Assembly: GCF_041431415.1 (NCBI RefSeq)
Contig: NZ_CP107845.1
Location: forward strand, 1,364,001 to 1,428,000
DNA from: Streptomyces sp. NBC_00513
GTDB lineage: Bacteria > Actinomycetota > Actinomycetes > Streptomycetales > Streptomycetaceae
Direction: 5' to 3'
DNA length: 64,000 bases
Part shown: one piece after another, positions 1 to 64,000 of the stretch
How positions within the stretch are numbered: position 1 is the first letter of the stretch
Layout of the letters: each line of letters begins with the position of its first letter
The notes under the pieces: generated by a model
What the model saw: the letters and a program-made list of their open reading frames with translations, nothing else
What the model was told of the DNA's origin: nothing
Database searches by the model: none
Made by a program: the position numbers and the translations under genes

Positions 1-270
1 CTCGGTCCGCTCGGCCCAGGCCTTGGTGGCCTCCAGGTCGAGGAGGTCCACGGTGTCGCCGACGACGGTGGCGCCGCCGTGTGCGTAGCGGGCCGCGTCC
101 ACGGCCTCCGCGAGGCGCGTCGGGTCGGCGTCGGCCGCGACGACCACCGCGCCCGCCTCGGCGAGGCGGAGCAGGGCGGCCTGGCCCGCGGGCCCACCGG
201 CCCCGGCCACCGCGATCACCGCTCCGTGCAGCTTCCCGTCACCGTTGCCGGTGTTACCGGAGCCGTTCAT
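1..270 (-). CDS. SDR-family NAD(P)-dependent oxidoreductase, N-terminal part (cut by window edge)
   Basis: The first 90 residues of a short-chain dehydrogenase/reductase are visible; the rest lies left of the window. After a Gly/Asn-rich leader comes a beta strand and the dinucleotide-binding loop AGAGGPAGQ (about residues 22-30). Next comes the second Rossmann strand ending VVAADAD, whose acidic residue is where such enzymes bind the NAD ribose. The ATG start at 270 has AGGAGG upstream. It lies 26 bases after the DUF6421 gene on the same strand, so the two are probably one operon. The substrate cannot be told from this fragment. Confidence 0.8.
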   Translation of the reverse strand, partial: MNGSGNTGNGDGKLHGAVIAVAGAGGPAGQAALLRLAEAGAVVVAADADPTRLAEAVDAARYAHGGATVVGDTVDLLDLEATKAWAERTE

Positions 271-296
271 CTGTGCAGCCTCCTGTGGGCGAGAGC

Positions 297-1703
297 TCAC
301 GCGGCGGCCTGCTCGGCCGTCTCGGCGTTCAGGGCGGTGATGCCCTTCGTGGAGGCGATCACACCCTTGAGCTTCTTGGCGAGGGCCTCATAGAACATGC
401 TCAGGGGAAACTCGTCCGGAAGCACGTCGTCGACGAGCTTGCGCGGAGGCAGGGTGAGGTCGAGGGCGTCGGGGCCCTTCGCCCACTTGGAGCCCGGGTG
501 CGGGGCGAGGTAGGTGGAGACCAGCTCGTAGGCCTTGAACCAGTGGACGAGCTTCGGGCGGTCGATGCCGGCCCGGTAGAGGTCCTCGATCTCGGCGCAC
601 AGCTGGTTGGTGACCTGCGGGGCGCGCATCCAGTCGATCTTCAGCTTGTTGTCCGTCCAGCGCACGACGTCGTGCTTGTGGAGGTACGCGAAGAGCAGCT
701 GGCCGCCGAGGCCGTCGTAGTTGCGGTTGCGGTCGCCGGAGACCGGGAAGCGGAACATCCGGTCGAAGAGGACGGCGTACTGCACGTCACGGCCGTGCTC
801 GTTGCCCTCGGACTCCAGCTTCACGGCCTCCTTGAAGGCGGTGAGGTCGCAGCGCAGCTCCTCGAGGCCGTACATCCAGAACGGCTGGCGCTGCTTGATC
901 ATGAAGGGGTCGAACGGCAGGTCGCCGTGGCTGTGGGTGCGGTCGTGGACCATGTCCCACAGCACGAAGGCCTTCTCGCAGCGGTGCTGGTCCTCGACCA
1001 TGGCGGCGATGTCCTCGGGCAGCTCGATGCCCAGGATGTCCACGGCCGCCTCGGTGACCCGGCGGTAGCGCGCGGCCTCGCGGTCACAGAAGATGCCGCC
1101 CCAGGTGAAGCGCTCGGGGGCCTCGCGCACGGCGATGGTCTCCGGGAAGAGCACGGCGGAGTGGGTGTCGTAGCCCGGGGTGAAGTCCTCGAAGGTGATG
1201 CCGAGGAAGAGCGGGTTGTCGTACCGGGTGCGCTCCAGCTCGGCGAGCCACTCGGGCCACACCATCTTCAGCACGACGGCCTCGAAGTTGCGGTCCAGGT
1301 TGCCGTTCTGCGTGTACATCGGGAAGACGACGAGGTGCTGGAGGCCGTCGGCGCGCCCGGAGGCCGGGTGAAAGGCCAGCAGGGAGTCGAGGAAGTCCGG
1401 CACGCGGAAGTCGTCCGCGACCCACTTGCGCAGGTCCGCGACGAGCGCGGCGTGGTACTCGGTGGCGTGCGGCAGCAGCGGGGACAGCGCGAGCACGGCG
1501 TCCGCGACGCGCTCCACGACGGCCTCGACCTCGACGCGCGCGGGGGCTCCCTCGGCCTCGAAGTCGATCGAGCCGTCGGCCGACTGCCAGGGGCGGATCT
1601 CCTCCACGGCGGCCTTGAGCGCGAGCCACGCGGGCTGGTCCACTACCCGCGTTTCCGCGGTTGTCACGGCACCGCCGACGCCCGGCACAAGAGTTTCCGT
1701 CAT
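297..1703 (-). CDS. DUF6421 family protein
   Basis: A 468-residue soluble protein that I recognise as the actinobacterial DUF6421 family; no biochemical function is known to me. It has no signal peptide or membrane segment. It is rich in aromatic, His and acidic residues, for example HDRTHSHGDLPFDP near the middle, which resembles a metal- or cofactor-binding patch, but that is a guess. The ATG at 1703 (MTETLV) is preferred over an upstream in-frame start at 1730 because GGAGGAAG sits just before it. It is followed by an SDR oxidoreductase on the same strand. An imperfect dyad at 1720-1760 lies just upstream of the ribosome binding site. Confidence 0.88.
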   Translation of the reverse strand: MTETLVPGVGGAVTTAETRVVDQPAWLALKAAVEEIRPWQSADGSIDFEAEGAPARVEVEAVVERVADAVLALSPLLPHATEYHAALVADLRKWVADDFRVPDFLDSLLAFHPASGRADGLQHLVVFPMYTQNGNLDRNFEAVVLKMVWPEWLAELERTRYDNPLFLGITFEDFTPGYDTHSAVLFPETIAVREAPERFTWGGIFCDREAARYRRVTEAAVDILGIELPEDIAAMVEDQHRCEKAFVLWDMVHDRTHSHGDLPFDPFMIKQRQPFWMYGLEELRCDLTAFKEAVKLESEGNEHGRDVQYAVLFDRMFRFPVSGDRNRNYDGLGGQLLFAYLHKHDVVRWTDNKLKIDWMRAPQVTNQLCAEIEDLYRAGIDRPKLVHWFKAYELVSTYLAPHPGSKWAKGPDALDLTLPPRKLVDDVLPDEFPLSMFYEALAKKLKGVIASTKGITALNAETAEQAAA

Positions 1704-1719
1704 GTCACTTCCTCCACAG

Positions 1720-1760
1720 GAGAACCTCACGTCAAGACAGCGTATGCATGTGAGGCTCTC
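1720..1760 (-). promoter_or_regulatory. Imperfect inverted repeat upstream of the DUF6421 gene
   Basis: GAGAACCTCAC (1720-1730) and GTGAGGCTCTC (1750-1760) pair with one mismatch across a 19-base spacer, 17 bases upstream of the start codon. An AT-rich GATAATTT (minus strand, near 1785) may be a -10 element, which would place the dyad in the 5' leader. It could be an operator or a leader hairpin; no regulator can be assigned. Confidence 0.35.
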
Positions 1761-1981
1761 CCACTCAAGAGAGAACTCGGGAAATTATCCTGCCTCACCC
1801 CCCGCTTCGCCGAAATTCTTCCCGTCCTTCACGGTGGAAGCCAAGCCTCCGGTCTTCCCTCCCCATACCCCGCGGACCTGCGAGAACGCCTTCGGGACCG
1901 CTCCGGGCACCGAAGGCGCGCCGGCTCGGGACGTCGAGGACCGAGGGCGGCGGGCCCGCTCCCGACCTCCCGTGATCCTGC

Positions 1982-3106
1982 TCACTCGGCGCCGCGGAAG
2001 TGCGGGATGACGCGCTCTCCCCACTGGCGCAGCGTCTCCAGGCAGGCCTCCTGGGGCACCGTGCCCATCTGGATCAGGCACATCACCTCGTCCGCGCCGG
2101 CCGCCCGGAGCCGCTCCACGTGGGCGATGGCGTCGTCGGCGCTCCCGTAGGCGTGATCGGCGTTGAACGTGGCCGTGGCGGTGGGCCGCACCGGGATGTC
2201 CTGCTCGTGCAGTCGGGCCACGACCTGCTCGGCGGCCCTGCGCATCTCGGCCGGCTCGTCGGCGCCCGCCACCACCGCCTCGTCCGGGACGCCCGCCCCT
2301 CCGTACCAGTGGCCGATCGACTGGGCGAAGAAGCGCTGCCCCCGGACGCCGATCCGGCGGGCCTCGGCCGGGTCGTCGAGCACGATCGTCGGACAGAGCA
2401 CGGAGAAGTGGTCGTTGACGGCGGTCGACACGAAGCGCGACCCGTCCCGCCCGACGATCGCCCCGTCGTACACGGCGCGCATCCGCGCGATCGACTCCGG
2501 ACCCGCGAAGCCCATCACCAAAGCCCCGATCCCCAGCTCGGCCGCCTGTACGAGGGTCTCCGCGCGACTGCACGCCAGGAAGAGCGGCGGGTGCGGGGTC
2601 TGGGTCGGTCGGGGCAGGATCGGGTGCGGGCCGATGTCCAGCAGTTCGCCGCGGTACTCCAGCTCCTCCTCCTGCCAGGCCCTGCCGATGATCCGCAGCG
2701 CCTCCTCCACCTCGGCGGTGGTCCGGTCCTTGTCCACCCCGCACAGGGAGGTCTCCTGCGTGGTGCCGCCCCGCCCGGCCCCCAGGTCGAGCCGGCCGCC
2801 GGACAGCAGGTCGAGCATGGCGGCGCGCTCCGCGACCCGGACCGGATGGTTGAAGTTGAAGGGCATGCACACGACGCCGTGCCCGATGCGTATGGTGTCG
2901 GTCCGGGCCGCGACCCAGGTGAGGAAGATCTCCGGGGCCGACATGTGTGCGTACCACTTCAACGAGTGGTGCTCGACGGCCCAGATCCGGTCGAATCCCA
3001 TGCGTTCGGCGAGTACGGCCTGCTCGACGCAGTCGCGGATGACCTGGTGTTCCCGTTCCGCGGTCGGATCGGCCAGCTGAGCTTCGAAGATCACGGAGAA
3101 TTTCAC
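1982..3106 (-). CDS. LLM-class (luciferase-like) flavin-dependent oxidoreductase
   Basis: A 374-residue protein of the bacterial luciferase-like monooxygenase family, which use FMN/F420-type flavin in a TIM barrel. Visible signatures are the N-terminal KFSVIFEAQ strand, EHHSLKWYAHMSAPE, a GHGVVCMPFNFNHPVRVAE block and LDLLSGGRLDLGAGRG, all typical of the fold. The GTG start at 3106 is chosen because TGGAGG precedes it and it is where family similarity begins; the frame stays open upstream. It is divergent from a PadR-family gene 49 bases away, which is likely its regulator. The substrate is unknown; related enzymes oxidise small organic molecules. Confidence 0.9.
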   Translation of the reverse strand: MKFSVIFEAQLADPTAEREHQVIRDCVEQAVLAERMGFDRIWAVEHHSLKWYAHMSAPEIFLTWVAARTDTIRIGHGVVCMPFNFNHPVRVAERAAMLDLLSGGRLDLGAGRGGTTQETSLCGVDKDRTTAEVEEALRIIGRAWQEEELEYRGELLDIGPHPILPRPTQTPHPPLFLACSRAETLVQAAELGIGALVMGFAGPESIARMRAVYDGAIVGRDGSRFVSTAVNDHFSVLCPTIVLDDPAEARRIGVRGQRFFAQSIGHWYGGAGVPDEAVVAGADEPAEMRRAAEQVVARLHEQDIPVRPTATATFNADHAYGSADDAIAHVERLRAAGADEVMCLIQMGTVPQEACLETLRQWGERVIPHFRGAE

Positions 3107-3155
3107 GATGCCTCCAGAGTTGCGTCCCGTGCCCGGCCTTGCTTCGATTCGGAAT

Positions 3156-3824
3156 ATGACTAGTAGTAATAAGTCGAGGAAGCAAGACCTCCCGCAGGTC
3201 CTTCCGCCGACCGCGTGGGCGGTTCTCGGCCTGCTGTCCTTCCCCGGGGAACGCACGGGCTACGAGCTGAAGAAGTGGGCGGACTCCTCACTGCGGTTCT
3301 TCTACTGGTCGCCGGCGATCAGCCAGATCTACGCCGAACTGCGCCGCCTGGAGGAACTGGGGTACGCGGCCTCCGTCCGCTCGGGCCCCGAGGAAGTGCG
3401 GACCAAGCGGCGCTACGCCATCACCGACGCGGGCCGCACTGCCCTGGCCGGGTGGGCCTCGGACACCGCCGAGGCCGGGCCCCCGGTCCTCAAGCACGGG
3501 CTGCTGCTGCGGATCTGGCTCGGACACCTGGCCGAACCGGCGCTGCTGCGCGCGATGGTGGAGGACCATCTGGAACGGACCCGGGGCGAACTGGCCGCCG
3601 TTCGGGAGGCCGTGGAACACGCGGGCGGGGTGAGCGAGTGGGCCTTCCCCACCCTCGCGCTGCGTTGGAGCGAGCGGCAGCACCTGGCCGAGCTGGAGCT
3701 GGCCGAGGCCCTGCTGGCCGACCTGGCCGAGGTCGAGGCGGTCGCCGCCCCGCGGGCCGAGACCGCTCCCGGCGCCGGAGCGAGCACCGCCGGAACCGAG
3801 GGCGGACCCGGCGCCGGGGCCTGA
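3156..3824 (+). CDS. PadR-family transcriptional regulator
   Basis: A 222-residue regulator. The N-terminal winged helix (about residues 15-85) shows the PadR pattern: LGLLSFPGERTGYELKKW, then SQIYAELRRLEELGY and KRRYAITDAGR. A long C-terminal helical dimerisation region follows (about 100-190) and then a disordered Ala/Gly-rich tail. The ATG at 3156 (MTSSNKSRKQ) fits the family; an earlier ATG at 3108 would overlap the divergent promoter. Its position back-to-back with the luciferase-like oxidoreductase suggests that it controls that gene and itself, as is common for PadR repressors. The inducer is unknown. Confidence 0.9.
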   Translation: MTSSNKSRKQDLPQVLPPTAWAVLGLLSFPGERTGYELKKWADSSLRFFYWSPAISQIYAELRRLEELGYAASVRSGPEEVRTKRRYAITDAGRTALAGWASDTAEAGPPVLKHGLLLRIWLGHLAEPALLRAMVEDHLERTRGELAAVREAVEHAGGVSEWAFPTLALRWSERQHLAELELAEALLADLAEVEAVAAPRAETAPGAGASTAGTEGGPGAGA

Positions 3825-3827
3825 GTC

Positions 3828-3849
3828 ACGGACGCCGGCGTACGTCCGT
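3828..3849 (+). terminator. Weak hairpin after the PadR gene
   Basis: ACGGACG (3828-3834) pairs perfectly with CGTCCGT (3843-3849) around an eight-base loop, starting four bases after the PadR stop codon. There is no T tract, so termination is possible but not certain. Confidence 0.35.
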
Positions 3850-4060
3850 CAAGCCGATGGGGACGCGCCCACGCCCGGGTGACACGGGGACGGCCCGGCG
3901 GGCCGTACGAGCCCGACGGGAAAAGGCCGGCACGCTCCCGCGCGTCCCGCACGGGCGGTCCCATCGCACGGTCGGCGCACTAGCATGCGCCTCACCGCGC
4001 GCGGCCGGTCGGGACACCGCGACCGTGCGGGGAGCCGCCGTCGACGGAAGCGAGAGAACC

Positions 4061-4753
4061 TTGACTTTCCTCACCATCGGTCATCGCGGGGTCATGGGCG
4101 TCGAACCGGAGAACACGCTGCGGTCGTTCGCCCGCGCGCAGCGATCCGGCATGGACGTCATCGCCCTGGATGTACGCCTGAGCAAGGACGGCGCCCTCGT
4201 CGTACTGCACGACGAGGAGGTGGACCGCACCACCGACGGAGCCGGCCCCGTCGCCGAACTCACCTTGGCCGAACTGCGCACGCTGGACGCCGGGCAGGGC
4301 GAACGGGTGCCGGTCCTGGACGAGGTGGCGGACGCGGTGGAGGTACCGCTCCAGGTCTGCGTCCAGGACCCGGCCACCGCCGAGGCGCTCGCCCGGTGGA
4401 TCCTGCGCCGCGACCTGACCTCGCGGGTCGAGGTCGCCTCGTACGACGACGCGGTGCTCGCGGAGGTCACCCGGCTGGTGCCCGGCGTGCGCGGCTGCCT
4501 CTACGCCGACCGGCACGAGGCGCAGCGCAGGGTCATCGAGGACCGGGCGCCGGCAGCGGGCGCCGAGACCGTCGCCCTGGAGATCCACCGACTCAACCTG
4601 GCGCTCGTGGAGTCGCTCCACGCGGAGGGGCTGCGGGTGACCGGGCGGACCGTCAACACCCTGGAGCACCTGCGGCTGGCGCGCGCCCTCCAACTGGACG
4701 GCGTGATCACGGACTTCCCGGAGATCCGCAGCACCGGCCGCTTCACCGCCTGA
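4061..4753 (+). CDS. Glycerophosphodiester phosphodiesterase family protein, one expected metal ligand replaced
   Basis: A 230-residue cytoplasmic TIM-barrel protein of the GDPD family, which hydrolyses glycerophosphodiesters to glycerol 3-phosphate and an alcohol. It has GHRG (7-10), PENT (16-19), the SKDG loop and VVLHD, where His50 is the second catalytic histidine. In most members the second strand reads E-x-D, with both acids binding the metal; here it reads ALD (35-37), so the Glu is Ala35. Activity may be weak or altered. The TTG start at 4061 follows GGAAGCGAGAG and directly begins the conserved MTFLTIGHRG; a GTG at 4024 has no ribosome binding site. Confidence 0.83.
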   Translation: MTFLTIGHRGVMGVEPENTLRSFARAQRSGMDVIALDVRLSKDGALVVLHDEEVDRTTDGAGPVAELTLAELRTLDAGQGERVPVLDEVADAVEVPLQVCVQDPATAEALARWILRRDLTSRVEVASYDDAVLAEVTRLVPGVRGCLYADRHEAQRRVIEDRAPAAGAETVALEIHRLNLALVESLHAEGLRVTGRTVNTLEHLRLARALQLDGVITDFPEIRSTGRFTA

Positions 4754-4796
4754 CCAGTCGCGTCGAGCGCCGGGACCCGGCCAACCGCAGGGCGCG

Positions 4797-5336
4797 CTAC
4801 AGCGACTTGACCAGCAGCTCGAAGGCCAGGTCCTCACGGCGCGGCTTGCCGAAGCGCTCGTCGCCGTACGGGAAGGGGCTCAGCTCGCCGGTGCGCGCGT
4901 AGCCGCGGCGCACGTAGTAGGCGATGAGCTCCTCCCGTACGTTGATCACCGTCATCCGCATCTCCTTGACGTCCCACTGCTCGCGGGCGCGGCGCTCCGC
5001 CTCGGCCAGGATCTCCTTGCCGAGGCCGCCGCCCTGAAGGCCGGGGCGGACGGCGAACATCCCGAAGTAGGCGTGGTCGCCGCGGTGCGCGAGGTGACAG
5101 CAGGCGACGATCTCGCCCGCGCGTTCGACGACGAGGAGCACGCTGTCCGGGCCGCCGATGACCTGGCGGACACCGTTCTCGTCGGTGCGCTGTCCGTCGA
5201 GGTGGTCCGCCTCCGTGGTCCAGCCGCCGCGGCTGGCGTCCCCGCGGTAGGCCGACTCGACGAGCGCCACGAGTTCCGGCACGTCGGCCTCGACGGCGCT
5301 GCGATAACTCAGTTCGGTGGGGTGGGCGGTCGACAT
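4797..5336 (-). CDS. GNAT-family N-acetyltransferase
   Basis: A 179-residue single-domain GCN5-type acetyltransferase that would transfer acetyl from acetyl-CoA to an amine. The acetyl-CoA loop is clear: FAVRPGLQGGGLGKEIL with the Q/R-x-x-G-x-G/A pattern. It is followed by the beta5-alpha4 region RMTVINVREELIAYYVRRGY. The ATG at 5336 (MSTAHPTELS) has GGAAG upstream and is preferred over an earlier in-frame start at 5363. It is convergent with the GDPD gene and divergent from the DUF5134 gene. The acceptor substrate is unknown. Confidence 0.9.
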   Translation of the reverse strand: MSTAHPTELSYRSAVEADVPELVALVESAYRGDASRGGWTTEADHLDGQRTDENGVRQVIGGPDSVLLVVERAGEIVACCHLAHRGDHAYFGMFAVRPGLQGGGLGKEILAEAERRAREQWDVKEMRMTVINVREELIAYYVRRGYARTGELSPFPYGDERFGKPRREDLAFELLVKSL

Positions 5337-5467
5337 CGACGGCTCCGTTCTTCCTCTGGGCACATGCCGCGCCTGGCACGGTATGGAGAGCCTAACCCGG
5401 GCCGGCGTGCGGACCTGCGGACAGGGGCATCTCTTCCGGTGAAGCCGACGAACCGGGGGGTTCCGCC

Positions 5468-6061
5468 GTGCACGGATCCGCGATGTCCTCCATCTCCTCC
5501 GTCCTTTCCGCCTGGCTGCTCGTGCTGCTGTGCGCCGTGAGCGGGACCTACTGTCTGCTGCGCGCGAGCAGAGCCGGCGGGGAGGGCCGCGGGCCGGCGG
5601 CGGGCGAGGCCGTGATGGGACTCGGGATGGCCGTGATGGCCGTACCGCCGGGGACCGGGGCGTGGGGCGCGCGGATCCTGCTGGGCGCGTTCTGCGGCGC
5701 CGCCCTGCACGCGCTGTGGCTGCTGCGCGACGGCGCCCACCACACGCACCACCTGGTGGGCTCCCTGGCGATGGCCTACATGGCCTACCAGGGCCTGGCG
5801 ATGACAGCCGGACACGGGCACGGCCCGGCGGTCGGGGCGGCGCGCGGGATGCCGCTGGTGACCGGGGTGCTGCTCGTCTACTTCACGGGGTACGTGCTGC
5901 TCGCGGGGGCCCGGCTGATGGCCGGCGGGGGCGGGCGGCCCGTGGTGTCCGCGGCGGGCGGGCAGTCCCTCGCGTCGGCCGTCGGCGGGACCGGCGAACT
6001 GACCCGGGCCTGTCGACTCGCCATGGGCATCGGCATGTTGGCGATGCTGCCGGGCATGTGA
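5468..6061 (+). CDS. DUF5134 family integral membrane protein
   Basis: A 197-residue hydrophobic protein with about five or six membrane spans: roughly residues 10-30, 47-64, 68-86, 95-114, 124-147 and a C-terminal helix. It carries a His-rich segment (DGAHHTHH and GHGHG) and several Met residues near membrane segments. It matches the streptomycete DUF5134 family, whose function is unknown; the His/Met pattern might suggest metal binding, which is inference. The GTG at 5468 has a GGGGGG purine run seven bases upstream, better than the internal ATG at 5483. It precedes an M56-type peptidase gene on the same strand, a common arrangement. Confidence 0.82.
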   Translation: MHGSAMSSISSVLSAWLLVLLCAVSGTYCLLRASRAGGEGRGPAAGEAVMGLGMAVMAVPPGTGAWGARILLGAFCGAALHALWLLRDGAHHTHHLVGSLAMAYMAYQGLAMTAGHGHGPAVGAARGMPLVTGVLLVYFTGYVLLAGARLMAGGGGRPVVSAAGGQSLASAVGGTGELTRACRLAMGIGMLAMLPGM

Positions 6062-6153
6062 GGTCCCGGGCGGGCCGCACCGGCACGTGTCCTGCGTCAC
6101 CAATGCGCCGAGGCGATACCCGGGGGAGGTCTCGCGCTCATAGGCTGGCGACC

Positions 6154-7092
6154 ATGATGGTCCCCGCCGCCCTTCTGCTGCTCGGCGCACTGACCGCTGT
6201 GCTCGCTCCCCGTCTGCTGGCCCGGGCCCGATGGCCCGACCGCGAGCCGGTCGTCGCGCTGTGGGTGTGGCAGTGCGTGGTGGGCGCGGTGCTCCTGTGC
6301 CTGGCGCTGTCGATGGTCTTGAGCGCGGCGGCCGCCTGGCCGGCGGTCCGGGGCCGGCTCTTCGCGTCCGCGCCGCACGGGGTGGCCGACGCGTACGCGC
6401 TGGGTACGGCGGGCGGGCCCTGGGCCATCGGCACCGCGCTGGTCCTCGCGGGCGGCGGACTGTGGACGGGCGCGATGCTGACGCGCGAGGTGCTGCGGGC
6501 GCGGGCCCGACGGCGCGTGGGGGCGGCCGAACTCCGGGACCGGGCCCCGCTGTTGCCCGGCGAGGACCCCGCGGCGGCGCGCCTCGTCGTCCTGGAGGGT
6601 TCCCGGCCCGAGGCGTGGTGGCAGCCGGGGGCGGTCCCGCGCCTGGTGGTCAGCACCGCGGCGTTGGGGCGGCTCAAGGGCAGCCAGCTGGACGCGGTGC
6701 TGGCGCACGAACAGGGTCACGTGGCGGCCCGGCACGACTGGTTGTTGCACTGCTCGCGGGCGCTCGCCCAGGGGTTCCCGCAGATCCCGGTGTTCGCGGC
6801 GTTCGAGGCCGAGATGCACCGGTTGGTGGAGCTCGCCGCCGATGACGTGGCCTCGCGGCGCTTCGGGCGGCTGACGATCGCGCTCGCCCTGGTGGGGCTC
6901 AACGAGGACCGCGGTGTCTTCGGCCCCTGCCCCACCCCGCAGGCCCACGTACCGCAGCGGGTGCGGCGCCTGCTGTCGGCGGCGCCCCGCCTGTCACCGG
7001 TCCGTCGGCTGCGTCTGACGGCCCTGGCGACCCTGGTCCCGGCGGTGCCGCTGCTGGTCGCGTTCGTACCGGGCCTCAGCGCGCTGACGTAG
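6154..7092 (+). CDS. M56-family (BlaR1-like) membrane metallopeptidase
   Basis: A 312-residue membrane zinc protease. Two hydrophobic segments near the N terminus (1-20 and 34-57) and one at about 90-108 precede a cytoplasmic loop. The peptidase domain has the zinc motif HEQGH (185-189) and the downstream ELAADD (third ligand Glu226), and the protein ends in a C-terminal membrane helix. Such proteins cleave repressors or anti-sigma factors in response to signals. BlaI-type repressor genes often sit beside them, but none is adjacent here. ATG 6154 or 6157 could be the start; the ribosome binding site is weak. Confidence 0.87.
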   Translation: MMVPAALLLLGALTAVLAPRLLARARWPDREPVVALWVWQCVVGAVLLCLALSMVLSAAAAWPAVRGRLFASAPHGVADAYALGTAGGPWAIGTALVLAGGGLWTGAMLTREVLRARARRRVGAAELRDRAPLLPGEDPAAARLVVLEGSRPEAWWQPGAVPRLVVSTAALGRLKGSQLDAVLAHEQGHVAARHDWLLHCSRALAQGFPQIPVFAAFEAEMHRLVELAADDVASRRFGRLTIALALVGLNEDRGVFGPCPTPQAHVPQRVRRLLSAAPRLSPVRRLRLTALATLVPAVPLLVAFVPGLSALT

Positions 7093-7125
7093 GGCCCCGG
7101 TCGCGAGCGGTGCGAGGATCTCCGC

Positions 7126-7788
7126 ATGCGGAATGACCTCGTACGGATTGCCGGGATCTCCTGCGCGCTGCTCGCCGCCGTTCTGACGGTGCTCGTGGTG
7201 AGACGGTGGGACCCGCTGATCTCCTTCGACGACGGGGTCGCCCGGGACCTGCACGCGCACGCCGTCACGCACCCCGGGGTCACCCACCTGGCGCGGGTGC
7301 TCTCCGACTGGGTCTGGGACCCGTGGACCATGCGCGCCCTGGCCGCGGCCGCCTGCCTCCTGTTGTGGTGGCGGGGTGACCGCAACCGCGCGATGCGGGT
7401 CGCGGTCGCCGCCCTCGTGGCCTCGGTGGTGCAGCAGGGGTTGAAGGCGCTGGTGGGTCGGGAGCGGCCGGAGTGGCCGGACCCGGTGGACTCGGCCCAC
7501 TTCGCCGCGTATCCGTCCGGGCACGCGATGACGGCGACCGTGGTGTGCGGAACGCTGCTCTGGCTGCTGCCCGAGCAGACCCCGAGGACGAAGGCGGCCG
7601 CCGCGTGGACCCTCGCCGTCGTCTCGGTCGTCGGGGTCGGCCTCACCCGGCTCTACCTCGGCGTCCACTGGTTCTCGGACGTGCTCGCCGGCTGGCTGCT
7701 GGGCGTGGCCCTGGTCGCGCTCGTGACGCTGTGGCGGCCCCGCTCCGGGCGACCCCCCGCGTCGCCCGGAGCACCCGGCCCCGCCTGA
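7126..7788 (+). CDS. PAP2-family (type 2) membrane phosphatase
   Basis: A 220-residue polytopic membrane protein of the phosphatidic-acid-phosphatase/bromoperoxidase family. All three catalytic blocks are present: KALVGRERP (Lys107 to Pro115), PSGH (130-133) and TRLYLGVHWFSD, with Arg175, His181 and Asp185. Five or six helices surround them. Family members dephosphorylate lipid phosphates such as undecaprenyl diphosphate or phosphatidic acid at the outer membrane face. ATG 7126 follows GAGGA. It lies 33 bases after the M56 gene on the same strand. Confidence 0.92.
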   Translation: MRNDLVRIAGISCALLAAVLTVLVVRRWDPLISFDDGVARDLHAHAVTHPGVTHLARVLSDWVWDPWTMRALAAAACLLLWWRGDRNRAMRVAVAALVASVVQQGLKALVGRERPEWPDPVDSAHFAAYPSGHAMTATVVCGTLLWLLPEQTPRTKAAAAWTLAVVSVVGVGLTRLYLGVHWFSDVLAGWLLGVALVALVTLWRPRSGRPPASPGAPGPA

Positions 7789-7802
7789 GGGATCGCGATC
7801 CC
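7789..7802. repeat. 14-base perfect palindrome just after the PAP2 stop codon
   Basis: GGGATCGCGATCCC begins at the base after the stop codon. It may be a chance palindrome or a short operator; it is too compact to be a good terminator. Confidence 0.4.
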
Positions 7803-7896
7803 GTCGGTCGGGCGACGGCTCCTGCGGCCAGGATGCGCGCGTCCGGCGCGCCACGCCGGTCGGGGTCCTCGGCGGGTCCTGTGGCAGGCTCTGATC

Positions 7897-8349
7897 ATGG
7901 ACGCACCCTCGCGCGGCGCCTGGTCGCGCGCCGGAATCAGCCGTGACGGCGGACCGCTGCGGGAGACCGACACCGTCGTGTGGCTCCAGAGCGGCAGGTT
8001 CTACGCGGACAGTCGCGGTTTCGCCGGCACCACCTCCTACGAGGGCGGGCAGGTCACCTTCCACCACGAGGTGGGCGTCCCCGGGCACGACGTGGGAACC
8101 CTGCGCCGGGAGGGGGCGGGCCTGGTGGAGACCGGCACGAACCTCGACGGGAGCACCTTCCTGGAGGTCTGGATCCCCCTGGGCGACGGGGCCGACGAGG
8201 GGGGCGACGCCGCCGGGGCGGCCGGGGGGACGCGCGGGGACGAGGGGTCGTGGCGCGTCGGCGGCACCCAGACGGTCCGGGTGGGGGCGCACGTCGTGCA
8301 CGTGGACGGGGCCGGGGTCGGCGCGCACTTCCGGCTGCCGCCCCACTGA
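7897..8349 (+). CDS. Hypothetical protein, beta-rich, possibly lipocalin-like
   Basis: A 150-residue soluble protein with no signal peptide or membrane segment. I do not recognise it with confidence. The opening WSRAGISRDGG, then TVVWLQSGRFYADSRGF and alternating hydrophobic strands, resembles the small beta-barrel (lipocalin-like, HRI1-type) proteins seen in actinobacteria. A low-complexity Gly/Ala/Asp insert lies at about residues 97-115, before the last strands. ATG 7897 is the only sensible start. It stands alone between the PAP2 gene and a membrane-protein gene; nothing points to a pathway. Confidence 0.65.
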   Translation: MDAPSRGAWSRAGISRDGGPLRETDTVVWLQSGRFYADSRGFAGTTSYEGGQVTFHHEVGVPGHDVGTLRREGAGLVETGTNLDGSTFLEVWIPLGDGADEGGDAAGAAGGTRGDEGSWRVGGTQTVRVGAHVVHVDGAGVGAHFRLPPH

Positions 8350-8489
8350 TCCGTTCGGCCCGCGACCCGACCGGCCTGGTCCCGTTCGCGGAGGCCCCGC
8401 TCCCCGCGTCGAACGCGACGGTCCGGCGTACGTTGGAACGTGAGGCAGGAACCTGAGGCAGGGTGCGGGCGGCAGGAAGGCCGGAGCCC

Positions 8490-9302
8490 ATGGCAAGAGC
8501 GACCCATTCCCCCGTCGCCGGCAAGGTGGCCGGCATCCTGAACAGTCCCTTCGTCGGCATCTCCCCCTGGATCGCGTTCTCCCTGCTGGTGGGGCCGGGG
8601 CGGTTCGAATGGGCGGTGGCGCTGGCCCTGGTGATCTCGCTGACCCTCGTGGTGGGGGGCCGACTGGTCGACCGCGGCTCGTCGTGGAAGCTTCTGGAAC
8701 TGTCCGACCTGGTGTTCTTCGGGGTCCTGAGCATCGTGGGCCTCACGGCGAGTCCGGGCACCCTGCGGTGGCTGGAAACGTACGCCGGCGAGGTCTCCAA
8801 CATCGCCCTGGTGGTCATCGCGTTCGGGTCCATGGCCGTGCGGATGCCCTTCACCCTCCAGTACGCCCGTGAGCGCGTGGACCCCTCGCTCTGGAAGACG
8901 CCCGCCTTCCTGCGGACCAATTACGCGATCACCGGGGTCTGGGGGCTCGCCTTCCTGGTGGCCGCCGTCGCGGGCGCCTTCGGCGACCTGGTGCTGCGCA
9001 ACCCGAACAACATCTGGACGGGCTGGATCATCCAGATCCTGGCGATCGTGGCGGCCCTGCGCTTCACCGAGTGGTACCCCGACGTCGCGCGCGCCAAGGC
9101 CCGCGGCCTGCCCGCACCGCCGGTCTCCAGACTGCTGCTCCCGCTGGCCGGGCTGCTGATCCCGGTGGGGATCGCCGTGCTGATCTTCGACAACACGTGG
9201 TGGCTCGGCGTCGGCCTGATCGTCGTCGGCGGTTTGACCACCCGACTGCTGCGCCGACAGGAGGAGCCGGCCGGCTCGCCTGATCAACAGGTGCCCGGCT
9301 GA
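8490..9302 (+). CDS. Hypothetical polytopic membrane protein
   Basis: A 270-residue protein with about seven predicted membrane segments, at roughly 22-40, 42-60, 75-92, 104-122, 150-172, 182-200 and 218-255. Its gene is closed by a strong terminator at 9331. I do not recognise a named family. The sequence contains charged amphipathic stretches (QYARERVDPSLWKTP) between helices and ends in a short polar tail. ATG 8490 has GGAAGG upstream and is preferred to a GTG at 8463. Confidence 0.72.
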   Translation: MARATHSPVAGKVAGILNSPFVGISPWIAFSLLVGPGRFEWAVALALVISLTLVVGGRLVDRGSSWKLLELSDLVFFGVLSIVGLTASPGTLRWLETYAGEVSNIALVVIAFGSMAVRMPFTLQYARERVDPSLWKTPAFLRTNYAITGVWGLAFLVAAVAGAFGDLVLRNPNNIWTGWIIQILAIVAALRFTEWYPDVARAKARGLPAPPVSRLLLPLAGLLIPVGIAVLIFDNTWWLGVGLIVVGGLTTRLLRRQEEPAGSPDQQVPG

Positions 9303-9330
9303 ATCGTTTCAGCAGACCGCCGGATCCTGC

Positions 9331-9365
9331 CTGCTCTGGGCGATCCCCCGCGTCGCCCAGAGCAG
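9331..9365 (+). terminator. Strong hairpin terminator between the membrane-protein and TetR genes
   Basis: CTGCTCTGGGCGA (9331-9343) and TCGCCCAGAGCAG (9353-9365) form a perfect 13-bp stem with a nine-base loop, 28 bases after the stop codon. There is no T run, which is normal for high-GC actinobacterial terminators. Confidence 0.8.
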
Positions 9366-9388
9366 ACGATCTCGTGCGCTGAGTATAT

Positions 9389-9401
9389 TGGCTCGCAGCC
9401 A
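9389..9401. promoter_or_regulatory. Candidate autoregulatory operator of the TetR gene
   Basis: TGGCT-CGC-AGCCA, a perfect 5-bp-arm dyad, lies 18 bases upstream of the TetR start codon and overlaps an AT-rich TATATT (9384-9389) that could be a -10 element. TetR-family repressors commonly bind such dyads in their own promoters; the assignment is inference. Confidence 0.45.
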
Positions 9402-9419
9402 GTCAACGCAGGAGTAAGC

Positions 9420-10049
9420 ATGTCCCCGCGCAGCGCATCGGTCAATGAAGAATTGCGTAGACGTTCCCGGGAGCGGCTGCTGCAGGCCACGGTCGAACTC
9501 GTCGCCGAGCGCGGCTACGAGGCCACGACCCTCGGCGACATCGCGGACCGCGCGGGCGCGGCCCGCGGCCTGGTCTCGTACTACTTCCCCGGCAAGCGAC
9601 AGTTGCTCCAGTCGGCCGTGCACCGTCTGATGCACCTGACCTTGGAAGCGGCCCTGGAACGGGATCCTCCGGCGGATGACGGCCGCGAGCGGCTGGCCCG
9701 GGCGATCGACGCGATCCTGGGCCTCGCCCGGGACCGGCCGCGGCTGATGCGGACCCACATGGCGGGCATCCTCCAGGCGGAGGGGTTCGTCCAGTGCGTC
9801 GAACAACAACGGCTCGCGGAGCTGCTGCGGGACACGGTCGCCCGCTACGGGTCGGCGGACGTGGACACCGACTACCCGCTGCTGCGGGCCCTGCTGATGG
9901 GCGCGGTGGTGGCGGTGCTGCTGCCGGGAGCGCCGATGCCGCAGACCCGGCTGCGGGCCGAGCTGTTCCAGCGGTACGCGTTGGACTGGGAGATGGGCGA
10001 CCCGCCGGACGGCGGGCCGCCCGGCGGATCGTTCCCCTCGGCACGGTGA
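9420..10049 (+). CDS. TetR/AcrR-family transcriptional regulator
   Basis: A 209-residue repressor-type protein. The N-terminal helix-turn-helix (about residues 15-62) is typical: RERLLQATVELVAERGYEA, then TLGDIADRAGAARGLVSYYFPGKRQLL. The C-terminal helical ligand-binding domain (about 75-190) has no recognisable ligand specificity. ATG 9420 follows AGGAG. A dyad in the promoter suggests autorepression. It converges on the LVIVD gene with only 21 bases between stops. No obvious target is adjacent; the terminator upstream separates it from the membrane protein gene. Confidence 0.9.
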   Translation: MSPRSASVNEELRRRSRERLLQATVELVAERGYEATTLGDIADRAGAARGLVSYYFPGKRQLLQSAVHRLMHLTLEAALERDPPADDGRERLARAIDAILGLARDRPRLMRTHMAGILQAEGFVQCVEQQRLAELLRDTVARYGSADVDTDYPLLRALLMGAVVAVLLPGAPMPQTRLRAELFQRYALDWEMGDPPDGGPPGGSFPSAR

Positions 10050-10070
10050 GTGCCCTGTCGTCGGGCGGGG

Positions 10071-11555
10071 TCAGTGGTACTCGGGTTGCGTCTGCACGTT
10101 GAGGCCGTCCATCCGCACCCACTTGGCGCTGTCGGTGCGCCGGTCGTCGAGCCGCAGCACGTCGAGGCCCTTGACGATGTCGTTCGAGTAGATGTGTCCG
10201 TTGTAGTAGTACGCCGACCAGGAACCGCCGAGGCCGAGCGTGTCGGTGGTCAGGGGGCCGCGCTCGAAGTACGCGATCTCCCTGGGCCGGGTGGAGTCGG
10301 TGAAGTCCCACACCGAGATCCCGCCCTGGTACCAGGCCTGCACCATGACGTCGCGACCGCCGCCGACCGGGATCAGCGAGCCGTTGTGGGCCACGCAGTT
10401 CTCGGTGTCGGCCTGGAGCCGCGGGATCTTGAAGTAGCTCTTGAAGACGAGCTTGCGCTGGTCCCCGCGCCCGGTGATGTCGTAGATCCCGTCCGCGCCC
10501 CGGTCGGGGCCGGTGGCCTCGTTGCAGGTGGCGCCGCTGCCGCCGCCCAATTCGTCGGTGAACACGACCTTGTTCGCGCGCTCGTTGAAGGTCGCGGAGT
10601 GCCAGAACGCGAAGTTCACGTTGTCCTGGACCCGGTCGATGACCCGCGGCTGCTCGGGCTTGCTGATGTCGAAGAGGATGCCGTCGCCCATGCAGGCGCC
10701 GGCGGCGAGGTTCTTCGAGGGGAGCACGGTGATGTCGTGGCAGCCGGTGGTCTTGGAGACGCCGGGGTTGGCGGGCGCTCCCGGGTTCCCGCCGTCCGGG
10801 AAGAGGACGGGGAAGGCGACGACCGAGGCCGTCGTCGGGGCCTTCTTCGGGACCTTGACGACGGAGATGCCGTCGTGCGGCGGCTTGCAGTCGGGGAAGG
10901 CCTCGTTCGGCGAGTACGAGGAGACGTAGAGGTAGATGTCACGGCCGCCCGGGACCAGGGTGTGGGTGTGCGAGCCGCAGGCGGTCTCCACCGACTTGAT
11001 GTACTTGGGGTTCTTCTTGTCCTTGATGTCGAAGATCTTGATGCCCTCCCACGAGGACTTCTCCGTGGCGGGCTGCGAGACGCTGTTGCAGGAGTCGTCG
11101 CTGCGCGAGGAGTCGGTGGAGAGGAACAGCAGGTCGCCGGAGACCGATACGTCGTTCTGCCCGCCGGGGCACAGGACCGTGGTGACGGTCTTGGGCGCCT
11201 TCGGGTTGCCGATGTCGTAGATGGTGAAGCCGTCGTAACTGCCCGCGTAGGCGTACCTGCCCTGGAAGGCCAGGTCCGAGTTGATGCCCTGGGGGTTGGC
11301 GCTGGGGATGTTGGCGAGGGGCGTGATGTTGCGGCTGTGCACGATCTCGTCCTGACCGGGGATCTCCCCGGGGGCGAGTTCGCGGCCTTGGGCGGGTGCG
11401 GCGTTCCGCGCGGATCCGACGCCGGGTAACGCGTCGCCCGGGTCGGGGCTGGCGACCGCCGGTCCGGCGGTGGCCAGGAGCGTGGAGAGCAGCCCGGCGG
11501 CCACGAGGGCCACCGCCGGACTCCTGCGTGGCGCTCTGACGGTGTGCGAGGTCAC
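10071..11555 (-). CDS. Secreted LVIVD-repeat beta-propeller protein (TTA codon)
   Basis: A 494-residue exported protein. The N terminus is a Sec signal peptide: positive VRAPRRS, a hydrophobic core at about 14-30, and a cleavage region AVAS near 36. The mature part carries repeats of the LVIVD type, such as FTIYDIGNPKAP, IKIFDIKDKKNP, ILFDISKPEQP and VWDFTDSTRP, which form a cell-surface beta-propeller; its partners are unknown. GTG 11555 follows GGGAGG. Codon 43 is TTA, so translation should depend on the bldA leucyl-tRNA. The divergent DUF305 gene also has an early TTA codon, with 76 bases between the two starts. Confidence 0.9.
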   Translation of the reverse strand: MTSHTVRAPRRSPAVALVAAGLLSTLLATAGPAVASPDPGDALPGVGSARNAAPAQGRELAPGEIPGQDEIVHSRNITPLANIPSANPQGINSDLAFQGRYAYAGSYDGFTIYDIGNPKAPKTVTTVLCPGGQNDVSVSGDLLFLSTDSSRSDDSCNSVSQPATEKSSWEGIKIFDIKDKKNPKYIKSVETACGSHTHTLVPGGRDIYLYVSSYSPNEAFPDCKPPHDGISVVKVPKKAPTTASVVAFPVLFPDGGNPGAPANPGVSKTTGCHDITVLPSKNLAAGACMGDGILFDISKPEQPRVIDRVQDNVNFAFWHSATFNERANKVVFTDELGGGSGATCNEATGPDRGADGIYDITGRGDQRKLVFKSYFKIPRLQADTENCVAHNGSLIPVGGGRDVMVQAWYQGGISVWDFTDSTRPREIAYFERGPLTTDTLGLGGSWSAYYYNGHIYSNDIVKGLDVLRLDDRRTDSAKWVRMDGLNVQTQPEYH

Positions 11556-11631
11556 TGTGCCTCCCGTGGGGGCCCGTGCGTTCCGCTCTTCCTGGGAACG
11601 GAACCTGGACCCCGGCAGTATCGTCCTTTCC

Positions 11632-12285
11632 ATGGACATGGCAAACGCCTTACTCGGCCGAATCCTGGGAGCGGCGCTGACCGCCGGTCTCCTGTTCACC
11701 CTCGCCGGCTGCCGGCAGGACGGGGCGGCGGACGACGCCCGTGACGGCGCGCCGGTGGTCGTGGCCCCCGGCAGACCGGGTGAGAGGGCACGGACCCTCT
11801 CCCCCGAACAGGCGGCCAAGGAGCGTCCGGACGACAGTCCCAACGCCGCCGACCAGACGTACGTGCGCCACATGATCGAGCACCACGGGCAGGCGCTGAC
11901 GATGAGCGCGCTCGCCCCGACCCGGGCCTCGGCCGACGGGGTCAAGCGGGTCGCGGAACGCATAGCCGCCGCGCAGCGACCCGAGATGGGGGCCATGGAG
12001 AAGTGGCGGGCACGGCACCCGGAGCCCTCCACCGACGCCGGATCCCATGACCACGGAGCGATGCCGGGCATGGCCACGGAGCGGCAACTCGCGGATCTCG
12101 CCGCGGCGAGGGGCGCGGACTTCGACCGGCTCTTCCTCACGCTGATGATCGCCCACCACGAGGGCGCCGTGAAGATGGCGGGCGAGGCGCTGGCCGGGGG
12201 CAACAACGTGGCGGTCGAGGAGATGGCGACGGAGGTGGTGGCCACCCAGAGCGCCGAGATCCACCGTATGCGCGCGATGGGCTGA
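11632..12285 (+). CDS. DUF305 lipoprotein (TTA codon)
   Basis: A 217-residue predicted lipoprotein. A hydrophobic N terminus ends in the lipobox LAGC (about residues 24-27), so it should be anchored outside the membrane. The rest is a DUF305 four-helix-type domain with two similar halves: DQTYVRHMIEHHGQAL and DRLFLTLMIAHHEGAV, each with a His-His pair. A His/Met-rich linker (SHDHGAMPGMA) lies between them. DUF305 proteins are often linked to copper or other metals, which fits but is not proven here. Codon 7 is TTA. No ribosome binding site is visible before ATG 11632; ATG 11638 is an alternative. Confidence 0.88.
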   Translation: MDMANALLGRILGAALTAGLLFTLAGCRQDGAADDARDGAPVVVAPGRPGERARTLSPEQAAKERPDDSPNAADQTYVRHMIEHHGQALTMSALAPTRASADGVKRVAERIAAAQRPEMGAMEKWRARHPEPSTDAGSHDHGAMPGMATERQLADLAAARGADFDRLFLTLMIAHHEGAVKMAGEALAGGNNVAVEEMATEVVATQSAEIHRMRAMG

Positions 12286-12337
12286 CGGCCGGGGGGCCCG
12301 GTGTCATGCTGGGAACACCTGCGGGAGGAGCTCCGCC

Positions 12338-13717
12338 GTGCTTCGTGTCGCCGTCGTCGGTTCGGGCCCGAGCGGGGTCTACGCCGCGCAGACCCTGGTC
12401 CAGCAGCGCGAGGTGCCGGGTGTACGGGTCGATGTGCTGGACCGACTGCCGGCGCCGTACGGGCTCGTGCGGTACGGGGTGGCCCCCGACCACGAGAAGA
12501 TCAAGTCGCTGACCGGAAGTCTGCGCGCGGTGCTGGAGGACGGGCGGATCCGCTTCCTCGGGAACGTGGAGGTGGGCGGCCCGAGCCTGACCACCGCCCG
12601 GCTGCTGGAGCTGTACCACGCGGTCGTGTACTGCGTCGGCGCCGCCCGGGACCGGCTGCTGGGGATCCCCGGCGAGGAACTGGCCGGGGTGCACTCCGCG
12701 ACGGCCTTCGTGGCCTGGTACAGCGGGCACCCGGACGCGGCGGCCTTCGATCTGCGCGGGGTGCGCTCGGCGGTGGTGGTCGGGGCGGGCAACGTCGCGG
12801 TGGACGTGACCCGCATCCTGGCCCGGGGCGCGCCCGAGCTGACGGCGACCGACATGCCGCACCCGGCTCTGGGGGTGCTGGCGGGCAGTGGTCTGCGGAC
12901 GGTGTCGATGGTCGCCCGGCGCGGCCCCTCCCAGGGCCGGTTCACCACGAAGGAACTGCGCGAACTGGGCACCCTGCCGGGGGTCGCGGTGCGGGTGGAT
13001 CCCGCCGAACTGGCCCTGGACCCGACCTACCGCGACCCGGACGCGGCGGCCGCGCTGCCCGCCGTGGCCCGGCGGAACCTGGAGGTGCTGCGGGGCTGGG
13101 CCGAGGCGGACGGCGAGGAGGCGGCCGAGAAGCCGGATCGGACCATCGCCCTGCGGTTCCAGTTGCGTCCGGCGATGGTGCTGGGCGGGACGGACGGGCG
13201 GGTCGTCGGCATGCGGTTCGAGCGGACCGCGCAGGACGGCGCGGGCGGGGTGACCGGCACGGGCGGGTACGAGGACGTCCCGGCGGAGCTGGTCCTGCGG
13301 TCGGTGGGGTACCAGGGCGTGCCCCTGCCCGGTCTGCCGTTCGACGCCGCGCGCGGCACGATCCCGCACGCGGCGGGTCGGGTGCTGCGCGCGGGCCGGG
13401 CCTCGGTCGGGGAGTACGTGGCGGGCTGGATCAAACGCGGCCCGACCGGGGTGATCGGCACGAACCGGCCGTGCGCCAAGGAGACGGCGTCCTCGCTGCT
13501 CCAGGACGCGGGGGCGCTGGCCCGGCGCGAGCTTCCGGGCGACCCGCTGGACGCCCTGCGGGCGGCGGGACTGAGGCCGGTGGAGTGGCCGGGCTGGCTG
13601 GCCATCGAGATCGCGGAGGCCGACCTGGGGCGCTCGCTGGGACGCCGCTCCGTCAAGATCCCCGACTGGTCGGGCCTGCTGGGCGCGGCGGGCTCCCCGT
13701 CGCCCCCTACGCCGTGA
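12338..13717 (+). CDS. Ferredoxin/adrenodoxin reductase-like FAD oxidoreductase (FprA type)
   Basis: A 459-residue flavoprotein resembling NADPH:ferredoxin reductases of the adrenodoxin reductase family. It has an FAD-binding GSGPSGVYAA at the N terminus, then LPAPYGLVRYGVAPDHEKIK, which is diagnostic of the family. A second dinucleotide site VVVGAGNVAVDVTR (about 145-160) for NADPH and the late WIKRGPTGVIGTN block follow. It would pass electrons from NADPH to a ferredoxin, for example for a P450, though no P450 or ferredoxin gene is adjacent. GTG 12338 has GGGAGGAG upstream. Its end overlaps the convergent ArsR gene by 11 bases. Confidence 0.9.
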   Translation: MLRVAVVGSGPSGVYAAQTLVQQREVPGVRVDVLDRLPAPYGLVRYGVAPDHEKIKSLTGSLRAVLEDGRIRFLGNVEVGGPSLTTARLLELYHAVVYCVGAARDRLLGIPGEELAGVHSATAFVAWYSGHPDAAAFDLRGVRSAVVVGAGNVAVDVTRILARGAPELTATDMPHPALGVLAGSGLRTVSMVARRGPSQGRFTTKELRELGTLPGVAVRVDPAELALDPTYRDPDAAAALPAVARRNLEVLRGWAEADGEEAAEKPDRTIALRFQLRPAMVLGGTDGRVVGMRFERTAQDGAGGVTGTGGYEDVPAELVLRSVGYQGVPLPGLPFDAARGTIPHAAGRVLRAGRASVGEYVAGWIKRGPTGVIGTNRPCAKETASSLLQDAGALARRELPGDPLDALRAAGLRPVEWPGWLAIEIAEADLGRSLGRRSVKIPDWSGLLGAAGSPSPPTP

Positions 13718-14117
13718 CCGCTGTCGTGTCCCGCGCCGTCACCGGATCGGCGGTCGGATCCGCCGCGGAGGTGGTCGTGAGGCGGGCCTCCTGGGCGCTC
13801 GCCGCCTGGAGGACGCTGTCCAGCAGGCCGGGGAAGAGGGCCTCCAGGTCGGCGTCGCGCAGGCCGTTCAGCTTGGTGGTGCCCGCGTAGGTCTGCCGTA
13901 CGACGCCGCTCTCGCGCAGCACCCGGAAGTGGTGCGTGGTCGTCGACTTGGTGACCGGCAACGCGAAGTGCGAACAGGCGAGTTCGGTGTCCGAGGAGGC
14001 CAGGTCCCGGACGATGGACAGTCGCAGCGGGTCGGAAAGCGCGTGCAGCACGCCCTCCAGGCGGATCTCGGCGCGGTCGGGGTGGGCGAGTGCGCGGGTG
14101 GTCTCACGTTCCGCCAT
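13707..14117 (-). CDS. ArsR-family winged-helix transcriptional regulator
   Basis: A 136-residue regulator. The winged helix (about residues 18-85) includes LHALSDPLRLSIVRDLA, the recognition helix TKSTTTHHFRVLRESG and a short wing. A flexible Thr/Ala-rich tail follows. There is no CxC metal site of the classic arsenic sensors, so it may sense an organic or redox signal. ATG 14117 is preferred to GTG 14129. It lies downstream of the old yellow enzyme gene on the same strand but has its own promoter-like region with motifs also found before that gene, suggesting that it regulates both. Confidence 0.88.
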   Translation of the reverse strand: MAERETTRALAHPDRAEIRLEGVLHALSDPLRLSIVRDLASSDTELACSHFALPVTKSTTTHHFRVLRESGVVRQTYAGTTKLNGLRDADLEALFPGLLDSVLQAASAQEARLTTTSAADPTADPVTARDTTAVTA

Positions 14118-14153
14118 GTCCTGCTCCACTCGCTCGGTGTGACTCGTGCCGCC

Positions 14154-14177
14154 ATTGTACGAGGGATGCCGTACGAG
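14154..14177 (-). promoter_or_regulatory. ArsR promoter: -10 element overlapped by direct repeats of CTCGTAC
   Basis: Read on the minus strand, CTCGTAC occurs at 14177-14171 and again at 14163-14157, and the second copy runs into TACAAT (14159-14154), a good -10 hexamer about 37 bases before the start codon. The same nonamer TTGTACGAG/CTCGTACAA recurs at 15470-15478 before the oxidoreductase gene. Confidence 0.55.
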
Positions 14178-14277
14178 ACGGCCCGCGCGGGGAGGGCCGT
14201 CTCGCGGCGGGGACGTCTCCCGGCGAGTCGCCTCCCGGTGGGGTCGGCCCGGGCGTGGGGGCCCGGGCCGACCCGGT

Positions 14278-15378
14278 TCACCAGGCCCGGTGGTACGGGG
14301 AGGGCGTACGCGGCTCCGCGCCCAGTTCGGCCGCCGCGCGGCGGGCCCAGTACGGGTCGCGGAGCAGTTCCCGGCCGAGCAGGATCGCGTCGGCCTCCCC
14401 GTTGGACAGGATCTTCTCGGCCTGGGCGGGCTCGGTGATCAGGCCGACGGCGGCGACGGGCAGCGAGGTCTCGGCCTTGACCCGGGCCGCGAAGGGCACC
14501 TGGAAGCCGGGAGCCACCGGGATCTCGGCGTCCGGGGCGAGTCCGCCGGTGGAGACGTCGAGGAAGTCCACGCCGTGCTCGTGCAGGAGAGCGGCCAACC
14601 GGACGGTGTCGTCGCCGGTCCAGCCGTCCTCTTCCAGCCAGTCGGTGGCGGAGATCCTGAAGAACAGCGGGAGTTCCGCGGGCCACACCGCCCGTACGGC
14701 GTCGACGACTTCGAGGGCGAAGCGGGTGCGGTTCTCGAAGGAGCCGCCGTATTCGTCGGTGCGGTGATTGCTGCGCGGGGACAGGAACTGCCCGATGAGG
14801 TAGCCGTGCGCGCCGTGGATCTCGACGATCTCGAAGCCGGCTTCGAGGGAGCGGCGGGCGGCGTCCGCGAACTGCGCGGTGACCTCGTGGATCTGCTCGA
14901 CCGTCAGCTCGTGCGGGATCGGGTCGCCCTCGTGGAAGGGCAGCGCGCTCGGGGCGTCGGGCAGCCAGCCGTGGCCCTCGGGTCCGACCGACCGGCCGCC
15001 CTTCCAGGGGCGCTCGGTGGATGCCTTCCGGCCGGCGTGCGCAAGCTGAATGCCCGAAATGGTGCCCTGCGACTTGAGGAAGGCGGTGATCGGGCGCAGC
15101 GCCTCGACCTGGGTGTCGTTCCAGATGCCGAGGTCGTACGGGGAGATGCGGCCCTCCGGCGAGATCGCGGTGGCCTCCTGGATGATCAGGCCGGTGCCAC
15201 CGACGGCGCGGGCCGCGTAGTGCGCGAAGTGCCACGGGCCGGCCGCACCGACCGCGGGGCCGGTGGCCTCGGCGCTGTACTGGCACATCGGAGCCATCCA
15301 CACGCGGTTCGGGATGGTCACCGAGCGGATCGTGCGGGGCTGGAAAAGGGCGGCAAACGCGGCGGGGGCAGCACTCAT
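14278..15378 (-). CDS. NADH:flavin oxidoreductase, old yellow enzyme (YqjM-like)
   Basis: A 366-residue FMN TIM-barrel ene-reductase of the thermophilic-like/YqjM class, which reduces activated C=C bonds with NAD(P)H. Class marks are MAPMCQYS with the redox-tuning Cys32, IQLAHAGRKAS, the substrate-binding HGAHGYL (His pair), RSNHRTDEYGGSFENRTRF and the phosphate-binding GLITEPAQAE...LLGRELLRDP. The ATG at 15378 follows GGAGAG. A separate ArsR gene follows 160 bases downstream. The promoter carries several copies of a GTACGAG-like element, so it is probably repressed by that ArsR and induced by an electrophile. Confidence 0.93.
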   Translation of the reverse strand: MSAAPAAFAALFQPRTIRSVTIPNRVWMAPMCQYSAEATGPAVGAAGPWHFAHYAARAVGGTGLIIQEATAISPEGRISPYDLGIWNDTQVEALRPITAFLKSQGTISGIQLAHAGRKASTERPWKGGRSVGPEGHGWLPDAPSALPFHEGDPIPHELTVEQIHEVTAQFADAARRSLEAGFEIVEIHGAHGYLIGQFLSPRSNHRTDEYGGSFENRTRFALEVVDAVRAVWPAELPLFFRISATDWLEEDGWTGDDTVRLAALLHEHGVDFLDVSTGGLAPDAEIPVAPGFQVPFAARVKAETSLPVAAVGLITEPAQAEKILSNGEADAILLGRELLRDPYWARRAAAELGAEPRTPSPYHRAW

Positions 15379-15424
15379 CGGGCTCTCCGGGTGTCGGCGG
15401 GCGCGCGCCGGGCTCGGCGGCTAA

Positions 15425-15478
15425 GTACGAGATTTACCGTACTACGAATTTCCCCGTACTACGAGACCTCTCGTACAA
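15425..15478 (-). promoter_or_regulatory. Repeat-rich operator region of the old yellow enzyme gene
   Basis: Contains GTACGAG (15425-15431), two copies of CCGTACTACGA at 15437-15447 and 15454-15464 spaced exactly 17 bases, and CTCGTACAA (15470-15478). The last matches the element over the -10 of the ArsR gene. The layout suggests several helically phased binding sites for one regulator. Confidence 0.55.
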
Positions 15479-15607
15479 CTGGGGTTCGCGGAGTCGCGGG
15501 GCCTGGACCGGAACCCGGAACGTCACTGCGAGCCGCTGTCGGCGGTCGGGTGCAGACTGGCTCAAAGCTGCTGTCGTGAAGGACAAGGAAGTCCGGAGGT
15601 GTCGGCC

Positions 15608-16696
15608 ATGTCCGACGTTCTGCTGCTCGCGGGTACCCGCAAAGGACTCTTCATCGGCCGACGGACGGACGCCGGGCCCTGGCGGTTCGACGGGCCGCAC
15701 TTCAACGCCCAGGCCGTGTCCGCGGTCGCGATCGACACCCGGGACCCGGCCCCCCGCCTGCTGGTCGGCGGGGACAGCGCGCACTGGGGCCCGTCCGTCT
15801 TCAGCTCCGACGACCTGGGCGCGACCTGGCGGGAACCCACCGCGGCGGCCGTGCGGTTCCCCCGGGACACGGGCGCCTCACTGGAACGGGTGTGGCAGTT
15901 GCACCCCGCCGGACCGGAGGCCCCGGACGTGGTCTACGCGGGTACCGAACCGGCCGCCCTGTTCCGCTCGACCGACCGGGGCGAGTCCTTCGAGCTGGTC
16001 CGGCCGCTGTGGGAGCACCCGAGCCGCGGGAGTTGGGTACCGGGCGGTGGCGGCGAGGGCCTGCACACCGTGATCACGCACCCCGACGATCCGGACGCCG
16101 TGACCGTCGCGGTCTCCACCGCCGGCGCGTTCCGGACCCGGGACGGCGGGGCGAGCTGGACCCCGTCGAACCACGGCGTCTCGGCCGTGTTCCTGCCGGA
16201 CCCGAACCCGGAGTTCGGCCAGTGCGTCCACAAGATCGCCCAGGACGCCGGGAACGCCGACCGGCTGTACCTGCAGAACCACTGGGGGGTCTACCGCAGT
16301 GACGACGCGGGCACGGACTGGACCGACATCGGCGCCGGGCTGCCCTCCGACTTCGGCTTCGCGGTGGCCGCACACCCGCACCGGCCGGACACCGCGTACG
16401 TCTTCCCGCTCAACGCCGACTCCGATCGCGTCCCCGCCGAACACCGCTGCCGGGTGTTCCGCACACAGGACGCGGGGGCCCGCTGGGAGCCCCTGGAGCG
16501 GGGGTTGCCGGACGGGGACCACTACGGGACCGTCCTGCGGGACGCGCTCTGCACCGACGACGGGGACCCGGCGGGGATCTACTTCGGCAACCGCAACGGG
16601 GAGTTGTACGGCAGTCACGACGACGGGGACAGCTGGCAACTCCTGGCCGAGCACCTGCCGGACGTGCTCTGCGTGAGGGCCGCCGTTCTCCCGTGA
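15608..16696 (+). CDS. BNR/Asp-box repeat (sialidase-like fold) protein
   Basis: A 362-residue protein built of beta-propeller repeats with Asp-box motifs: SSDDLGATW, STDRGESF, TRDGGASW, SDDAGTDW, TQDAGARW and SHDDGDSW. It lacks a signal peptide and lacks the catalytic Arg triad and FRIP motif of true sialidases, so it is a WD40/YVTN-like scaffold or an enzyme of unknown activity. The opening LLLAGTRKGLF is typical of the exo-alpha-sialidase-like hypothetical group. ATG 15608 has GGAGGT seven bases upstream, better than GTG 15599. It is followed 27 bases later by the uracil-DNA glycosylase gene. Confidence 0.85.
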   Translation: MSDVLLLAGTRKGLFIGRRTDAGPWRFDGPHFNAQAVSAVAIDTRDPAPRLLVGGDSAHWGPSVFSSDDLGATWREPTAAAVRFPRDTGASLERVWQLHPAGPEAPDVVYAGTEPAALFRSTDRGESFELVRPLWEHPSRGSWVPGGGGEGLHTVITHPDDPDAVTVAVSTAGAFRTRDGGASWTPSNHGVSAVFLPDPNPEFGQCVHKIAQDAGNADRLYLQNHWGVYRSDDAGTDWTDIGAGLPSDFGFAVAAHPHRPDTAYVFPLNADSDRVPAEHRCRVFRTQDAGARWEPLERGLPDGDHYGTVLRDALCTDDGDPAGIYFGNRNGELYGSHDDGDSWQLLAEHLPDVLCVRAAVLP

Positions 16697-16723
16697 CGGA
16701 TTGAGCCAGTAGAGTGATCGACC

Positions 16724-17410
16724 GTGGCAGCACGACCGTTGAACGAGATCGTCGAGCCGGGCTGGGCCCGGGCTCTTGAGCCGGTGGCCGCGCAGATCGC
16801 CGCGATGGGCGACTTCCTGCGCGGCGAGATCGCGGCGGGAAGGACGTACGTCCCCTCGGGGGCGAACGTCCTGCGCGCGTTCCAGCAGCCCTTCGACGAG
16901 GTGAAGGTGCTCATCGTCGGACAGGACCCGTACCCCACCCCGGGGCACGCGATGGGCCTGTCCTTCTCGGTGGCGCCCGAGGTGAGTCCGTGGCCGCCGA
17001 GCCTGGACAACATCTTCCGCGAGATGCACGCGGACATCGGGACGGGCCGGCCGCTCAACGGCGACCTGACCCCGTGGACCCGGCAGGGCGTACTGCTGTT
17101 GAACCGCTCGCTCACCACCGCCCCGCGCAAGACCGGCGGTCACCGCGGCAAGGGCTGGGAGGCCGTCACCGAGCAGGCCATCCGCGCGCTCGCCGCGCGC
17201 GGCAAGCCGCTGGTGTCCGTGCTGTGGGGGCGTGACGCACGCAACCTGCGGCCCCTGCTGGGCGACTTGCCGGCCGTGGAGTCCGTGCACCCCTCCCCCA
17301 TGTCCGCGGCCAACGGGTTCTTCGGTTCCAGGCCGTTCAGCAGGACGAACGAGTTGCTGGTGGGACAGGGAGCGCAGCCGGTTGACTGGCGCCTGCCGAA
17401 CGCCAGTTGA
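16724..17410 (+). CDS. ung: Uracil-DNA glycosylase, family 1
   Basis: A 228-residue DNA repair enzyme that removes uracil from DNA to start base-excision repair. All signatures are present: the water-activating loop GQDPYP (66-71, catalytic Asp68), the uracil-recognition region LLLNRSLT and the DNA-intercalation loop HPSPMSA (from His189). Length is normal for family 1. GTG 16724 is used, with a weak ribosome binding site. It may be co-transcribed with the preceding BNR-repeat gene, 27 bases upstream. Confidence 0.95.
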
Positions 17411-17418
17411 TCCGTACA

Positions 17419-17449
17419 GTTGAAACGTATACGACATTCAACGGATAAA
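17419..17449 (+). promoter_or_regulatory. Probable promoter of the CbiX-like gene with internal dyad
   Basis: TTGAAA (17420-17425) and GATAAA (17444-17449) are spaced 18 bases and stand out as AT-rich in a GC-rich setting. A perfect dyad GTTGAA (17419-17424) / TTCAAC (17437-17442) overlaps the -35 and spacer, as an operator would. The implied leader is about 65 bases. Confidence 0.45.
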
Positions 17450-17520
17450 TACGGACAGAAGCCGCCGGAAGAGGCCCTGCCCGAACACTCTCTTCCGATA
17501 AGCCAGTAGCATGCGGCGCC

Positions 17521-18441
17521 ATGAGCTCCCCCACTGGGCCCGACAATGGCCTGCCCGTACGAATGCCGCGACCCCGCCCTGCCGGACGGCACCGCCGACC
17601 CGAGCCCGCGGTGGCGCCCGAGGGCGCGCCCGCGCTGGTGCTCGCCGTGCCCGGTGCCCCCTCCGCCGCCTCGCGCGGACTCGCGGAAGAGATCATCAGC
17701 ATCGGTCGTTCCGAGCTGCCGGGCCTCGACGGCCGGATCGGGTACCTCGACGGCGATGACGTCGAGGGTTCCGAGTTCCCGTCGCTGTCCGGCGTACTGA
17801 CCTCCGTCGCGCACGAGCGTGCCGCGCGCGCGGAGTTCTCCCGCGCCGCCGGGCACGAGGTGCCCCCGGCGACCGGCCCGGACGCGGTGGTCGTGCCCCT
17901 GCTGGCCGGCCCCGACGGCGACCTGTTGCGCCGCGTCCGCCAGGCGCTGATGGACTCCTCGGCCGCCGCCGAGCTGGCCGACGTGCTCGGCCCGCACCCG
18001 CTGCTCGCCGAGGGCCTGCACGTGCGGCTCTCCGAGGCCGGTCTGGCCCGCGCCGACCGGGCGCGCCTGTTCACCGTGACCACCGCCGCCGACGGCATCA
18101 TCCTGGCGACCACCGGCGGCGAGGAGGCAGTCCGGGCCGCCGGGATCACCGGCATGCTGCTGGCCGCCCGTCTCGCGGTGCCGGTCAAGGCCGCCGCCCT
18201 GGACCAGGAGGGCTCGGTGGCGTCGATCGCCGAGCAGCTGCGCGCCGAGGGCTCGACGCAGTTGGCGCTGGCCCCGTACCTGATCGGCCCGGAGGCCGCC
18301 GAGGGGCTGCTGGACACGGCCTGCAAGGAGGCCGACTGCGCCACCGCCGAGGTGCTGGGGGCCTACCCGGCGCTCGGCAAGCTGGCCGTCGCGCAGTACA
18401 GCGCGGCGCTGGGGATCACCCTGGGCGCCGCGGCCCACTGA
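17521..18441 (+). CDS. CbiX-like (sirohydrochlorin chelatase family) protein
   Basis: A 306-residue soluble protein with two CbiX-type halves: VLAVPGAPSAASRGLAEEI (about 40-60) and a later LALAPYLIGPEAAEGLLDTA block. Chelatases of this family insert cobalt or iron into sirohydrochlorin. Here the usual first-strand His of the catalytic pair (as in HGS) is Pro/Gly, so catalysis is doubtful and annotation as a family member is safer. The N terminus has a basic, Pro-rich extension (RMPRPRPAGRHRRPE) of about 35 residues. ATG 17521 is the start. A strong terminator follows. Such a gene is widespread in streptomycetes. Confidence 0.72.
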   Translation: MSSPTGPDNGLPVRMPRPRPAGRHRRPEPAVAPEGAPALVLAVPGAPSAASRGLAEEIISIGRSELPGLDGRIGYLDGDDVEGSEFPSLSGVLTSVAHERAARAEFSRAAGHEVPPATGPDAVVVPLLAGPDGDLLRRVRQALMDSSAAAELADVLGPHPLLAEGLHVRLSEAGLARADRARLFTVTTAADGIILATTGGEEAVRAAGITGMLLAARLAVPVKAAALDQEGSVASIAEQLRAEGSTQLALAPYLIGPEAAEGLLDTACKEADCATAEVLGAYPALGKLAVAQYSAALGITLGAAAH

Positions 18442-18464
18442 ACCACCCGCTCGACATCCGTACG

Positions 18465-18503
18465 CGAGGGCCCGCGCTCCACGACCTGGAGCGCGGGCCC
18501 TCG
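18465..18503. terminator. Bidirectional terminator between convergent genes
   Basis: CGAGGGCCCGCGCTCCA (18465-18481) and its exact complement (18487-18503) form a perfect 17-bp stem with a five-base loop between the convergent CbiX-like and lactonase genes. It should stop transcription from both sides. Confidence 0.9.
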
Positions 18504-18535
18504 TGCGTGCGGGAGCGGGCCCGTCGGCCGGGCGG

Positions 18536-19603
18536 TCAGCCGAAGACCACGCACGTGGCGGCGGGCACGGGGACCGAACCGGCCCGCCGCGGCCGGCCGG
18601 TCAGCGGGTCCACGTCGAACCAGGTGACGTCCCCGGACCTCTCGTTCGCCGCGTACAACCGGCGGCCCGAGGGGTCGAGGGCGAGGTCGCGCGGCCCGTG
18701 CCCACCGCAGGAGACGATGGCGGTGAGCTGCGGTTTCTCGGGCCCGCCGGCGAGCGAGAAGGTGACGAGGGTGTCGGCGCCGCGCACGGCGGCCCAGACG
18801 AAGCGCCCGTCGGGCGAGGCGACCACGGCCGAGGGGTGGTCCCGTACGGGCCCCGAGGGCCCGCCCGCGGCGATCGGAACCTCCGCGACCGGTTCCAGCC
18901 GCCCGGAGGTCGCGGTCCACCGGCAGACGGTCAGCTGGGCCTCCAGTTCGTGCAGGACGTAGACCACCTCGCCGTCCGGGTGGAAGGCGAGGTGGCGCGG
19001 TCCCGTCCCGGCCCGCAGCGCGGTCTCGCCGTACGGCCGGGGCTCGCCGCCGGCCGGGTCGAGGGCGTGGACCAGTACCGAGTCGGTGCCCAGGTCCACG
19101 GCGAGCAGCCGGCGGCCGGTGGGGTCGGGCACCACCTGGTGGGCGTGCGGGGACGCCTGCCGGTCGGAGTCGAGACCGGAGCCGCGATGCGCCAGGACGG
19201 CGGCGGGCCCGAGGATCCGCCCGTCGGCGGCGAGCGGGAGGCTGCTGACGCTGCCGGAGGTGTAGTTGGCGGCGAACAGGCGCCGACCCGCGACGCAGAG
19301 ATGGGTGGGACCGGACCCGCCGACCCGGGCGGGGTCGCCGAGCGGTTCGAGCCCCTCGGCCGTGGCACGGAAGGCGCCGACCCCGCCCTGCTCGGTCTCG
19401 CTGACCGCGTAGAGCACCCCGGTGTCCCGCGCGAGGGCGAGGTACGAGGGGTCCACGAGGGCGGCGGTGGCGGAGAGCGGGGTCAGCGCCCCGGTGGCCG
19501 GATCCACGGCCGCGGTGGTGACACCGCGACCGCCCCCCGAGGTGAACGAGCCGATGTAGGCCCGGTGTCCGTCCGCTTGGTCCGTGCTGTGCGCGTCGTC
19601 CAC
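18536..19603 (-). CDS. Lactonase family (6-phosphogluconolactonase-like) beta-propeller protein
   Basis: A 355-residue seven-bladed propeller of the Lactonase (YbhE/Pgl-like) family. Typical elements are AYIGSFTSGGGRGV at the start, GPTHLCVAGRRLFAANY, SPHAHQVVPDPTGRRLLAVDLG, GPRHLAFHPDG and GPRDLALDPSGRRLYAANE near the end. Family members hydrolyse 6-phosphogluconolactone or related lactones in the cytoplasm; no signal peptide is seen. GTG 19603 is taken as the start, preceded by GAGG. It is 55 bases downstream of the nitric oxide synthase gene on the same strand, so they may share a transcript, but a functional link is not evident. Confidence 0.87.
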   Translation of the reverse strand: MDDAHSTDQADGHRAYIGSFTSGGGRGVTTAAVDPATGALTPLSATAALVDPSYLALARDTGVLYAVSETEQGGVGAFRATAEGLEPLGDPARVGGSGPTHLCVAGRRLFAANYTSGSVSSLPLAADGRILGPAAVLAHRGSGLDSDRQASPHAHQVVPDPTGRRLLAVDLGTDSVLVHALDPAGGEPRPYGETALRAGTGPRHLAFHPDGEVVYVLHELEAQLTVCRWTATSGRLEPVAEVPIAAGGPSGPVRDHPSAVVASPDGRFVWAAVRGADTLVTFSLAGGPEKPQLTAIVSCGGHGPRDLALDPSGRRLYAANERSGDVTWFDVDPLTGRPRRAGSVPVPAATCVVFG

Positions 19604-19658
19604 AGGTACCTCAATTCCGCCGTTCCGGATCCGTTCGGAGCCGACGGTAACAGAAGGT

Positions 19659-20798
19659 CTAGACCAAATCCCGCCCTTGGGCCCTTTCTTGCGCGCCGCG
19701 GTGGTGAACGTAGGCCGTCGCGCTGGCCCGGTCCTCGTACGTGCGGTGGAACACCGGGGTCGCGGAACCGGAGATCGGCGGCACGATCCAGGACCAGTCC
19801 GCCCCGACCGCACGACCCTTGCGCTCCTCCCGCTCCAGGTGGGACAGGAAGCGCCGGGACTCGGTGTGGTGGTCGGCGATGGTCACCCCGACCCGGTCGA
19901 AGGAGTCCAGTACGGCCCGGTTCAGCTCGACCAGGGCGCGGTCCTTCCAGAGGGAACGGTCGGTGGACAGGTCGAGGCCCAGCCGGCGGGCGACCGCGGG
20001 GAGGAGGTTGTACCGGTCGGTGTCGGCCAGGTTGCGGGCTCCTATCTCGGTGCCCATGTACCAGCCGTTGAACGGCGCCGCCGGGTAGTGGATGCCGCCG
20101 ACCTCCAGGCACATGTTGGAGATGGCCGGGACCGCGTGCCAGCGAAGTCCCCAGTCCGCCCAGTCGTCGGCGGCGTCGGGGTGACGGATCGGGACCTCCA
20201 GCACCGCGTCGGCGGGCGTCTCGAACCAGCGCGGCTTGTCGTCCACGCCCTGGACCACGAGCGGGAGGAGGTCGAAGGGGGTGCCGGGTCCGCCGGGCCA
20301 ACCGAGGCCCAGCAGTGCGCCGGTGAGCGGGCCGTTGCGGGCGTCGCCGACGGTGATGGAGGGATGGTCTCCGTACCCGGCGTACCGGACCAGTTGCTCG
20401 CTCCAGATCAGCGGGCCGGGGCGGCCCGGGGCGTCCGGGGCGAAGACGGTGATGGTGGGCCGGACCCGGCCGCCGTTGGTGGCCTCGCGCAGGTGGGCGA
20501 AGCACTCCTCGGCGATGTCGTCGGCCTGGGTCAGTTCGCGGCGGTCGCGGACCCGCAGCGAGTTCCAGTAGAGCCTGCCTATGCAGCGGTTGCTGTTGCG
20601 CCAGGCGACGCGGGCGCCGTGCACCAGTTCCTCCGGGGTGTGTCGGTAGGTTCCGGTGCCCGCGAGTTCGGCCCGTACGGCGGCGAGTCGAGCACGCGGA
20701 TCACCGGCTTCCGGATTCTCCCGGTGGAAGAGTCGGATGAACTCCTCGGCCGCTTCCCACACCTGAGCGGTGTCGGAGCGCTGGTGAAGAATTTCCAT
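19659..20798 (-). CDS. nos: Bacterial nitric oxide synthase oxygenase
   Basis: A 379-residue oxygenase-only NO synthase, which oxidises L-arginine to NO and citrulline using haem, a pterin or tetrahydrofolate, and electrons from an unlinked reductase. The proximal haem Cys72 sits in WRNSNRCIGR (67-75 region). NGWYMGTEIG (244-253) contains the substrate Glu251. SNMCLEVGG and the C-terminal DWSWIVPPISGSATPVFHRTYED region, which forms the dimer/pterin surface, are intact. Length matches Bacillus and Streptomyces enzymes. No reductase domain is attached and no dedicated reductase is adjacent. It lies downstream of a NarL-type two-component system on the same strand with a 220-base gap. Confidence 0.94.
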   Translation of the reverse strand: MEILHQRSDTAQVWEAAEEFIRLFHRENPEAGDPRARLAAVRAELAGTGTYRHTPEELVHGARVAWRNSNRCIGRLYWNSLRVRDRRELTQADDIAEECFAHLREATNGGRVRPTITVFAPDAPGRPGPLIWSEQLVRYAGYGDHPSITVGDARNGPLTGALLGLGWPGGPGTPFDLLPLVVQGVDDKPRWFETPADAVLEVPIRHPDAADDWADWGLRWHAVPAISNMCLEVGGIHYPAAPFNGWYMGTEIGARNLADTDRYNLLPAVARRLGLDLSTDRSLWKDRALVELNRAVLDSFDRVGVTIADHHTESRRFLSHLEREERKGRAVGADWSWIVPPISGSATPVFHRTYEDRASATAYVHHRGAQERAQGRDLV

Positions 20799-21018
20799 TC
20801 CGGGCCGTTACCCCCCGTTCGACCAGATCCACCCGGTACGTGCCGGATGAACGTGCATTCTCCGATCACCCGTTGTACATGCCGCAGGTCAGCGGCAGGC
20901 GACCCTTGCCAGGGGAACACTCGTCCGAGTGGTCTTGGCGGGAGGAGCCCCGAGAAGCTCCGGGAGCGGAGTAACATCCGCCCCGGTTGGCCGAGTTGTG
21001 CGTGTTCGGCGGCGGGGA

Positions 21019-21672
21019 TCAGGGCTCGATGAGGCCGACGCGGATGGCGTAGCGGGTGAGTTCGAGGCGGTCGCGCAGGCCCAGCTTCTGGAGGAGGTTG
21101 GCCCGGTGTCGTTCCACGGTCTTGGCGCTGATGACGAGCAGGTCCCCGATCTCCTTCGAGGTGTGGCCCTCCGCGACGAGCTTGAGGATCTCCTCCTCGC
21201 GTTCGGTGATGGGCCGGGCCGGGAGCGGGTCGCCTTGGCGGGCGCGGTCGAGCCAGCTGCGGATGAGGGCGGTCTCGGCGCCGGGGTAGATGAACGGTTC
21301 GTCGCGCAGGACGGCCCGGCAGGCTTCCACGAGGTCGCGGTCGGCGACGGACTTCAGGACGTACCCGCCCGCGCCGGCCCGCAGGGCTTCGAAGAAGTAC
21401 TGCTCGTTGTCGTACATGGTGAGCATCAGGATCCGCACCCCCGGCCGGAGGCGGGCGAGCTCCCGGGCGGCCTGTAGACCCGTCTGTCGGGGCATGGCGA
21501 TGTCGAGGATGGCCAGGTCCACGTCGGTGGTGCGGGCCAGGGCGACGGCCTCGGCCCCGTCGGCCGCCTCGGCCACGACGGTGAGGTCGGGTTCGGCGTC
21601 CAGGATGAGCCGTACGCCGCCCCGCACGAGGGCGTGGTCGTCGGCGAGCAGGATCCGGGCCGGTGCGGTCAT
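21019..21672 (-). CDS. NarL/FixJ-family response regulator
   Basis: A 217-residue response regulator. The receiver domain (1-120) has the acidic pair DD (11-12), the phosphoacceptor Asp57 in LAILDIAMP, and the switch Thr and Lys in LMLTMYD and YVLKS. The LuxR-type DNA-binding domain (about 150-210) reads TEREEEILKLVAEGHTSKEI...SAKTVERHRANLLQKL. It overlaps the histidine kinase gene by four bases, so kinase and regulator are translationally coupled. Targets are unknown; the next gene downstream on the strand is the nitric oxide synthase. Confidence 0.95.
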   Translation of the reverse strand: MTAPARILLADDHALVRGGVRLILDAEPDLTVVAEAADGAEAVALARTTDVDLAILDIAMPRQTGLQAARELARLRPGVRILMLTMYDNEQYFFEALRAGAGGYVLKSVADRDLVEACRAVLRDEPFIYPGAETALIRSWLDRARQGDPLPARPITEREEEILKLVAEGHTSKEIGDLLVISAKTVERHRANLLQKLGLRDRLELTRYAIRVGLIEP

Positions 21673-22658
21673 CGGGCGTTCTCCCCGGTGTCGGTATGGG
21701 TGTGGGTGTGGGCGGCGGTGTCGGGGGGGGCGACCGTGAGGCGTACGTCGGTGCCGCCGGCGGCTCCGGGGGCGACGGACAGTTCGGCGCCGATCAGCAG
21801 GGCGCGCTCGCGCATGCCCTGGATGCCGGCGCCCTCCGGCGCGGCACCCACGCCCCGGCCGTCGTCGTGGACCAGCAGCACCACGCCGCCGCCGGGTCGC
21901 GGGCGCAGGTGCAGTGCGACGCGGGTGGCGCCCGCGTGCCGGGCGGCGTTCGTCAGGCCCTCCTGGGCGACGCGGTACAGGACGAGTTCGGTGGCGGGCG
22001 TCAGGGCCGGCAGTCCCGGGGTGATGTGCGCGCTCACGCCGAGGCGCGGGGTGGTGAACTCGGCGACCAGCGACCGGAGCGCGCTGTGCAGGCCCAGTTC
22101 CTCCAGGACGCCCGGGCGCAGGCGTCGGGCGATGCGCCCGATCTCGTCGAGACCGGCGCGGGTGGTCTCCTGGGCCTGGCGCAGGTCGGCGCGCACGGGT
22201 TCGGGTACCCGGTCGGCGGCGTGCTTGAGCTGGAGGAGCACGGCGGTGAGGGTCTGGCCGACCTCGTCGTGGAGTTCGCGCGCGATGCGGTGGCGCTCCG
22301 CCTCCAGGGCCGACAGGACACGGCCGCTGCTGGTGGCCCGCTCGGTCTCCAGCCGGTCCAGCATGCTGTTGAACGTCTCGGTCAGCTCGGCGATCTCGCC
22401 GCGGCCCGTGACCCGGGGACGCCGACCGGGACGCAGCAGGTCCGCCGTGGCCATGGCCCGGGTGAGGCGTTGCAGCGGGGCGAGTCCGATCCGCAGGAGA
22501 ACGGCGTTGGCGACGAGCATGGCCACCAGTCCGCAGAGCAGGACGAGCGCTTCCCCGAAGAGGACCGGGGTCGAGACGGTGACCGGACCGAAGAGCAGCA
22601 GCACGGCCACGACGAGCACGGCGGCGTTCAACAGGAAGATCCGCCAGTACAGCGACAT
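21669..22658 (-). CDS. NarL-type sensor histidine kinase
   Basis: A 329-residue membrane kinase. Two membrane helices (about 7-25 and 32-55) flank a very short extracellular loop, followed by HAMP (about 52-106). The HisKA_3 dimerisation helix has the phospho-acceptor His130 in ARELHDEVGQTL, and the HATPase domain has NAARHAGA and DDGRGVG. The tail ends in a THTHTHTDTG repeat encoded by alternating GTG/TGG. With almost no periplasmic sensor, it probably reads a membrane or redox signal. ATG 22658 follows GAGAGG. It starts the kinase-regulator operon. Confidence 0.94.
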   Translation of the reverse strand: MSLYWRIFLLNAAVLVVAVLLLFGPVTVSTPVLFGEALVLLCGLVAMLVANAVLLRIGLAPLQRLTRAMATADLLRPGRRPRVTGRGEIAELTETFNSMLDRLETERATSSGRVLSALEAERHRIARELHDEVGQTLTAVLLQLKHAADRVPEPVRADLRQAQETTRAGLDEIGRIARRLRPGVLEELGLHSALRSLVAEFTTPRLGVSAHITPGLPALTPATELVLYRVAQEGLTNAARHAGATRVALHLRPRPGGGVVLLVHDDGRGVGAAPEGAGIQGMRERALLIGAELSVAPGAAGGTDVRLTVAPPDTAAHTHTHTDTGENAR

Positions 22659-22953
22659 GGGAGCGCGCCTCTCTCGTCGAACGTCCGTCCCACTATCGCC
22701 GTCCCCGCCTCCACCACCCGCATCGGCCGCCGACCGGGTCCGGCCCGAGCCTCGTCCCGGCCCCCACCCGCGGCGGGATCCACTTCCCCGCCCCACCCTC
22801 ACCGCTGCGGACCCGTCCTGTCCATCCGTGCCGACACCCATTTCACGCGCCTTCGGAAAGTGGCAGCATGGGCCCGCGCCGAGGCCCGTGACCTGCCCGA
22901 ACACGCCTGCGGCGCCGTACGGAAACCACGGATGGATCAAGGGGGGACGGGCT

Positions 22954-23439
22954 GTGCCTGCTCCACGGATGAGTACGACACCGCTGCCCGGCATCGGGGT
23001 CCAGTACGACCTCACCACGCGCGAACACCGCCACCTGTCGGTGATCGCGCACCGGGACGGCACCCGCACGGTGAACGTGTACCGGGCCGACGACCCCGAC
23101 GCCTGCGCCCAGTCGCTGCACCTGACCGGGCCGGAGACGGCGTCGCTGATCGACGCGCTCATGCCGGCGCACCACAGTCCGAACGTCCTGCACACCACCG
23201 ATCTGGGACTGGTGGCCGAACGGATCGAGCTGTCGGCGCACTCCCACTGGAACGGCCGCGTGCTGGGCGAGACCCGGATGCGGACCGAGACCGGCGTCTC
23301 GGTGGTCGCCGTACTGCGCCGCGCCGAGGCCCGCCCCTCCCCCGCGCCGGACTTCCGCCTGGCCGGCGGGGACACGCTCATCGTCATCGGCACCCGCGAG
23401 GGCGTCGAGGCGGCCGCCGCGATACTCGGACGGGAGTGA
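22954..23439 (+). CDS. Cation:proton antiporter regulatory subunit (TrkA-C domain)
   Basis: A 161-residue cytoplasmic protein. The C-terminal half (about 80-158) is a TrkA-C/RCK_C-like ligand-binding domain: GETRMRTETGVSVVAVLR, then DFRLAGGDTLIVIGTREGVEAAA. The N-terminal half resembles KhtT-type regulators (GVQYDLTTREHRHLSVIAHRDG). It would gate the adjacent antiporter in response to a nucleotide or ion. GTG 22954 has GGGGGG upstream; ATG 22969 is an alternative. The gap to the antiporter gene is four bases. The 295-base region before it, shared with the divergent kinase gene, shows no other gene. Confidence 0.85.
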   Translation: MPAPRMSTTPLPGIGVQYDLTTREHRHLSVIAHRDGTRTVNVYRADDPDACAQSLHLTGPETASLIDALMPAHHSPNVLHTTDLGLVAERIELSAHSHWNGRVLGETRMRTETGVSVVAVLRRAEARPSPAPDFRLAGGDTLIVIGTREGVEAAAAILGRE

Positions 23440-23443
23440 GGCC

Positions 23444-24706
23444 GTGCACTCCGCTGTCTTCCTCATCGAATTCGGCGCGATCATCCTCGGCCTGGGCCTG
23501 CTCGGCCGGGTCGCGGGGCGCCTCAAGTTCTCCCCCATCCCCCTCTACCTGCTGGCGGGGCTCGCGTTCGGCAACGGCGGACTGCTGCCCCTCGGCGCCA
23601 GCGAGGAGTTCGTGGCGATCGGCGCCGAGATCGGCGTCATCCTGCTCCTGCTGATGCTGGGCCTGGAGTACACCGCCAGCGATCTCGTCTCCAACCTCAA
23701 GACCCAGTACCCGGCGGGGCTGGTCGACTTCGGCCTCAACGCGGTGCCCGGCGCGGTCGCGGCGCTGCTCATGGGCTGGGGGCCGGTCGCGGCCGTCGTC
23801 CTGGCCGGGGTCACCTGGATCTCCTCCTCCGGTGTCATCGCCAAGGTGATGGGCGACCTCGGACGCCTCGGCAACCGGGAGACGCCGGTCATCCTCAGCA
23901 TCCTGGTGCTGGAGGACCTGGCCATGGCCGTGTACCTGCCGATCGTCACGGCGTTGTTGGCGGGGGTGAGTCTCGCGGCGGGCAGTCTGACCCTGGCCAT
24001 CGCGCTCGGTGTCGCCGGGGCGGTCCTGTTCGTCGCCGTCCGGTACGGGCGGGTGATCTCCCGCTTCGTCTCCAGCGACGACCCGGAGAAGCTGCTCCTG
24101 GTGGTGCTCGGACTGACCCTGCTCGTCGCGGGCGTCGCCCAGCAGCTCCAGGTCTCGGCGGCCGTCGGCGCGTTCCTCGTCGGCATCGCGCTGTCCGGGG
24201 AGGTCGCCGAGGGCACGCACACGCTGCTGAGTCCGCTGCGGGACCTGTTCGCCGCGGTGTTCTTCGTCTTCTTCGGCCTGCACACGGATCCGGCCAGCAT
24301 TCCGCCGGTGATCCTGCCCGCCCTCGCGCTCGCGCTCGTCACCGCCTGCACGAAGGTCGCCACCGGCCACTGGGCCGCGCGGCGGGCCGGGGTCGGCGTC
24401 AAGGGGCGTTGGCGGGCGGGCGGCACCCTGGTGGCGCGCGGGGAGTTCTCCATCGTGATCGCCGGGCTGGCGGTCACCGCGGGCATCGAGCCGGCCCTCG
24501 GGCCGTTGGCGACCGCGTACGTGCTGATCCTGGTGATCGTGGGACCGCTGACCGCCCGCTACACGGAGCCGTTGGCGGTGTACCTGACCGGGCGGCGGGT
24601 CCCGCCGGGGCCGCTGTTGGCCGCGGTGCCCGCGCCGGCGAAGTCGCCGGAGGGCGTGTCCGAGGGCGTGCCGGAGCAGAACCAGGATCCGGCCGGGCGC
24701 GCCTGA
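23444..24706 (+). CDS. Kef/KhtU-type cation:proton antiporter (CPA2)
   Basis: A 420-residue polytopic protein with about twelve membrane segments and the CPA2 pattern: an N-terminal LIEFGAIILGLGLLGRVAG, LLLLMLGLEYTASDL, the ion-site region WISSSGVIAKVMGDLGRLGNRETPVILSILVLEDLAM, and LFAAVFFVFFGLHTD. It probably exchanges K+ (or Na+) for H+ under control of the TrkA-C protein just upstream, as KhtTU does. GTG 23444 is the start. Unlike full Kef proteins it lacks a C-terminal TrkA-N domain and ends in a polar tail of about 40 residues. Confidence 0.92.
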   Translation: MHSAVFLIEFGAIILGLGLLGRVAGRLKFSPIPLYLLAGLAFGNGGLLPLGASEEFVAIGAEIGVILLLLMLGLEYTASDLVSNLKTQYPAGLVDFGLNAVPGAVAALLMGWGPVAAVVLAGVTWISSSGVIAKVMGDLGRLGNRETPVILSILVLEDLAMAVYLPIVTALLAGVSLAAGSLTLAIALGVAGAVLFVAVRYGRVISRFVSSDDPEKLLLVVLGLTLLVAGVAQQLQVSAAVGAFLVGIALSGEVAEGTHTLLSPLRDLFAAVFFVFFGLHTDPASIPPVILPALALALVTACTKVATGHWAARRAGVGVKGRWRAGGTLVARGEFSIVIAGLAVTAGIEPALGPLATAYVLILVIVGPLTARYTEPLAVYLTGRRVPPGPLLAAVPAPAKSPEGVSEGVPEQNQDPAGRA

Positions 24707-24728
24707 GGGGCGGCCCGACCGGTCTCGC

Positions 24729-26240
24729 TCAGGCGCTGACCAGGGGGCCGCGCGCGGGCGTGCGCAACGGGGCGTCGAGCTGGGTCAGGAGCCGCTCCAG
24801 GCCGTGCAGGTGGGCCAGCGCGTGTTCGCCGGCGCGCTGCTCGGGGATCAGTCCCGCGGCCGGTCGGCCGTCGGCGCCGGCAGGTGTCCCGGGCGAGATC
24901 AGCGCCTCGACGGCGGTCTCCACGCGCCGGCAGGCCGCCGCGAGCCGGGCGTCGTGGCCGGCGTCCGGGTCGGCGGCCACGGTGACCAGCCCCCGCACCT
25001 CGACGGCGCACTCGTCGAGGAGGGACAGCACGTGGCGTGCCCGTGCCTTGCGGGCCGCGTACGGGCTGAGCGGGTGGACGAGCGGGGCGAGGGAGAGCCG
25101 TACCCGGCCCAGCAGCAGTTCCAGCTCGGCGGCGTGCGGGGCCGGGTCGGCGACCGGTGAGCCGGCCAGTCGGGCGGCGGCCTCGGCCGTGCACGTGCGG
25201 ACGCAGAGCAGGGCGCGCTGGATCCAGGCGTCGTTCGTCGCGTGCGTGGTGACGGGCAGGACGAGGATCACGGCGAGCGCCGCGCAGACCGCGCCGACGG
25301 CCGTTTCCTGGAAGCGCAGCACGAGCAGGCCCGGGTCCAGGACGCCGAGGAGACCGTAGAGCAGGCCGGCCATGACCGTCACGGCGAACATCATCCAGCT
25401 GTACGAGACGGGGGCCGTGTAGAAGATCCCGAAGACGCAGACGGCGACCAGCGCGGCGGTCGGCGCGGGCGCCCCGTCCAGCGGGATGGCGACGAGCAGG
25501 CCGACGCCGATCCCGATGACCGTGCCGAGGACCCGGCGGAAGCCGCGCACCAGGGTCTCGCCGCGCGAGGCCGTGTTCACGAAGATCCACCAGACGGTGC
25601 CGACGGCCCAGTACCAGCGGTCCTCGGACAGCACCTGGCCCACGCTGAGCGCGACGGCGCAGGCGGCGGTGGCCTGGAGGGCCTGTCGGGTGGTGGTCCG
25701 CGCGAAGCCGGTGCCGGGCAGGCCGGGCGGGGTCGGGGGCGGCGGTGTGCGGCGCTCGATCGGCCACAGGACGAAGCGCACGGCGCCGGCGGAGAGCAGT
25801 GCCAGGCCGACGGCGGTGAACAGTTCGGGCAGTTGGGCGGGGACCGCGTGCAGGAACTGGGTGGTGAAGAAGCTCATGAAGGCGAAGACGCCGAGGGCGT
25901 GGCCGCGCGGACCCCAGCGGCGGGCGTAGACCCCGGCGAGGACGACGAGGAGGAACGCCGCGTCGCGGGCGAGCGTGATGCCGTGCAGGGTCGTGGCGAG
26001 GGCCAGTACGGGGAAGCCCGCCAGGGGCAACAGGGCCGTGGTCACCCGCTGGGCGCGCACGGTGGCGTCGAGGACGGTGAACAGGGCCAGCAGGGCCGCC
26101 AGTCCGCCGGTGATGGAGGCGGTCAGGGACAGTCCGGCCAGTTCGGCCGAGGCGACGGCCAGGCCGATGCCGATCACGGCGCGGAGCGCGTTCCTGAGTC
26201 TCATTCGCCCCGGGTCCGGAGCCACGAACATCCTCTTCAC
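24729..26240 (-). CDS. FUSC-family membrane protein
   Basis: A 503-residue inner-membrane protein with two blocks of about five or six helices (about 15-155 and 190-330) and a long cytoplasmic helical tail. The second block has DRWYWAVGTVWWIFVNTASRGETLVRGFRRVLGTVIGIGVG, broken here only by description, which is the fusaric-acid-resistance signature. Family members export aromatic acids or similar compounds. GTG 26240 is taken as start, ATG 26231 is an alternative. It is convergent with the antiporter gene, 22 bases apart. A 316-base region upstream holds a probable promoter and tandem repeats. Confidence 0.85.
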   Translation of the reverse strand: MKRMFVAPDPGRMRLRNALRAVIGIGLAVASAELAGLSLTASITGGLAALLALFTVLDATVRAQRVTTALLPLAGFPVLALATTLHGITLARDAAFLLVVLAGVYARRWGPRGHALGVFAFMSFFTTQFLHAVPAQLPELFTAVGLALLSAGAVRFVLWPIERRTPPPPTPPGLPGTGFARTTTRQALQATAACAVALSVGQVLSEDRWYWAVGTVWWIFVNTASRGETLVRGFRRVLGTVIGIGVGLLVAIPLDGAPAPTAALVAVCVFGIFYTAPVSYSWMMFAVTVMAGLLYGLLGVLDPGLLVLRFQETAVGAVCAALAVILVLPVTTHATNDAWIQRALLCVRTCTAEAAARLAGSPVADPAPHAAELELLLGRVRLSLAPLVHPLSPYAARKARARHVLSLLDECAVEVRGLVTVAADPDAGHDARLAAACRRVETAVEALISPGTPAGADGRPAAGLIPEQRAGEHALAHLHGLERLLTQLDAPLRTPARGPLVSA

Positions 26241-26556
26241 GGCGGTGTGCCGCCCCCCTCGATACGACGCGCGCCGGGCCTGCGTCCGCCCGGGGGTGGT
26301 GGGCGGTGTGCGGGCACGGCGAAGGCGCCACGGTCCGGAGCGGCCTCGTCGCCGTCCGGCGCTGCGTGGCGCCGTAAGTACATGGATAGGACACAGATAA
26401 CCACCCCCGGGCCCACTGGCTCAACTCGGGCTCGGTCGACTGGGCCATTGGCCCTGTTCCGGGCTCGGGATGTGGGCCGGCGCGGACCAAGGGCCCGGCG
26501 TCGCGTCCGTGACCGGGCGTCGCGTCCGTGACCGGGCGTCGCGTCCGTGACCGGGG
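26241..26556. other. Intergenic region before the FUSC gene: AT-rich promoter-like island and tandem repeats
   Basis: No convincing gene. Bases 26370-26402 are AT-rich compared with the surroundings and are the best place for the FUSC promoter on the minus strand. The Lrp-proximal end holds three 19-base tandem repeats, described separately. Confidence 0.5.
26497..26553. repeat. Three tandem copies of a 19-base unit
   Basis: GGCGTCGCGTCCGTGACCG is repeated perfectly at 26497-26515, 26516-26534 and 26535-26553, ending just before the stop codon of the Lrp gene. It is likely a slippage-generated minisatellite and may vary in copy number between strains. Confidence 0.9.
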
Positions 26557-27015
26557 TCAGGCGGGGCGGGGGTAGGTGCGGGACTGTTTCACGCTGCCGT
26601 AGGCGAAGCTCGACTCGATGGAGGCGATGCCGGGGATGGCGTGGATCCGGTCGCGGACCAGGGCCTCGTACGCCTGGAGGCTTTCGATCACGACCCTGAG
26701 CAGGTAGTCGCTGCTGCCCGCCATCAGGTAGCAGTCCTGGATGTGCTCGATGCCGCCGACGTGCCCCTCGAAGATCCTGACGGCCTCGCTCGTGTGGCGT
26801 TCCAGCCGGATCCGGACGAAGACGGTGATGGGGAGCCCGAAGCCGACCTGGTCGACCATCGCCGTGTAGCCGCGGATGAGACCGGCCTCCTCCAGTCGGC
26901 GGACCCGGCGCAGACAGGGCGAGGGGGAGAGTCGGACGCGGTCGGCCAGGTCCTGGTTGGACAGGCGACCATCGGCCTGCAATTCGCGAATGATTTGCAG
27001 ATCGACTGAGTCCAT
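26557..27015 (-). CDS. Lrp/AsnC-family transcriptional regulator
   Basis: A 152-residue feast/famine regulator. The N-terminal helix-turn-helix (about 3-50) reads DLQIIRELQADGRLSNQDLADRV, then SPSPCLRRVRRLEEAGLI. The C-terminal RAM ligand-binding domain (about 65-145) has VRIRLERHTSEAV and CYLMAGSSDYLLRVV, the amino-acid-sensing fold. ATG 27015 follows AAGGAGG. It is divergent from an EamA transporter and an aminotransferase with 90 bases between, so it very probably controls amino acid export and catabolism by these genes, as Lrp regulators often do. Confidence 0.94.
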   Translation of the reverse strand: MDSVDLQIIRELQADGRLSNQDLADRVRLSPSPCLRRVRRLEEAGLIRGYTAMVDQVGFGLPITVFVRIRLERHTSEAVRIFEGHVGGIEHIQDCYLMAGSSDYLLRVVIESLQAYEALVRDRIHAIPGIASIESSFAYGSVKQSRTYPRPA

Positions 27016-27105
27016 CGGCCCTCCTTGGCAGATTCTGCCCCAAAGCTATGCCTGGGAGGCAGAAGTGGCAATCGGCTGCCCCGGCTCAAGCTCTAGCGTT
27101 GCCTG

Positions 27106-28110
27106 GTGGCCGATTCCGGCCCCCTCATGCTGGAGGAACCCTTGGTCACGCAGAGCGTCCTGCCCGCGACGGCTCCCCCGCGCGGGTCCGTCGCGCACCG
27201 GCTCTCGCCACAGGCGCGGGGCACGGCGGCGCTGGTGGTGACCGTGCTGATCTGGGCCGCCTTCGCGCTCAGCGCCCGGGCCCTGAGCACCTCGACCCTG
27301 CTGCCCGCCGACGCGGCCCTGCTGCGGTTCGGCGTCCCGGTCCTGGTCCTGGCGCCCGCGCTGTGGCGGCGGCGCGCCCGGATCGCGGCCGTGCGCCCGG
27401 CGGCCGCCGCGAAGATCGTCTGCGGGGCGGGCGTCCCGTTCTTCCTCGCCGCCATGCAGGGCGGCTCGCTGACCTCGGCGGCGTTCGTCGGGTCGATCGT
27501 CCCCGGCATGGTCCCGCTGTTCGTGTCCGGGCTGATGGTCGCCGGCGGGCGCGGGATGCCCCGGGGGACCCAGGCGGTCGGACTGGCGCTGATCGGCGCC
27601 GGTGTCGGGGCCCTCGTCTGGCGCCACGTCGTCCCGCTGAACACGGACGTGCTGAGCGGCTCGGGGCTGCTGCTGGTGGCGAGCGGGCTGTGGGCCCTGT
27701 ACACGGTGGGCCTCAAGGAGGTCGATCTCGATCCGGTCGGGTCGATCGGGCTGCTGTGCCTGCCCTCGGTCACGGTGATGGGCCTCCTCGTCCTCACGGG
27801 CGTGCTCCCCACCGGCATGGCCTCGGCGACGGGCGGCGACATCCTGCTGTTCCTCGTGGTGCAGGGGCTCGGGGTCGGGCTGTGCGCCGGCCTGCTCTAC
27901 GCGTACGCCATCCGGGCGCTGGGCGCGGAGCGCAGTTCGGTCGTCGGGAGTCTGAGCCCGGTCGCCGTGGTCCTCCTCGCCATACCCCTGCTCGACGAGT
28001 CGCCGACGCTCGCCGTGCTCGTCGGCGTCCCCCTCATCACCGCCGGCGTCGTCCTCGCCAATCGGCGCTCGCGCCCCCGATCCCAGCCCGAGGTTCCCGC
28101 AGATGCTTGA
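27106..28110 (+). CDS. EamA/DMT-family transporter
   Basis: A polytopic protein of up to 334 residues with ten membrane segments in two EamA halves (about 42-160 and 175-315). The first begins GTAALVVTVLIWAAFALSARALS; the second includes LGVGLCAGLLYAYAIRALGAERSSVVGSLSPV. Relatives export amino acids or drugs. The start is uncertain. GTG 27106 could be leaderless, ATG 27127 lies inside, and TTG 27142 has GGAGGA just upstream; the first 30 residues are not conserved-looking. The stop overlaps the aminotransferase start by eight bases, so the two are coupled. Confidence 0.88.
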   Translation: MADSGPLMLEEPLVTQSVLPATAPPRGSVAHRLSPQARGTAALVVTVLIWAAFALSARALSTSTLLPADAALLRFGVPVLVLAPALWRRRARIAAVRPAAAAKIVCGAGVPFFLAAMQGGSLTSAAFVGSIVPGMVPLFVSGLMVAGGRGMPRGTQAVGLALIGAGVGALVWRHVVPLNTDVLSGSGLLLVASGLWALYTVGLKEVDLDPVGSIGLLCLPSVTVMGLLVLTGVLPTGMASATGGDILLFLVVQGLGVGLCAGLLYAYAIRALGAERSSVVGSLSPVAVVLLAIPLLDESPTLAVLVGVPLITAGVVLANRRSRPRSQPEVPADA

Positions 28111-29308
28111 GCTCCTCCTTCCGCCGCCCGTGGATCCGCTGTGGGACCTGACCGAGGCCTTCTGGGCCGACGCGCGGCCCGAGCGGCTGAACCTCGTCCT
28201 CGGGGTGTACCGGGACGAGACGGGCGGCACGCCCGTGATGGCGGCCGTGCGTGAGGCCGAGATAGGTCTGGCGGAACGTTCCGCCTCGAAGGAGTACCGC
28301 GGTCTGTCCGGCAACACCGCCTTCAACCGCGCGATGCTGTCGCTCGTGCTGGGGCCCGGTTCGGGCGCGGCCGAGGCGCCGGCCGAGCGGGCCGTCGCGG
28401 TGCAGACCGTCGCGGGCAGCGGGGCCCTGCGCCTGCTGGCCGACCTGATCTGCCGGACCCGTCCGGGGACCACCGTGTGGATCAGCGACCCCGCCTACGT
28501 CAACCACCGGCCCATCCTGGAGGCGGCCGGGCTGAACGTGCGGACGTACGCCTGGGTGGACGCCGAGGGTCGCCACGACACGGCCGGCATGCTGGCGGAC
28601 CTGGCGCGGGCGCGCCGCGACGACGTCGTGCTGATCCAGGGCTGCTGCCACAACCCCAGTGGGGTGGACCCGTCGCCGCGGGACTGGGAGGAGCTGGCCG
28701 CGCTCGCGGAGCGTGCCGGCTGGGTCCCGTTCGTCGATCTGGCGTACCACGGACTCGGCGACGGCCTGGAGGCCGACCTGGCCCCGACGCGCATGCTCGC
28801 CGAGCGGGTGCCGGAGATGCTCGTCGCGATCAGTTGCTCCAAGAACTTCGGCCTCTACAGCGACCGCACCGGTTGCGCCGTCGTCATCGGTTCCTCCCGC
28901 GCCTCGCTGCGGCACGTGGAGACGGCCCTCCAGAACGCCGCGCGCACGCTCTACTCGATGCCGCCGGAGCACGGGGCCGCCATCGTGACGGCGGTCCTGG
29001 AGGACGAGGGACTGCGGGCGACCTGGCGGGCGGAGCTGAACGCCATGCGCGACCGGATCACGGACAACCGGCGCGATCTGGTCGCGGGCCTGGAGAAGCT
29101 CGGCTGGAGTTCGCAGGCGGACGTGCTCGCACGGCAGAAGGGCATGTTCTCGATGCTGCCGCTCGACCCGCGCCAGATGCTGCGGCTGCGCAGCGGATTC
29201 GCCATCTACGGGACCACCTCGGGCCGGATCAACATCGCGGGCATCCCCTCGCACCGCGTCCCCTGCCTCGCGCAGGGCGTCGCGGCCGTGCTGGCCGAGA
29301 AGAACTAG
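28103..29308 (+). CDS. Class I aromatic/aspartate aminotransferase
   Basis: A 401-residue PLP enzyme of the AspC/TyrB type that exchanges amino groups between an amino acid and a 2-oxo acid. The cofactor Lys247 lies in SCSKNFGLYSDRTG. NPSG-type HNPSGVDP (183-190), the LAYHGLGDG aspartate/tyrosine site and the substrate-binding Arg in GRINIAGI near the end are present. The start DPLWDLTEAFWAD and LVLGVYRDETG match the family. It is translationally coupled to the EamA gene and divergent from Lrp. A hairpin terminator follows at 29358. Confidence 0.93.
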   Translation: MLELLLPPPVDPLWDLTEAFWADARPERLNLVLGVYRDETGGTPVMAAVREAEIGLAERSASKEYRGLSGNTAFNRAMLSLVLGPGSGAAEAPAERAVAVQTVAGSGALRLLADLICRTRPGTTVWISDPAYVNHRPILEAAGLNVRTYAWVDAEGRHDTAGMLADLARARRDDVVLIQGCCHNPSGVDPSPRDWEELAALAERAGWVPFVDLAYHGLGDGLEADLAPTRMLAERVPEMLVAISCSKNFGLYSDRTGCAVVIGSSRASLRHVETALQNAARTLYSMPPEHGAAIVTAVLEDEGLRATWRAELNAMRDRITDNRRDLVAGLEKLGWSSQADVLARQKGMFSMLPLDPRQMLRLRSGFAIYGTTSGRINIAGIPSHRVPCLAQGVAAVLAEKN

Positions 29309-29357
29309 CCGCGCCACCGCGCGGGAGACGGGCCCTCGACCGCCGGGACAACGCCGC

Positions 29358-29401
29358 GGAGCGGCACGCGCCCGGCCGGTCGGCCGGGGGCGTGCCGCTC
29401 C
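29358..29401. terminator. Long hairpin terminator between aminotransferase and metallopeptidase genes
   Basis: GGAGCGGCACGC (29358-29369) pairs with GCGTGCCGCTCC (29390-29401), and the interior CCCGGCCG/CGGCCGGG extends it into a nearly continuous stem. It lies between convergent genes and should act in both directions. Confidence 0.85.
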
Positions 29402-29423
29402 GGGGCGGTTGCCCGGGCGGGCG

Positions 29424-32400
29424 TCAGCTCACCTGGAGGGTGACGTCGTCCACCACGAAGGAGGTCTGGAGGGACTGGTCCTCGGCCCCCTGGAACTGCA
29501 GGGTGACGGTCTGGCCGGCGAACCGGGAGACGTCGTAGCTCTTCAGCGCGTAGCCGGAGTTCGCGTTCACGTTGGACAGCGTCTCCAGCGTCTGGCCGCC
29601 CACCGAGACCTTGAAGGTGTCGTAGACGACGTTCTCGTCCTCGTCGGTGTCGATGTGGAGGTAGAAGGACAGCTGGTGGACCGAGCAGCCCGCCGGGATG
29701 GTCAGCGACTGCGAGGCGCTGTCCGTGCGGCTGGTGCCCCAGCCGTTCAGCCACGCCTTGTACGAGCCGCCGTGCGGGGTCTGGCCGGCCTGGTTGGTGA
29801 TGACGCCCGAGGAGGCGGTCCAGGGGCTGGAGCCGTTCTCGAAGCCGCCGTTGACCACGACCTGGCGCGGGGTGCAGGTGCCGCCGCCGCCCCCGACGGT
29901 CAGGGTGTAGGTGGTGCTGTGGCTGGTGGTGCCGGTACCGGTGACGGTCAGCGTGTACGTGCCCTGCGCGGTGCCCGCGCCGACCTGTACGGAGAGCGTC
30001 GAGGACTGGCCGGACTGGACGGAGGTCGGGCTGAGGGTGGCGCTGACGCCGGAGGGCGCGCCGGAGACGGACAGGGCGACGGTCTGGGCCGCGCCGCTGA
30101 CGGTGGTGGTGTTGACGGTGGAGGTGACGCTGCCGCCCGGGTTGGCGGAGCCGGCCGCCGGGGAGGTGGCGAGGGAGAAGTCCTGGGCGGGGGTCTCGCC
30201 GCCCACGGCCTGCTTCCAGATCGCGTAGGCGACGCCGTCGGCGCTGCGGTCGAGGACCGTGGCGCTGATGTTGTTCGTGGTGTCACAGGCGCTGTGGTAG
30301 CAGGAGTCGTACGCGGAGTTCGCGGTGCCGCCCCACTTGCCGGCCTGGGCGGAGGTCTTGCGGGCGCTGGCGCCGGCCGCGTAGCCGGAGGTGGGGATCC
30401 CGCCCTGCTGGAAGGAGTAGTCGTCGCTGCGGCCCTGGCCCTCGACGTTCTCCTCGGGGGCGAGGTTCAGCGAGGTCCAGTAGGCCTTGAGGGGGGCGGC
30501 CGCGGCGGAGTTGACGTTGTTGATGAAGTAGCCGCCGTTGGTGGAGCCCACCATGTCGAAGTTGTAGTAGGCCTTGATGGCGGTGCGCTCGGCGCTGCCG
30601 AGCCGGCCCACGTAGAACTCCGAGCCGTTCAGGCCCTGTTCCTCGTCGGTCCACCAGGCGAAGCGGACGTGCTTGGTCATGGTGGGGTTCTTCTGGGCGA
30701 GGACCAGCGCGTTCTCCAGCAGGGTGGCGGAGCCGGAGCCGTTGTCGTTGATGCCGGGGCCCGCGGAGACGCCGTCGAGGTGGGCGCCGAACATGACGGT
30801 CTGGTCGGCGGGGCCGCCGGGCCAGTCGGCGATCAGGTTGTTCGACGGGTAGGTGCAGGAGGTGCAGTTCTGCTCGGTGACGGTGAAGCCGGCGGCCTGG
30901 AGCTTGCCCTTCACATAGGCCAGGGACTGGGTGTAACCGGCGCTGCCGGCGCGGCGGTTGCCGCCGTTCTGCGAGGCGATGGTGTTGAACTGGGTCAGGT
31001 GCGCCTGGACGTTGGCGACGCTGATGTTCGGCGGGTCGTTGCCGGGCTGGGTGCCGCCGACGTTGAGCGTGTAGTCGACGGTGTGCGCGAGGCTCGGGCC
31101 CTGGCCCTTGACCACGACGGTGGAGGCGCCGGGGGCCGCGCTGGAGTTGGCGGAGAGGGTCAGTGTCGAGGACTGGCCGGACTGCACGGTGGCCGGGTTG
31201 AAGGTGGCCGTGACGCCCGCCGGCAGGCCGGTGGCGCTGAGGGTGACCTGCTGGGCCGATCCGGTGGTGGTGTTGGTGGACACCGAGGTGGTCACGGAGC
31301 CGCCCTGCTGGACGGTGCCCGCGGCCGGGTTGAGGGCGAGCGAGAAGTCGTCGTTCTGTCCGCTCGGGACGCAGGTCGGGTCGGCGCTCTGGGCGGGCAC
31401 GCTGATGGCGTCCCAGGCGGCCTTGGTCTTGTTGAACAGGTTGCAGGTGGTCGGGTCGAGCGACTTGGCCGCGCCGAGGGTCGCCGTCCGGTACTTCTTG
31501 TAGGACATGCCGCTGGTCTTGAGCAGCATGCCGCCGTAGAAGATCTTGCCGGCGTTCTGGACGCCGACGCCGGTCAGGGTGCTGGAGTTGCAGGTGCTGC
31601 TGTTGGGCTTGCCGCCGCCCGGGTTGGTGCCCTCGGCGAGCAGGTAGAACCAGTGGTTGAGCGGGCCGGCCGCCGCGTGCACCTCGGTGCCGGGTATCGC
31701 GGAGCTGTAGCAGGCCGGGTCGTTGTTGACGGCCGGCGGGTTGTACATGTTCCGGATCGGCCCGCGGCCCTGGAGGTTGATCATCTCGCCGACGGTGTAG
31801 TCCGGGGTGTCGTACGGGGACGGCTCGTTGATGTACGCCTCGGTGAGCGCGCCGAAGATGTCACCGGTGCCCTCGCCGAGCCCGGCCTCCTGGCCGCTGG
31901 TGCCGCCCGGGGTGTTGGAGTCGATGGCGTGCCCGTACTCGTGGGCGACCACGTCCACGCCGGCGATCCACTCGTTGGCGGTGTTGCGGCCGATGGTGAC
32001 GGAGCTGCCGTCCCAGTAGGCGTTGAGGTCGCTCAGGCCGACCTTGCCGGGGAAGCTTCGGCCGTTCCCGCTGACGCCGTTGCGGCCGAGCCACTGACCG
32101 AGCATGTCCCACTGCTTCTGGGCGGCGAACATGAGGTCGGTACAGCCGGTCTCCTTGGAGGTGGCGTTGGTGCTGCCCCAGGAGTCGGAGGACTTCGAGA
32201 AGACGGTGCCGGTGCTGTAGTCGGCGCAGCTCAGGCCGGTGCGGTTCGGGTCGCGCAGGGAGTAGGTGCCGCCGGAGGCGGTGGTGTCGATCGTGAGCGG
32301 GCTCGGGCCGTTCCACTTGCTGGTGCCCGTGCCGGCGACGACCTCGTCGTGGCGGTCGACGATCTTGCCGGTGCGGGCGTCCACGAACACGTGCAGCTTG

Positions 32401-32930
32401 CTCGGAGCGGTCTTCGTGCGGCCGGAGAGGACGGTCTCCCAGGCCAGGACCGGCTTGTCGTCCTTGAGTCGGACGACCAGCCGGCTGTCGAGGACCTTGT
32501 CCACCGAGGCGAGTTCCGCGCGGGAGGTGGCCTCGGCCGTGCGGGCGGCGACGGTCGGGGTGGTCGCCACGTCGATCACGGTCGCGGAGGCCGACTGGAG
32601 GGCGCGGACCCGGCCCTCGCCGTCGGCGAGGACGACCGCGTCACCACCGACGACCGGCAGGCCGCGGTAGCTGCGTTCGTAGGCGACGGAGTACAGGTCC
32701 TGCACCCAGGGGGTGACCAGGCGCCGGTCGTACTGCTGTTGGGGAGAGTTGACGAGGGTGTCGAGTCCGCTGCGGACCGCCGCGTCGGCGGCGGCGACGG
32801 CCCGGGCGGCGGATCCGGTGGGTTGTCCCTGCTGCTGGGGCGTGGCCGAGGCGGTGCCGGCCAGCGCACCGGCGAGGCTCGCGGTCAGCGCCATGGCGGC
32901 CACGGACGCCATCCATCTGGTGGGCTGCAA
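29424..32930 (-). CDS. Secreted two-catalytic-domain metallopeptidase: M4 (thermolysin-like) fused to M28 aminopeptidase
   Basis: A 1168-residue exported protein. Domains in order: signal peptide (1-28, ending GTASA); FTP/PepSY propeptide (about 45-195); M4 protease with HEYGH (330-334) and GLGEGTGD giving the third ligand Glu353; an Ig-like spacer (528-625); M28 aminopeptidase with AHLDG (His718, Asp720), GINDNG (Asp729), TDEEQG (763-764), FDMVG (Asp792) and CYHSACD (His879); a second Ig-like spacer (917-1013) closely similar to the first; and a C-terminal jelly-roll-like domain (1020-1168). It should combine endo- and aminopeptidase cleavage outside the cell. TTG 32930 with GGAG upstream puts the signal peptide at the N terminus; longer starts are unlikely. 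A divergent LysR gene probably activates it. Confidence 0.9.
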
Positions 32931-33014
32931 GAGTCCACTCCGATCGTGTGTGTGGGGGGTCTGGCTGCGCCGAGTATGGGCGTGGACATGGCGAGATTGG
33001 GACATCCCTGCCGG

Positions 33015-33032
33015 CATAAGACCCGCGTTATG
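33015..33032. promoter_or_regulatory. LysR-type dyad between the metallopeptidase and its regulator
   Basis: CATAA (33015-33019) and TTATG (33028-33032) form a perfect dyad over an eight-base spacer, with the T-N11-A geometry of LysR sites. It is the most AT-rich spot in the 135-base divergent region, 34 bases before the LysR start. Confidence 0.55.
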
Positions 33033-33065
33033 GTGCGGTGGGGTCACCCTGCGTAAGCTGCCCGG

Positions 33066-34025
33066 ATGCAGTTGGAGTTGAGACATCTGCAAGCCGTCTG
33101 CGAGATCGCGGAGGCCGGCAGCCTGGGGGGCGCGGCGCGGCGGCTGGGCATCTCACAGCCGGCGCTCTCGGCCCAGTTGCGCAGGATCGAACGGGTCACC
33201 GGCGGCGAACTCTTCGTCCGGGGCCGACACGGCGTGGAACCGACCCCGCTGGGCCAGTTCGTGCTGGCCAAGGCACGCCGCGTCCTCAACGAGATGGACG
33301 CGCTCGGCGCCGACACCCGGGCCATGTCGACCGACGATCCGCTGCGGCTCGGCTGCATCATGCTCGTCCTGCTCGACGGCCTGCTCGCGCGCACCGATCT
33401 GGCCCTGTCCGGGCGGGAGATCACCGTGGACCTGGAGGACTCGGTGACGGCCCTGGTGCGCATGCTGGGCGCGGGCCGCTACGACGTCATCGTGTACGGC
33501 GAGGTCAACGACCACGTGGTTCCGTTGCCCGGCGGTGTCCTGGCCCGAACCCTGGTCCCCAGGGAGCCCTTCTGCATCAGGATGTCCGCCCGGCACCCGT
33601 TGGCCCGACGCGAGGACCTCGAACTGGCCGAACTGGCCGACGAGCAGTGGATGACCCTGGTGGAGGACGACGACGGCGGCCCCGAGGCGCTGATCGAGGC
33701 CTGTGCGAAGGCGGGGTTCGTCCCGTCACTGCGCTATCGGATCATCGACCGCAAGATGCGGCACGACCTGATCGCCGCGGGCCGCGCCATCGCGCTCAGT
33801 CAGCCCACGGCCCCCGTCGTGGACGGCACGGTCATGCGCCCCCTGGTCGGCACCCCGATCACCGGACGCATCCGGCTGGCCTGGAACCGCTCCTCGGTCT
33901 CCGCGCTCCAGGCGGACGTCCTGTACCGCGCGGCGGCGGGCTCGTACCTCGCCAACATCGACAACCACCCCTTCCACCGCGCCTGGTGGGACGCCCACCC
34001 GGAGGTCCACCCGGCCCTCGACTGA
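33066..34025 (+). CDS. LysR-family transcriptional regulator
   Basis: A 319-residue LysR regulator. The N-terminal winged helix (1-62) reads [40 protein letters not shown], here quoted in two pieces in sense, and the [15 protein letters not shown] wing follows. The C-terminal two-lobe effector domain spans about 92-300. It is divergent from the large secreted metallopeptidase. Streptomyces secreted neutral proteases are classically activated by a divergent LysR gene, so that is the expected target. ATG 33066 is the start. It ends convergent to the FUSC gene. Confidence 0.93.
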
Positions 34026-34028
34026 ACC

Positions 34029-34093
34029 GGGGCCGTCAGCGGGCCGGCGGGACCGGGACAAGGGGGACGGCGCGACCCGGGCCGTCAGCGGGC
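34029..34093. repeat. Two copies of a 15-base direct repeat 50 bases apart
   Basis: GGGCCGTCAGCGGGC occurs at 34029-34043 and 34079-34093. The second copy contains the stop codon of the FUSC gene, so the first may be a duplicated relic of the gene's 3' end or a slippage product. Confidence 0.7.
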
Positions 34094-36208
34094 GGCGGCG
34101 ACCCGCGCGGACGGGTCCGTGTCCAGGAGCGCGAGGTCGGCGGTGAGGTTGTCGAGCCAGGCCATCGCCGCGAAGAACACGGGCGCGGCCGTGGCCGGTT
34201 CGGGACGGCGCAGGGCCCGCTCCGGCGGCGCCGACGGGGGCCTGGGGGCGCCGGAGCGGTCGGCCGCCTCCCGCAACCCGGCCGCGACCCAGGTTCCGTA
34301 CTCCCGGATCCCGGCCGCCTCGACCGGCCCGAGCGGCAGGCCGTCGGGGCTGTCGAGGACCCGCCGGGACCCCCAGAGCACGTGGTGGCCGACCATCAGA
34401 GCGGCCTGCCAGTCCTGGTGGGGCGCGGCCGGCCGTTGGCGTTCGGCCTGGTACTGGGCGAACGCCGTCTCGGCCATGGTCAGGGCGTGCCGCACCCGCA
34501 TGTCCTCGGGGCCGGGCGGCGCCCCCGTGTCACGGGTGGTCACCTCGACGTCGTCCGCCGCGGTCCGCAACAACTCGGCCACCGCGCGCTGGAGTTCGTC
34601 GTGGGCGCCGCGCGGCCAGGCCAACACGCCGCACACGATGCCGATCACGCTGCCGATGAGCACGTCCAGGAAGCGGACCTCGGCCAGCTGCCAGGTCACG
34701 GGCGACAGTTGGGCGAAGACCATGGCGACGACCAGGGTGAACATCGCCTGCGCCCAGCCGACCCCCTTCACCGGCCCGACGATGAACGTGACCAGCATCA
34801 GCGGCGGCAGCATGACCTGGTAGACGGTGGTCGCCTCGCCCGCGAGCGCGAGCACGGTACCGGCGGCGAGCGCGCCGAGGCTGGTGCCGATCAGGGCGGT
34901 CCGTACGGTGCCGCGGGTGGCCACGGCGGTGGTGCGGGTCAGGCTGACCACGGCGAGCATCGCCCAGAAGCCGTGCGGGAGCGAGTCGATCCCGGCCACG
35001 GTGCGGGCGACGGCGAGGGCCACGGCGAGCCGGACGGCGTTCTGGAAGTGCACGGACCTCGGACCGGTGTGCCCGGCGATCCGGTGCCACCACAGTCGGG
35101 CCGTGCTCTGTCGGGCGTACCAGAAGCGGTCCGCCGGGTCGCCTTCCCGCCCGGCCGCCCGGCCGTACACGGCGAGTTCCGCCGCCGAGCGCAGGACGAG
35201 CGCGGCGTCGGCGACCTCCAGCAGCGCGGCGTGCCGGGGGCCGGAGCCCGGCTCCGAGATCGGGGTGTCGGCGAGTTCGGCCCGCAGCCTCCACAGGGGC
35301 GCGGAGTCCGTCGGGGGCCGGCTGCCCTCCCGCAGCAGGACGGCGGTGCCGTCGGCCGACTCCCGCACCGCCCGTACGACGCGCAGGCCGGGCCTTCGGG
35401 CGGGCAGCCCGGCCACCGGCGCGGGCAGGTTGCGGAGCCGGGCCAGCAGGGTGCGGGCCGCGAGCCCGGTGTGGGCGAGTCCCCGCTCCCGTACGCCGGG
35501 GCCGGCGGGCCGTTCCGCCTCCGGGACCATGGAGGGGCGCAGGGTCTCGGCGACGGCCTTGGACCGTTCGGCCTCGGCGGCGGGCAGGGTGTGGGGCCGG
35601 CGTTCCAGGTCGGCCGCGCAGCGGGCCGCCTCGACGGCGGCGTCGGCGGCCCGGTCCCGGTAGCCGGGGACGCGCGGGTCGGGCAGGACGTACCGCTCGG
35701 CGAGGATCAGCAGGACCAGTCCCACGAGGGTGCCGCCCAGCCGCTCCGCGAGGTCGTCGGGGGCGTACGGCGGGAAGCTCGGCAGGATGTACATCAGCTG
35801 GAGGCCGGGGGCGGCCCCGGCCGGCCGGGGCCCGCCCGCGGCGGCGAACGCCAGGCAGAAGCCGATGACGAGCATGCCGGCGACCGCGGTCCAGGTCCGC
35901 ACGGCGAGGAAGGTGCCGATCACCACCAGCACGCAGGTCACGGGCAGGACCCGCACGATGACGACGGACCGCTGCCGGCCGGTGCCGGGGATCCGGGACA
36001 GGCCCGCCAGGGCGACGGCGGCGAAGAGGGCGTAAGTGGCGCCGACGGGCCGGTCCAGGCCGTACAGCAGCCCGTAGAAGGCGAGGCAGGCGGCGAGGGT
36101 GACCCGGACGGACCGGCGCGCGGCCGCCGGCACGGCGCCGGTGCCGGTCCGGAGTTCCTCCAGGGCTCGCACGGTTTCAGCGTCGCACGGCCGGCGCGGG
36201 CGGGACAT
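34085..36208 (-). CDS. FUSC-family membrane protein (YccS/aromatic acid exporter type)
   Basis: A 707-residue inner-membrane protein with two six-helix membrane halves (about 32-170 and 395-535) separated by a cytoplasmic region and followed by a helical tail. The second half has FWAMLAVVSLTRTTAVATRGTVRTALIGTSLGALAAG, the FUSC signature region. Relatives export aromatic carboxylates or act in membrane stress. It starts nine bases after the universal stress protein stop codon, so it is the last gene of an APC permease/USP/FUSC operon. It has no close similarity to the shorter FUSC at 24.7 kb beyond the family signature. Confidence 0.86.
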   Translation of the reverse strand: MSRPRRPCDAETVRALEELRTGTGAVPAAARRSVRVTLAACLAFYGLLYGLDRPVGATYALFAAVALAGLSRIPGTGRQRSVVIVRVLPVTCVLVVIGTFLAVRTWTAVAGMLVIGFCLAFAAAGGPRPAGAAPGLQLMYILPSFPPYAPDDLAERLGGTLVGLVLLILAERYVLPDPRVPGYRDRAADAAVEAARCAADLERRPHTLPAAEAERSKAVAETLRPSMVPEAERPAGPGVRERGLAHTGLAARTLLARLRNLPAPVAGLPARRPGLRVVRAVRESADGTAVLLREGSRPPTDSAPLWRLRAELADTPISEPGSGPRHAALLEVADAALVLRSAAELAVYGRAAGREGDPADRFWYARQSTARLWWHRIAGHTGPRSVHFQNAVRLAVALAVARTVAGIDSLPHGFWAMLAVVSLTRTTAVATRGTVRTALIGTSLGALAAGTVLALAGEATTVYQVMLPPLMLVTFIVGPVKGVGWAQAMFTLVVAMVFAQLSPVTWQLAEVRFLDVLIGSVIGIVCGVLAWPRGAHDELQRAVAELLRTAADDVEVTTRDTGAPPGPEDMRVRHALTMAETAFAQYQAERQRPAAPHQDWQAALMVGHHVLWGSRRVLDSPDGLPLGPVEAAGIREYGTWVAAGLREAADRSGAPRPPSAPPERALRRPEPATAAPVFFAAMAWLDNLTADLALLDTDPSARVAAAR

Positions 36209-36217
36209 TCGGAGGCG

Positions 36218-36634
36218 TCACGGCTCCGTCGGGACACACAGCACGGGGACCGGCGACAGGTGCAGCAGCTTGTGCGGGGTGGAGCCGAGCAGGGCGCCGC
36301 GGATCGGGCTGTCCCCCCAGGTGCCGACGATGATCACCCGGGCCCGGTGGCGTTCGGCCGCGTCGAGCAGGGCCTGGGCGGGTTTGTCGTCGACGACCTC
36401 CACCGTCGAGGGGACTCCGGCCTCGTCGGCGGCCTCCACGGCGTGCGCGAGGGCGCTGCGGCCCGCCTGGCGGACGGCTTCGCGGTGGGCCCGGTACTCC
36501 TCCCCGGTGGCGCCGGGCGCGTTCGCCCCGTAGACCAGCACCAGGGGTTCGCCGAAGGCGGCGGCCACCTCCAGGGCCACCCGCAGGGCGCGTTCGGCGC
36601 CGGGTGATTCGTCGTACCCGAGGACCACGGACAT
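36218..36634 (-). CDS. Universal stress protein (UspA family)
   Basis: A 138-residue single UspA domain. It starts VVLGYDESPGAERALR and ends with the ATP-binding pattern G-x2-G-x9-G-S/T: GTWGDSPIRGALLGST, then LLHLSPVPVLCVP. It is therefore of the ATP-binding type. ATG 36634 follows GGGAGG. It is placed between an APC-family permease (15 bases upstream) and a FUSC protein (nine bases downstream). USPs next to permeases can regulate them by binding; that is possible here. Confidence 0.93.
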   Translation of the reverse strand: MSVVLGYDESPGAERALRVALEVAAAFGEPLVLVYGANAPGATGEEYRAHREAVRQAGRSALAHAVEAADEAGVPSTVEVVDDKPAQALLDAAERHRARVIIVGTWGDSPIRGALLGSTPHKLLHLSPVPVLCVPTEP

Positions 36635-36649
36635 GGGAGGCCTCCCGCT

Positions 36650-38158
36650 TCAGTGCTGTTCGGCGTGGACGAGCGCGGGGTCGGCGACGCCGCGTCGCTC
36701 CTGCCAGAACCGGCCGTCCCGGAGCCGCCAGAAGCACATGACGAGGACGCCGACGACGGCGATCCCGATCCCGATGACCAGCGGCGGTCCCAGTCCGAAC
36801 CAGGAGACGCCGCCGGCCGAGTTGGCCGGGTTCGCCATGTCGCCGACCGACTCCACGAGCAGCCAGGACAGCAGTGCGGCGCCGACCAGCGGGCCCAGAC
36901 CGATGAGCAGGAAGTTGTGCAGGCTCTCCGTCAGGTGGCGCCGGTAGTAGATCACGCAGGCCAGGCCGGTGAGCGCGTAGTAGAAGGCGATGAGCAGGGA
37001 CAGCGCCGTGAGGGAGTCGAGCAGGGCGTTCTCGCTGATCTGGTTGACGACGAGGTACCAGGCGATGGCGATGCCGGCGACCCACCAGGTGCTGACGTCC
37101 GGGGTGCGGAACCGCGGGTGGATGTGGGCGAGCCCCGGAGGCAGTGCGTGGCGGCGGGCCATGGACAGGGCGGTGCGGGAGGCGGGGATGATCGTGGTCT
37201 GGGTGGAGGCGAGGGCCGAGGTGCAGACGGCGAGGAGGACCACCCAGTCCAGGCCGCCCATGACCTCGTGGGCGAGGACCGCGAAGACGGCCTCCTCCTC
37301 GCCCGCGTTCTCGGCGAGGAAGGCGGTTCCGGCGTAGGCGACGACGGCGAAGCCCACGGACAGGTAGGTCACCAGCAGCACCACGGTGGACCAGATGCCC
37401 GCCTTGCCGGGCGCGGTGGCGGAGTTCTCGACCTCCTCGGTGAGGTTCACCGCGGATTCCCAACCCCAGTAGATGAAGACGCCGAGCAGCAGTCCGCCGG
37501 TGAGGGCGGCGCCGCCGGCGCCGAACGGGTTGAGCCAGTCGATGCTCGGTTTGATCGAGTCGAGGGTGCTGGTGCCGGCGTAGACGCGGTAGAGGGCGAC
37601 CACCGCGAAGGTCAGCAGGAAGAAGACCTGGGCGATGATGAGCACGTCCTGGAGGCGCGCCGACATCTCCGTTCCGATGACGCAGACGGCCGTCATGGCG
37701 AGGATCACCACGACGGTGAGGGTCTGTCGGATCACGGGGTCGGTCGCCCAGTCGTCGAGGCCGGCGGCGAGCAGACCGAAGTGGACGGCCACGTCGGCGA
37801 GGGAGCCGATGACCAGCACGCCGGTCATGGCGATCGCCCAGCCGCCCAGCCAGCCGGCCCACGGGCCCATGGCCCGGGTGACCCACGAGAAGGTGGTCCC
37901 GCAGTCCTGGTCGACCTTGTTGAGGTAGTAGAAGGCGGCGGCGATCAGCAGCATGGGGACGAAGGACGCCAGCATCACGCCGGGTGCGTAGATCCCCGCC
38001 AGTGCCACGATCGGCCCGATGACGGCGGCCAGCGAGTAGGCGGGCGAGGTGGAGTTGAGGCCGATGACGAGCGCGTCGAGGAAGCCGATCGCGTTGGCTT
38101 TGAGCCCCGCCTCCGGGATGTCGCTCGCCGGTCCGCCGGCCGTGCCGTCCTGGGCCAT
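36650..38158 (-). CDS. APC-superfamily amino acid/polyamine permease
   Basis: A 502-residue transporter with twelve to fourteen membrane segments. The first helix region GLKANAIGFLDALVIGLNSTSPAYS has the unwound-helix glycine signature of the APC fold. GIYAPGVML, DCGTTFSWVTRAMGPWAGWLGGW and WGWESAVNLTEEVENSA (helix 6 region with the conserved Glu) also fit amino acid permeases. ATG 38158 (MAQDGT) follows GAGGA. It heads an operon with a universal stress protein and a FUSC exporter. Substrate is unknown; amino acid or amine uptake is likely. Confidence 0.92.
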   Translation of the reverse strand: MAQDGTAGGPASDIPEAGLKANAIGFLDALVIGLNSTSPAYSLAAVIGPIVALAGIYAPGVMLASFVPMLLIAAAFYYLNKVDQDCGTTFSWVTRAMGPWAGWLGGWAIAMTGVLVIGSLADVAVHFGLLAAGLDDWATDPVIRQTLTVVVILAMTAVCVIGTEMSARLQDVLIIAQVFFLLTFAVVALYRVYAGTSTLDSIKPSIDWLNPFGAGGAALTGGLLLGVFIYWGWESAVNLTEEVENSATAPGKAGIWSTVVLLVTYLSVGFAVVAYAGTAFLAENAGEEEAVFAVLAHEVMGGLDWVVLLAVCTSALASTQTTIIPASRTALSMARRHALPPGLAHIHPRFRTPDVSTWWVAGIAIAWYLVVNQISENALLDSLTALSLLIAFYYALTGLACVIYYRRHLTESLHNFLLIGLGPLVGAALLSWLLVESVGDMANPANSAGGVSWFGLGPPLVIGIGIAVVGVLVMCFWRLRDGRFWQERRGVADPALVHAEQH

Positions 38159-38240
38159 GTACGCATCCTCACGCACCCGGCACCGCCGCGCGAGGTGGGC
38201 GGCGGTGCCGGTGGGCCGGTCGGGCCGGGGTGGGGCGCCG

Positions 38241-39770
38241 TCAGTCGACGGCCTGGGCGAAGCGGAAGAAGCGGTGCGGGTCGTAGGCGCGCTTGACGCT
38301 CCGCAGCCGGGCGTAGTTGCGGCCGTAGTAGGCCTCCCGCCAGTTCGTGAGCGCCGGGTCCATGTAGTTCTGGTACGAACGGCGGCTGGAGCGCGGGTAC
38401 AGCGTGGCGTAGCCGCCGTCGACCCAGGCCTGGGCGCGTTCGCGGTCCTGCGCGGCGGGGTCGCCGACGGGGAGGCCGACCTGGAAGCCCGCCTCGAAGA
38501 GCACGTCGCGGTGGACGAACGCGGTGGCGCCGGGGGCGACCTCGTTGATCCGGCCGCCGTACGAGAACAGGCCCAGGAAGCGGAACTGGCCCGGCCGCGG
38601 ATCGCTCTGGAGGACGGCGAGGGCGGCCTGGGCGGTCGCCGGGGTCCAGCGCCGGTCGAAGTACACGTTGCGGTAGGTGGCGTAGCTCTCCCGGGGCAGC
38701 GTGGCCCTCGGGGAGTAGCCGATCCGGTGGCACTCCTCGACGGTGGCGTCGGCGCAGCCGTACACCTTCATCATGGCCTGCTGGTACGGGAGCTGAGCGG
38801 CCTCGCGGCTCGTGGTCGGGCGGCCCGCCGAGGCGATCAGCCGGTCGAGGTGTCGGTCCGCGGCGGCCAGGGCGCCGACGTGGGCGCCGGAGACGACGAC
38901 GGTGGGGGCGGTGCCCTCGGGTGAGTCCGCGGGGAGGATGACGAACAGCTCGGAGGCGAGTTCGCGCGGCGCGTCGGCCATCCAGTCCTGCCAGGCGAGC
39001 AGGACGTCGGCGGCGTGGGCCCCGTCGTAGGTGAGGGTGTAGACGGTCATCGAGGGCGCGTCGACGGGGCGCAGTTCCAGGTCGGTGACCACCCCGAAGT
39101 TGCCTCCGCCGCCGCCGCGCAGGGCCCAGTACAGGTCCGGGTGCTCGGCGGCGGAGGTGTCGACCACCGAGCCGTCGGCGAGGACGACGCGCGCGGAGAC
39201 GAGCCGGTCGCTGCCCATGCCGAAGGCGCGCGCCGTCAGTCCGAGGCCGCCGCCCTGCACCCAGCCCCCGATCGCCACGGTGGGGCAGGTGCCGGAGCCG
39301 AGCTGGATGCCGAGGGGGGCCAGGGTGTTGAGGATGTCGACGCCCTGGCTGCCGGGGCCGAGGCGGACGGTGTCGCGGCCGGGACGGATGCTGCTCAGCC
39401 GGGAGACGTCGATGACGAGTCCGGTGGTGGTCGAGTAGCCGGCCTGGCTGTGGCCGCCGCTGCGGACGGCGGCGTGGAGCCCGTGGTCCTGTGCGAAGCG
39501 GACGCAGTGGGCCACGTCGGCGCTGTTGGCACAGTAGGCGACGGCCTGGGGGCGGATCGCGTCGTAGCGGGCCATCTGGAGCTGTTTGGCCAGGTCGTAC
39601 GTGGGGTCCTGGGGCAGGACCAGTCGGCCGGTCAGCCGTTCGCGCAGGCGGGCGAACGGGGCGCCGCGGTCGCTGGCGAGGGCCGCGGTCCCGAAGGCGG
39701 TGCCGGAGGCGAGGAGGCCGGCGGCCCCGGTCGCGGCGCCGGCTCTCATGAGTGTGCGTCTGCTGATCAT
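38241..39770 (-). CDS. Tat-exported berberine-bridge-enzyme-type FAD oxidoreductase
   Basis: A 509-residue flavoenzyme. The N terminus has a twin-arginine signal (SRRTLMRAG, hydrophobic 11-31, ending ALA). The FAD-binding PCMH domain shows RSGGHS with His107 and GTCPTVAIGGW with Cys162, the pair that binds FAD through two covalent bonds in bicovalent flavoproteins. The C terminus has the BBE-type NYMDPALTNWREAYYG and YDPHRFFRFAQ. It would oxidise sugars, alcohols or metabolites outside the cell with O2. ATG 39770 has GGGGGAG upstream. It is the last gene after an NDH-2-like gene on the same strand, 109 bases downstream. Confidence 0.93.
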   Translation of the reverse strand: MISRRTLMRAGAATGAAGLLASGTAFGTAALASDRGAPFARLRERLTGRLVLPQDPTYDLAKQLQMARYDAIRPQAVAYCANSADVAHCVRFAQDHGLHAAVRSGGHSQAGYSTTTGLVIDVSRLSSIRPGRDTVRLGPGSQGVDILNTLAPLGIQLGSGTCPTVAIGGWVQGGGLGLTARAFGMGSDRLVSARVVLADGSVVDTSAAEHPDLYWALRGGGGGNFGVVTDLELRPVDAPSMTVYTLTYDGAHAADVLLAWQDWMADAPRELASELFVILPADSPEGTAPTVVVSGAHVGALAAADRHLDRLIASAGRPTTSREAAQLPYQQAMMKVYGCADATVEECHRIGYSPRATLPRESYATYRNVYFDRRWTPATAQAALAVLQSDPRPGQFRFLGLFSYGGRINEVAPGATAFVHRDVLFEAGFQVGLPVGDPAAQDRERAQAWVDGGYATLYPRSSRRSYQNYMDPALTNWREAYYGRNYARLRSVKRAYDPHRFFRFAQAVD

Positions 39771-39861
39771 GCGGATGGCTCCCCCGGTGGGCACGGTGAG
39801 GTGGGTGTGGTGGATCGGGACGGGCGTGGTGGATCGAGTCGGTGCCGTGGGTCGGTGCGGT

Positions 39862-39879
39862 GGGTCGGGTGGGTATGGG
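39862..39879 (+). other. G-quadruplex-capable sequence
   Basis: Four GGG tracts at 39862, 39867, 39871 and 39877 are separated by loops of two, one and three bases, satisfying the standard intramolecular quadruplex pattern on the plus strand. It directly follows the NDH-2-like stop codon on the minus strand, so it lies in the template strand of the next gene's leader. Confidence 0.6.
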
Positions 39880-41097
39880 TCAGGCGGGTGTGGTGCGGCG
39901 GGTGCGGAAGGCGGGGTCCGCCTGGCGCAGCAGTTCGTCGGCGTCGTCCAGCGGGGGGCGGATCCGCTGCGCGGTGAGGGTCCGCTTGAGGGTCTTGGCC
40001 TCCGCGCCGGTCAGCCGTACGGTTCGCTCCCAGCCGGTGGTGGACACCGCGCCGGCCTCGCCCAGGTCGAGGGTGGTGACGTGGGGAGCCGGGCGGAACG
40101 GTGCGGGCGTCCGGCCGGTCAGGCTCGCGGCGGCGTTGTGCCCGGCGTGTTTGCCGAGCGGGATGGCGTACTGGCAGCTCGGCAGCACGAGGTGGTCAGG
40201 GTCCGCCCGGGCGGCGGCGGTGTCCCCCGCCGCGTACACCCCGGGCGCGCCGGGGACGCGGAGGAACTCGTCCACCTCCAGGCGTCCGATCGGGTCGCGG
40301 GCGCCGGGGACCAGCGCGGTGAGCGGGGCCGCGACGACCCCGCCGGTCCACACGACGGTGCGCGTGGGCAGCACGGCGCCGTCCGAGAGGGTGGCGCCGG
40401 CGGGGGTCACCCGTTCCAGGGTGGTGGCCGGGCGGGTTTCGACGCCGAGCCGCTCCAGCGCCTCGACGATCACCGGTCGGGGGCCGGGGCCGAGGCCGGG
40501 GGCGAGTACCGGGGCCCGTTCCACGAGGACCACCCGCACCTCGGCGGTGGCGCCGTGGGGTGCGGCGATCACGCGGAGCCGGCCGACGAGTTCGGTCGCG
40601 GTCTCCAGGCCGGTGAAGCCCGAGCCGACGACGAGGGCGGTGAAGCGGCCCGGTGCGACGGGCTCGCCCGGCAGGCCGTGCAGGTGGGTGTCCAGGGCGG
40701 TGGCGGAGTCGATGTCGTCGACGTCGAAGAGCAGGTCGGCGCCGGGCAGCTCGGGCCGCACCAGACGGCTTCCGCACGCCAGGATCAACCGGCGGTAGGG
40801 CAGGACGAGTTCATGGCCGGCCGTGTCCGCGGTGGTGACACGTCGCCCGACGGTGTCGATTCCCGTCACGGTCGCGGCGACGCGCCCCACCCCGATCGGG
40901 CCCAGGACGCGGTCGAGCGGGACCCTCATGGTGTGCGGGTCGGCCTCGTAGAGCCGGGGCCTGAGCACCAGGTCGTTCCCCGGGGTGACCAGGGTGACCG
41001 AGTGGTGGGAGGCGCCCGCCTCCCGGAGGGCGCGGACGGCGGACGCGGCCGCCCAGACCCCGGCGAAGCCGCCGCCGACGACGAGGATGTCCGGCAT
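39880..41097 (-). CDS. NAD(P)/FAD-dependent oxidoreductase, type II NADH dehydrogenase-like
   Basis: A 405-residue two-dinucleotide-binding flavoprotein. FAD site VVGGGFAGVWAA at residues 5-17, NAD(P)H site VVGSGFTGLETATEL (about 155-170), and the second FAD motif GVYAAGDTAAA (about 285-295) are in place. It resembles Ndh-type enzymes, which pass electrons from NADH to quinone at the membrane, but the C-terminal membrane anchor is short and the family includes carotenoid and other oxidoreductases. It starts four bases after the stop of a small hypothetical gene, so these are coupled, with the BBE enzyme downstream. Confidence 0.87.
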   Translation of the reverse strand: MPDILVVGGGFAGVWAAASAVRALREAGASHHSVTLVTPGNDLVLRPRLYEADPHTMRVPLDRVLGPIGVGRVAATVTGIDTVGRRVTTADTAGHELVLPYRRLILACGSRLVRPELPGADLLFDVDDIDSATALDTHLHGLPGEPVAPGRFTALVVGSGFTGLETATELVGRLRVIAAPHGATAEVRVVLVERAPVLAPGLGPGPRPVIVEALERLGVETRPATTLERVTPAGATLSDGAVLPTRTVVWTGGVVAAPLTALVPGARDPIGRLEVDEFLRVPGAPGVYAAGDTAAARADPDHLVLPSCQYAIPLGKHAGHNAAASLTGRTPAPFRPAPHVTTLDLGEAGAVSTTGWERTVRLTGAEAKTLKRTLTAQRIRPPLDDADELLRQADPAFRTRRTTPA

Positions 41098-41101
41098 CGC
41101 G

Positions 41102-41620
41102 CTAGCCCCCCGCGCCGTCGGCCCGAAGGCCCGGGTCCCGGGTGATCCGGTCGAGGAGGGCGTGTACCGCGTCCACGGCGTCGACCACCTCTCGGGCGTG
41201 TGCCGCCGTCTCGTGGACGTGTCCGACCGCCTCTCGGGCGTGTGCCGCCGCCTGCCGGGTGTGCTCCGCGTCGTACGGGTCCTCGGGCGCGGCGGGGCCG
41301 GCCGCTCCGGGGTCGGCCGGCCCCGGGGAGATCAGCAGCTCCAGCACGGCGCCGAGGAGCAGGGCGAGCCGGCCCCCGTTGTCCGCGAGGAAGCTCATCG
41401 ATCCCTCCGCGAGGGCTGCCCGCAGGCGGGGCGCGGTGAGTGCGCCGTCGCCCGCCGAGGCGGTGAGCAGGAGTTCGCCGATGCGGGCCTCCAGCGCGGT
41501 CGGCGCCCACCGGGCGCTCGCGTGGTCCCGGCTCAGGGTGGCCAGCAGGGTGCGGACACGGGTGAGGGCGGCCGGCTCCGGGAGGACGGGGCGGGTCGAC
41601 GAGGGGGCGTGCGTGGTCAT
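41102..41620 (-). CDS. Hypothetical helical protein with 14-residue repeat
   Basis: A 172-residue protein I do not recognise. It is predicted helical throughout. The C-terminal part has two similar 14-residue units, AAAHAREAVGHVHE and TAAHAREVVDAVDA, encoded by a 20-base direct repeat at 41189-41208 and 41231-41250 spaced 42 bases, consistent with a coiled coil. The middle contains a hydrophobic segment LALLLGAVLELLI. The start ATG 41620 is tentative because the ribosome binding site is weak. It ends four bases before the NDH-2-like gene, so it is likely translated with it and may be a partner of that enzyme. Confidence 0.7.
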   Translation of the reverse strand: MTTHAPSSTRPVLPEPAALTRVRTLLATLSRDHASARWAPTALEARIGELLLTASAGDGALTAPRLRAALAEGSMSFLADNGGRLALLLGAVLELLISPGPADPGAAGPAAPEDPYDAEHTRQAAAHAREAVGHVHETAAHAREVVDAVDAVHALLDRITRDPGLRADGAGG

Positions 41621-41725
41621 GTCGCCAGCGTCCCGGCCGCCGGACAGGGCGTGACCAAGAACCGGCAAGGCGCGGGCGAGGCCCCGTCGTCGAGAGGCCG
41701 CGGTCGGGTGCGGCGGAGGCGGGTC

Positions 41726-42175
41726 TCAGACCTCGACGGCGAAGTGCAGGGCGCCGATGGTCAGGCCGTGGCGGTGGTAGAAGCGGTGGGCGCCCTGGTT
41801 GGTCACCCCGGAGTCCAGTTCCACGCGGACGCATCCCTCCTCCCGGGCCCGGGACTTCAGGGCGGCCAGCAGCAGCGCACCGGTCCCGCGCGAGCGCCGG
41901 TCCGGATCGGTGACCAGGTCGTCGACGAACAGGATCCGACCGCGGCTGGTGGCGAGGACACGGTGGGCCGCCACGCCGAGGCAGTGGCCGGCCTCGTCGT
42001 AGGCGGCGGTGAACACCAGCCCCTGTGCCTGGGCTTCGGTCGCGAAGGCCGCGAAGGCCTGCTCGTCGAGCGCGGGTCGCAGGGCCCGGATGAGCGGGCC
42101 GACGTCGGTGGCGACGCGCGGATCGCCGATCGGCACCTCGTGGAGTGCCGCGGTGCGCGGCGGGGTCGTGGTCAT
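41726..42175 (-). CDS. GNAT-family N-acetyltransferase
   Basis: A 149-residue acetyltransferase. The acetyl-CoA binding core is LFVDDLVTDPDRRSRGTGALLLAALKSRA, quoted here as its two parts VDDLVTDPD and RRSRGTGALLL. ELDSGVTNQGAHRFYHRHGL forms the C-terminal substrate side. ATG 42175 is chosen because the family fold begins right after it; ATG 42184 is possible. The acceptor is unknown. It is divergent from the quinone-reductase-like gene across a 232-base region with regular TTGACG repeats. Confidence 0.87.
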   Translation of the reverse strand: MTTTPPRTAALHEVPIGDPRVATDVGPLIRALRPALDEQAFAAFATEAQAQGLVFTAAYDEAGHCLGVAAHRVLATSRGRILFVDDLVTDPDRRSRGTGALLLAALKSRAREEGCVRVELDSGVTNQGAHRFYHRHGLTIGALHFAVEV

Positions 42176-42232
42176 GACCGGCATCGTAGGGATGGCGGCC
42201 GGGCGGCCGATGGAGCGGCGGCCTCGTCCGAC

Positions 42233-42278
42233 TTGACGTTCCGGGCCCGGACTTGACGTGCGGGACGGGGACTTGACG
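42233..42278. repeat. Three TTGACG elements spaced exactly 20 bases
   Basis: CTTGACG-type hexamers start at 42233, 42253 and 42273, two of them within GGACTTGACG. TTGACG is also a canonical -35. A related GACGGACCTCGG block occurs at 42275-42286 and again at 42341-42352. The array sits in the divergent promoter region between the acetyltransferase and the quinone-reductase-like gene. Confidence 0.6.
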
Positions 42279-42407
42279 GACCTCGGTGGTGCGATTCGCC
42301 GTCCGGGGGCGCCGAGGTGACACACCGGGGACGGGGAGGTGACGGACCTCGGGCGGTGATCGCCTCCGGCGGCCCGGGAGCCCCGGAACCGCACCAGAAT
42401 CCGGGCC

Positions 42408-43382
42408 ATGCGTGCTGCCTACATAGAAGAACTCGGTCCCCCCGATTCCATCCGTCACGGCGAACTGCCGCCGCCCGTTCCCGGTTCGGGTGACGTGCTG
42501 GTCGACGTCGAGGTCACCGCCGTCAACCACGTGGACACCTTCGTGCGTTCGGGTGCCTGGCGAACCCCGGTGCCGTTCCCCTTCGTCGTGGGACGGGACC
42601 TCGTGGGAACGGTGGTCTCCGCCGGTCCCGGTGCGCCCGGCTTCGCGGCGGGTGACCGGGTGTGGTGCAACAGCCTCGGTCACGCGGGCCGGCAGGGCGC
42701 CGCCGCCGAACGGGTGGCCGTGCCGGCGGACCGGCTGTACCACCTGCCGGCGGGGGTGGACCCGGTGCACGCGGTGGCGCTGGCCCATCCGGCGGCGACG
42801 GCGCACCTCGCCCTGTTCACGCACGGTCGGGTCCGGGCCGGCGAGACGGTCCTCGTCCTCGGCGCCGCCGGGAACGTGGGGAGCGCGGCGGTGGTGATGG
42901 CCGCCCAGGCGGGCGCCCGGGTGGTGGCCGTGGCCGCCGGGCGCGACGCCGCGTACGTGCGCTCGCTGGGCGCCCGGCACTTCGTCGACTACCGCGAGGA
43001 GGACGTGCCGGCCCTGATCCGGGCGGCGGCCCCGGACGGCGTGGACCTGTACGTGGACACCTCGGGCCGCAACGACCTGGAGACGGCGGTGGAGTTGCTC
43101 GCCTCCCGAGGCCGGGTGGTCGTCCTCGCCGGACTGCGGACGCGTCCGGTGTTGCCGGCCGGCGCCCTGTACCTCCAGGACCGCTCGGTGCTCGGCTTCG
43201 CCATCTCCCACGCCCGTACGCACGAACTGGCGGACGCCGCCGCGAACATCAACCGGTTGCTGGCCGACGGGCTGCTGAAGCCGCACGCGACCGAGGTGCT
43301 GCCGCTGAGCGAGGCGGGCACGGCGCACCGTCGGCTCGACGAGGGAAAGGTCCGCGGAAAGCTCGTCCTGCGCGTTTCCTGA
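42408..43382 (+). CDS. Zinc-free MDR-family quinone oxidoreductase-like protein
   Basis: A 324-residue medium-chain dehydrogenase/reductase. It has the GroES-like N-terminal domain (FVVGRDLVGTV and GDRVWCNSLGHAG) and the Rossmann domain with the NADPH motif VLGAAGNVGSAAVV (about 143-156). It lacks the Cys/His zinc ligands of alcohol dehydrogenases, so it fits NADPH:quinone reductases (zeta-crystallin type). ATG 42408 is the start. It lies 96 bases before the SRPBCC gene on the same strand and might be an early gene of the nitrogen-oxide cluster, but nothing in its sequence proves this. Confidence 0.9.
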   Translation: MRAAYIEELGPPDSIRHGELPPPVPGSGDVLVDVEVTAVNHVDTFVRSGAWRTPVPFPFVVGRDLVGTVVSAGPGAPGFAAGDRVWCNSLGHAGRQGAAAERVAVPADRLYHLPAGVDPVHAVALAHPAATAHLALFTHGRVRAGETVLVLGAAGNVGSAAVVMAAQAGARVVAVAAGRDAAYVRSLGARHFVDYREEDVPALIRAAAPDGVDLYVDTSGRNDLETAVELLASRGRVVVLAGLRTRPVLPAGALYLQDRSVLGFAISHARTHELADAAANINRLLADGLLKPHATEVLPLSEAGTAHRRLDEGKVRGKLVLRVS

Positions 43383-43400
43383 CGCATTCCCGAATTCATG

Positions 43401-43413
43401 GACGCATGGCGTC
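43401..43413. promoter_or_regulatory. Dyad and candidate promoter before the nitrous-acid gene run
   Basis: GACGC-ATG-GCGTC is a perfect dyad; GACGCAT also occurs 20 bases earlier at 43381. Downstream, TTGACC (43443-43448) and CAGGAT (43466-43471) are spaced 17 bases. They could be the promoter, although the -10 candidate lies very close to the SRPBCC start at 43479 and overlaps its AGGA ribosome binding site. Confidence 0.4.
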
Positions 43414-43478
43414 ATCGACCTGACGGATAGCAATTTCGGCCGTTGACCGGCCGCCCCGACAAAGACAGGATTTCAACC

Positions 43479-44018
43479 ATGACGAACATCATCGAAACCT
43501 CACCGCTGTTTGAACTCCGCGCCGACATTTCGGTGAACGCCACGCCCGAGGAGGTGTACGCGGTGGTCAGCGACCTGCCGCGCAGTGCCGAATGGAGCCC
43601 GGAATGCATGGGCGGCGAATGGATCTCGGGAGAGCCCTCCGCGGTCGGTTCGATCTTCCGGGGCGAGAACCTGCGCAGCGAGCAGGTCGTCGCCTGGGCC
43701 CCGCTGGTCCGCGGCACCTGGTACACCGAGGCCCGGGTCACGGCGGCCGAGCCGGGCCGGACGTTCCGCTGGATGATGCTCACGCACGCCCAGGAGGACC
43801 AGGAGAGCGTCTGGGGCTTCGACGTGAAGGCCGACGGATCGGGTTCCGTGCTCACCCACCACTTCCGGATGGGAAAGGCGACCGCCGGAATCCACAAGAT
43901 CGTCGCGGATCTGGACGAGGCGGGGCGCCGGAAGTTCGTCGACGACTGGACGGCGAAGTTGGTGCAGGATCTCGACGCCACTCTCTCCCGCATCAAGGAC
44001 GTCATCGAAAAGGCCTGA
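43479..44018 (+). CDS. SRPBCC-superfamily (polyketide cyclase/dehydrase-like) protein
   Basis: A 179-residue START-like fold protein: RADISVNATPEEVYAVVSDLP, then SAEWSPECMGGEW and a final long helix DDWTAKLVQDLDATLSRIKDVIEKA. Such proteins bind hydrophobic ligands in a deep cavity, and in biosynthetic clusters act as cyclases, dehydratases or binding proteins. ATG 43479 follows AGGA. It is the first gene of the run that continues with the AMP-forming ligase 42 bases later. A role on an aromatic intermediate is inference. Confidence 0.87.
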   Translation: MTNIIETSPLFELRADISVNATPEEVYAVVSDLPRSAEWSPECMGGEWISGEPSAVGSIFRGENLRSEQVVAWAPLVRGTWYTEARVTAAEPGRTFRWMMLTHAQEDQESVWGFDVKADGSGSVLTHHFRMGKATAGIHKIVADLDEAGRRKFVDDWTAKLVQDLDATLSRIKDVIEKA

Positions 44019-44060
44019 ATTCAGACCGGCATCGGCAATTCACGGACGAGAGAGTGACGC

Positions 44061-45641
44061 ATGTTCCTCCAGCGCATAAACAACAAGGGAATTCGGCTCG
44101 GCACGCTGTTCGATCGAGCGGCCGCCCGACACCCCGGCAATTTCGTGATCCTCGACCACGATCTCGACATCGCCCCCGAGCTGAGCCGCAGGGCCACCCT
44201 GACGGAGGTCGCCGAACTGGTGGCGGAGCTGGCCTCCCGGCTGTGGTCGGTCCAGGTCCGCCCGGGTGACCACGTGGTGGTGCACAAGGGGGACGGGTTC
44301 GACATCACCCTGCTGGCCTGCGCCATCGCCCGCATCGGGGCCGTCCCGGTGCTGCTGTCGCCGAAGTTGGACGGGGCGACCGTCGCCGAGCTGCTGCGGC
44401 GCGTGGGCCGGCCGTTCCTGGTCACCGACCAGGAGAAGCTGGAGCATTCGCTGCCCGCCGAGGTCATGGCCCTCTCCCGGGAGGTGCTGCTCGCCTCCGG
44501 GGCGTACGAGGGCGCGACCGCGTTCGCCGCGCTCGCCGGGGCACCGCGGGTGCCGGCGGTCGCCATGCCCGCCGACCATCCCACCCTGATCACGCACACC
44601 TCGGGCACGACCGGCACGCCGAAGCTCGCCGTGCACACCGGCACCAGCTTCCAGGCGCGCTACCGGCCGCAGGCCACCGTGGTGTCGACGGCCGTGCGGC
44701 GCAGCGAACCGATCGCCGTGCACGTCTCGTTCGTCCACTCGCGGATGTTCACCGCGATGCCCATCGCCGTGCTCCAGGGCCATCCGCTGATCGTGTTGCG
44801 CGACGACGACCCGGAGACGGTGGGAGACCTGTTCAGCCAGGTGCCGCCGGGGTTCATCGAGGCGCACCCCAACACCTTCCTGCGCTGGGAGGTGTTGGCC
44901 GAGGACCCGCGCCGGCCGCTGGCCAACGTGAAGTACTTCTCCAGCACCTTCGACGCGATCCACCCCCGGACGGTGAACCGGCTGCTCCAGGCCTCCGGGC
45001 GGAAGAACCGCCGGTTCGCGCAGGCCTACGGCCAGAGCGAGGTCGGTCCGATCGCGGCCCGCACGTACTCCCTCAAGGACGGCGCCGACTTCAACGGCCG
45101 GTGCGTGGGCGTGCCGTTCCCCGGGATGACGGGGGTACGGGTCGTCAGCCGCGACGGCAACCCGCCGGACAAGGACAACCCGGGCTGGATCGAGGTCCGC
45201 AGCGACGGCCGGATCATCAGCTACCTCGGCGAGCACCAGCGCTGGGAGAAACAGGTCAACGACGGCTGGTGGCGCATGGGCGACGTCGGCTACCGCACCA
45301 AGTGGGGCTGTCTGCACCTGCTGGACCGCGAGGTGGACGAGATCCCGGGCGTCAAGAGCACCCTGGAGATCGAGGACAAGCTGTTCACCCGCGTCCCCGA
45401 GCTCGTCGAGGTCATCATCATCCCCGGCCCCGACGGCACCGCCGTCCCCGTGGTCAGCACCCGGGACGACAAGCCGCTGGACCTGGCCGCCTGGCAGTCG
45501 GCCGTGGTCGGGCTGCCGCCGCTGGCGGAGCCCGTGCAGTGGCGGCTGGAGGACCTCCCGCAGACCGCGACCACGAAGATCAAGCGCCTGGAGCTGGCCC
45601 GGCTGCTCGGCGCCGGCGAGTCCACGAGCACCGCCAACTAG
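44061..45641 (+). CDS. AMP-forming adenylate ligase, copy 1 (candidate N-activating/diazo-type or aryl-AMP ligase)
   Basis: A 526-residue ANL-superfamily enzyme. The ATP P-loop is HTSGTTGTPK (179-188). YGQSE (323-327), MGDVGYRT with Asp408, and TATTKIKR carrying the C-domain lysine near 506 are intact, so it should form an acyl- or similar adenylate. It aligns nearly without gaps to the ligase at 60953-62530, with shared blocks such as ILDHDLD, HVS-VHSRM, KYFS-TFDAIHP and LHLLDREVD. In cremeomycin-type pathways an ATP-dependent ligase homologue (CreM) joins nitrous acid to an aromatic amine. The nearby CreE/CreD pair makes that role plausible here, but ordinary carboxylate activation is equally consistent with the motifs. 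ATG 44061 follows GAGAGAG. Confidence 0.85.
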   Translation: MFLQRINNKGIRLGTLFDRAAARHPGNFVILDHDLDIAPELSRRATLTEVAELVAELASRLWSVQVRPGDHVVVHKGDGFDITLLACAIARIGAVPVLLSPKLDGATVAELLRRVGRPFLVTDQEKLEHSLPAEVMALSREVLLASGAYEGATAFAALAGAPRVPAVAMPADHPTLITHTSGTTGTPKLAVHTGTSFQARYRPQATVVSTAVRRSEPIAVHVSFVHSRMFTAMPIAVLQGHPLIVLRDDDPETVGDLFSQVPPGFIEAHPNTFLRWEVLAEDPRRPLANVKYFSSTFDAIHPRTVNRLLQASGRKNRRFAQAYGQSEVGPIAARTYSLKDGADFNGRCVGVPFPGMTGVRVVSRDGNPPDKDNPGWIEVRSDGRIISYLGEHQRWEKQVNDGWWRMGDVGYRTKWGCLHLLDREVDEIPGVKSTLEIEDKLFTRVPELVEVIIIPGPDGTAVPVVSTRDDKPLDLAAWQSAVVGLPPLAEPVQWRLEDLPQTATTKIKRLELARLLGAGESTSTAN

Positions 45642-45674
45642 TCGTCCGCGCACCGTAGGAATGGGAGTTCCGCA

Positions 45675-47654
45675 ATGAAGAAGAGCCGAGTAGAGCTCGC
45701 CGTCATCGGCGCCGGACCGCGCGGCCTGTCCGTCCTGGAGCGGCTGATCGCCGCCGAGCGGACCGCGCCTTCGCGCGAGGGCGTCGTGGTGCACGTCGTG
45801 GACCCCTCCGCGCCCGGCGCCGGAACGGTGTGGCGCGCGGCCCAGTCCCGGCACCTGCTGATGAACACCGTCGCCTCGCAGATCACCGTCTTCACGGACC
45901 ACAGCGTCCGCATCGACGGGCCCATCGAGCCGGGTCCGAGCCTCTACGAGTGGGCGCAGGGCCTGGCCCTGCTCGGGGACCGTGACAGCCACGACGAGGC
46001 CACGCTGGCCGAGGCCCGCCGGATGGGTCCGAACACGTACCCCACGCGCGCCTTCTACGGCACCTACCTGGGCGACTGCTTCCGCCGGGTCGTCGAGAGC
46101 GCGCCCGGCCACGTCACGGTGCACGTGCACCGGACGCGGGCGGTGGCCATGGCCGACACCCACGGGGTGCCGGGCGGACCGCAGGGCGTGCGGCTGGAGA
46201 ACGGCGTCCGGCTGAACGCGCTCGACGCCATCGTGATGGCGCAGGGGCACGTGCCGGCCCGGCTCACCAGCCGGGAGGCCCGGACGGCCAGCCTGGCCCG
46301 GATCCACCACCTCACCTACCTCACGCCCTCGAACCCGGCGGACCTGGACCTCAGCGGCATCGAGGCCGGCCAGAACGTGCTGTTGCGCGGTCTGGGCCTG
46401 AACTTCTTCGACCACATGGCGCTGCTGACGGCGGGCCGCGGCGGGGTCTTCGAGCGGGAGGGCGACAAGCTCGTGTACCGCCCGTCCGGGCAGGAGCCCC
46501 GGCTGTACGCGTTCTCGCGGCGCGGCATCCCCTACCACGCGCGCGGCGAGAACGAGAAGGGCGCGCACGGGCGTTACTACCCGCGGCTGCTGACCGCCGA
46601 GTTCATCGCGGCGCTCAAGGAGGACGCGCGGGACGGCCGGCCGGTCAGCTTCAGCGCCGACCTGTGGCCGCTGATCGCCCGCGAGGTGGAGAGCGTCTAC
46701 TACGCCACCCTGCTCACGCAGCGCGGCCGGGACGCCGAACGCGAGCCGTTCGTGGAGCAGTACCTGGCGCTGGAGCCGGACGCCGATCCCGCGCCACTGC
46801 TGACGGCGCACGGCATCGAGGAGGCCGACCGGTGGGACTGGGAGGGCCTCTCCCGTCCCTACGGCGACCGGGTGTTCACCGGCCGCGCCGATTTCACCGC
46901 CTGGCTGTTGGAGTACCTGGCCCGCGACGTGGTCGCGGCCAAGCAGGGGAACGTCAGCGGTCCCGTGAAGGCCGCCCTGGACCTGCTGCGCGACCTGCGC
47001 AACGAGATCCGGCTGGCGGTCGACCACGGCGGGCTGGAGGGCACCTCGCACCGCGACGACCTGGAGGGCTGGTACACGCCGCTCAACGCGTTCCTGTCCA
47101 TCGGCCCGCCGGCCTCCCGCATCGAGGAGATGGGCGCCCTGATCGAGGCGGGGGTCCTGACCATCCTCGGCCCCGGGGTGCAGGTCCGCATCGACACGAC
47201 CGCGCAGCTCTACGTGGCCGAGTCCTCGGTGGTTCCCGGTCCGGCGATCCGCGCGACCGCGCTGATCGAGGCCCGCCTGCCGGAGCCCGATCTGCGGCGC
47301 ACGGCCGACCCGTTGCTGCGCCACCTCCTGGACACCGACCAGGCCGCCACCTACCGGATCGACGCCGCGCAGGGCACCACGTACGAGACGGGCGGGCTCG
47401 CGGTGACCGAGCGGCCGTTCCACATGCTCGACGCGCGGGGCCGCGCGCATCCGCGACGGTTCGCGTACGGGGTGCCCACCGAATCGGTGCACTGGGTGAC
47501 CGCGGCGGGCATCCGTCCGGGCGTGGACTCGGTGACGCTCGGGGACTCCGACGCCATCGCCCGCGCGGTACTGGATCTGCCCGCGGTCGCGCACGTGCCG
47601 GCCGGGCTGGGCCCGGTGGACGCCGGCACCGACCTCACCGGAGTGATCGTCTGA
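45675..47654 (+). CDS. creE: CreE/FzmM-like FAD monooxygenase (aspartate to nitrosuccinate)
   Basis: A 659-residue flavoprotein of the FAD/NAD(P)-binding 9 type. The start VELAVIGAGPRGLSVLERL has the distinctive GxGPRG FAD motif (12-17), and the length suits CreE-like enzymes. Others of this group oxidise L-aspartate on nitrogen to nitrosuccinate using FAD, NADPH and O2. The identification rests on this fold plus the next gene, a CreD-type lyase, with which it overlaps by one base (TGATG). Other members of the broad family have unknown substrates, so aspartate is inferred. ATG 45675 follows GGGAG. It is in line with the ligase 33 bases upstream. Confidence 0.8.
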   Translation: MKKSRVELAVIGAGPRGLSVLERLIAAERTAPSREGVVVHVVDPSAPGAGTVWRAAQSRHLLMNTVASQITVFTDHSVRIDGPIEPGPSLYEWAQGLALLGDRDSHDEATLAEARRMGPNTYPTRAFYGTYLGDCFRRVVESAPGHVTVHVHRTRAVAMADTHGVPGGPQGVRLENGVRLNALDAIVMAQGHVPARLTSREARTASLARIHHLTYLTPSNPADLDLSGIEAGQNVLLRGLGLNFFDHMALLTAGRGGVFEREGDKLVYRPSGQEPRLYAFSRRGIPYHARGENEKGAHGRYYPRLLTAEFIAALKEDARDGRPVSFSADLWPLIAREVESVYYATLLTQRGRDAEREPFVEQYLALEPDADPAPLLTAHGIEEADRWDWEGLSRPYGDRVFTGRADFTAWLLEYLARDVVAAKQGNVSGPVKAALDLLRDLRNEIRLAVDHGGLEGTSHRDDLEGWYTPLNAFLSIGPPASRIEEMGALIEAGVLTILGPGVQVRIDTTAQLYVAESSVVPGPAIRATALIEARLPEPDLRRTADPLLRHLLDTDQAATYRIDAAQGTTYETGGLAVTERPFHMLDARGRAHPRRFAYGVPTESVHWVTAAGIRPGVDSVTLGDSDAIARAVLDLPAVAHVPAGLGPVDAGTDLTGVIV

Positions 47655-49138
47655 TGCCCGGCGGTCTGCGCCTGGTCGACCCGGCCGCGCCCCCTCCCGC
47701 GGCCGAGGTCGAGCCGGCTCCCGCGACGGCGCCCGACGCGGGCCTGCTCTCACCGGTCCGCGCCGGCACCCCCGTCGAGGCGGTGACCGGGGATCCCGCC
47801 TGGCTCCAGGCCATGTTGGACGCCGAGGCGGCACTGGCCCGGGCCCAGGCCCGGCTGGGCACCCTGCCCTGGCAGGCCGCCGACGCCATCACCGACGCGG
47901 CCCGGGCGGAGCGGCTGGACCTGCGCGAGCTGGCCGTCGCGGCCCGGGAGACGGCCAACCCGGTCGTGGGCCTGGTGCGGGCGCTGACCGCGGTGGTCGC
48001 GGCGGACTCCCCGGAGGCCGCCGAGTACGTCCACCGCGGCTCCACCAGCCAGGACATCTTCGACACCGGGGCGATGCTGGTGGCGCACCGCGCGCTGACG
48101 CTCGTGCGGGAGGACCTGACGCGTACCGCGACGGCCCTGGCCGCGCTGGCCGGGGAGCACCGGGACACGCTGATCGCCGGTCGGACGATGGCGCTGCACG
48201 CCGTGCCGACGACGTTCGGGTTGAAGGCGGCGGGCTGGCTCCAGCTGGTGCGCGAGGCCCGGGAGCGGCTCGCGCGGGTCCAGGAGGAGGGGCTGCCCGT
48301 CTCGCTGGGCGGCGCGGCGGGAACCCTGGCCGGGTACGTCGAGTACGCCGGCCTCGACGGCCCCGAGGGCTCCGAGGACGTGCTGGACCCGGGGGTCTTC
48401 CACGACCGGCTGGTCGCCGCGTACGCCGCCGAGACGGGCCTGGCCCGGCCGGCGTTGCCGTGGCACAGCCTGCGCACGCCGCTCGCCGACCTGGCGGCGG
48501 CGCTCGCCTTCACGGCGGGGGCGCTCGGGAAGATCGCCGTGGACGTGCAGGGCATGGCCCGGACCGAGGTCGGCGAACTCGCCGAACCGGGCGGCGCCGG
48601 GCGGGGAAGTTCCTCCGCGATGCCCCACAAGCGCAATCCGGTGCTGTCCACGCTGATCCGCAGCGCGGCCCTCCAGGTCCCGGCCCTGGCGGGCGCGTTG
48701 ACGGCCTGTCTGGTGTCGGAGGACGAGCGGTCCGCGGGCGCCTGGCACGCCGAGTGGTTGCTGCTGCGGGAGTGCCTGCGGCTGGTGGGCGGCGCCTCGC
48801 ACACGGCCGTGGAACTGACCGAGGGGCTGGAGGTCAGGTCGGAGCGGATGCGCGCCAACCTGGACCTCACCGGCAGCGCGGTGGTCTCGGAGCGGATCGT
48901 GGCCGTGCTCGCCCCACGGCTCGGGAAGGCCGCGGCCCGCACGCTGTTGAACGAGGCCACGGCGACGGCCGGCGCCGAGGGACGGCCCCTGGCGGACGTC
49001 CTCGCCGAGGCTCCCGAGCTGGCGGGCGTCCTGGGGCCGGCGGCGCTGGCGGGCCTGTGCGATCCGGCCGGGTACACGGGCGCGGCGCGCGCCCTGGTGG
49101 AACGCGCCCTGGTGGAACGCGCCCCCAAGCGGCCCTGA
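47654..49138 (+). CDS. creD: CreD-like nitrosuccinate lyase (fumarase/adenylosuccinate lyase superfamily)
   Basis: A 494-residue lyase. The superfamily signature GRGSSSAMPHKRNP (about 316-329) carries the catalytic serine loop; STSQDIFDT (130-138) and TMALHAVPTTFG (178-189) supply substrate-binding residues. General databases would call it 3-carboxy-cis,cis-muconate cycloisomerase or adenylosuccinate lyase. Coupling to a CreE-like gene points to nitrosuccinate lyase, which releases nitrous acid and fumarate. It has an extra Pro/Ala-rich N-terminal 40 residues. Its 3' end holds a perfect 15-base tandem duplication (49091-49120) giving ALVERALVER. Confidence 0.82.
   Translation: MPGGLRLVDPAAPPPAAEVEPAPATAPDAGLLSPVRAGTPVEAVTGDPAWLQAMLDAEAALARAQARLGTLPWQAADAITDAARAERLDLRELAVAARETANPVVGLVRALTAVVAADSPEAAEYVHRGSTSQDIFDTGAMLVAHRALTLVREDLTRTATALAALAGEHRDTLIAGRTMALHAVPTTFGLKAAGWLQLVREARERLARVQEEGLPVSLGGAAGTLAGYVEYAGLDGPEGSEDVLDPGVFHDRLVAAYAAETGLARPALPWHSLRTPLADLAAALAFTAGALGKIAVDVQGMARTEVGELAEPGGAGRGSSSAMPHKRNPVLSTLIRSAALQVPALAGALTACLVSEDERSAGAWHAEWLLLRECLRLVGGASHTAVELTEGLEVRSERMRANLDLTGSAVVSERIVAVLAPRLGKAAARTLLNEATATAGAEGRPLADVLAEAPELAGVLGPAALAGLCDPAGYTGAARALVERALVERAPKRP
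49091..49120 (+). repeat. In-frame 15-base tandem duplication at the 3' end of the CreD-like gene
   Basis: GCCCTGGTGGAACGC is repeated perfectly twice in tandem, producing ALVER twice. It is a recent slippage event in the C-terminal tail, probably neutral. Confidence 0.9.
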
Positions 49139-49180
49139 GCGGGCCCGAGTCGCCCCGAGCGGCCTGAGCGGCACCCCGTC

Positions 49181-49213
49181 GGGCCCGGTGTCGCCGAGAG
49201 GCGGACCGGGCCC
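49181..49213 (+). terminator. Intercistronic hairpin between creD-like and narK-like genes
   Basis: GGGCCCGGT (49181-49189) and ACCGGGCCC (49205-49213) pair perfectly; the 15-base loop contains a further GCC-GAGA-GGC. It lies in the only sizeable gap (89 bases) of the same-strand run, 14 bases before the NarK start codon. It could terminate or attenuate transcription, or stabilise the upstream message. Confidence 0.55.
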
Positions 49214-49227
49214 CAGAGAGGAGAGAC

Positions 49228-50610
49228 ATGAAGACCAGGCCCGCCGCCGGGCGGTGGATCGAAGGCTGGAACCCGGAGGACGAGCAGTACTGGGAGCGCA
49301 CCGGGAAGCGGATCGCGCGCCGCAACCTGGCACTGTCCGTGCTGTCCGAACACATCGGGTTCTCGGTGTGGAGCATGTGGTCGGTGCTCGTGCTGTTCAT
49401 GTCGCCGGAGATCGGCCTCGGGTTCACCCCCGGTGAGAAGTTCCTGCTCGTCGTGGTGCCGACCCTGGTGGGCGCCGTGTTGCGGCTGCCGTACAGCTGG
49501 GCGGTGACCCGGTTCGGCGGTCGCAACTGGACGGTGTTCGCCTCGGCCGTGCTGCTGGTGCCGGCGCTGCTCGCGTTCGTCTTCGTGCAGCGCCCGGGGA
49601 CCCCGCTGTGGGTGTTCCTGGTCATCGGCGCCACGGCCGGGGTGGGCGGCGCCAACTTCGCCTCCTCGATGACCAACATCACCACCTTCTTCCCGCAGAA
49701 CCGCCAGGGCTGGGCCCTGGGGGTGAACGCCGGCGGCGGCAACCTCGGCGTGGCCGTGGTGCAGTTGCTGGGCCTGCTGGTGATCGCCACGGCCAGGGAC
49801 ACCCACCCGTCGTACGTGGCCGCCGTCTATCTCCCGCTGATCGTGCTCTCCGCGCTGCTCGCGGCCCTGAAGATGGACAACGTCGACGCCGTCCGGGCCC
49901 GGCCCGGGGCGCTGCGCGAGGCCGCCGCGAGCCGCCACACCTGGTTCATCTCCTTCCTGTACATCGGCACGTTCGGTTCCTTCATCGGCTACGGGTTCGC
50001 CTTCGGGCTGGTGTTGCAGAACGAGTTCGGCTCGACGCCGCTCGAAGCGGCCTCGTACACGTTCATCGGCCCGCTGCTCGGCTCGGTGTCACGGCCGCTC
50101 GGCGGGAAGCTCGCCGACCGCTGGGGCGGGGCGCGCGTCACCCTGTGGGCGTTCCTGGCGCTGGCCCTGGGAACGGCGGGGCTGCTGCTGGCCTCGCGGG
50201 CCGGGTCCTTCGGGGCGTTCGTCGCGGCCTTCACCCTGGTCTTCGTGCTCAGCGGGCTCGGCAACGGCTCCACGTACAAGCTGATCCCGGCCGCGGCCGC
50301 CGCCGAGGCGGAGGCCACCATCACCTCGGGCGGCGAGGCCCGGCAGGCCTTCGCCCGGGCCCGTCGGATCTCGGGCGCCGCCATCGGCATCGCGGGCGCG
50401 GTCGGCGCGCTCGGCGGGGTCGCGATCAACCTGGCGTTCCGCGCCTCCTACCAGGGGCCACAGGGCAGCGGCACCACGGCGTTCGCCTGCTTCCTCGGCT
50501 ACTACGCGCTCTGCGTGCTGCTCACCTGGGCGGTGTACCTGCGTCCCGGGCGGCGGGTCGCCCAGGGACCCGCCCCATCGCGCGAGCCGAGGCCGGCCCA
50601 TGTCCGCTGA
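49228..50610 (+). CDS. narK: NarK-type nitrate/nitrite MFS transporter
   Basis: A 460-residue transporter with twelve membrane segments. It has the nitrate-porter signatures: an N-terminal NLALSVLSEHIGFSVWSMWSV, and the Gly/Asn-rich helix-5 motif GVNAGGGNLGVAVVQ (about 168-182), with the matching GLGNGSTYKLIP on helix 11. Members move nitrate or nitrite, often in exchange for each other. ATG 49228 follows GAGGAGAGA. Its end overlaps the nitrate reductase start by 11 bases, so the two are coupled. In this setting it may import nitrate or export nitrite. Confidence 0.92.
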   Translation: MKTRPAAGRWIEGWNPEDEQYWERTGKRIARRNLALSVLSEHIGFSVWSMWSVLVLFMSPEIGLGFTPGEKFLLVVVPTLVGAVLRLPYSWAVTRFGGRNWTVFASAVLLVPALLAFVFVQRPGTPLWVFLVIGATAGVGGANFASSMTNITTFFPQNRQGWALGVNAGGGNLGVAVVQLLGLLVIATARDTHPSYVAAVYLPLIVLSALLAALKMDNVDAVRARPGALREAAASRHTWFISFLYIGTFGSFIGYGFAFGLVLQNEFGSTPLEAASYTFIGPLLGSVSRPLGGKLADRWGGARVTLWAFLALALGTAGLLLASRAGSFGAFVAAFTLVFVLSGLGNGSTYKLIPAAAAAEAEATITSGGEARQAFARARRISGAAIGIAGAVGALGGVAINLAFRASYQGPQGSGTTAFACFLGYYALCVLLTWAVYLRPGRRVAQGPAPSREPRPAHVR

Positions 50611-52690
50611 CCCGGCCGCGGCGCCCGAGGCCGCCACGCACTGCGCGTACTGCGCCCTCCAGTGCCCGACCGTACTGCGCGACGAGGGCGACGCGGTCGC
50701 CGTCCGGCCGGCCGACCCCGCCGGGGGCGGCCTGTGCCAGAAGGGCTGGACGGCCCCCGCGGTGCTCCGGGCGCCCGACCGGCTGCGGACCCCGCTGGTG
50801 CGCGGCCCCGACGGGCGACTGGCACCCACCGACTGGGACTCGGCGCTCGACCTGGTCGCCGGTCGGCTGGCACGGCTGCGCGGGGAGCACGGCGCGGACG
50901 CCGTCGGGGTGTTCGGCAGCGGCGGACTGACCAACGAGAAGGCCTATCTGCTCGGCAAGTTCGCCCGGGTGGCGCTCGGCACCAGCAGGATCGACTACAA
51001 CGGCCGCTTCTGCATGTCGTCGGCCGCCGCCGCCGGGAACGCGGCCTTCGGGCTCGACCGGGGTCTGCCGTTCCCCGTCGCGGACCTCGGGCGTGCGCAG
51101 GTCATCCTGCTGGCCGGCGCCAACCCCGCCGAGACGATGCCGCCGTTGATGCGGCACTTGAACCGGGCGCGCCTCGTCGTGATCGACCCGCGCCGCACCC
51201 GTACCGCCGAGCTGGCCGCGCTGCACCTCCAGCCCGTGCCGGGCACCGATCTGGCCCTGGCCCTGGGCCTGTTCCACCTCGCCGTCACGGAAGGCCTGCT
51301 CGACGAGGCGTACGTGGCCGAGCGCACCACCGGCTTCGACGAGGCCTGGCGGCGGGCCGTGGCCTGGTGGCCCGAGCGGGTGGAGGGGATCACCGGCGTA
51401 CCGGTCGCGGACATGCGCGAGGCCGTGCGGATGCTCGCCGGGGCGGACCGCCGGTACGTGCTCACCGGGCGCGGCGCCGAACAGCACAGCAAGGGCACCG
51501 ACACGGTGTCCGCGTTCGTCAACCTGTCGCTCGCGCTGGGCCTGCCGGGCACCCCGGGCAGCGGGTACGGCTGCCTGACCGGCCAGGGCAACGGGCAGGG
51601 CGGACGCGAGCACGGCCAGAAGGCCGACCAGCTCCCCGGGTACCGGATGATCACCGACCCGGCGGCGCGCGCCCACGTGGCGGGCGTCTGGGGCGTGGAG
51701 CCCGACACCCTGCCCGGCCCGGGCACCGGCGCCTACCAGCTGCTCGACTCCCTCGGCACGCCCGGCGGACCCAAGGCCCTGCTGGTCTTCGGCTCCAATC
51801 CGGCGGTGTCCGCCCCGAACGCGGCGCACGTGTCGCGCCGGCTGGCCGCCCTGGACCTGCTGGTCGTCGCCGATTTCGTGCCGTCCGAGACGGCGGCCCT
51901 GGCCGACGTGGTGCTGCCCGTCACCCAGTGGGCCGAGGAGGAGGGCACCCTGACCAATCTGGAGGGGCGGGTGGTGCGCCGCCGCCCGGTCCTGGCCCCG
52001 CCGCCCGGGGTACGGACCGACCTCGACGTGCTGCACGGGCTCGCGACGCGACTGGGGCAGCCTCCCGAACGGTTCCCGACGGCGCCGCGCACGGTCTTCG
52101 AGGAGCTGCGCCGGGCCTCCGCCGGGGGCCGCGCCGACTACGCGGGGATCAGCTGGGAACGGCTCGACGCGGGCGAGGAGTTGTACTGGCCCTGCCCGGC
52201 GGACGACGGCGGCGCCCGGCATCCCGGTACGCCCCGGATGTTCCTGGACCGCTTCGCGCACCCGGACGGGCGGGCCCGGTTCGCCCCGGTGGAGGACCGG
52301 GAATCCGCGGAGGTCCCGGACGCCGGGCGGCCGCTCCTCGCGACGACGGGCCGGGTCCTGGCCCACTACCAGTCGGGGGCGCAGACCCGCCGGGTACCCG
52401 AACTGATGGCCGTCGCACCGGAGGTGTTCGTCGAGGTCCACCCGGACACGGCCGGGCGCTTCGGACTGACCGACGGCGCTCACGCCCGGGTCGTCTCCGC
52501 GCACGGGGCGGTGGTGGCCCGGGTCCGGCTGGTGGAGAGCCTGCGCGCCGACACCGTGTTCGTGCCGTTCCACTTCCCCGGCGCGGGCCGGGCCAACCTG
52601 ATGACCGGGCCCGCCCTGGACCCGGTCAGCGGCATGCCGGAGTTCAAGTTGGCCGCCGTCCGCGTCGAACCCTGGTCGGAGTCCTCGTGA
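50600..52690 (+). CDS. nasA: NasA-type molybdopterin nitrate reductase
   Basis: A 696-residue oxidoreductase of the assimilatory Nas/Nap-like DMSO reductase family, which reduces nitrate to nitrite in the cytoplasm. The N-terminal [4Fe-4S] ligands are Cys15, Cys18, Cys22 and Cys46. NGRFCMSSAAAAG provides Cys138, the expected molybdenum ligand. The two bis-MGD regions (LLAGANPAETMPP and LLVFGSNPAVSAPN) and the C-terminal MopB domain are present. No Tat signal is seen, so it stays inside. It lacks a C-terminal BFD domain; the next gene supplies one. It overlaps narK and the next gene by a few bases each. Confidence 0.93.
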   Translation: MSADPAAAPEAATHCAYCALQCPTVLRDEGDAVAVRPADPAGGGLCQKGWTAPAVLRAPDRLRTPLVRGPDGRLAPTDWDSALDLVAGRLARLRGEHGADAVGVFGSGGLTNEKAYLLGKFARVALGTSRIDYNGRFCMSSAAAAGNAAFGLDRGLPFPVADLGRAQVILLAGANPAETMPPLMRHLNRARLVVIDPRRTRTAELAALHLQPVPGTDLALALGLFHLAVTEGLLDEAYVAERTTGFDEAWRRAVAWWPERVEGITGVPVADMREAVRMLAGADRRYVLTGRGAEQHSKGTDTVSAFVNLSLALGLPGTPGSGYGCLTGQGNGQGGREHGQKADQLPGYRMITDPAARAHVAGVWGVEPDTLPGPGTGAYQLLDSLGTPGGPKALLVFGSNPAVSAPNAAHVSRRLAALDLLVVADFVPSETAALADVVLPVTQWAEEEGTLTNLEGRVVRRRPVLAPPPGVRTDLDVLHGLATRLGQPPERFPTAPRTVFEELRRASAGGRADYAGISWERLDAGEELYWPCPADDGGARHPGTPRMFLDRFAHPDGRARFAPVEDRESAEVPDAGRPLLATTGRVLAHYQSGAQTRRVPELMAVAPEVFVEVHPDTAGRFGLTDGAHARVVSAHGAVVARVRLVESLRADTVFVPFHFPGAGRANLMTGPALDPVSGMPEFKLAAVRVEPWSESS

Positions 52691-54069
52691 GCGGGATCGT
52701 CGTCGTCGGCCACGGCCCGGCCGCCCACCGCCTCTGCGCCTCCCTGCACCGGCTCGGGCACCGGGGTCCGGTGACCGTCCTGGCAGCCGAGCCGCACGCC
52801 GCCTACAACCGGGCCCTGCTGCTGTCGGTCCTGGACGGCACCCTGCCCGGCCGCGCCCTGGAGCTGGCCGCGCCGCCGGGGAACGCGCGGGTGCGCCGGG
52901 CGGCCGTCGTGACCGGCATCGACCGTGCCCGACGCGAGGTCCGTACCGCCGACGGGACCGGGTACGGGTACGAGGTCCTGGTGCTGGCCACCGGGGCGCG
53001 CCCGCGGTCCCCCGGCTTCGACTCCCCCGCCGTGCGCCGATTGGGCACCCTCGCCGACGCCGAACCGCCGCCGGAGGGGCCGGTGGTGATCGCCGGGGGC
53101 GGGCTGCGCGGGGCGGGCGCCGCCGCCGCGCTGAGCGGCGCCGGGCACGAGGTGACGTTGGTGCACTCCGGGCCGCGGCTCGCCCACCGCGACCTCGACG
53201 GGCCTGCCTCGGCGGTACTGGCGCGGACCCTGGAGGAGGCCGGCGTGGCCTTGGAACTCGGCCGCCGGGTGGCCGGCGCCGAGCACGGCAAGGCCGTGCT
53301 GGACGACGGCCGGCTGCTCGCGGCGGCCACCGTGCTGGCGTGCGCGGGCAGCGTCCCGGAGACCGCGGTGGCCCGGGCGGCGGGGCTGGAGGTGCGGCGC
53401 GGGATCGTGGTGGACGACCGGCTGCGCACCGGCGATCCGCGGATCCACGCCATCGGGGACTGCGCCGAACACGCGGGCGCCGCCGGGGACTCACTGACGT
53501 CGGCGTGGGAACAGGCGGACGCCCTCGCAAGCATCCTGACCGGCTCGGACAGGCCGTACCGGCCGACGCGACGCGTGCTGCGCCCCGGGATCCGGGGACT
53601 GGAACTGACGGTCGTCGGCCAGGGCGGGGAACCCGCTCCGGACCGGGAACCGGCCCCCGGCGAGGAAAGCGTGTCGCTGTCCGATCCGGGCGGCGGGCGC
53701 CACGCCCGACTGCGGCTGCGCGAAGGCCGGATCCGGTCCGGGATCGTCGCGGGGTTCCCGCAGGCCGTCGCCGCCGTGGGCCGGCTGTACGCGCGGGACC
53801 TCCCGGTGCCGAGCGACCGGCTGGCCCTGCTGATCGGTTCCGCCGGCGGGTACGCGGCCTCGGGCGCGCTGCCGGACACGGCCGTGGTCTGCCAGTGCAA
53901 CAACGTGACCCGGGGGGCCCTTCGGCAGGCCTGGGCCGGCGGTGCCCGCGCCCTGCCCGAGCTCGCCGCCGCGACCCGGGCCACCACGGGCTGCGGGACC
54001 TGTGTCCCGGCGGTGGGCCGGCTCTGCGCCGAACTCGCCCGATCCGCGGAAGGGGGGCACCGCCCGTGA
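52687..54069 (+). CDS. FAD oxidoreductase with C-terminal BFD-type [2Fe-2S] domain (NasB-like electron donor)
   Basis: A 460-residue flavoprotein. It starts VVVGHGPAAHRL (FAD site variant), has a second site [16 protein letters not shown] at 133-148, and GDCAEHAG (258-265) as the terminal FAD motif. The C terminus (400-440) has a BFD-like cluster with Cys402, Cys404, Cys436 and Cys439 (CQC and GCGTC). Such subunits pass electrons from NAD(P)H to the nitrate reductase. The GTG start overlaps the nasA stop (GTGA), and its own stop overlaps the next gene the same way. Alternative donors cannot be excluded. Confidence 0.87.
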   Translation: MSGIVVVGHGPAAHRLCASLHRLGHRGPVTVLAAEPHAAYNRALLLSVLDGTLPGRALELAAPPGNARVRRAAVVTGIDRARREVRTADGTGYGYEVLVLATGARPRSPGFDSPAVRRLGTLADAEPPPEGPVVIAGGGLRGAGAAAALSGAGHEVTLVHSGPRLAHRDLDGPASAVLARTLEEAGVALELGRRVAGAEHGKAVLDDGRLLAAATVLACAGSVPETAVARAAGLEVRRGIVVDDRLRTGDPRIHAIGDCAEHAGAAGDSLTSAWEQADALASILTGSDRPYRPTRRVLRPGIRGLELTVVGQGGEPAPDREPAPGEESVSLSDPGGGRHARLRLREGRIRSGIVAGFPQAVAAVGRLYARDLPVPSDRLALLIGSAGGYAASGALPDTAVVCQCNNVTRGALRQAWAGGARALPELAAATRATTGCGTCVPAVGRLCAELARSAEGGHRP

Positions 54070-55268
54070 GCGGGACCCTGGTCCTCGCCGGCCACGGCAT
54101 GGTCGGCCACCGGCTCCTCGAACTCCTGCGGGCGGACGAGCGGTTCGCGTCGTGGCGGATCGTCGTCGCGGCCGAGGAACCCCGCGCCGCCTACGACCGG
54201 GTGGCGCTCTCCTCGTACCTGGACGGGCGGAGCGCCCGGGACCTGACGCTGACCGGCCCCGAGGTCCTGGAGGACCCCCGGGTCGAACTGCGGCTCGGGG
54301 TTCCGGTCGTCGCGATCGAGCGGGCGACCCGTACGGCGACCTTCGCGGACGGCTCGCACGTGCGGTACGACGCACTCGTGCTGGCCACCGGGTCGAAGCC
54401 GTTCGTGCCGCCGATCCCCGGTCACACCCTGCCGGGCTGCTTCACCTACCGGACCCTCGCGGACCTCGACGCCCTGCGCGCGGCCGCCGAACCGGGCGCC
54501 GCCGGCGTGGTGATCGGCGGCGGGCTGCTGGGGCTGGAGGCGGCGCAGGCCCTGCGTTCGCTGGGAATGCGACCCCATGTGGTGGAGGTGGCCCCGCACC
54601 TGATGCCGCTCCAACTCGACGAGGGCGGGGGCGCGGTGCTGGCCCGCCTGGTGGGCCGGCTCGGCATGAGCGTGCACTGCGGCCGCGGCGTGGCGTCCGT
54701 GGACGCGGGCCCCGACGGGTGGGTCCGCGAGGTGACGCTGGCCGACGGTGACGTGCTGCCCGCCCGTTGCGTGGTGTTCTCGGCGGGGGTCCGCCCGCGC
54801 GACGAACTGGCCGAGCCGGCCGGGCTTCCGCGCGGGGAGCGGGGCGGTTTCCTGGTGGACGCCCACTGCCGTACCGAGGACCCCCGGATCTGGGCGGTCG
54901 GAGAGTGCGCGGCCGTCCTGGGCCGCTGCCACGGCCTGGTCGCCCCCGGCTACCTGATGGCCGAGAGCGTGGCCGCGCAACTGACCGGCAGGGCGTCCGA
55001 GCCCTTCCCGGGCGCCGACACCTCGGCGAAGCTGAAGGTGTTCGGCGTGGACGTGGCCGGGTTCGGCGACGTCCACGCCCGGGTCGAGGGCGCGCTGTCC
55101 TTCGTACGGGAGGACCACACGGCCGCCACCTACGCCAAGTTGGTCCTCGGCCCGGACGGCCGCACCCTCCTCGGTGGCGTCCTGGCCGGCGACACGCGCG
55201 CCTACGGGGAACTCCGCTCGATGCTGGGCCACGAACTGACCGGGCCCCCGGAGCGGCTGCTCGTCTGA
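54066..55268 (+). CDS. NirB N-terminal-type NAD(P)H/FAD oxidoreductase lacking the siroheme half
   Basis: A 400-residue flavoprotein corresponding to the first half of the large subunit of assimilatory nitrite reductase. It has GHGMVGHRLLELL (FAD), VLATGSKPFVPP, VVIGGGLLGLEAAQAL (NAD site, about 157-171) and IWAVGECAAVLG, then the C-terminal reductase domain (SAKLKVFGVDVAGFGD). The sulfite/nitrite reductase domains and siroheme cysteines that normally follow (a full NirB is about twice as long) are absent. It is thus an electron carrier, probably for the nitrate reductase. The gene ends the run and is closed by a strong terminator. Confidence 0.88.
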   Translation: MSGTLVLAGHGMVGHRLLELLRADERFASWRIVVAAEEPRAAYDRVALSSYLDGRSARDLTLTGPEVLEDPRVELRLGVPVVAIERATRTATFADGSHVRYDALVLATGSKPFVPPIPGHTLPGCFTYRTLADLDALRAAAEPGAAGVVIGGGLLGLEAAQALRSLGMRPHVVEVAPHLMPLQLDEGGGAVLARLVGRLGMSVHCGRGVASVDAGPDGWVREVTLADGDVLPARCVVFSAGVRPRDELAEPAGLPRGERGGFLVDAHCRTEDPRIWAVGECAAVLGRCHGLVAPGYLMAESVAAQLTGRASEPFPGADTSAKLKVFGVDVAGFGDVHARVEGALSFVREDHTAATYAKLVLGPDGRTLLGGVLAGDTRAYGELRSMLGHELTGPPERLLV

Positions 55269-55306
55269 GACGCGGGCCGCGGATCGCGGCGGCCGAGGGG
55301 CAGGGT

Positions 55307-55340
55307 GGGGCGGGTCGGCGCTACGGCGCCGACCCGCCCC
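55307..55340 (+). terminator. Strong terminator ending the nitrate/nitrous-acid gene run
   Basis: GGGGCGGGTCGGCGC (55307-55321), a TACG tetraloop, then GCGCCGACCCGCCCC (55326-55340) followed by TTT. A perfect 15-bp stem 38 bases after the last stop codon. Confidence 0.92.
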
Positions 55341-55783
55341 TTTGTGCGTTCCCCTTGGTGCCGTTCGCCGGCCGTCCCCCGCCGGTGTGCGCCGAGGGCG
55401 TTGCTTCTCGGGCAGCCGCGTCTCCGTCCCGGTGTCGGTATCGGTATCCGTGTCCGTGTCGGTACAGGAGCCCGCACCCTGATGGAGGTCGGCGACGACA
55501 GCGCCTCCCCGGAGCGCCGAGGTCAGGTCGGGTCGGGGCGGGGCGGGACGACTCGCCGAGAGTGCGGCGGTCGGCGGTCGGCGGAACCAGGTGGTCGTCG
55601 TACCGACGTCCTGCCCGACGTGCTGACCGGTGCCCCTGGCCTGCGACCCTCACCGCACCGGGCTCCCGCGGTGTGGAGCGGCCGGGTGCGGCGTCGTCGA
55701 CCCGAGGGGTGGGAGCCGAAGCGCGGAAGCCCGCCCCACCCCCGAACCCGCGCCCCGCCAGAAGCGCCCGCGCACGCGAAAGC
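55341..55783. other. 440-base region without a convincing gene
   Basis: Open frames exist on both strands but their translations are Arg/Pro-rich and lack family features, typical of GC-rich noncoding DNA. At about 55434-55468 there is a run of imperfect hexanucleotides (variants of GTGTCG, GTATCG and GTGTCC). Nothing else stands out. Confidence 0.6.
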
Positions 55784-55818
55784 GCCGGGCGCGGCTCCTT
55801 GAGGGAGCCGCGCCCGGC
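55784..55818. terminator. Terminator downstream of the MFS gene
   Basis: GCCGGGCGCGGCTCC (55784-55798) and GGAGCCGCGCCCGGC (55804-55818) form a perfect 15-bp stem with a five-base loop, 44 bases beyond the minus-strand MFS stop codon. Confidence 0.85.
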
Positions 55819-55862
55819 TGTCTGTCCCGCCCGCGGGGGACGGTTGGTCGCGGGGCAGACGA

Positions 55863-57113
55863 TCAGTGGGCGGCCGCGGTGGCCGGGTCGGTCGCCGGTT
55901 CGGCGGCCGGGGCGGAGTCGGTCGGGCGGCCGGAGCGTCGGCCGACGACGAGGAGGGTGAGGATTGCGAGGCCCGCGCCGATGTACAGGACGCTGGCGGT
56001 GGCGAGGTTGTCCACGGCGATGCCGCCGAAGAGGGCGCCGAGGGCGATCGACAGGTTGAAGGTGGAGACGTACAGGGAGGAGGCGGCCTCGGTCGCGTCG
56101 GGGGCGGCGTCGAGGATCCAGGTCTGGAAGGTCACCGGCACGGCGCCGTAGCCCAGGCCCCACAGGACGAGGATGACGGCCGCGGTGACGGTGGTGTTGC
56201 CGACGGTGGCGAGCAGCAGCATGGCGACGGCGAGGACGATCGCGATGCCGATGACGACCTGGCGCAGCCGCTTGGCGATCAGGGCGCCGGCGATGAAGTT
56301 GCCGGTGATGCCGGCGATGCCGAAGGTCAGCAGCAGGACACCGATCATGTTGTCGCCGACGCCGTCGTCCTGGAGGAGCGGACGGACGAAGGTGTAGGCG
56401 AGGAAGTGGCCGGTGATGACGAGGAAGGTCATCGCGATGCCGATGCGGACGCCGGCGTTGGACTTCCACACGCGGGGCAGGTCACCGAAGACGATGGTGC
56501 GCTCGGCCGGGACCTTCGGCATCAGGAAGAGCATGGCGGCGAGGGCGACGAGGCCGAGGATGCCGACCGCGGCGAAGGCGGTGCGCCAGCCGGAGAGGTC
56601 GCCGAGGAAGGTGCCGGTGGGCACGCCGAGCACGGAGGCCGTTTCCACGCCGCCGAAGATGACGGCGGTGGCGCGGGCGACGTGTCGTTCGGGGACCAGG
56701 CGCAGGGCGATGCCGCCGGCGATGGACCAGAAGCCACCGACGCTGATGCCGATGAGGAAGCGGGCGACCAGGACCACGGCGAAGCTGGTGGCGAAGGCGG
56801 AGGCGAGGTTCGCCAGGCCGACGATGGCGATCAGGATGACCAGGACGAGCCGCCGGTCGAACTTTCCGGTGGCGACGGTCACCAGCGGGGCCGAGATCGC
56901 CGCGACCAGGCCGGGGATGGTGACCATGAGGGCCGCCGTGCCCTCGGAGACCTTCAGGGCGTCCCCGACGGGGGTGAGCAGGCCGACGGGCAGCAGCTCG
57001 GAGGTCATGAGGGAGAAGATGCCGAGGGTGACGGCCAGGACGGCCAGCCAGCCCTTGACCGCGGAGGGTTCCTTGCCCGCGGTGCGCGGTGCGGATGAAT
57101 CGAGGGTGGTCAC
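55863..57113 (-). CDS. MFS transporter, DHA1-type
   Basis: A 416-residue transporter with twelve membrane segments of the DHA1/AraJ-like sugar or drug exporter group: ELLPVGLLTPVGDALKVS after helix 1, TGKFDRRLVL as motif A, FLIGISVGGFWSIAGGIALRLVP for helix 4 to 5 and motif C-like GTFLGDLSGWR. GTG 57113 follows AAGGAC. It lies between two halves of the putative cluster, but its own promoter and a palindrome at 57198 give no regulator link. It could export a product or be unrelated. A terminator lies downstream. Confidence 0.9.
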   Translation of the reverse strand: MTTLDSSAPRTAGKEPSAVKGWLAVLAVTLGIFSLMTSELLPVGLLTPVGDALKVSEGTAALMVTIPGLVAAISAPLVTVATGKFDRRLVLVILIAIVGLANLASAFATSFAVVLVARFLIGISVGGFWSIAGGIALRLVPERHVARATAVIFGGVETASVLGVPTGTFLGDLSGWRTAFAAVGILGLVALAAMLFLMPKVPAERTIVFGDLPRVWKSNAGVRIGIAMTFLVITGHFLAYTFVRPLLQDDGVGDNMIGVLLLTFGIAGITGNFIAGALIAKRLRQVVIGIAIVLAVAMLLLATVGNTTVTAAVILVLWGLGYGAVPVTFQTWILDAAPDATEAASSLYVSTFNLSIALGALFGGIAVDNLATASVLYIGAGLAILTLLVVGRRSGRPTDSAPAAEPATDPATAAAH

Positions 57114-57197
57114 GATGTCAGTCCTTCGTCAGCGGTCCCCCTCTGGTGCCGGGAGACGGGGGTGGGGGCATGCGGGGGGCGGTGGCCTGGCCTGTCC

Positions 57198-57213
57198 GGC
57201 GGTGGCCACCGCC
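57198..57213. promoter_or_regulatory. 16-base perfect palindrome in the leader of the MFS gene
   Basis: GGCGGTGGCCACCGCC is perfectly palindromic, and its half GGCGGTGGCC occurs again 20 bases away at 57178-57187. On the minus strand it follows a possible -10 CATAAC (near 57233) and so could be an operator. It might instead act as the AhpD terminator. Confidence 0.4.
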
Positions 57214-57257
57214 CTGGTGCGTCGTTATGGGGTCTGAGGGGGTCGGGAGCGGCCGGA

Positions 57258-57710
57258 CTACTCGGTTCCGGGGGTCTTGCGGGTGGCGACGTTCATCCGG
57301 TTCCACACGTTGGCGGTGAAGATGAGCGCGATCAGGTGCGCGAGCTCCTCCTCGCCGAAGTGGCGGGCGGCCTCGTCGTAGACGGCGTCGGTGACTCCGC
57401 CGGGGAGGAGGGTGACCTCCTCGGTGAGGGCGAGTGCCGCGCGCTCCTTGACGGTGAAGAGGCTGGACTCCTGCCAGGCGGTGAGCTGGTAGATCCGCTC
57501 TTCCGACTCGCCGCCCTTGCGGGCGTCGCTGGTGTGGTAATCGATGCAGTAGGCACAGCGGTTGATCTGCGAGGTGCGGATCTGGACGAGCTCCAGGAGG
57601 ATCGGGTCGAGGCCCTGTCGGGCGGCCCCGTCGAGGGCCAGGACGGACTTGAAGATCTTGGGGGCGACGGCGGCGAAGTTCATGCGCTCAGGAACCTGAA
57701 AAGTGGTCAT
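57258..57710 (-). CDS. Carboxymuconolactone decarboxylase/AhpD-like protein
   Basis: A 150-residue alkylhydroperoxidase-type protein. The AhpD core ELVQIRTSQINRCAYCIDYH contains Cys52, Cys55 and His59, a redox-active CxxC with the general-base His. Members reduce peroxides or other thiol targets. ATG 57710 is used; TACAGT lies seven bases before the start codon's likely transcription start, so the message may be leaderless. It is divergent from the MocR gene with 46 bases between starts, the usual MocR-target layout. Confidence 0.9.
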   Translation of the reverse strand: MTTFQVPERMNFAAVAPKIFKSVLALDGAARQGLDPILLELVQIRTSQINRCAYCIDYHTSDARKGGESEERIYQLTAWQESSLFTVKERAALALTEEVTLLPGGVTDAVYDEAARHFGEEELAHLIALIFTANVWNRMNVATRKTPGTE

Positions 57711-57756
57711 GTGAAAACTGTAGGAGCGCAATCGGCCCGCAGTAGGGTGCATTCCC
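57711..57756. promoter_or_regulatory. Compact divergent promoter region of the AhpD-like and MocR genes
   Basis: Only 46 bases separate the two ATG codons. TACAGT (minus strand, near 57720) and TAGGGT (plus strand, 57743-57748) are plausible -10 hexamers, and neither gene has a clear ribosome binding site, suggesting leaderless messages. Confidence 0.45.
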
Positions 57757-59259
57757 ATGCAGAGATCATGGGTCAATTCCGAGGGTGCGTCCGATCCCGA
57801 GCCGACGGGTACCGGGAGCGATCTGCACCTGGAGCTGAGCGGCGAGGGCAGCCTGCGCAACCAGCTGATGCAGGCGTTACGCACGGCGATCGACTCCGGC
57901 CGGCTCGCCCCCGGCACCCGGCTGCCGCCCTACCGGGCCCTCGCCGTGGACCTGGGGATCGCCCGCAACACCGTCGCCGACGCGTACGCCGAGCTGGTGG
58001 AGGAGGGCTGGTTGTCGGCGCGCCAGGGCTCCGGTACCCGGGTGGCCCGACGGGCGGCCCCGCTCCAGCCCGACCGGCCGCGCGGCCCGGCCCGGCCGAC
58101 GCACCGCCGGACCGTGCACGACCTGCTGCCGAGCTCCCCCGACGCCTCCGCCTTCCCCCGTACCGCCTGGATCGGCGCCGCCCGGCGGGCGCTGGCCGCC
58201 GCTCCGCACGACGCCTTCGGGGTCGGTGACCCCCGCGGCCGGATCGAGCTGCGCCGCACGCTGACCGAGTACCTCGCGCGGGTGCGCGGCGTACGGACCG
58301 CCCCGGACCGGATCATCGTCTGCTCCGGTTTCGCCCACGGGCTGGAGCTGCTCGGCAAGGTGCTCGCCGGCCCGGTCGCGGTGGAGTCGTACGGGCTGTC
58401 CTTCCACCGGGACATCCTGGTGGCGTCGGGGCTGGCCACGGTGCCGCTGACGGTGGACGGCGGGGGCGCGCGGGTCGAGGAACTCCCCGGGACGGGCGCC
58501 AAGGCGGTGCTTCTCACCCCGGCTCACCAGTTCCCGACGGGCGGGCCCCTGCACCCGGAGCGGCGGGCCGCGGTGGTGGACTGGGCGCGGGCGAGCGGTG
58601 GAGTGCTGATCGAGGACGACTACGACGGGGAGTTCCGTTACGACCGCCAGCCGGTCGGCGCCGTCCAGGGCCTGGACCCGGACCGGATCGTCTACATCGG
58701 CTCCGCCAGCAAGAGCCTGTCGCCCGCGCTGCGGCTGGGTTGGATGGTGCTGCCCGGCTGGCTGGTGGACGACGTGCTCGCCGTGAAGGGCCCCCGCGAG
58801 ATGTGGTCGGGGGTCACGGACCAGCTGACCCTGGCCGAGTTCATCGGCTCGGGCGCCTACGACCGTCACCTGCGCCGGATGCGCCTGATCTACCGGCGCC
58901 GCCGGGACCAGCTGGCGGCCCGGCTGGCGCAGGAGGCCCCGCACATCAAGGTCAGTGGGGTGGCGGCCGGGCTGCACGCGGTGCTGGAGCTGCCGAGGGA
59001 CACCGAGGAGGCGGCGTTGCGGGCGGCCCGCCGGCAGGGCCTGGCGCTGGACGGATTGCGGCCGTACCTGCACCCCGAGAGCTCCATGACCCCGCGGGAC
59101 GGGCTGGTGCTCGGCTACGGAACCCCGCCCGACCACGCCTTCGCGGCGGCCCTGGACGCCCTGTGCCTGGCGTTGCCCGACCCGCCGCAGGAGGAGGAGC
59201 GGGTGGGCTCCGGCGGGGAGGAACCGCCGCGCCGCCGGAGCGGGTCCGACGCACCGTAG
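57757..59259 (+). CDS. MocR-family (GntR-aminotransferase) transcriptional regulator (TTA codon)
   Basis: A 500-residue fusion of a GntR winged helix (about 32-97: SLRNQLMQALRTAIDSG, then LPPYRALAVDLGIARNTV) with a class I aminotransferase-like domain. PLP-binding residues are intact: DDYDGEFRYD (287-296) and Lys319 in GSASKSLSPALRLGW. MocR proteins sense PLP-linked ligands. Codon 41 is TTA, unusual in a streptomycete gene and a mark of bldA control. It is divergent from the AhpD-like gene, its probable target, and could also act on the flanking cluster. A hairpin terminator follows at 59285. Confidence 0.93.
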   Translation: MQRSWVNSEGASDPEPTGTGSDLHLELSGEGSLRNQLMQALRTAIDSGRLAPGTRLPPYRALAVDLGIARNTVADAYAELVEEGWLSARQGSGTRVARRAAPLQPDRPRGPARPTHRRTVHDLLPSSPDASAFPRTAWIGAARRALAAAPHDAFGVGDPRGRIELRRTLTEYLARVRGVRTAPDRIIVCSGFAHGLELLGKVLAGPVAVESYGLSFHRDILVASGLATVPLTVDGGGARVEELPGTGAKAVLLTPAHQFPTGGPLHPERRAAVVDWARASGGVLIEDDYDGEFRYDRQPVGAVQGLDPDRIVYIGSASKSLSPALRLGWMVLPGWLVDDVLAVKGPREMWSGVTDQLTLAEFIGSGAYDRHLRRMRLIYRRRRDQLAARLAQEAPHIKVSGVAAGLHAVLELPRDTEEAALRAARRQGLALDGLRPYLHPESSMTPRDGLVLGYGTPPDHAFAAALDALCLALPDPPQEEERVGSGGEEPPRRRSGSDAP

Positions 59260-59284
59260 GCCCCTGACCTCCCGGAACGCGCAG

Positions 59285-59322
59285 GAGCGCCGCCGTCCGG
59301 CCTGGGCCGGGCGGCGGCGCTC
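59285..59322. terminator. Bidirectional terminator between MocR and the FAD monooxygenase
   Basis: GAGCGCCGCCGTCCGGC pairs with GCCGGGCGGCGGCGCTC with one G-T pair in a stem of about 16 bp around a small loop. It separates convergent genes. Confidence 0.85.
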
Positions 59323-59349
59323 GCGGGGGTGCTCGGTGGGGCGTGGGGG

Positions 59350-60921
59350 TCAGTGGTCGGGTGTCGGGGTCAGGGCGTGGCGGAGTTCGGCCTCCAGCCG
59401 GTGCAGGTCGTCGGTGTGCCCGTGGGCCGCCACGTGCCCGTCGGGCCGGATCAGGTAGTACCCGGGGCGGGCGCACAGCCCGCCCCGGCCGGGCAGGTCG
59501 GGTGTGGCCCGCAGGACGCGGAGCCCCGGCCAGGGGCCGACGGTGTGCTCGACCCGGGCGGTCCAGGCGGTGTCCCGGGCGGGCGGGCGCAGCAGCAGCG
59601 TCCAGCCCGCCGGGGCCCGCCCCGGTCCGGCCAGGCCCAGCGCGACGGCGGCGGCCCGGGGGAAGACCGAGCCGGCCCGGATGCCGCCGGGCAGCCGGTC
59701 GCGTACCCGACAGGCGCCGGTCGACGGCTGCCGGGTGTCGCGGTCCGGGGTGTAGGCGAGCCGGCGGCCCGCCATCACGGGGGCGTAGAGCCGGGCGGCG
59801 GCGCCGGTGCGGTCCAGCAGCCGGAAGGCGGTGTCGCGGGCGGCGACCCGGCGCCGGGTGCGGGCGGTCAGGGCCCGGGTGTGCAGGTCGGTGTCGCGGA
59901 CGATGCGACCGGTCGCCTCGACGCGTTCCCTGCCGTAGCTCTCCAGGAGCGTGGCGGGGGCCTCGCCGGCGAGGACGGCGGCGAGTTTCCAGGCGAGGTT
60001 GTGGGCGTCCTGGAGGCCGTTGTTCATGCCCTGGCCGCCCGCTGGGCTGTGCACGTGCGCCGAGTCCCCGGCCAGGAAGACCCGGCCGCGCTGGAAGTCG
60101 GTGGCCCGCCGGGCGTGGACCCGGAAGACGGTCTCCCAGACCGGTTCGGTGATCCGTACGCCGTGGGGGCCGCGGGTGTCGATGAGTCGCTGCATGTCGT
60201 CGCGGGTCAGGGTGGTGCCCTCGGGCATCACCGACAGGAAGCGGAAGACCCCGTCGGGCTGCGGGACGACGCACAGGGTGCCCGAGATGCTCTGGTAGTA
60301 CGAGATCTCGTCGGGCGGCAGGTTCCCCTCGATGCGGGTGTCGAGGAGGGCGAAGGCCATCTCGTAGGTGGATCCCTCGAAGCCGATGCCGAGTTGCCGG
60401 CGGACGTCGCTGCCCGCCCCGTCGGCGCCGATGACGAAGGCCGCGGTGAACCGCTCGACGAGGCCGTCGCCGTGCTCCAGTACGGCGGTGACCGAGCCGC
60501 CCGGCTCGATCCGGCCGGAGTAGTCGACGTCGTCGAGGCACAGCAGCCGGACGCCGCGCTCGATCTTCCCGCCGAGGGCGTGCAGCCGTTCGGTGAGGAT
60601 GCGTTCCGTCTCGGGTTGGGGAAGCTGGCGGGCGGCCAGCTCCTCGGTGAAGGTGAGCGAGGCGACCGGCTTGCGGTCGGAGAAGTAGCGGAAGGCCCGT
60701 ACGGGTACGGAGGCCTCCTGTACGGCCTCACCGACGCCGAGGTCGGTGAGGATGTCGCGGACCCGGGGCCACAGCGACAGCGCCTTGGGTACCCGGGCGG
60801 CTTCGTGGGCCCGGTCGACGATCCGTACGCCCACGCCGCGCCGCAGTAGTTCGCAGGCGGCGAGCAGGCCGGTGGGACCGGCTCCGACGATCAGCACGTC
60901 GGCATCGCTGGTGGCGTTCAC
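59350..60921 (-). CDS. Aromatic-ring FAD monooxygenase (PHBH family)
   Basis: A 523-residue class A flavin monooxygenase. GAGPTG at about 13-18 (FAD), the DG motif GADGAGSDVR (about 170-179), and GDSAHVHSPAGGQGMN (about 288-303) are all present, followed by a thioredoxin-like C-terminal domain. Relatives hydroxylate phenolic or aminophenolic rings using NAD(P)H and O2. GTG 60921 follows AGGAG. It lies 31 bases after the ligase of the same strand, with an ADIC-type chorismate enzyme next, suggesting hydroxylation of a chorismate-derived aromatic. Confidence 0.93.
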   Translation of the reverse strand: MNATSDADVLIVGAGPTGLLAACELLRRGVGVRIVDRAHEAARVPKALSLWPRVRDILTDLGVGEAVQEASVPVRAFRYFSDRKPVASLTFTEELAARQLPQPETERILTERLHALGGKIERGVRLLCLDDVDYSGRIEPGGSVTAVLEHGDGLVERFTAAFVIGADGAGSDVRRQLGIGFEGSTYEMAFALLDTRIEGNLPPDEISYYQSISGTLCVVPQPDGVFRFLSVMPEGTTLTRDDMQRLIDTRGPHGVRITEPVWETVFRVHARRATDFQRGRVFLAGDSAHVHSPAGGQGMNNGLQDAHNLAWKLAAVLAGEAPATLLESYGRERVEATGRIVRDTDLHTRALTARTRRRVAARDTAFRLLDRTGAAARLYAPVMAGRRLAYTPDRDTRQPSTGACRVRDRLPGGIRAGSVFPRAAAVALGLAGPGRAPAGWTLLLRPPARDTAWTARVEHTVGPWPGLRVLRATPDLPGRGGLCARPGYYLIRPDGHVAAHGHTDDLHRLEAELRHALTPTPDH

Positions 60922-60952
60922 GGGTGTTCTCCTGCCTGTCGCCGGACGGTGG

Positions 60953-62530
60953 TCAGGACGACTGCGGGGCGGACAACCGCCGCAGTCGTGCGGTGAGTTC
61001 GAGGCGCTGGACCTTCATCGTGGCCGTGCGCGGCAGTTCGGAGAGCTTCATCTGCACGGGCTCAGCGAGCTGTGGCCACGCGGCGGCGGCGGAGCGCCAG
61101 CGGGCCGTGTCCAGCGGCAGGTCGTCGCGGGTGCAGAGCACGGGGACGCCCGCGCCGTCGGGTCCGGGGACGACGACGAGTTCGGTCAGTTCGTCGAGCC
61201 GGCCGAGGACGGTGTCCTCGATCTCCAGGGTGGAGTGGATGCCGGGGATGGCGTCGACCTCGCGGTCCAGGAGGTGGAGGCAGCCCTCGTCGGTGCGGTA
61301 CCCGAGGTCCATGCCGCGCCACCAGCCGCCGTGCACCTGGGTGTCGTAGCGCTCGCGTTCGCCGAAGTAGCCCAGCGCCCGGCCGGCGGCCTGTACGTCG
61401 ATGTAGCCGGGGTTGTCGCGGGTGACCTCCTTGCCGTTGCGGCTGACGAGCCGGAACTTGGTGTCGGAGGGGAAGGCGTGGCCCTGGCAGCGGCCGTCCG
61501 CGCCGAGGGCGGTGGCGCGGGTGAAGCCGCGGCCGACGAGCGGGCCCGTCTCGCTCTGGCCGTAGATCTGGTAGAAGAGCGGCGAGCTGCGGTCGGTGGC
61601 GTGCAGCAGCTTGTGCATGGTGCTGGGGTGGATGGCGTCGAAGGTGGTGCTGAAGTACTTCACGTTCGACAGCGGGCGCAGCGGGTGGTCGGCCAACACC
61701 TCCCATTCCATGAAGGAGTTGGGGTGCGATTCGATGAATCCGGGGCGGGTCTCGGCCCACAGTCGTGCCGCGTGCTCGGGCTCGGCGTCGTTCATGATGA
61801 CCATCGGGTTGCCGCGGGGCAGCAGGACGGCCAGGGCCAGGGGCATCCGCGAGTGGACGTAGCTGACGTGCAGGGCGACCGTCTCGTGCTCGCGGATCAT
61901 GTCGAAGAGCTTGGCCTGCGGGCGGTAGCGGCCGTGCAGGGTGCGGGCCGAGTGCACGACCAGCTTGGGCAGGCCGGTGGTGCCGGAGGTGTGCGTCATG
62001 AGCGCGGGCAGGTCGAGGTGGGGGACGACGGGGGCCTGCCGCGGGGAGCCGGCCAGGTCCGCGAGGGAGACCGTGCCCGGGCGGGACCCGGCCACGATGA
62101 TCACCTGGCCGGCGATCTCCGCGAGGGGGGTGCCGGCGAACGGTCCGTCGAGCTTGTCGGTGTCGGTGACCAGGTGGGGGGAGCCGAGCCGGCGCAGCAG
62201 CGCGAGGACGCTGTCGGCGTCGAGGTACGGGGAGAGCTGGACGGGGACGGCTCCGAGGCGGGCGACGGCGCTGGACAGGATGTTGATGTCGAAGCCGTTG
62301 GACTTGTGGAGGGCGACGTGGTCGCTGCGGCGCACTCCGGCGGCGTACAGGCGGGCCGCGGTGTCGTCGATGTACTCGGCCAGTTCGGCGAACGTCAGGC
62401 GTCGCCCGGCCTCGGGAATGAGGTCCAGGTCGTGGTCGAGGATGATCAGCTGGTCGCCGTGGGCCTGGGCGGCCCGCTCGGCCACGAGACCCATGTACAG
62501 GCCCTTGTCACTGCCGTTGACGGGAAGCAT
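60953..62530 (-). CDS. AMP-forming adenylate ligase, copy 2 (paralogue of the ligase at 44 kb)
   Basis: A 525-residue ANL enzyme with HTSGTTGLPK (about 180-189), YGQSE (about 323-327) and TATMKVQR with the C-domain lysine near 505. Up to about residue 330 it aligns with the ligase at 44061-45641 almost without gaps, and the C-terminal part shares LHLLDREVD and STLEIED. One difference stands out: the usual G-D before the hinge (MGD in the first ligase) reads GMD here (about 405-407); the Asp is kept but the Gly is shifted. ATG 62530 follows AAGGAG. The two paralogues probably act on different substrates of one pathway. Confidence 0.86.
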   Translation of the reverse strand: MLPVNGSDKGLYMGLVAERAAQAHGDQLIILDHDLDLIPEAGRRLTFAELAEYIDDTAARLYAAGVRRSDHVALHKSNGFDINILSSAVARLGAVPVQLSPYLDADSVLALLRRLGSPHLVTDTDKLDGPFAGTPLAEIAGQVIIVAGSRPGTVSLADLAGSPRQAPVVPHLDLPALMTHTSGTTGLPKLVVHSARTLHGRYRPQAKLFDMIREHETVALHVSYVHSRMPLALAVLLPRGNPMVIMNDAEPEHAARLWAETRPGFIESHPNSFMEWEVLADHPLRPLSNVKYFSTTFDAIHPSTMHKLLHATDRSSPLFYQIYGQSETGPLVGRGFTRATALGADGRCQGHAFPSDTKFRLVSRNGKEVTRDNPGYIDVQAAGRALGYFGERERYDTQVHGGWWRGMDLGYRTDEGCLHLLDREVDAIPGIHSTLEIEDTVLGRLDELTELVVVPGPDGAGVPVLCTRDDLPLDTARWRSAAAAWPQLAEPVQMKLSELPRTATMKVQRLELTARLRRLSAPQSS

Positions 62531-62575
62531 CGCGGAACTCCTTCGCGGGAGGGGTGTGGGTGGGTGGTGGGCCGG

Positions 62576-64000
62576 TCAGATCAGGCCGGTGAGCAGGGAC
62601 TCGACGATGCGGACGCCGTCCCGGGTGAGCACGGATTCGGGGTGGAACTGCATGGAGGCGAAGTGCGGTCCGCGCAGGGCGTGCACCTCGTCGGTCTCCG
62701 GGTCGCGACTGACCTCGAACACGCCGACGCCCTCGGCCTCGGCCTTGTCCTCGGCGCCGCGGGCGGCGAACGTGTTGTAGAAGCCGACCCGTTCGGCCGC
62801 GCCGAACAGTTGGATCTGTCGCTGTACGCCCTGGTTGGGGTGGTCGCGGCGGACCAGGTCGAGCCCCAGTTCCCGGGAGAGGACCTGGTGGCTGAGGCAC
62901 ACGGCGAGGAAGGGTCTGCGCTTGGCGAGCAGCGCGCGGACGTCGGCCGACAGCCTGGCGATCTTCGGGTGGCCGGCGTCGCGCGGGTCGCCGGGTCCCG
63001 GGCCCATGACGACCAGGTCGTGGGCGTCGAGGGAGTACGGCTCGTCGAAGCGGCTCACGGTCACCCGCAGGCCCATCGAGCGGAGCTGGTGGGCGATCAT
63101 CGAGGTGAAGGTGTCCTCCGCGTCCACGACGAGGACCGAGCGTCCGACCAACGAGGCTTGCGGCAGGGCGCGTTCGCCCTCCTCGGCCAGCCAGTACCCG
63201 GCGATGGAGTCGTTGCGCCGGGCCAGGGCGGCCCGGACGTCGGGGTGGGCGGAGAACCGGGTGGCGCCGTCCGATTCCAGTGCGGCGAGCAGGCCGGCGG
63301 CCTTCGCCTTGGTCTCCGCGACCTCGGACTCGGGATCGGAGTGGCGCACCAGGGTGGCTCCCACGCCGATGGAGACCCGGCCGGCGGCGTCGATGTCGGC
63401 GGTGCGGATGAGGATCGACGAGTCGAGTTCCCGTTCGCCCGTCCCGTCCGTGCCGATGAGGGCGACGATGCCGCTGTAGTAGCCGCGGCCGCGCGGTTCG
63501 TACCTGCTGATGACGCGGCAGGCGCTCTCCAGCGGGCTGCCCGTGACGGTGGGGGCGAACATCGTCTCGCGCAGGATCTCGCGCGGGTCGCGGGTGGTGC
63601 GCCCCTCGATGAGGTACTCGGTGTGCGCGAGGCGCGCCATCTCCTTGAGGTAGGGGCCGACGACCCGGCCGCCTCCCTCGCAGACCCGCGCCATCATCTT
63701 GAGTTCCTCGTCGACGACCATGTACAGCTCGTCGGTCTCCTTGCGGTCCGCGAGGAAGTCCATGACCTGGGGCAGGGTGGGTCCGCCGGCGGGGTAGCGG
63801 TAGGTGCCGCTGATGGGGTTCATCACGGCGGTGCCGCGGTGCACGCTGATGTGGCGTTCGGGGGTGGCGCCGACGAAGGTGCGCTCGCCGGTGTGGACGA
63901 CGAACGTCCAGTAGCCGCCCGATTCCTGCTCCAGGAGCCGGCGGAAGAGGGTCAGGGCGCTGCGCGGGGTGTAGTCGGTGATCTCCGCGGTGAAGGAGCG
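62576..64000 (-). CDS. PhzE-type 2-amino-2-deoxyisochorismate synthase, C-terminal part (cut by window edge)
   Basis: 474 residues are visible, with the N terminus beyond the right edge; the frame is open to base 64000. The chorismate-binding domain contains FVGATPERH, GTYRYPAGGP, the PhzE-like DELYMVVDEELKMMARVC, VTGSPLESA and GYYSGIVALIG. The fused glutamine amidotransferase has GPGPGDPRD, the nucleophile region FLAVCLSHQVLSRELG, and SMQFHPESV with the catalytic His and Glu. PhzE makes 2-amino-2-deoxyisochorismate, the entry to phenazines and to dihydro- or 3-hydroxyanthranilates; anthranilate synthase is the alternative. It is followed 45 bases later by ligase copy 2. Confidence 0.9.
   Translation of the reverse strand, partial: RSFTAEITDYTPRSALTLFRRLLEQESGGYWTFVVHTGERTFVGATPERHISVHRGTAVMNPISGTYRYPAGGPTLPQVMDFLADRKETDELYMVVDEELKMMARVCEGGGRVVGPYLKEMARLAHTEYLIEGRTTRDPREILRETMFAPTVTGSPLESACRVISRYEPRGRGYYSGIVALIGTDGTGERELDSSILIRTADIDAAGRVSIGVGATLVRHSDPESEVAETKAKAAGLLAALESDGATRFSAHPDVRAALARRNDSIAGYWLAEEGERALPQASLVGRSVLVVDAEDTFTSMIAHQLRSMGLRVTVSRFDEPYSLDAHDLVVMGPGPGDPRDAGHPKIARLSADVRALLAKRRPFLAVCLSHQVLSRELGLDLVRRDHPNQGVQRQIQLFGAAERVGFYNTFAARGAEDKAEAEGVGVFEVSRDPETDEVHALRGPHFASMQFHPESVLTRDGVRIVESLLTGLI

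Follow-up and report, generated by a model that had tools for sequence, protein, structure and literature searches.

A putative diazotase with two predicted nitrite sources, aspartate and nitrate, in a pzm-like cluster of Streptomyces sp. NBC_00513

Why should one run of genes hold two routes to nitrite? The question is raised by a locus in a window of 64,000 nucleotides (the whole stretch of DNA analysed) from Streptomyces sp. NBC_00513, for which the original prediction was that eight same-strand genes, mostly overlapping or closely spaced, combine a CreE/CreD pair with nitrate reductase genes, so that one reagent would be reached by two independent routes. An ORF check of the window confirmed all eight on the plus strand at 43479-55268, with successive spacings of 42, 33, -1, 89, -11, -4 and -4 bp (hence from -11 to 89 bp), and the families named for them hold in a Pfam search (SRPBCC, AMP ligase, CreE, CreD, NarK, NasA and flavoproteins). 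The extent needed correction at one end: the run starts one gene earlier, with a zinc-binding dehydrogenase/quinone reductase (42408-43382, plus strand; PF00107/PF08240) that stands 96 bp ahead of the SRPBCC gene, forms the upstream edge and adjoins the SRPBCC-AMP ligase pair in many related loci. The wider cluster runs on along the minus strand to 64000 and past the window end.

The aspartate route is represented by two genes. The 659-residue product of the first (45675-47654, plus strand; PF13454, NAD_binding_9) matches PDB entries 8CP2/8CP5 at 659 bits over residues 7-634, a full-length match to a characterised member, the L-aspartate N-hydroxylase (nitrosuccinate synthase) of Streptomyces sp. 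V2 (PMC10404684). It keeps 12 of the 13 residues of the cofactor site, entry chamber and tunnel listed in the accessible part of that report, the sole exception being the peripheral Arg597, replaced by Asp at the extreme end of the alignment. The 494-residue product of the second (47654-49138, plus strand; PF00206, Lyase_1) passes the NCBIfam equivalog model for nitrosuccinate lyase (NF052556, 781.4 bits, cut-off 650) and matches the CreD structure 5XNY at 613.5 bits; its loop SSSAMPHKRNP fits SSxMPxKRNP, and the stretch carrying R341, W346 and H347 in S. cremeus CreD, SEDERSAGAWHAEW, is identical in the alignment of the two proteins. The best characterised matches of both proteins are therefore of the CreE/CreD type, as expected. 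These close homologues of characterised enzymes would convert L-aspartate to nitrosuccinate (CreE) and then release nitrite from it (CreD).

The likely consumer of this nitrite lies just upstream, where a gene for an SRPBCC-family protein (43479-44018, plus strand; PF10604, SRPBCC/cyclase-like, 45 bits), the counterpart of Pzm19, is followed by one for an AMP ligase (44061-45641, plus strand; PF00501, AMP-binding). The family of the latter had been named correctly, and its role had been missed. Over the available part, the ligase is 70% identical to the S. halstedii protein encoded where Pzm18 would lie (L008), its second and third PDB matches are the Tri17 structures 9BQ0/8TF7, and it adjoins both the SRPBCC gene and the CreE-CreD operon, which is the placement of Pzm18/CreM. 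Against the AvaA6 diazotase equivalog (NF058622) it scores 79.4 bits with a cut-off of 975, so it is not an AvaA6 equivalog. The protein is probably an ATP-dependent arylamine diazotase of the Pzm18/CreM type, which would activate nitrite with ATP.

Judged by gene content, the run belongs to a diazo cluster that resembles the one for penzonemycin (pzm) and reaches past the window, because the Pzm18-type ligase is accompanied by the SRPBCC and quinone reductase genes upstream and by 3-hydroxyanthranilate genes downstream. The minus strand encodes an MFS efflux-type transporter (55863-57113; G173 has one in the corresponding place), a carboxymuconolactone-decarboxylase/AhpD-like protein (57258-57683; PF02627), an FAD aromatic monooxygenase present in related clusters at 8 loci (59350-60921; PF01494), a second AMP ligase 51% identical to the first (60953-62530; PF00501) and a 628-aa anthranilate-synthase/PhzE-like enzyme that crosses the window end (62576-64000; PF00425 and PF00117, L234). 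A MocR/PdxR-type regulator (57757-59259; NF052282, 390 bits, cut-off 320) lies on the plus strand, and its membership of the cluster, like that of the AhpD-like protein, is unsure. Beyond the window, the PhzE-like gene is followed by an isochorismatase, a DHB-type dehydrogenase and a DAHP synthase, the 3-hydroxyanthranilate genes (TIGR04316, 340.7 bits, cut-off 300; PF00857; PF01474). The gene set of a pzm-type cluster, namely the PhzE-like synthase and these three enzymes together with CreE, CreD and the diazotase, is thus present, and the aryl amine diazotised by the ligase would be one derived from 3-hydroxyanthranilate.

In the accessible part of the report on the pzm cluster of Streptomyces sp. 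SCSIO 40020 (PMC9323291), CreD, CreE and the quinone reductase (Pzm13, 334 aa) have counterparts here, as do the CreM-type AMP ligase by its SRPBCC gene (180 aa, adjoining Pzm18), the second ligase and four 3-hydroxyanthranilate genes; NarK, a nitrate reductase and a NirB-like protein, all encoded in the present cluster, are absent from its 22-gene table. The tasikamide aha cluster, as described in the part of a review available (PMC11705231), likewise joins Aha1/Aha2 (CreD/CreE) to a CreM-type diazotase, Aha11, acting on an anthranilate-derived amine, and no nitrate reductase is mentioned there. The ava and cma clusters also pair AvaE/AvaD or CmaE/CmaD with an ATP-dependent diazotase, but their scaffold is 3,4-AHBA with a type II PKS, and the gene table in the available part of that report has no nitrate reductase (PMC10777205).

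The nitrate genes that set the present cluster apart from pzm begin with a NarK-type nitrate/nitrite transporter (49228-50610, plus strand; PF07690, MFS), whose PDB matches are NarU (286 bits) and NarK (282 and 280 bits) and which stays under the NCBIfam cut-offs (TIGR00886, 270.5 against 311.7 bits). It would import nitrate, or move nitrite. The next gene encodes a NasA-type molybdopterin nitrate reductase (50600-52690, plus strand; PF00384, molybdopterin oxidoreductase), predicted to reduce nitrate to nitrite; it misses the cut-off of the NasC equivalog (NF047855, 714.6 bits, cut-off 1100) and was therefore filed as NasA-like, not NasC. Molybdopterin reductases are versatile, and the missed NasC cut-off together with a clade of its own, separated from housekeeping NasA with an SH-aLRT of 100 (15 versus 6 rows), might indicate a tailoring enzyme with another substrate, such as a pathway intermediate that carries an N-oxide, nitro or diazo group. 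This reading is very unlikely, since the protein keeps the N-terminal [4Fe-4S] motif C..C...C...C and the NGRFCM site, which we take to be the Cys-Met molybdenum site, just as housekeeping NasA does, travels with a nitrate/nitrite transporter and is missing from 14 related clusters that have this diazotase. In G250 (S. toxytricini) NasA is split over two frames.

Two flavoproteins complete the nitrate module. The first (52687-54069, plus strand; PF07992 and PF04324, BFD), 36-41% identical to housekeeping flavoproteins, is a BFD [2Fe-2S] protein and the probable electron donor of NasA. The second (54066-55268, plus strand; PF07992 and PF18267) had been described as NirB-type, a family assignment that stands, with the qualification that the match covers only the N-terminal half of NirB. 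It is 52-57% identical to the N-terminal halves of full NirB proteins, reaches 425.7 bits where the curated NirB cut-off needs 578, and shows no PF01077/PF03460 (the siroheme/4Fe-4S half), whereas a housekeeping NirB has both. Housekeeping NasA/NirBD loci of Streptomyces use the same enzyme families (in the layout NasA-flavoprotein-NirB-NarK in G303), with a full-length NirB of 843-867 aa, compared with 374-420 aa for the NirB-like proteins of the clusters. NAD(P)H would supply electrons to NasA by way of the BFD and NirB-like flavoproteins, and since the family search found neither the NirB catalytic half nor a NirD gene in the module, the reaction should stop at nitrite and would not proceed to ammonia.

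Whether the module belongs to the diazo cluster or merely lies beside it was addressed by a synteny survey. The order CreD-NarK-NasA was found by sequence in 13 of 392 sampled genomes, the present one included, and by coordinates in a 14th (G385), so it recurs more than by chance and is not confined to this strain. Among 80 named CreD loci it occurs at 5, at least two of which (L037 and L039) belong to assemblies already counted in the 13. CreD genes themselves were found in at least 107 of the 392 genomes, a lower bound that was not accepted as a full count, as four candidates were scored per genome and the CreD of G385 was missed. The survey left out the second CreD copies that G068, G108 and G351 carry in their terminal repeats; the distance test was made without L225, and the final tree of ligases without L008, L055 and L036. 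The SRPBCC-AMP ligase pair precedes CreE immediately, or with one gene between, in 11 of the 12 loci with upstream sequence, L129 being the exception; the sequence of L118 starts at CreE.

Under one alternative the module would be a nitrate-assimilation operon of the ordinary kind, placed beside the diazo cluster by chance and with its own transcription, and would feed NirBD and growth instead of the product. The 89-bp gap between creD and narK (49139-49227, plus strand) is in its favour, as it contains a GC-rich hairpin, without a T-run; at a fold z of -1.54, equalled in stability by 16 of 200 shuffles, this structure does not exceed chance and is at most a possible partial terminator or attenuator. 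On the other side, the module follows CreD in 13 genomes, narK begins within the end of creD at three loci (L006, L143 and L129), and among 16 relatives compared, 7 have a gap of -4 to 42 bp. One palindrome, adjoining a TetR gene, is common to both operons in one branch, lying ahead of both SRPBCC and narK in L037 and L039; it is missing from the window and from most module-bearing clusters. GlnR-type boxes are as frequent in the window as expected (30 matches against 30.2), with none in the creD-narK gap, and Rfam gave no match within 36000-64000.

Further evidence on the assimilation alternative comes from the other NasA genes of these genomes. A housekeeping NasA is encoded elsewhere in 10 of the 13 carriers, the cluster copy being the extra one, and another NasA elsewhere in all four clusters that have the nitrate module only; these other enzymes are 61-68% identical to the cluster NasA, which for this reason looks dedicated to the diazo cluster. 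The idea that the run couples primary nitrate use to a specialised product is accordingly only partly right: it looks doubtful for these genomes and may hold for the present strain, where, as in G167 and G134, no NasA of that kind was found besides the one in the cluster. This strain lacks a housekeeping NasA and the flavoprotein that goes with it and keeps a full NirB, so that the cluster copy may well act in assimilation. Loss of the housekeeping NasA is no general sign of takeover, as its frequency is 3 of 13 in carriers and 2 of 14 where the cluster lacks the module, which is no enrichment. Like modules also occur outside a diazo cluster (G180, G105 and G047), and eight further genomes have a NasA of 69-75% identity in surroundings outside the survey; neither this NasA clade nor the short NirB is therefore exclusive to diazo clusters, and the absence of the second NirB half belongs to the module as such and is no proof of adaptation to diazo chemistry. 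These outside modules again favour an assimilation operon, but the second NasA genes, the lack of a NirB catalytic half or NirD gene and the alternate losses described below speak against it, and we regard it as unlikely.

The alternate losses emerged from the 34 genomes with this diazotase, of which 13 have both nitrite sources, 14 CreE-CreD only (a label that is unsure for L020 and L214, whose sequences stop soon after CreD), four the nitrate module only and two neither source nearby (G105 and G301), with one not classed. All four nitrate-only clusters were confirmed by sequence (L262, L264, L267 and L268); CreD scars remain in L262 and L264, and a NarK scar remains in L005, which has CreE-CreD only. 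On the ligase tree, the nitrate-only state requires at least two changes on starred branches and four on the best tree. Elsewhere in the genome, a CreE-like gene (57%) occurs in G009 and G239, and CreD-like proteins of 60-61% in G239 and G069; the CreD-like protein elsewhere in G009 is PcaB, going by neighbours whose families we take, from their sequences, to be those of a pca operon. The fact that either source may be absent while the other remains suggests that the two are interchangeable.

The same losses bear on the proposal that the module protects against nitrite, NarK exporting the surplus from CreE-CreD while NasA and the flavoproteins keep nitrate and nitrite in balance or deliver electrons to other reactions. 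The solved relatives of NarK do include a "nitrite extrusion protein", and in L056, L152 and L159 a NarK-like gene (43-45%) adjoins CreE-CreD without NasA. However, NasA makes nitrite from nitrate and so adds to the load, and the module stays where CreE-CreD is gone, which leaves this proposal highly improbable.

The reading that we prefer, and hold to be probable, is that the run is a nitrite supply and diazotisation arm in which two exchangeable supplies serve one diazotase, the AMP ligase being fed by both nitrite pools. The original prediction of two independent routes to one reagent is thereby supported, since the arrangement recurs across species, its NasA is usually a second copy and the losses alternate. 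We infer that the run is cotranscribed in this strain and that nitrite derived from NasA reaches the product. The two supplies may be redundant under some conditions, so that either can be lost. A more tentative extension, for which the odds are somewhat less than even, is a supply slot filled by the oxygen-dependent aspartate route, by a dedicated nitrate reductase that goes no further than nitrite, or by both, such that nitrate-only clusters would draw the nitrogen for the N-N bond from environmental nitrate and the cluster NasA would, in the present strain, also assimilate.

Nitrate has been proposed as such a source before: Wang and Ryan (2023), as cited in the accessible part of PMC11705231, put forward nitrate and nitrite reductases as the origin of the distal nitrogen in L-alanosine clusters without the aspartate route. 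The nitrate-only clusters are similar in that nitrate-derived nitrogen would enter an N-N bond with the aspartate route absent, but in the L-alanosine clusters a nitrite reductase continues the chain (to nitric oxide, according to the title), whereas the module here has no nitrite reductase, the acceptor is a diazotase and many clusters hold both sources. The aspartate route is absent from about half of the ava-like clusters (72 of 134), whose source of nitrite was left open in the available part of the report on them (PMC10777205). The matched clusters described here, with both sources, either one, or the scar of the missing one, make the question of the nitrogen source of diazotases testable. 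If the preferred reading is true, a specialised pathway has recruited a set of primary-metabolism enzymes as its second feed, which may suit low oxygen or nitrate-rich soil, and nitrate reductase modules could serve genome mining as markers of N-N chemistry.

The eight same-strand ORFs between 43479 and 55268 (SRPBCC, AMP ligase, CreE, CreD, NarK, NasA, a [2Fe-2S] flavoprotein and a NirB-like flavoprotein) were borne out by ORF calls in position and strand, as originally predicted, and are separated, in order, by 42, 33, -1, 89, -11, -4, and -4 bp. The SRPBCC-ligase pair is accompanied in many related loci by a ninth gene, which here ends 96 bp upstream of the run (42408-43382) and encodes a zinc-binding dehydrogenase. 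The host genome is 8.6 Mb, and the 392 sampled congeners and the named relatives are Streptomyces-like.

The CreE- and CreD-like identities were upheld by model and structure matches. CreD scored 781 bits against the curated nitrosuccinate lyase model (cut-off 650) and matched CreD 5XNY in the structure database, and its loop, SSSAMPHKRNP, agrees with a consensus put forward in PMC13411527. CreE matched the solved L-aspartate N-hydroxylase (8CP2/8CP5), with 12 of the 13 residues named in PMC10404684 conserved. The AMP ligase (44061-45641), a predicted diazotase, corresponds by position and similarity to Pzm18 of the penzonemycin (pzm) cluster of Streptomyces sp. SCSIO 40020, which the gene table of PMC9323291 lists as a CreM homologue (48% identity). 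Its first PDB match was an enzyme named FadD, and the second and third were Tri17 (9BQ0, 8TF7), described as an N-nitrosating enzyme. Assignment as an AvaA6 equivalog was ruled out (79 bits, cut-off 975).

Downstream of the run, the minus strand encodes a FAD monooxygenase, another AMP ligase and, extending beyond the window end, a PhzE-like synthase. Next come genes for an isochorismatase, a dehydrogenase exceeding the cut-off of the 2,3-dihydro-2,3-dihydroxybenzoate dehydrogenase model, a class II DAHP synthase and a WrbA-like protein, then a DDE transposase gene and a regulator of the SARP type. This gene set mirrors pzm6-pzm13 and pzm17-pzm19, but nitrate reductase, NarK and a NirB-like gene are all absent from the published pzm table (PMC9323291). 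The DDE transposase-type gene (PF13546; L234:14267-15619 in the stretch past the window) is kept in 16 compared loci, and its counterpart in that table is pzm10, a persistence that is odd for a transposase. Upstream, the minus strand carries a berberine-bridge-type FAD oxidase (38241-39770, PF08031) and, about 22 kb from the run, another nitrogen-oxide enzyme, a bacterial nitric oxide synthase oxygenase domain (19659-20624, PF02898, 434 bits).

A CreD family search of the 392 genomes, with four candidates scored per genome, placed CreD above the cut-off in at least 107 of them, and 119 stretches around CreD were compared from these and from G264, which fell slightly under the cut-off; repeat-copy places in G068, G108 and G351 were left out. 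CreD followed by NarK and NasA on the same strand was found in 13 genomes, including our own and its near twin G167, while the SRPBCC-ligase-CreE-CreD set occurred without nitrate genes in 14 others. The full order was present in 5 of 80 named CreD loci (S. lateritius, Streptomyces sp. RPT161, Streptomyces sp. TBY4, S. toxytricini and S. europaeiscabiei), so that the arrangement is not confined to this strain. Among the surveyed CreD loci of other cluster types, no same-strand NasA followed CreD, except in G289 (locus L129), where the gene preceding CreE is not the ligase. Three loci of another cluster subfamily (L056, L152 and L159) have an opposite-strand NarK-like gene (43-45%) without NasA, adjoining SRPBCC, dehydrogenase and CreE-CreD; nitrite or nitrate transport may thus be a wider theme. 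Genome G108 has the cluster twice (C1 97844-107007 and 11220811-11229974), with identical scores and opposite orientation near both chromosome ends, and the copies are probably terminal repeats.

The diazotase (≥65% identity, E at most 1e-220) was found in 34 of the 392 genomes, at 39 places. Both nitrite sources adjoin it in 13 (G000, which is our own, G167, G173, G367, G108, G071, G134, G321, G303, G278, G250, G331, read across a contig break, and G385, from coordinates only), CreE-CreD alone in 14 (G272, G005, G219, G017, G361, G146, G032, G196, G062, G295, G080, G233, G259 and G023), the nitrate module alone in four (G009, G069, G239 and G356) and neither in two (G105 and G301), both with CreD elsewhere; G289 was placed in no class. 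At their additional ligase places, G259 and G385 show CreE with no CreD nearby, or neither gene. All four nitrate-only clusters encode SRPBCC, ligase, NarK, NasA and the two flavoproteins in succession. G009 retains a C-terminal scrap of CreD (residues 421-476) between ligase and NarK, and G069 two CreD pieces (24-56 and 125-382) with CreE absent; no CreD trace was seen in the clusters of G239 and G356. Full CreD scoring of these four genomes gave nothing above 61% identity besides the G069 remnants, and zero matches in G356; a distant match in G009 was rejected as PcaB, judging by its neighbouring genes. Conversely, Streptantibioticus ferralitis (L005) has CreE-CreD with NarK reduced to residues 2-112; the ligase tree places it as sister to L013, a locus with both sources. 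In that tree (37 rows) the nitrate-only state requires four changes, at least two on well supported branches; as it is unrooted, gain and loss are distinguishable only through such scars.

Cluster NasA in the 13 carriers is 73-100% identical to that of the window, and 10 of them encode an additional NasA elsewhere (61-68%); none of that kind was found in our genome, G167 or G134. A branch with SH-aLRT 100 separates 6 housekeeping from 15 cluster NasA, and in those 10 carriers the latter looks like a dedicated second copy. At the usual housekeeping place, our genome (L248/L249, 2762000-2801800), G167 and G134 lack NasA and the flavoprotein beside NirB, with full-length NirB retained and the neighbourhood otherwise conserved. 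Genetic distances over 14 loci (CreE vs NasA, r 0.71; CreE vs NarK, r 0.83) fit a long joint history, without proving joint function. In L039/L124 (G250, S. toxytricini) the cluster NasA falls in two frames, from either decay or sequencing error.

The last gene of the run is 52-57% identical to NirB, limited to its N-terminal half, and the NirB-like protein (374-420 aa across the called cluster loci) lacks PF01077 and PF03460, which housekeeping NirB from G173 has. Because these nitrite-reductase domains are missing, the module would end at nitrite. G180, G105 and G047 encode the same short NirB in like modules that lie apart from the diazo cluster, so the short form is a trait of the module; outside the cluster, NasA-flavoprotein-short NirB modules (L263, L265 and L266) adjoin unrelated genes.

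Two related loci (L037 and L039) carry the palindrome TGAACTGTATRGTTCA both between a TetR-family gene (assigned by Pfam for L037) and SRPBCC and before narK, which suggests common control of the diazotase operon and narK in this branch, with the palindrome as candidate element. It also precedes narK in L118 and SRPBCC in L215, a locus without nitrate genes. With ≤2 mismatches, it was found nowhere else in 270 sequences (4.57 Mb) bar duplicates of the same assemblies. Third copies (L037:1516 and L039:2524) stand ahead of a pirin gene, a possible further regulon member. The palindrome is absent from the window, where gene order and spacing would link CreE-CreD to the nitrate genes.

The nearest precedent is the proposed use of reductases as nitrogen source in alanosine clusters without the aspartate route (cited in PMC11705231). 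In a search of open-licence literature, no paper joined CreE/CreD, nitrosuccinate or diazotization with nitrate reductase. What is new, judged from gene content, is a CreE-CreD-diazotase cluster with a built-in, apparently dispensable nitrate-to-nitrite module. The idea of two routes in one run gains support from its recurrence in 13 genomes, the second NasA and the alternate presence of the sources, and we consider it fairly likely that both provide nitrite for one diazotase. CreE consumes oxygen and reductant per aspartate, while NasA requires nitrate and two electrons. A cluster with both sources could obtain nitrite with or without nitrate, and at lower oxygen.
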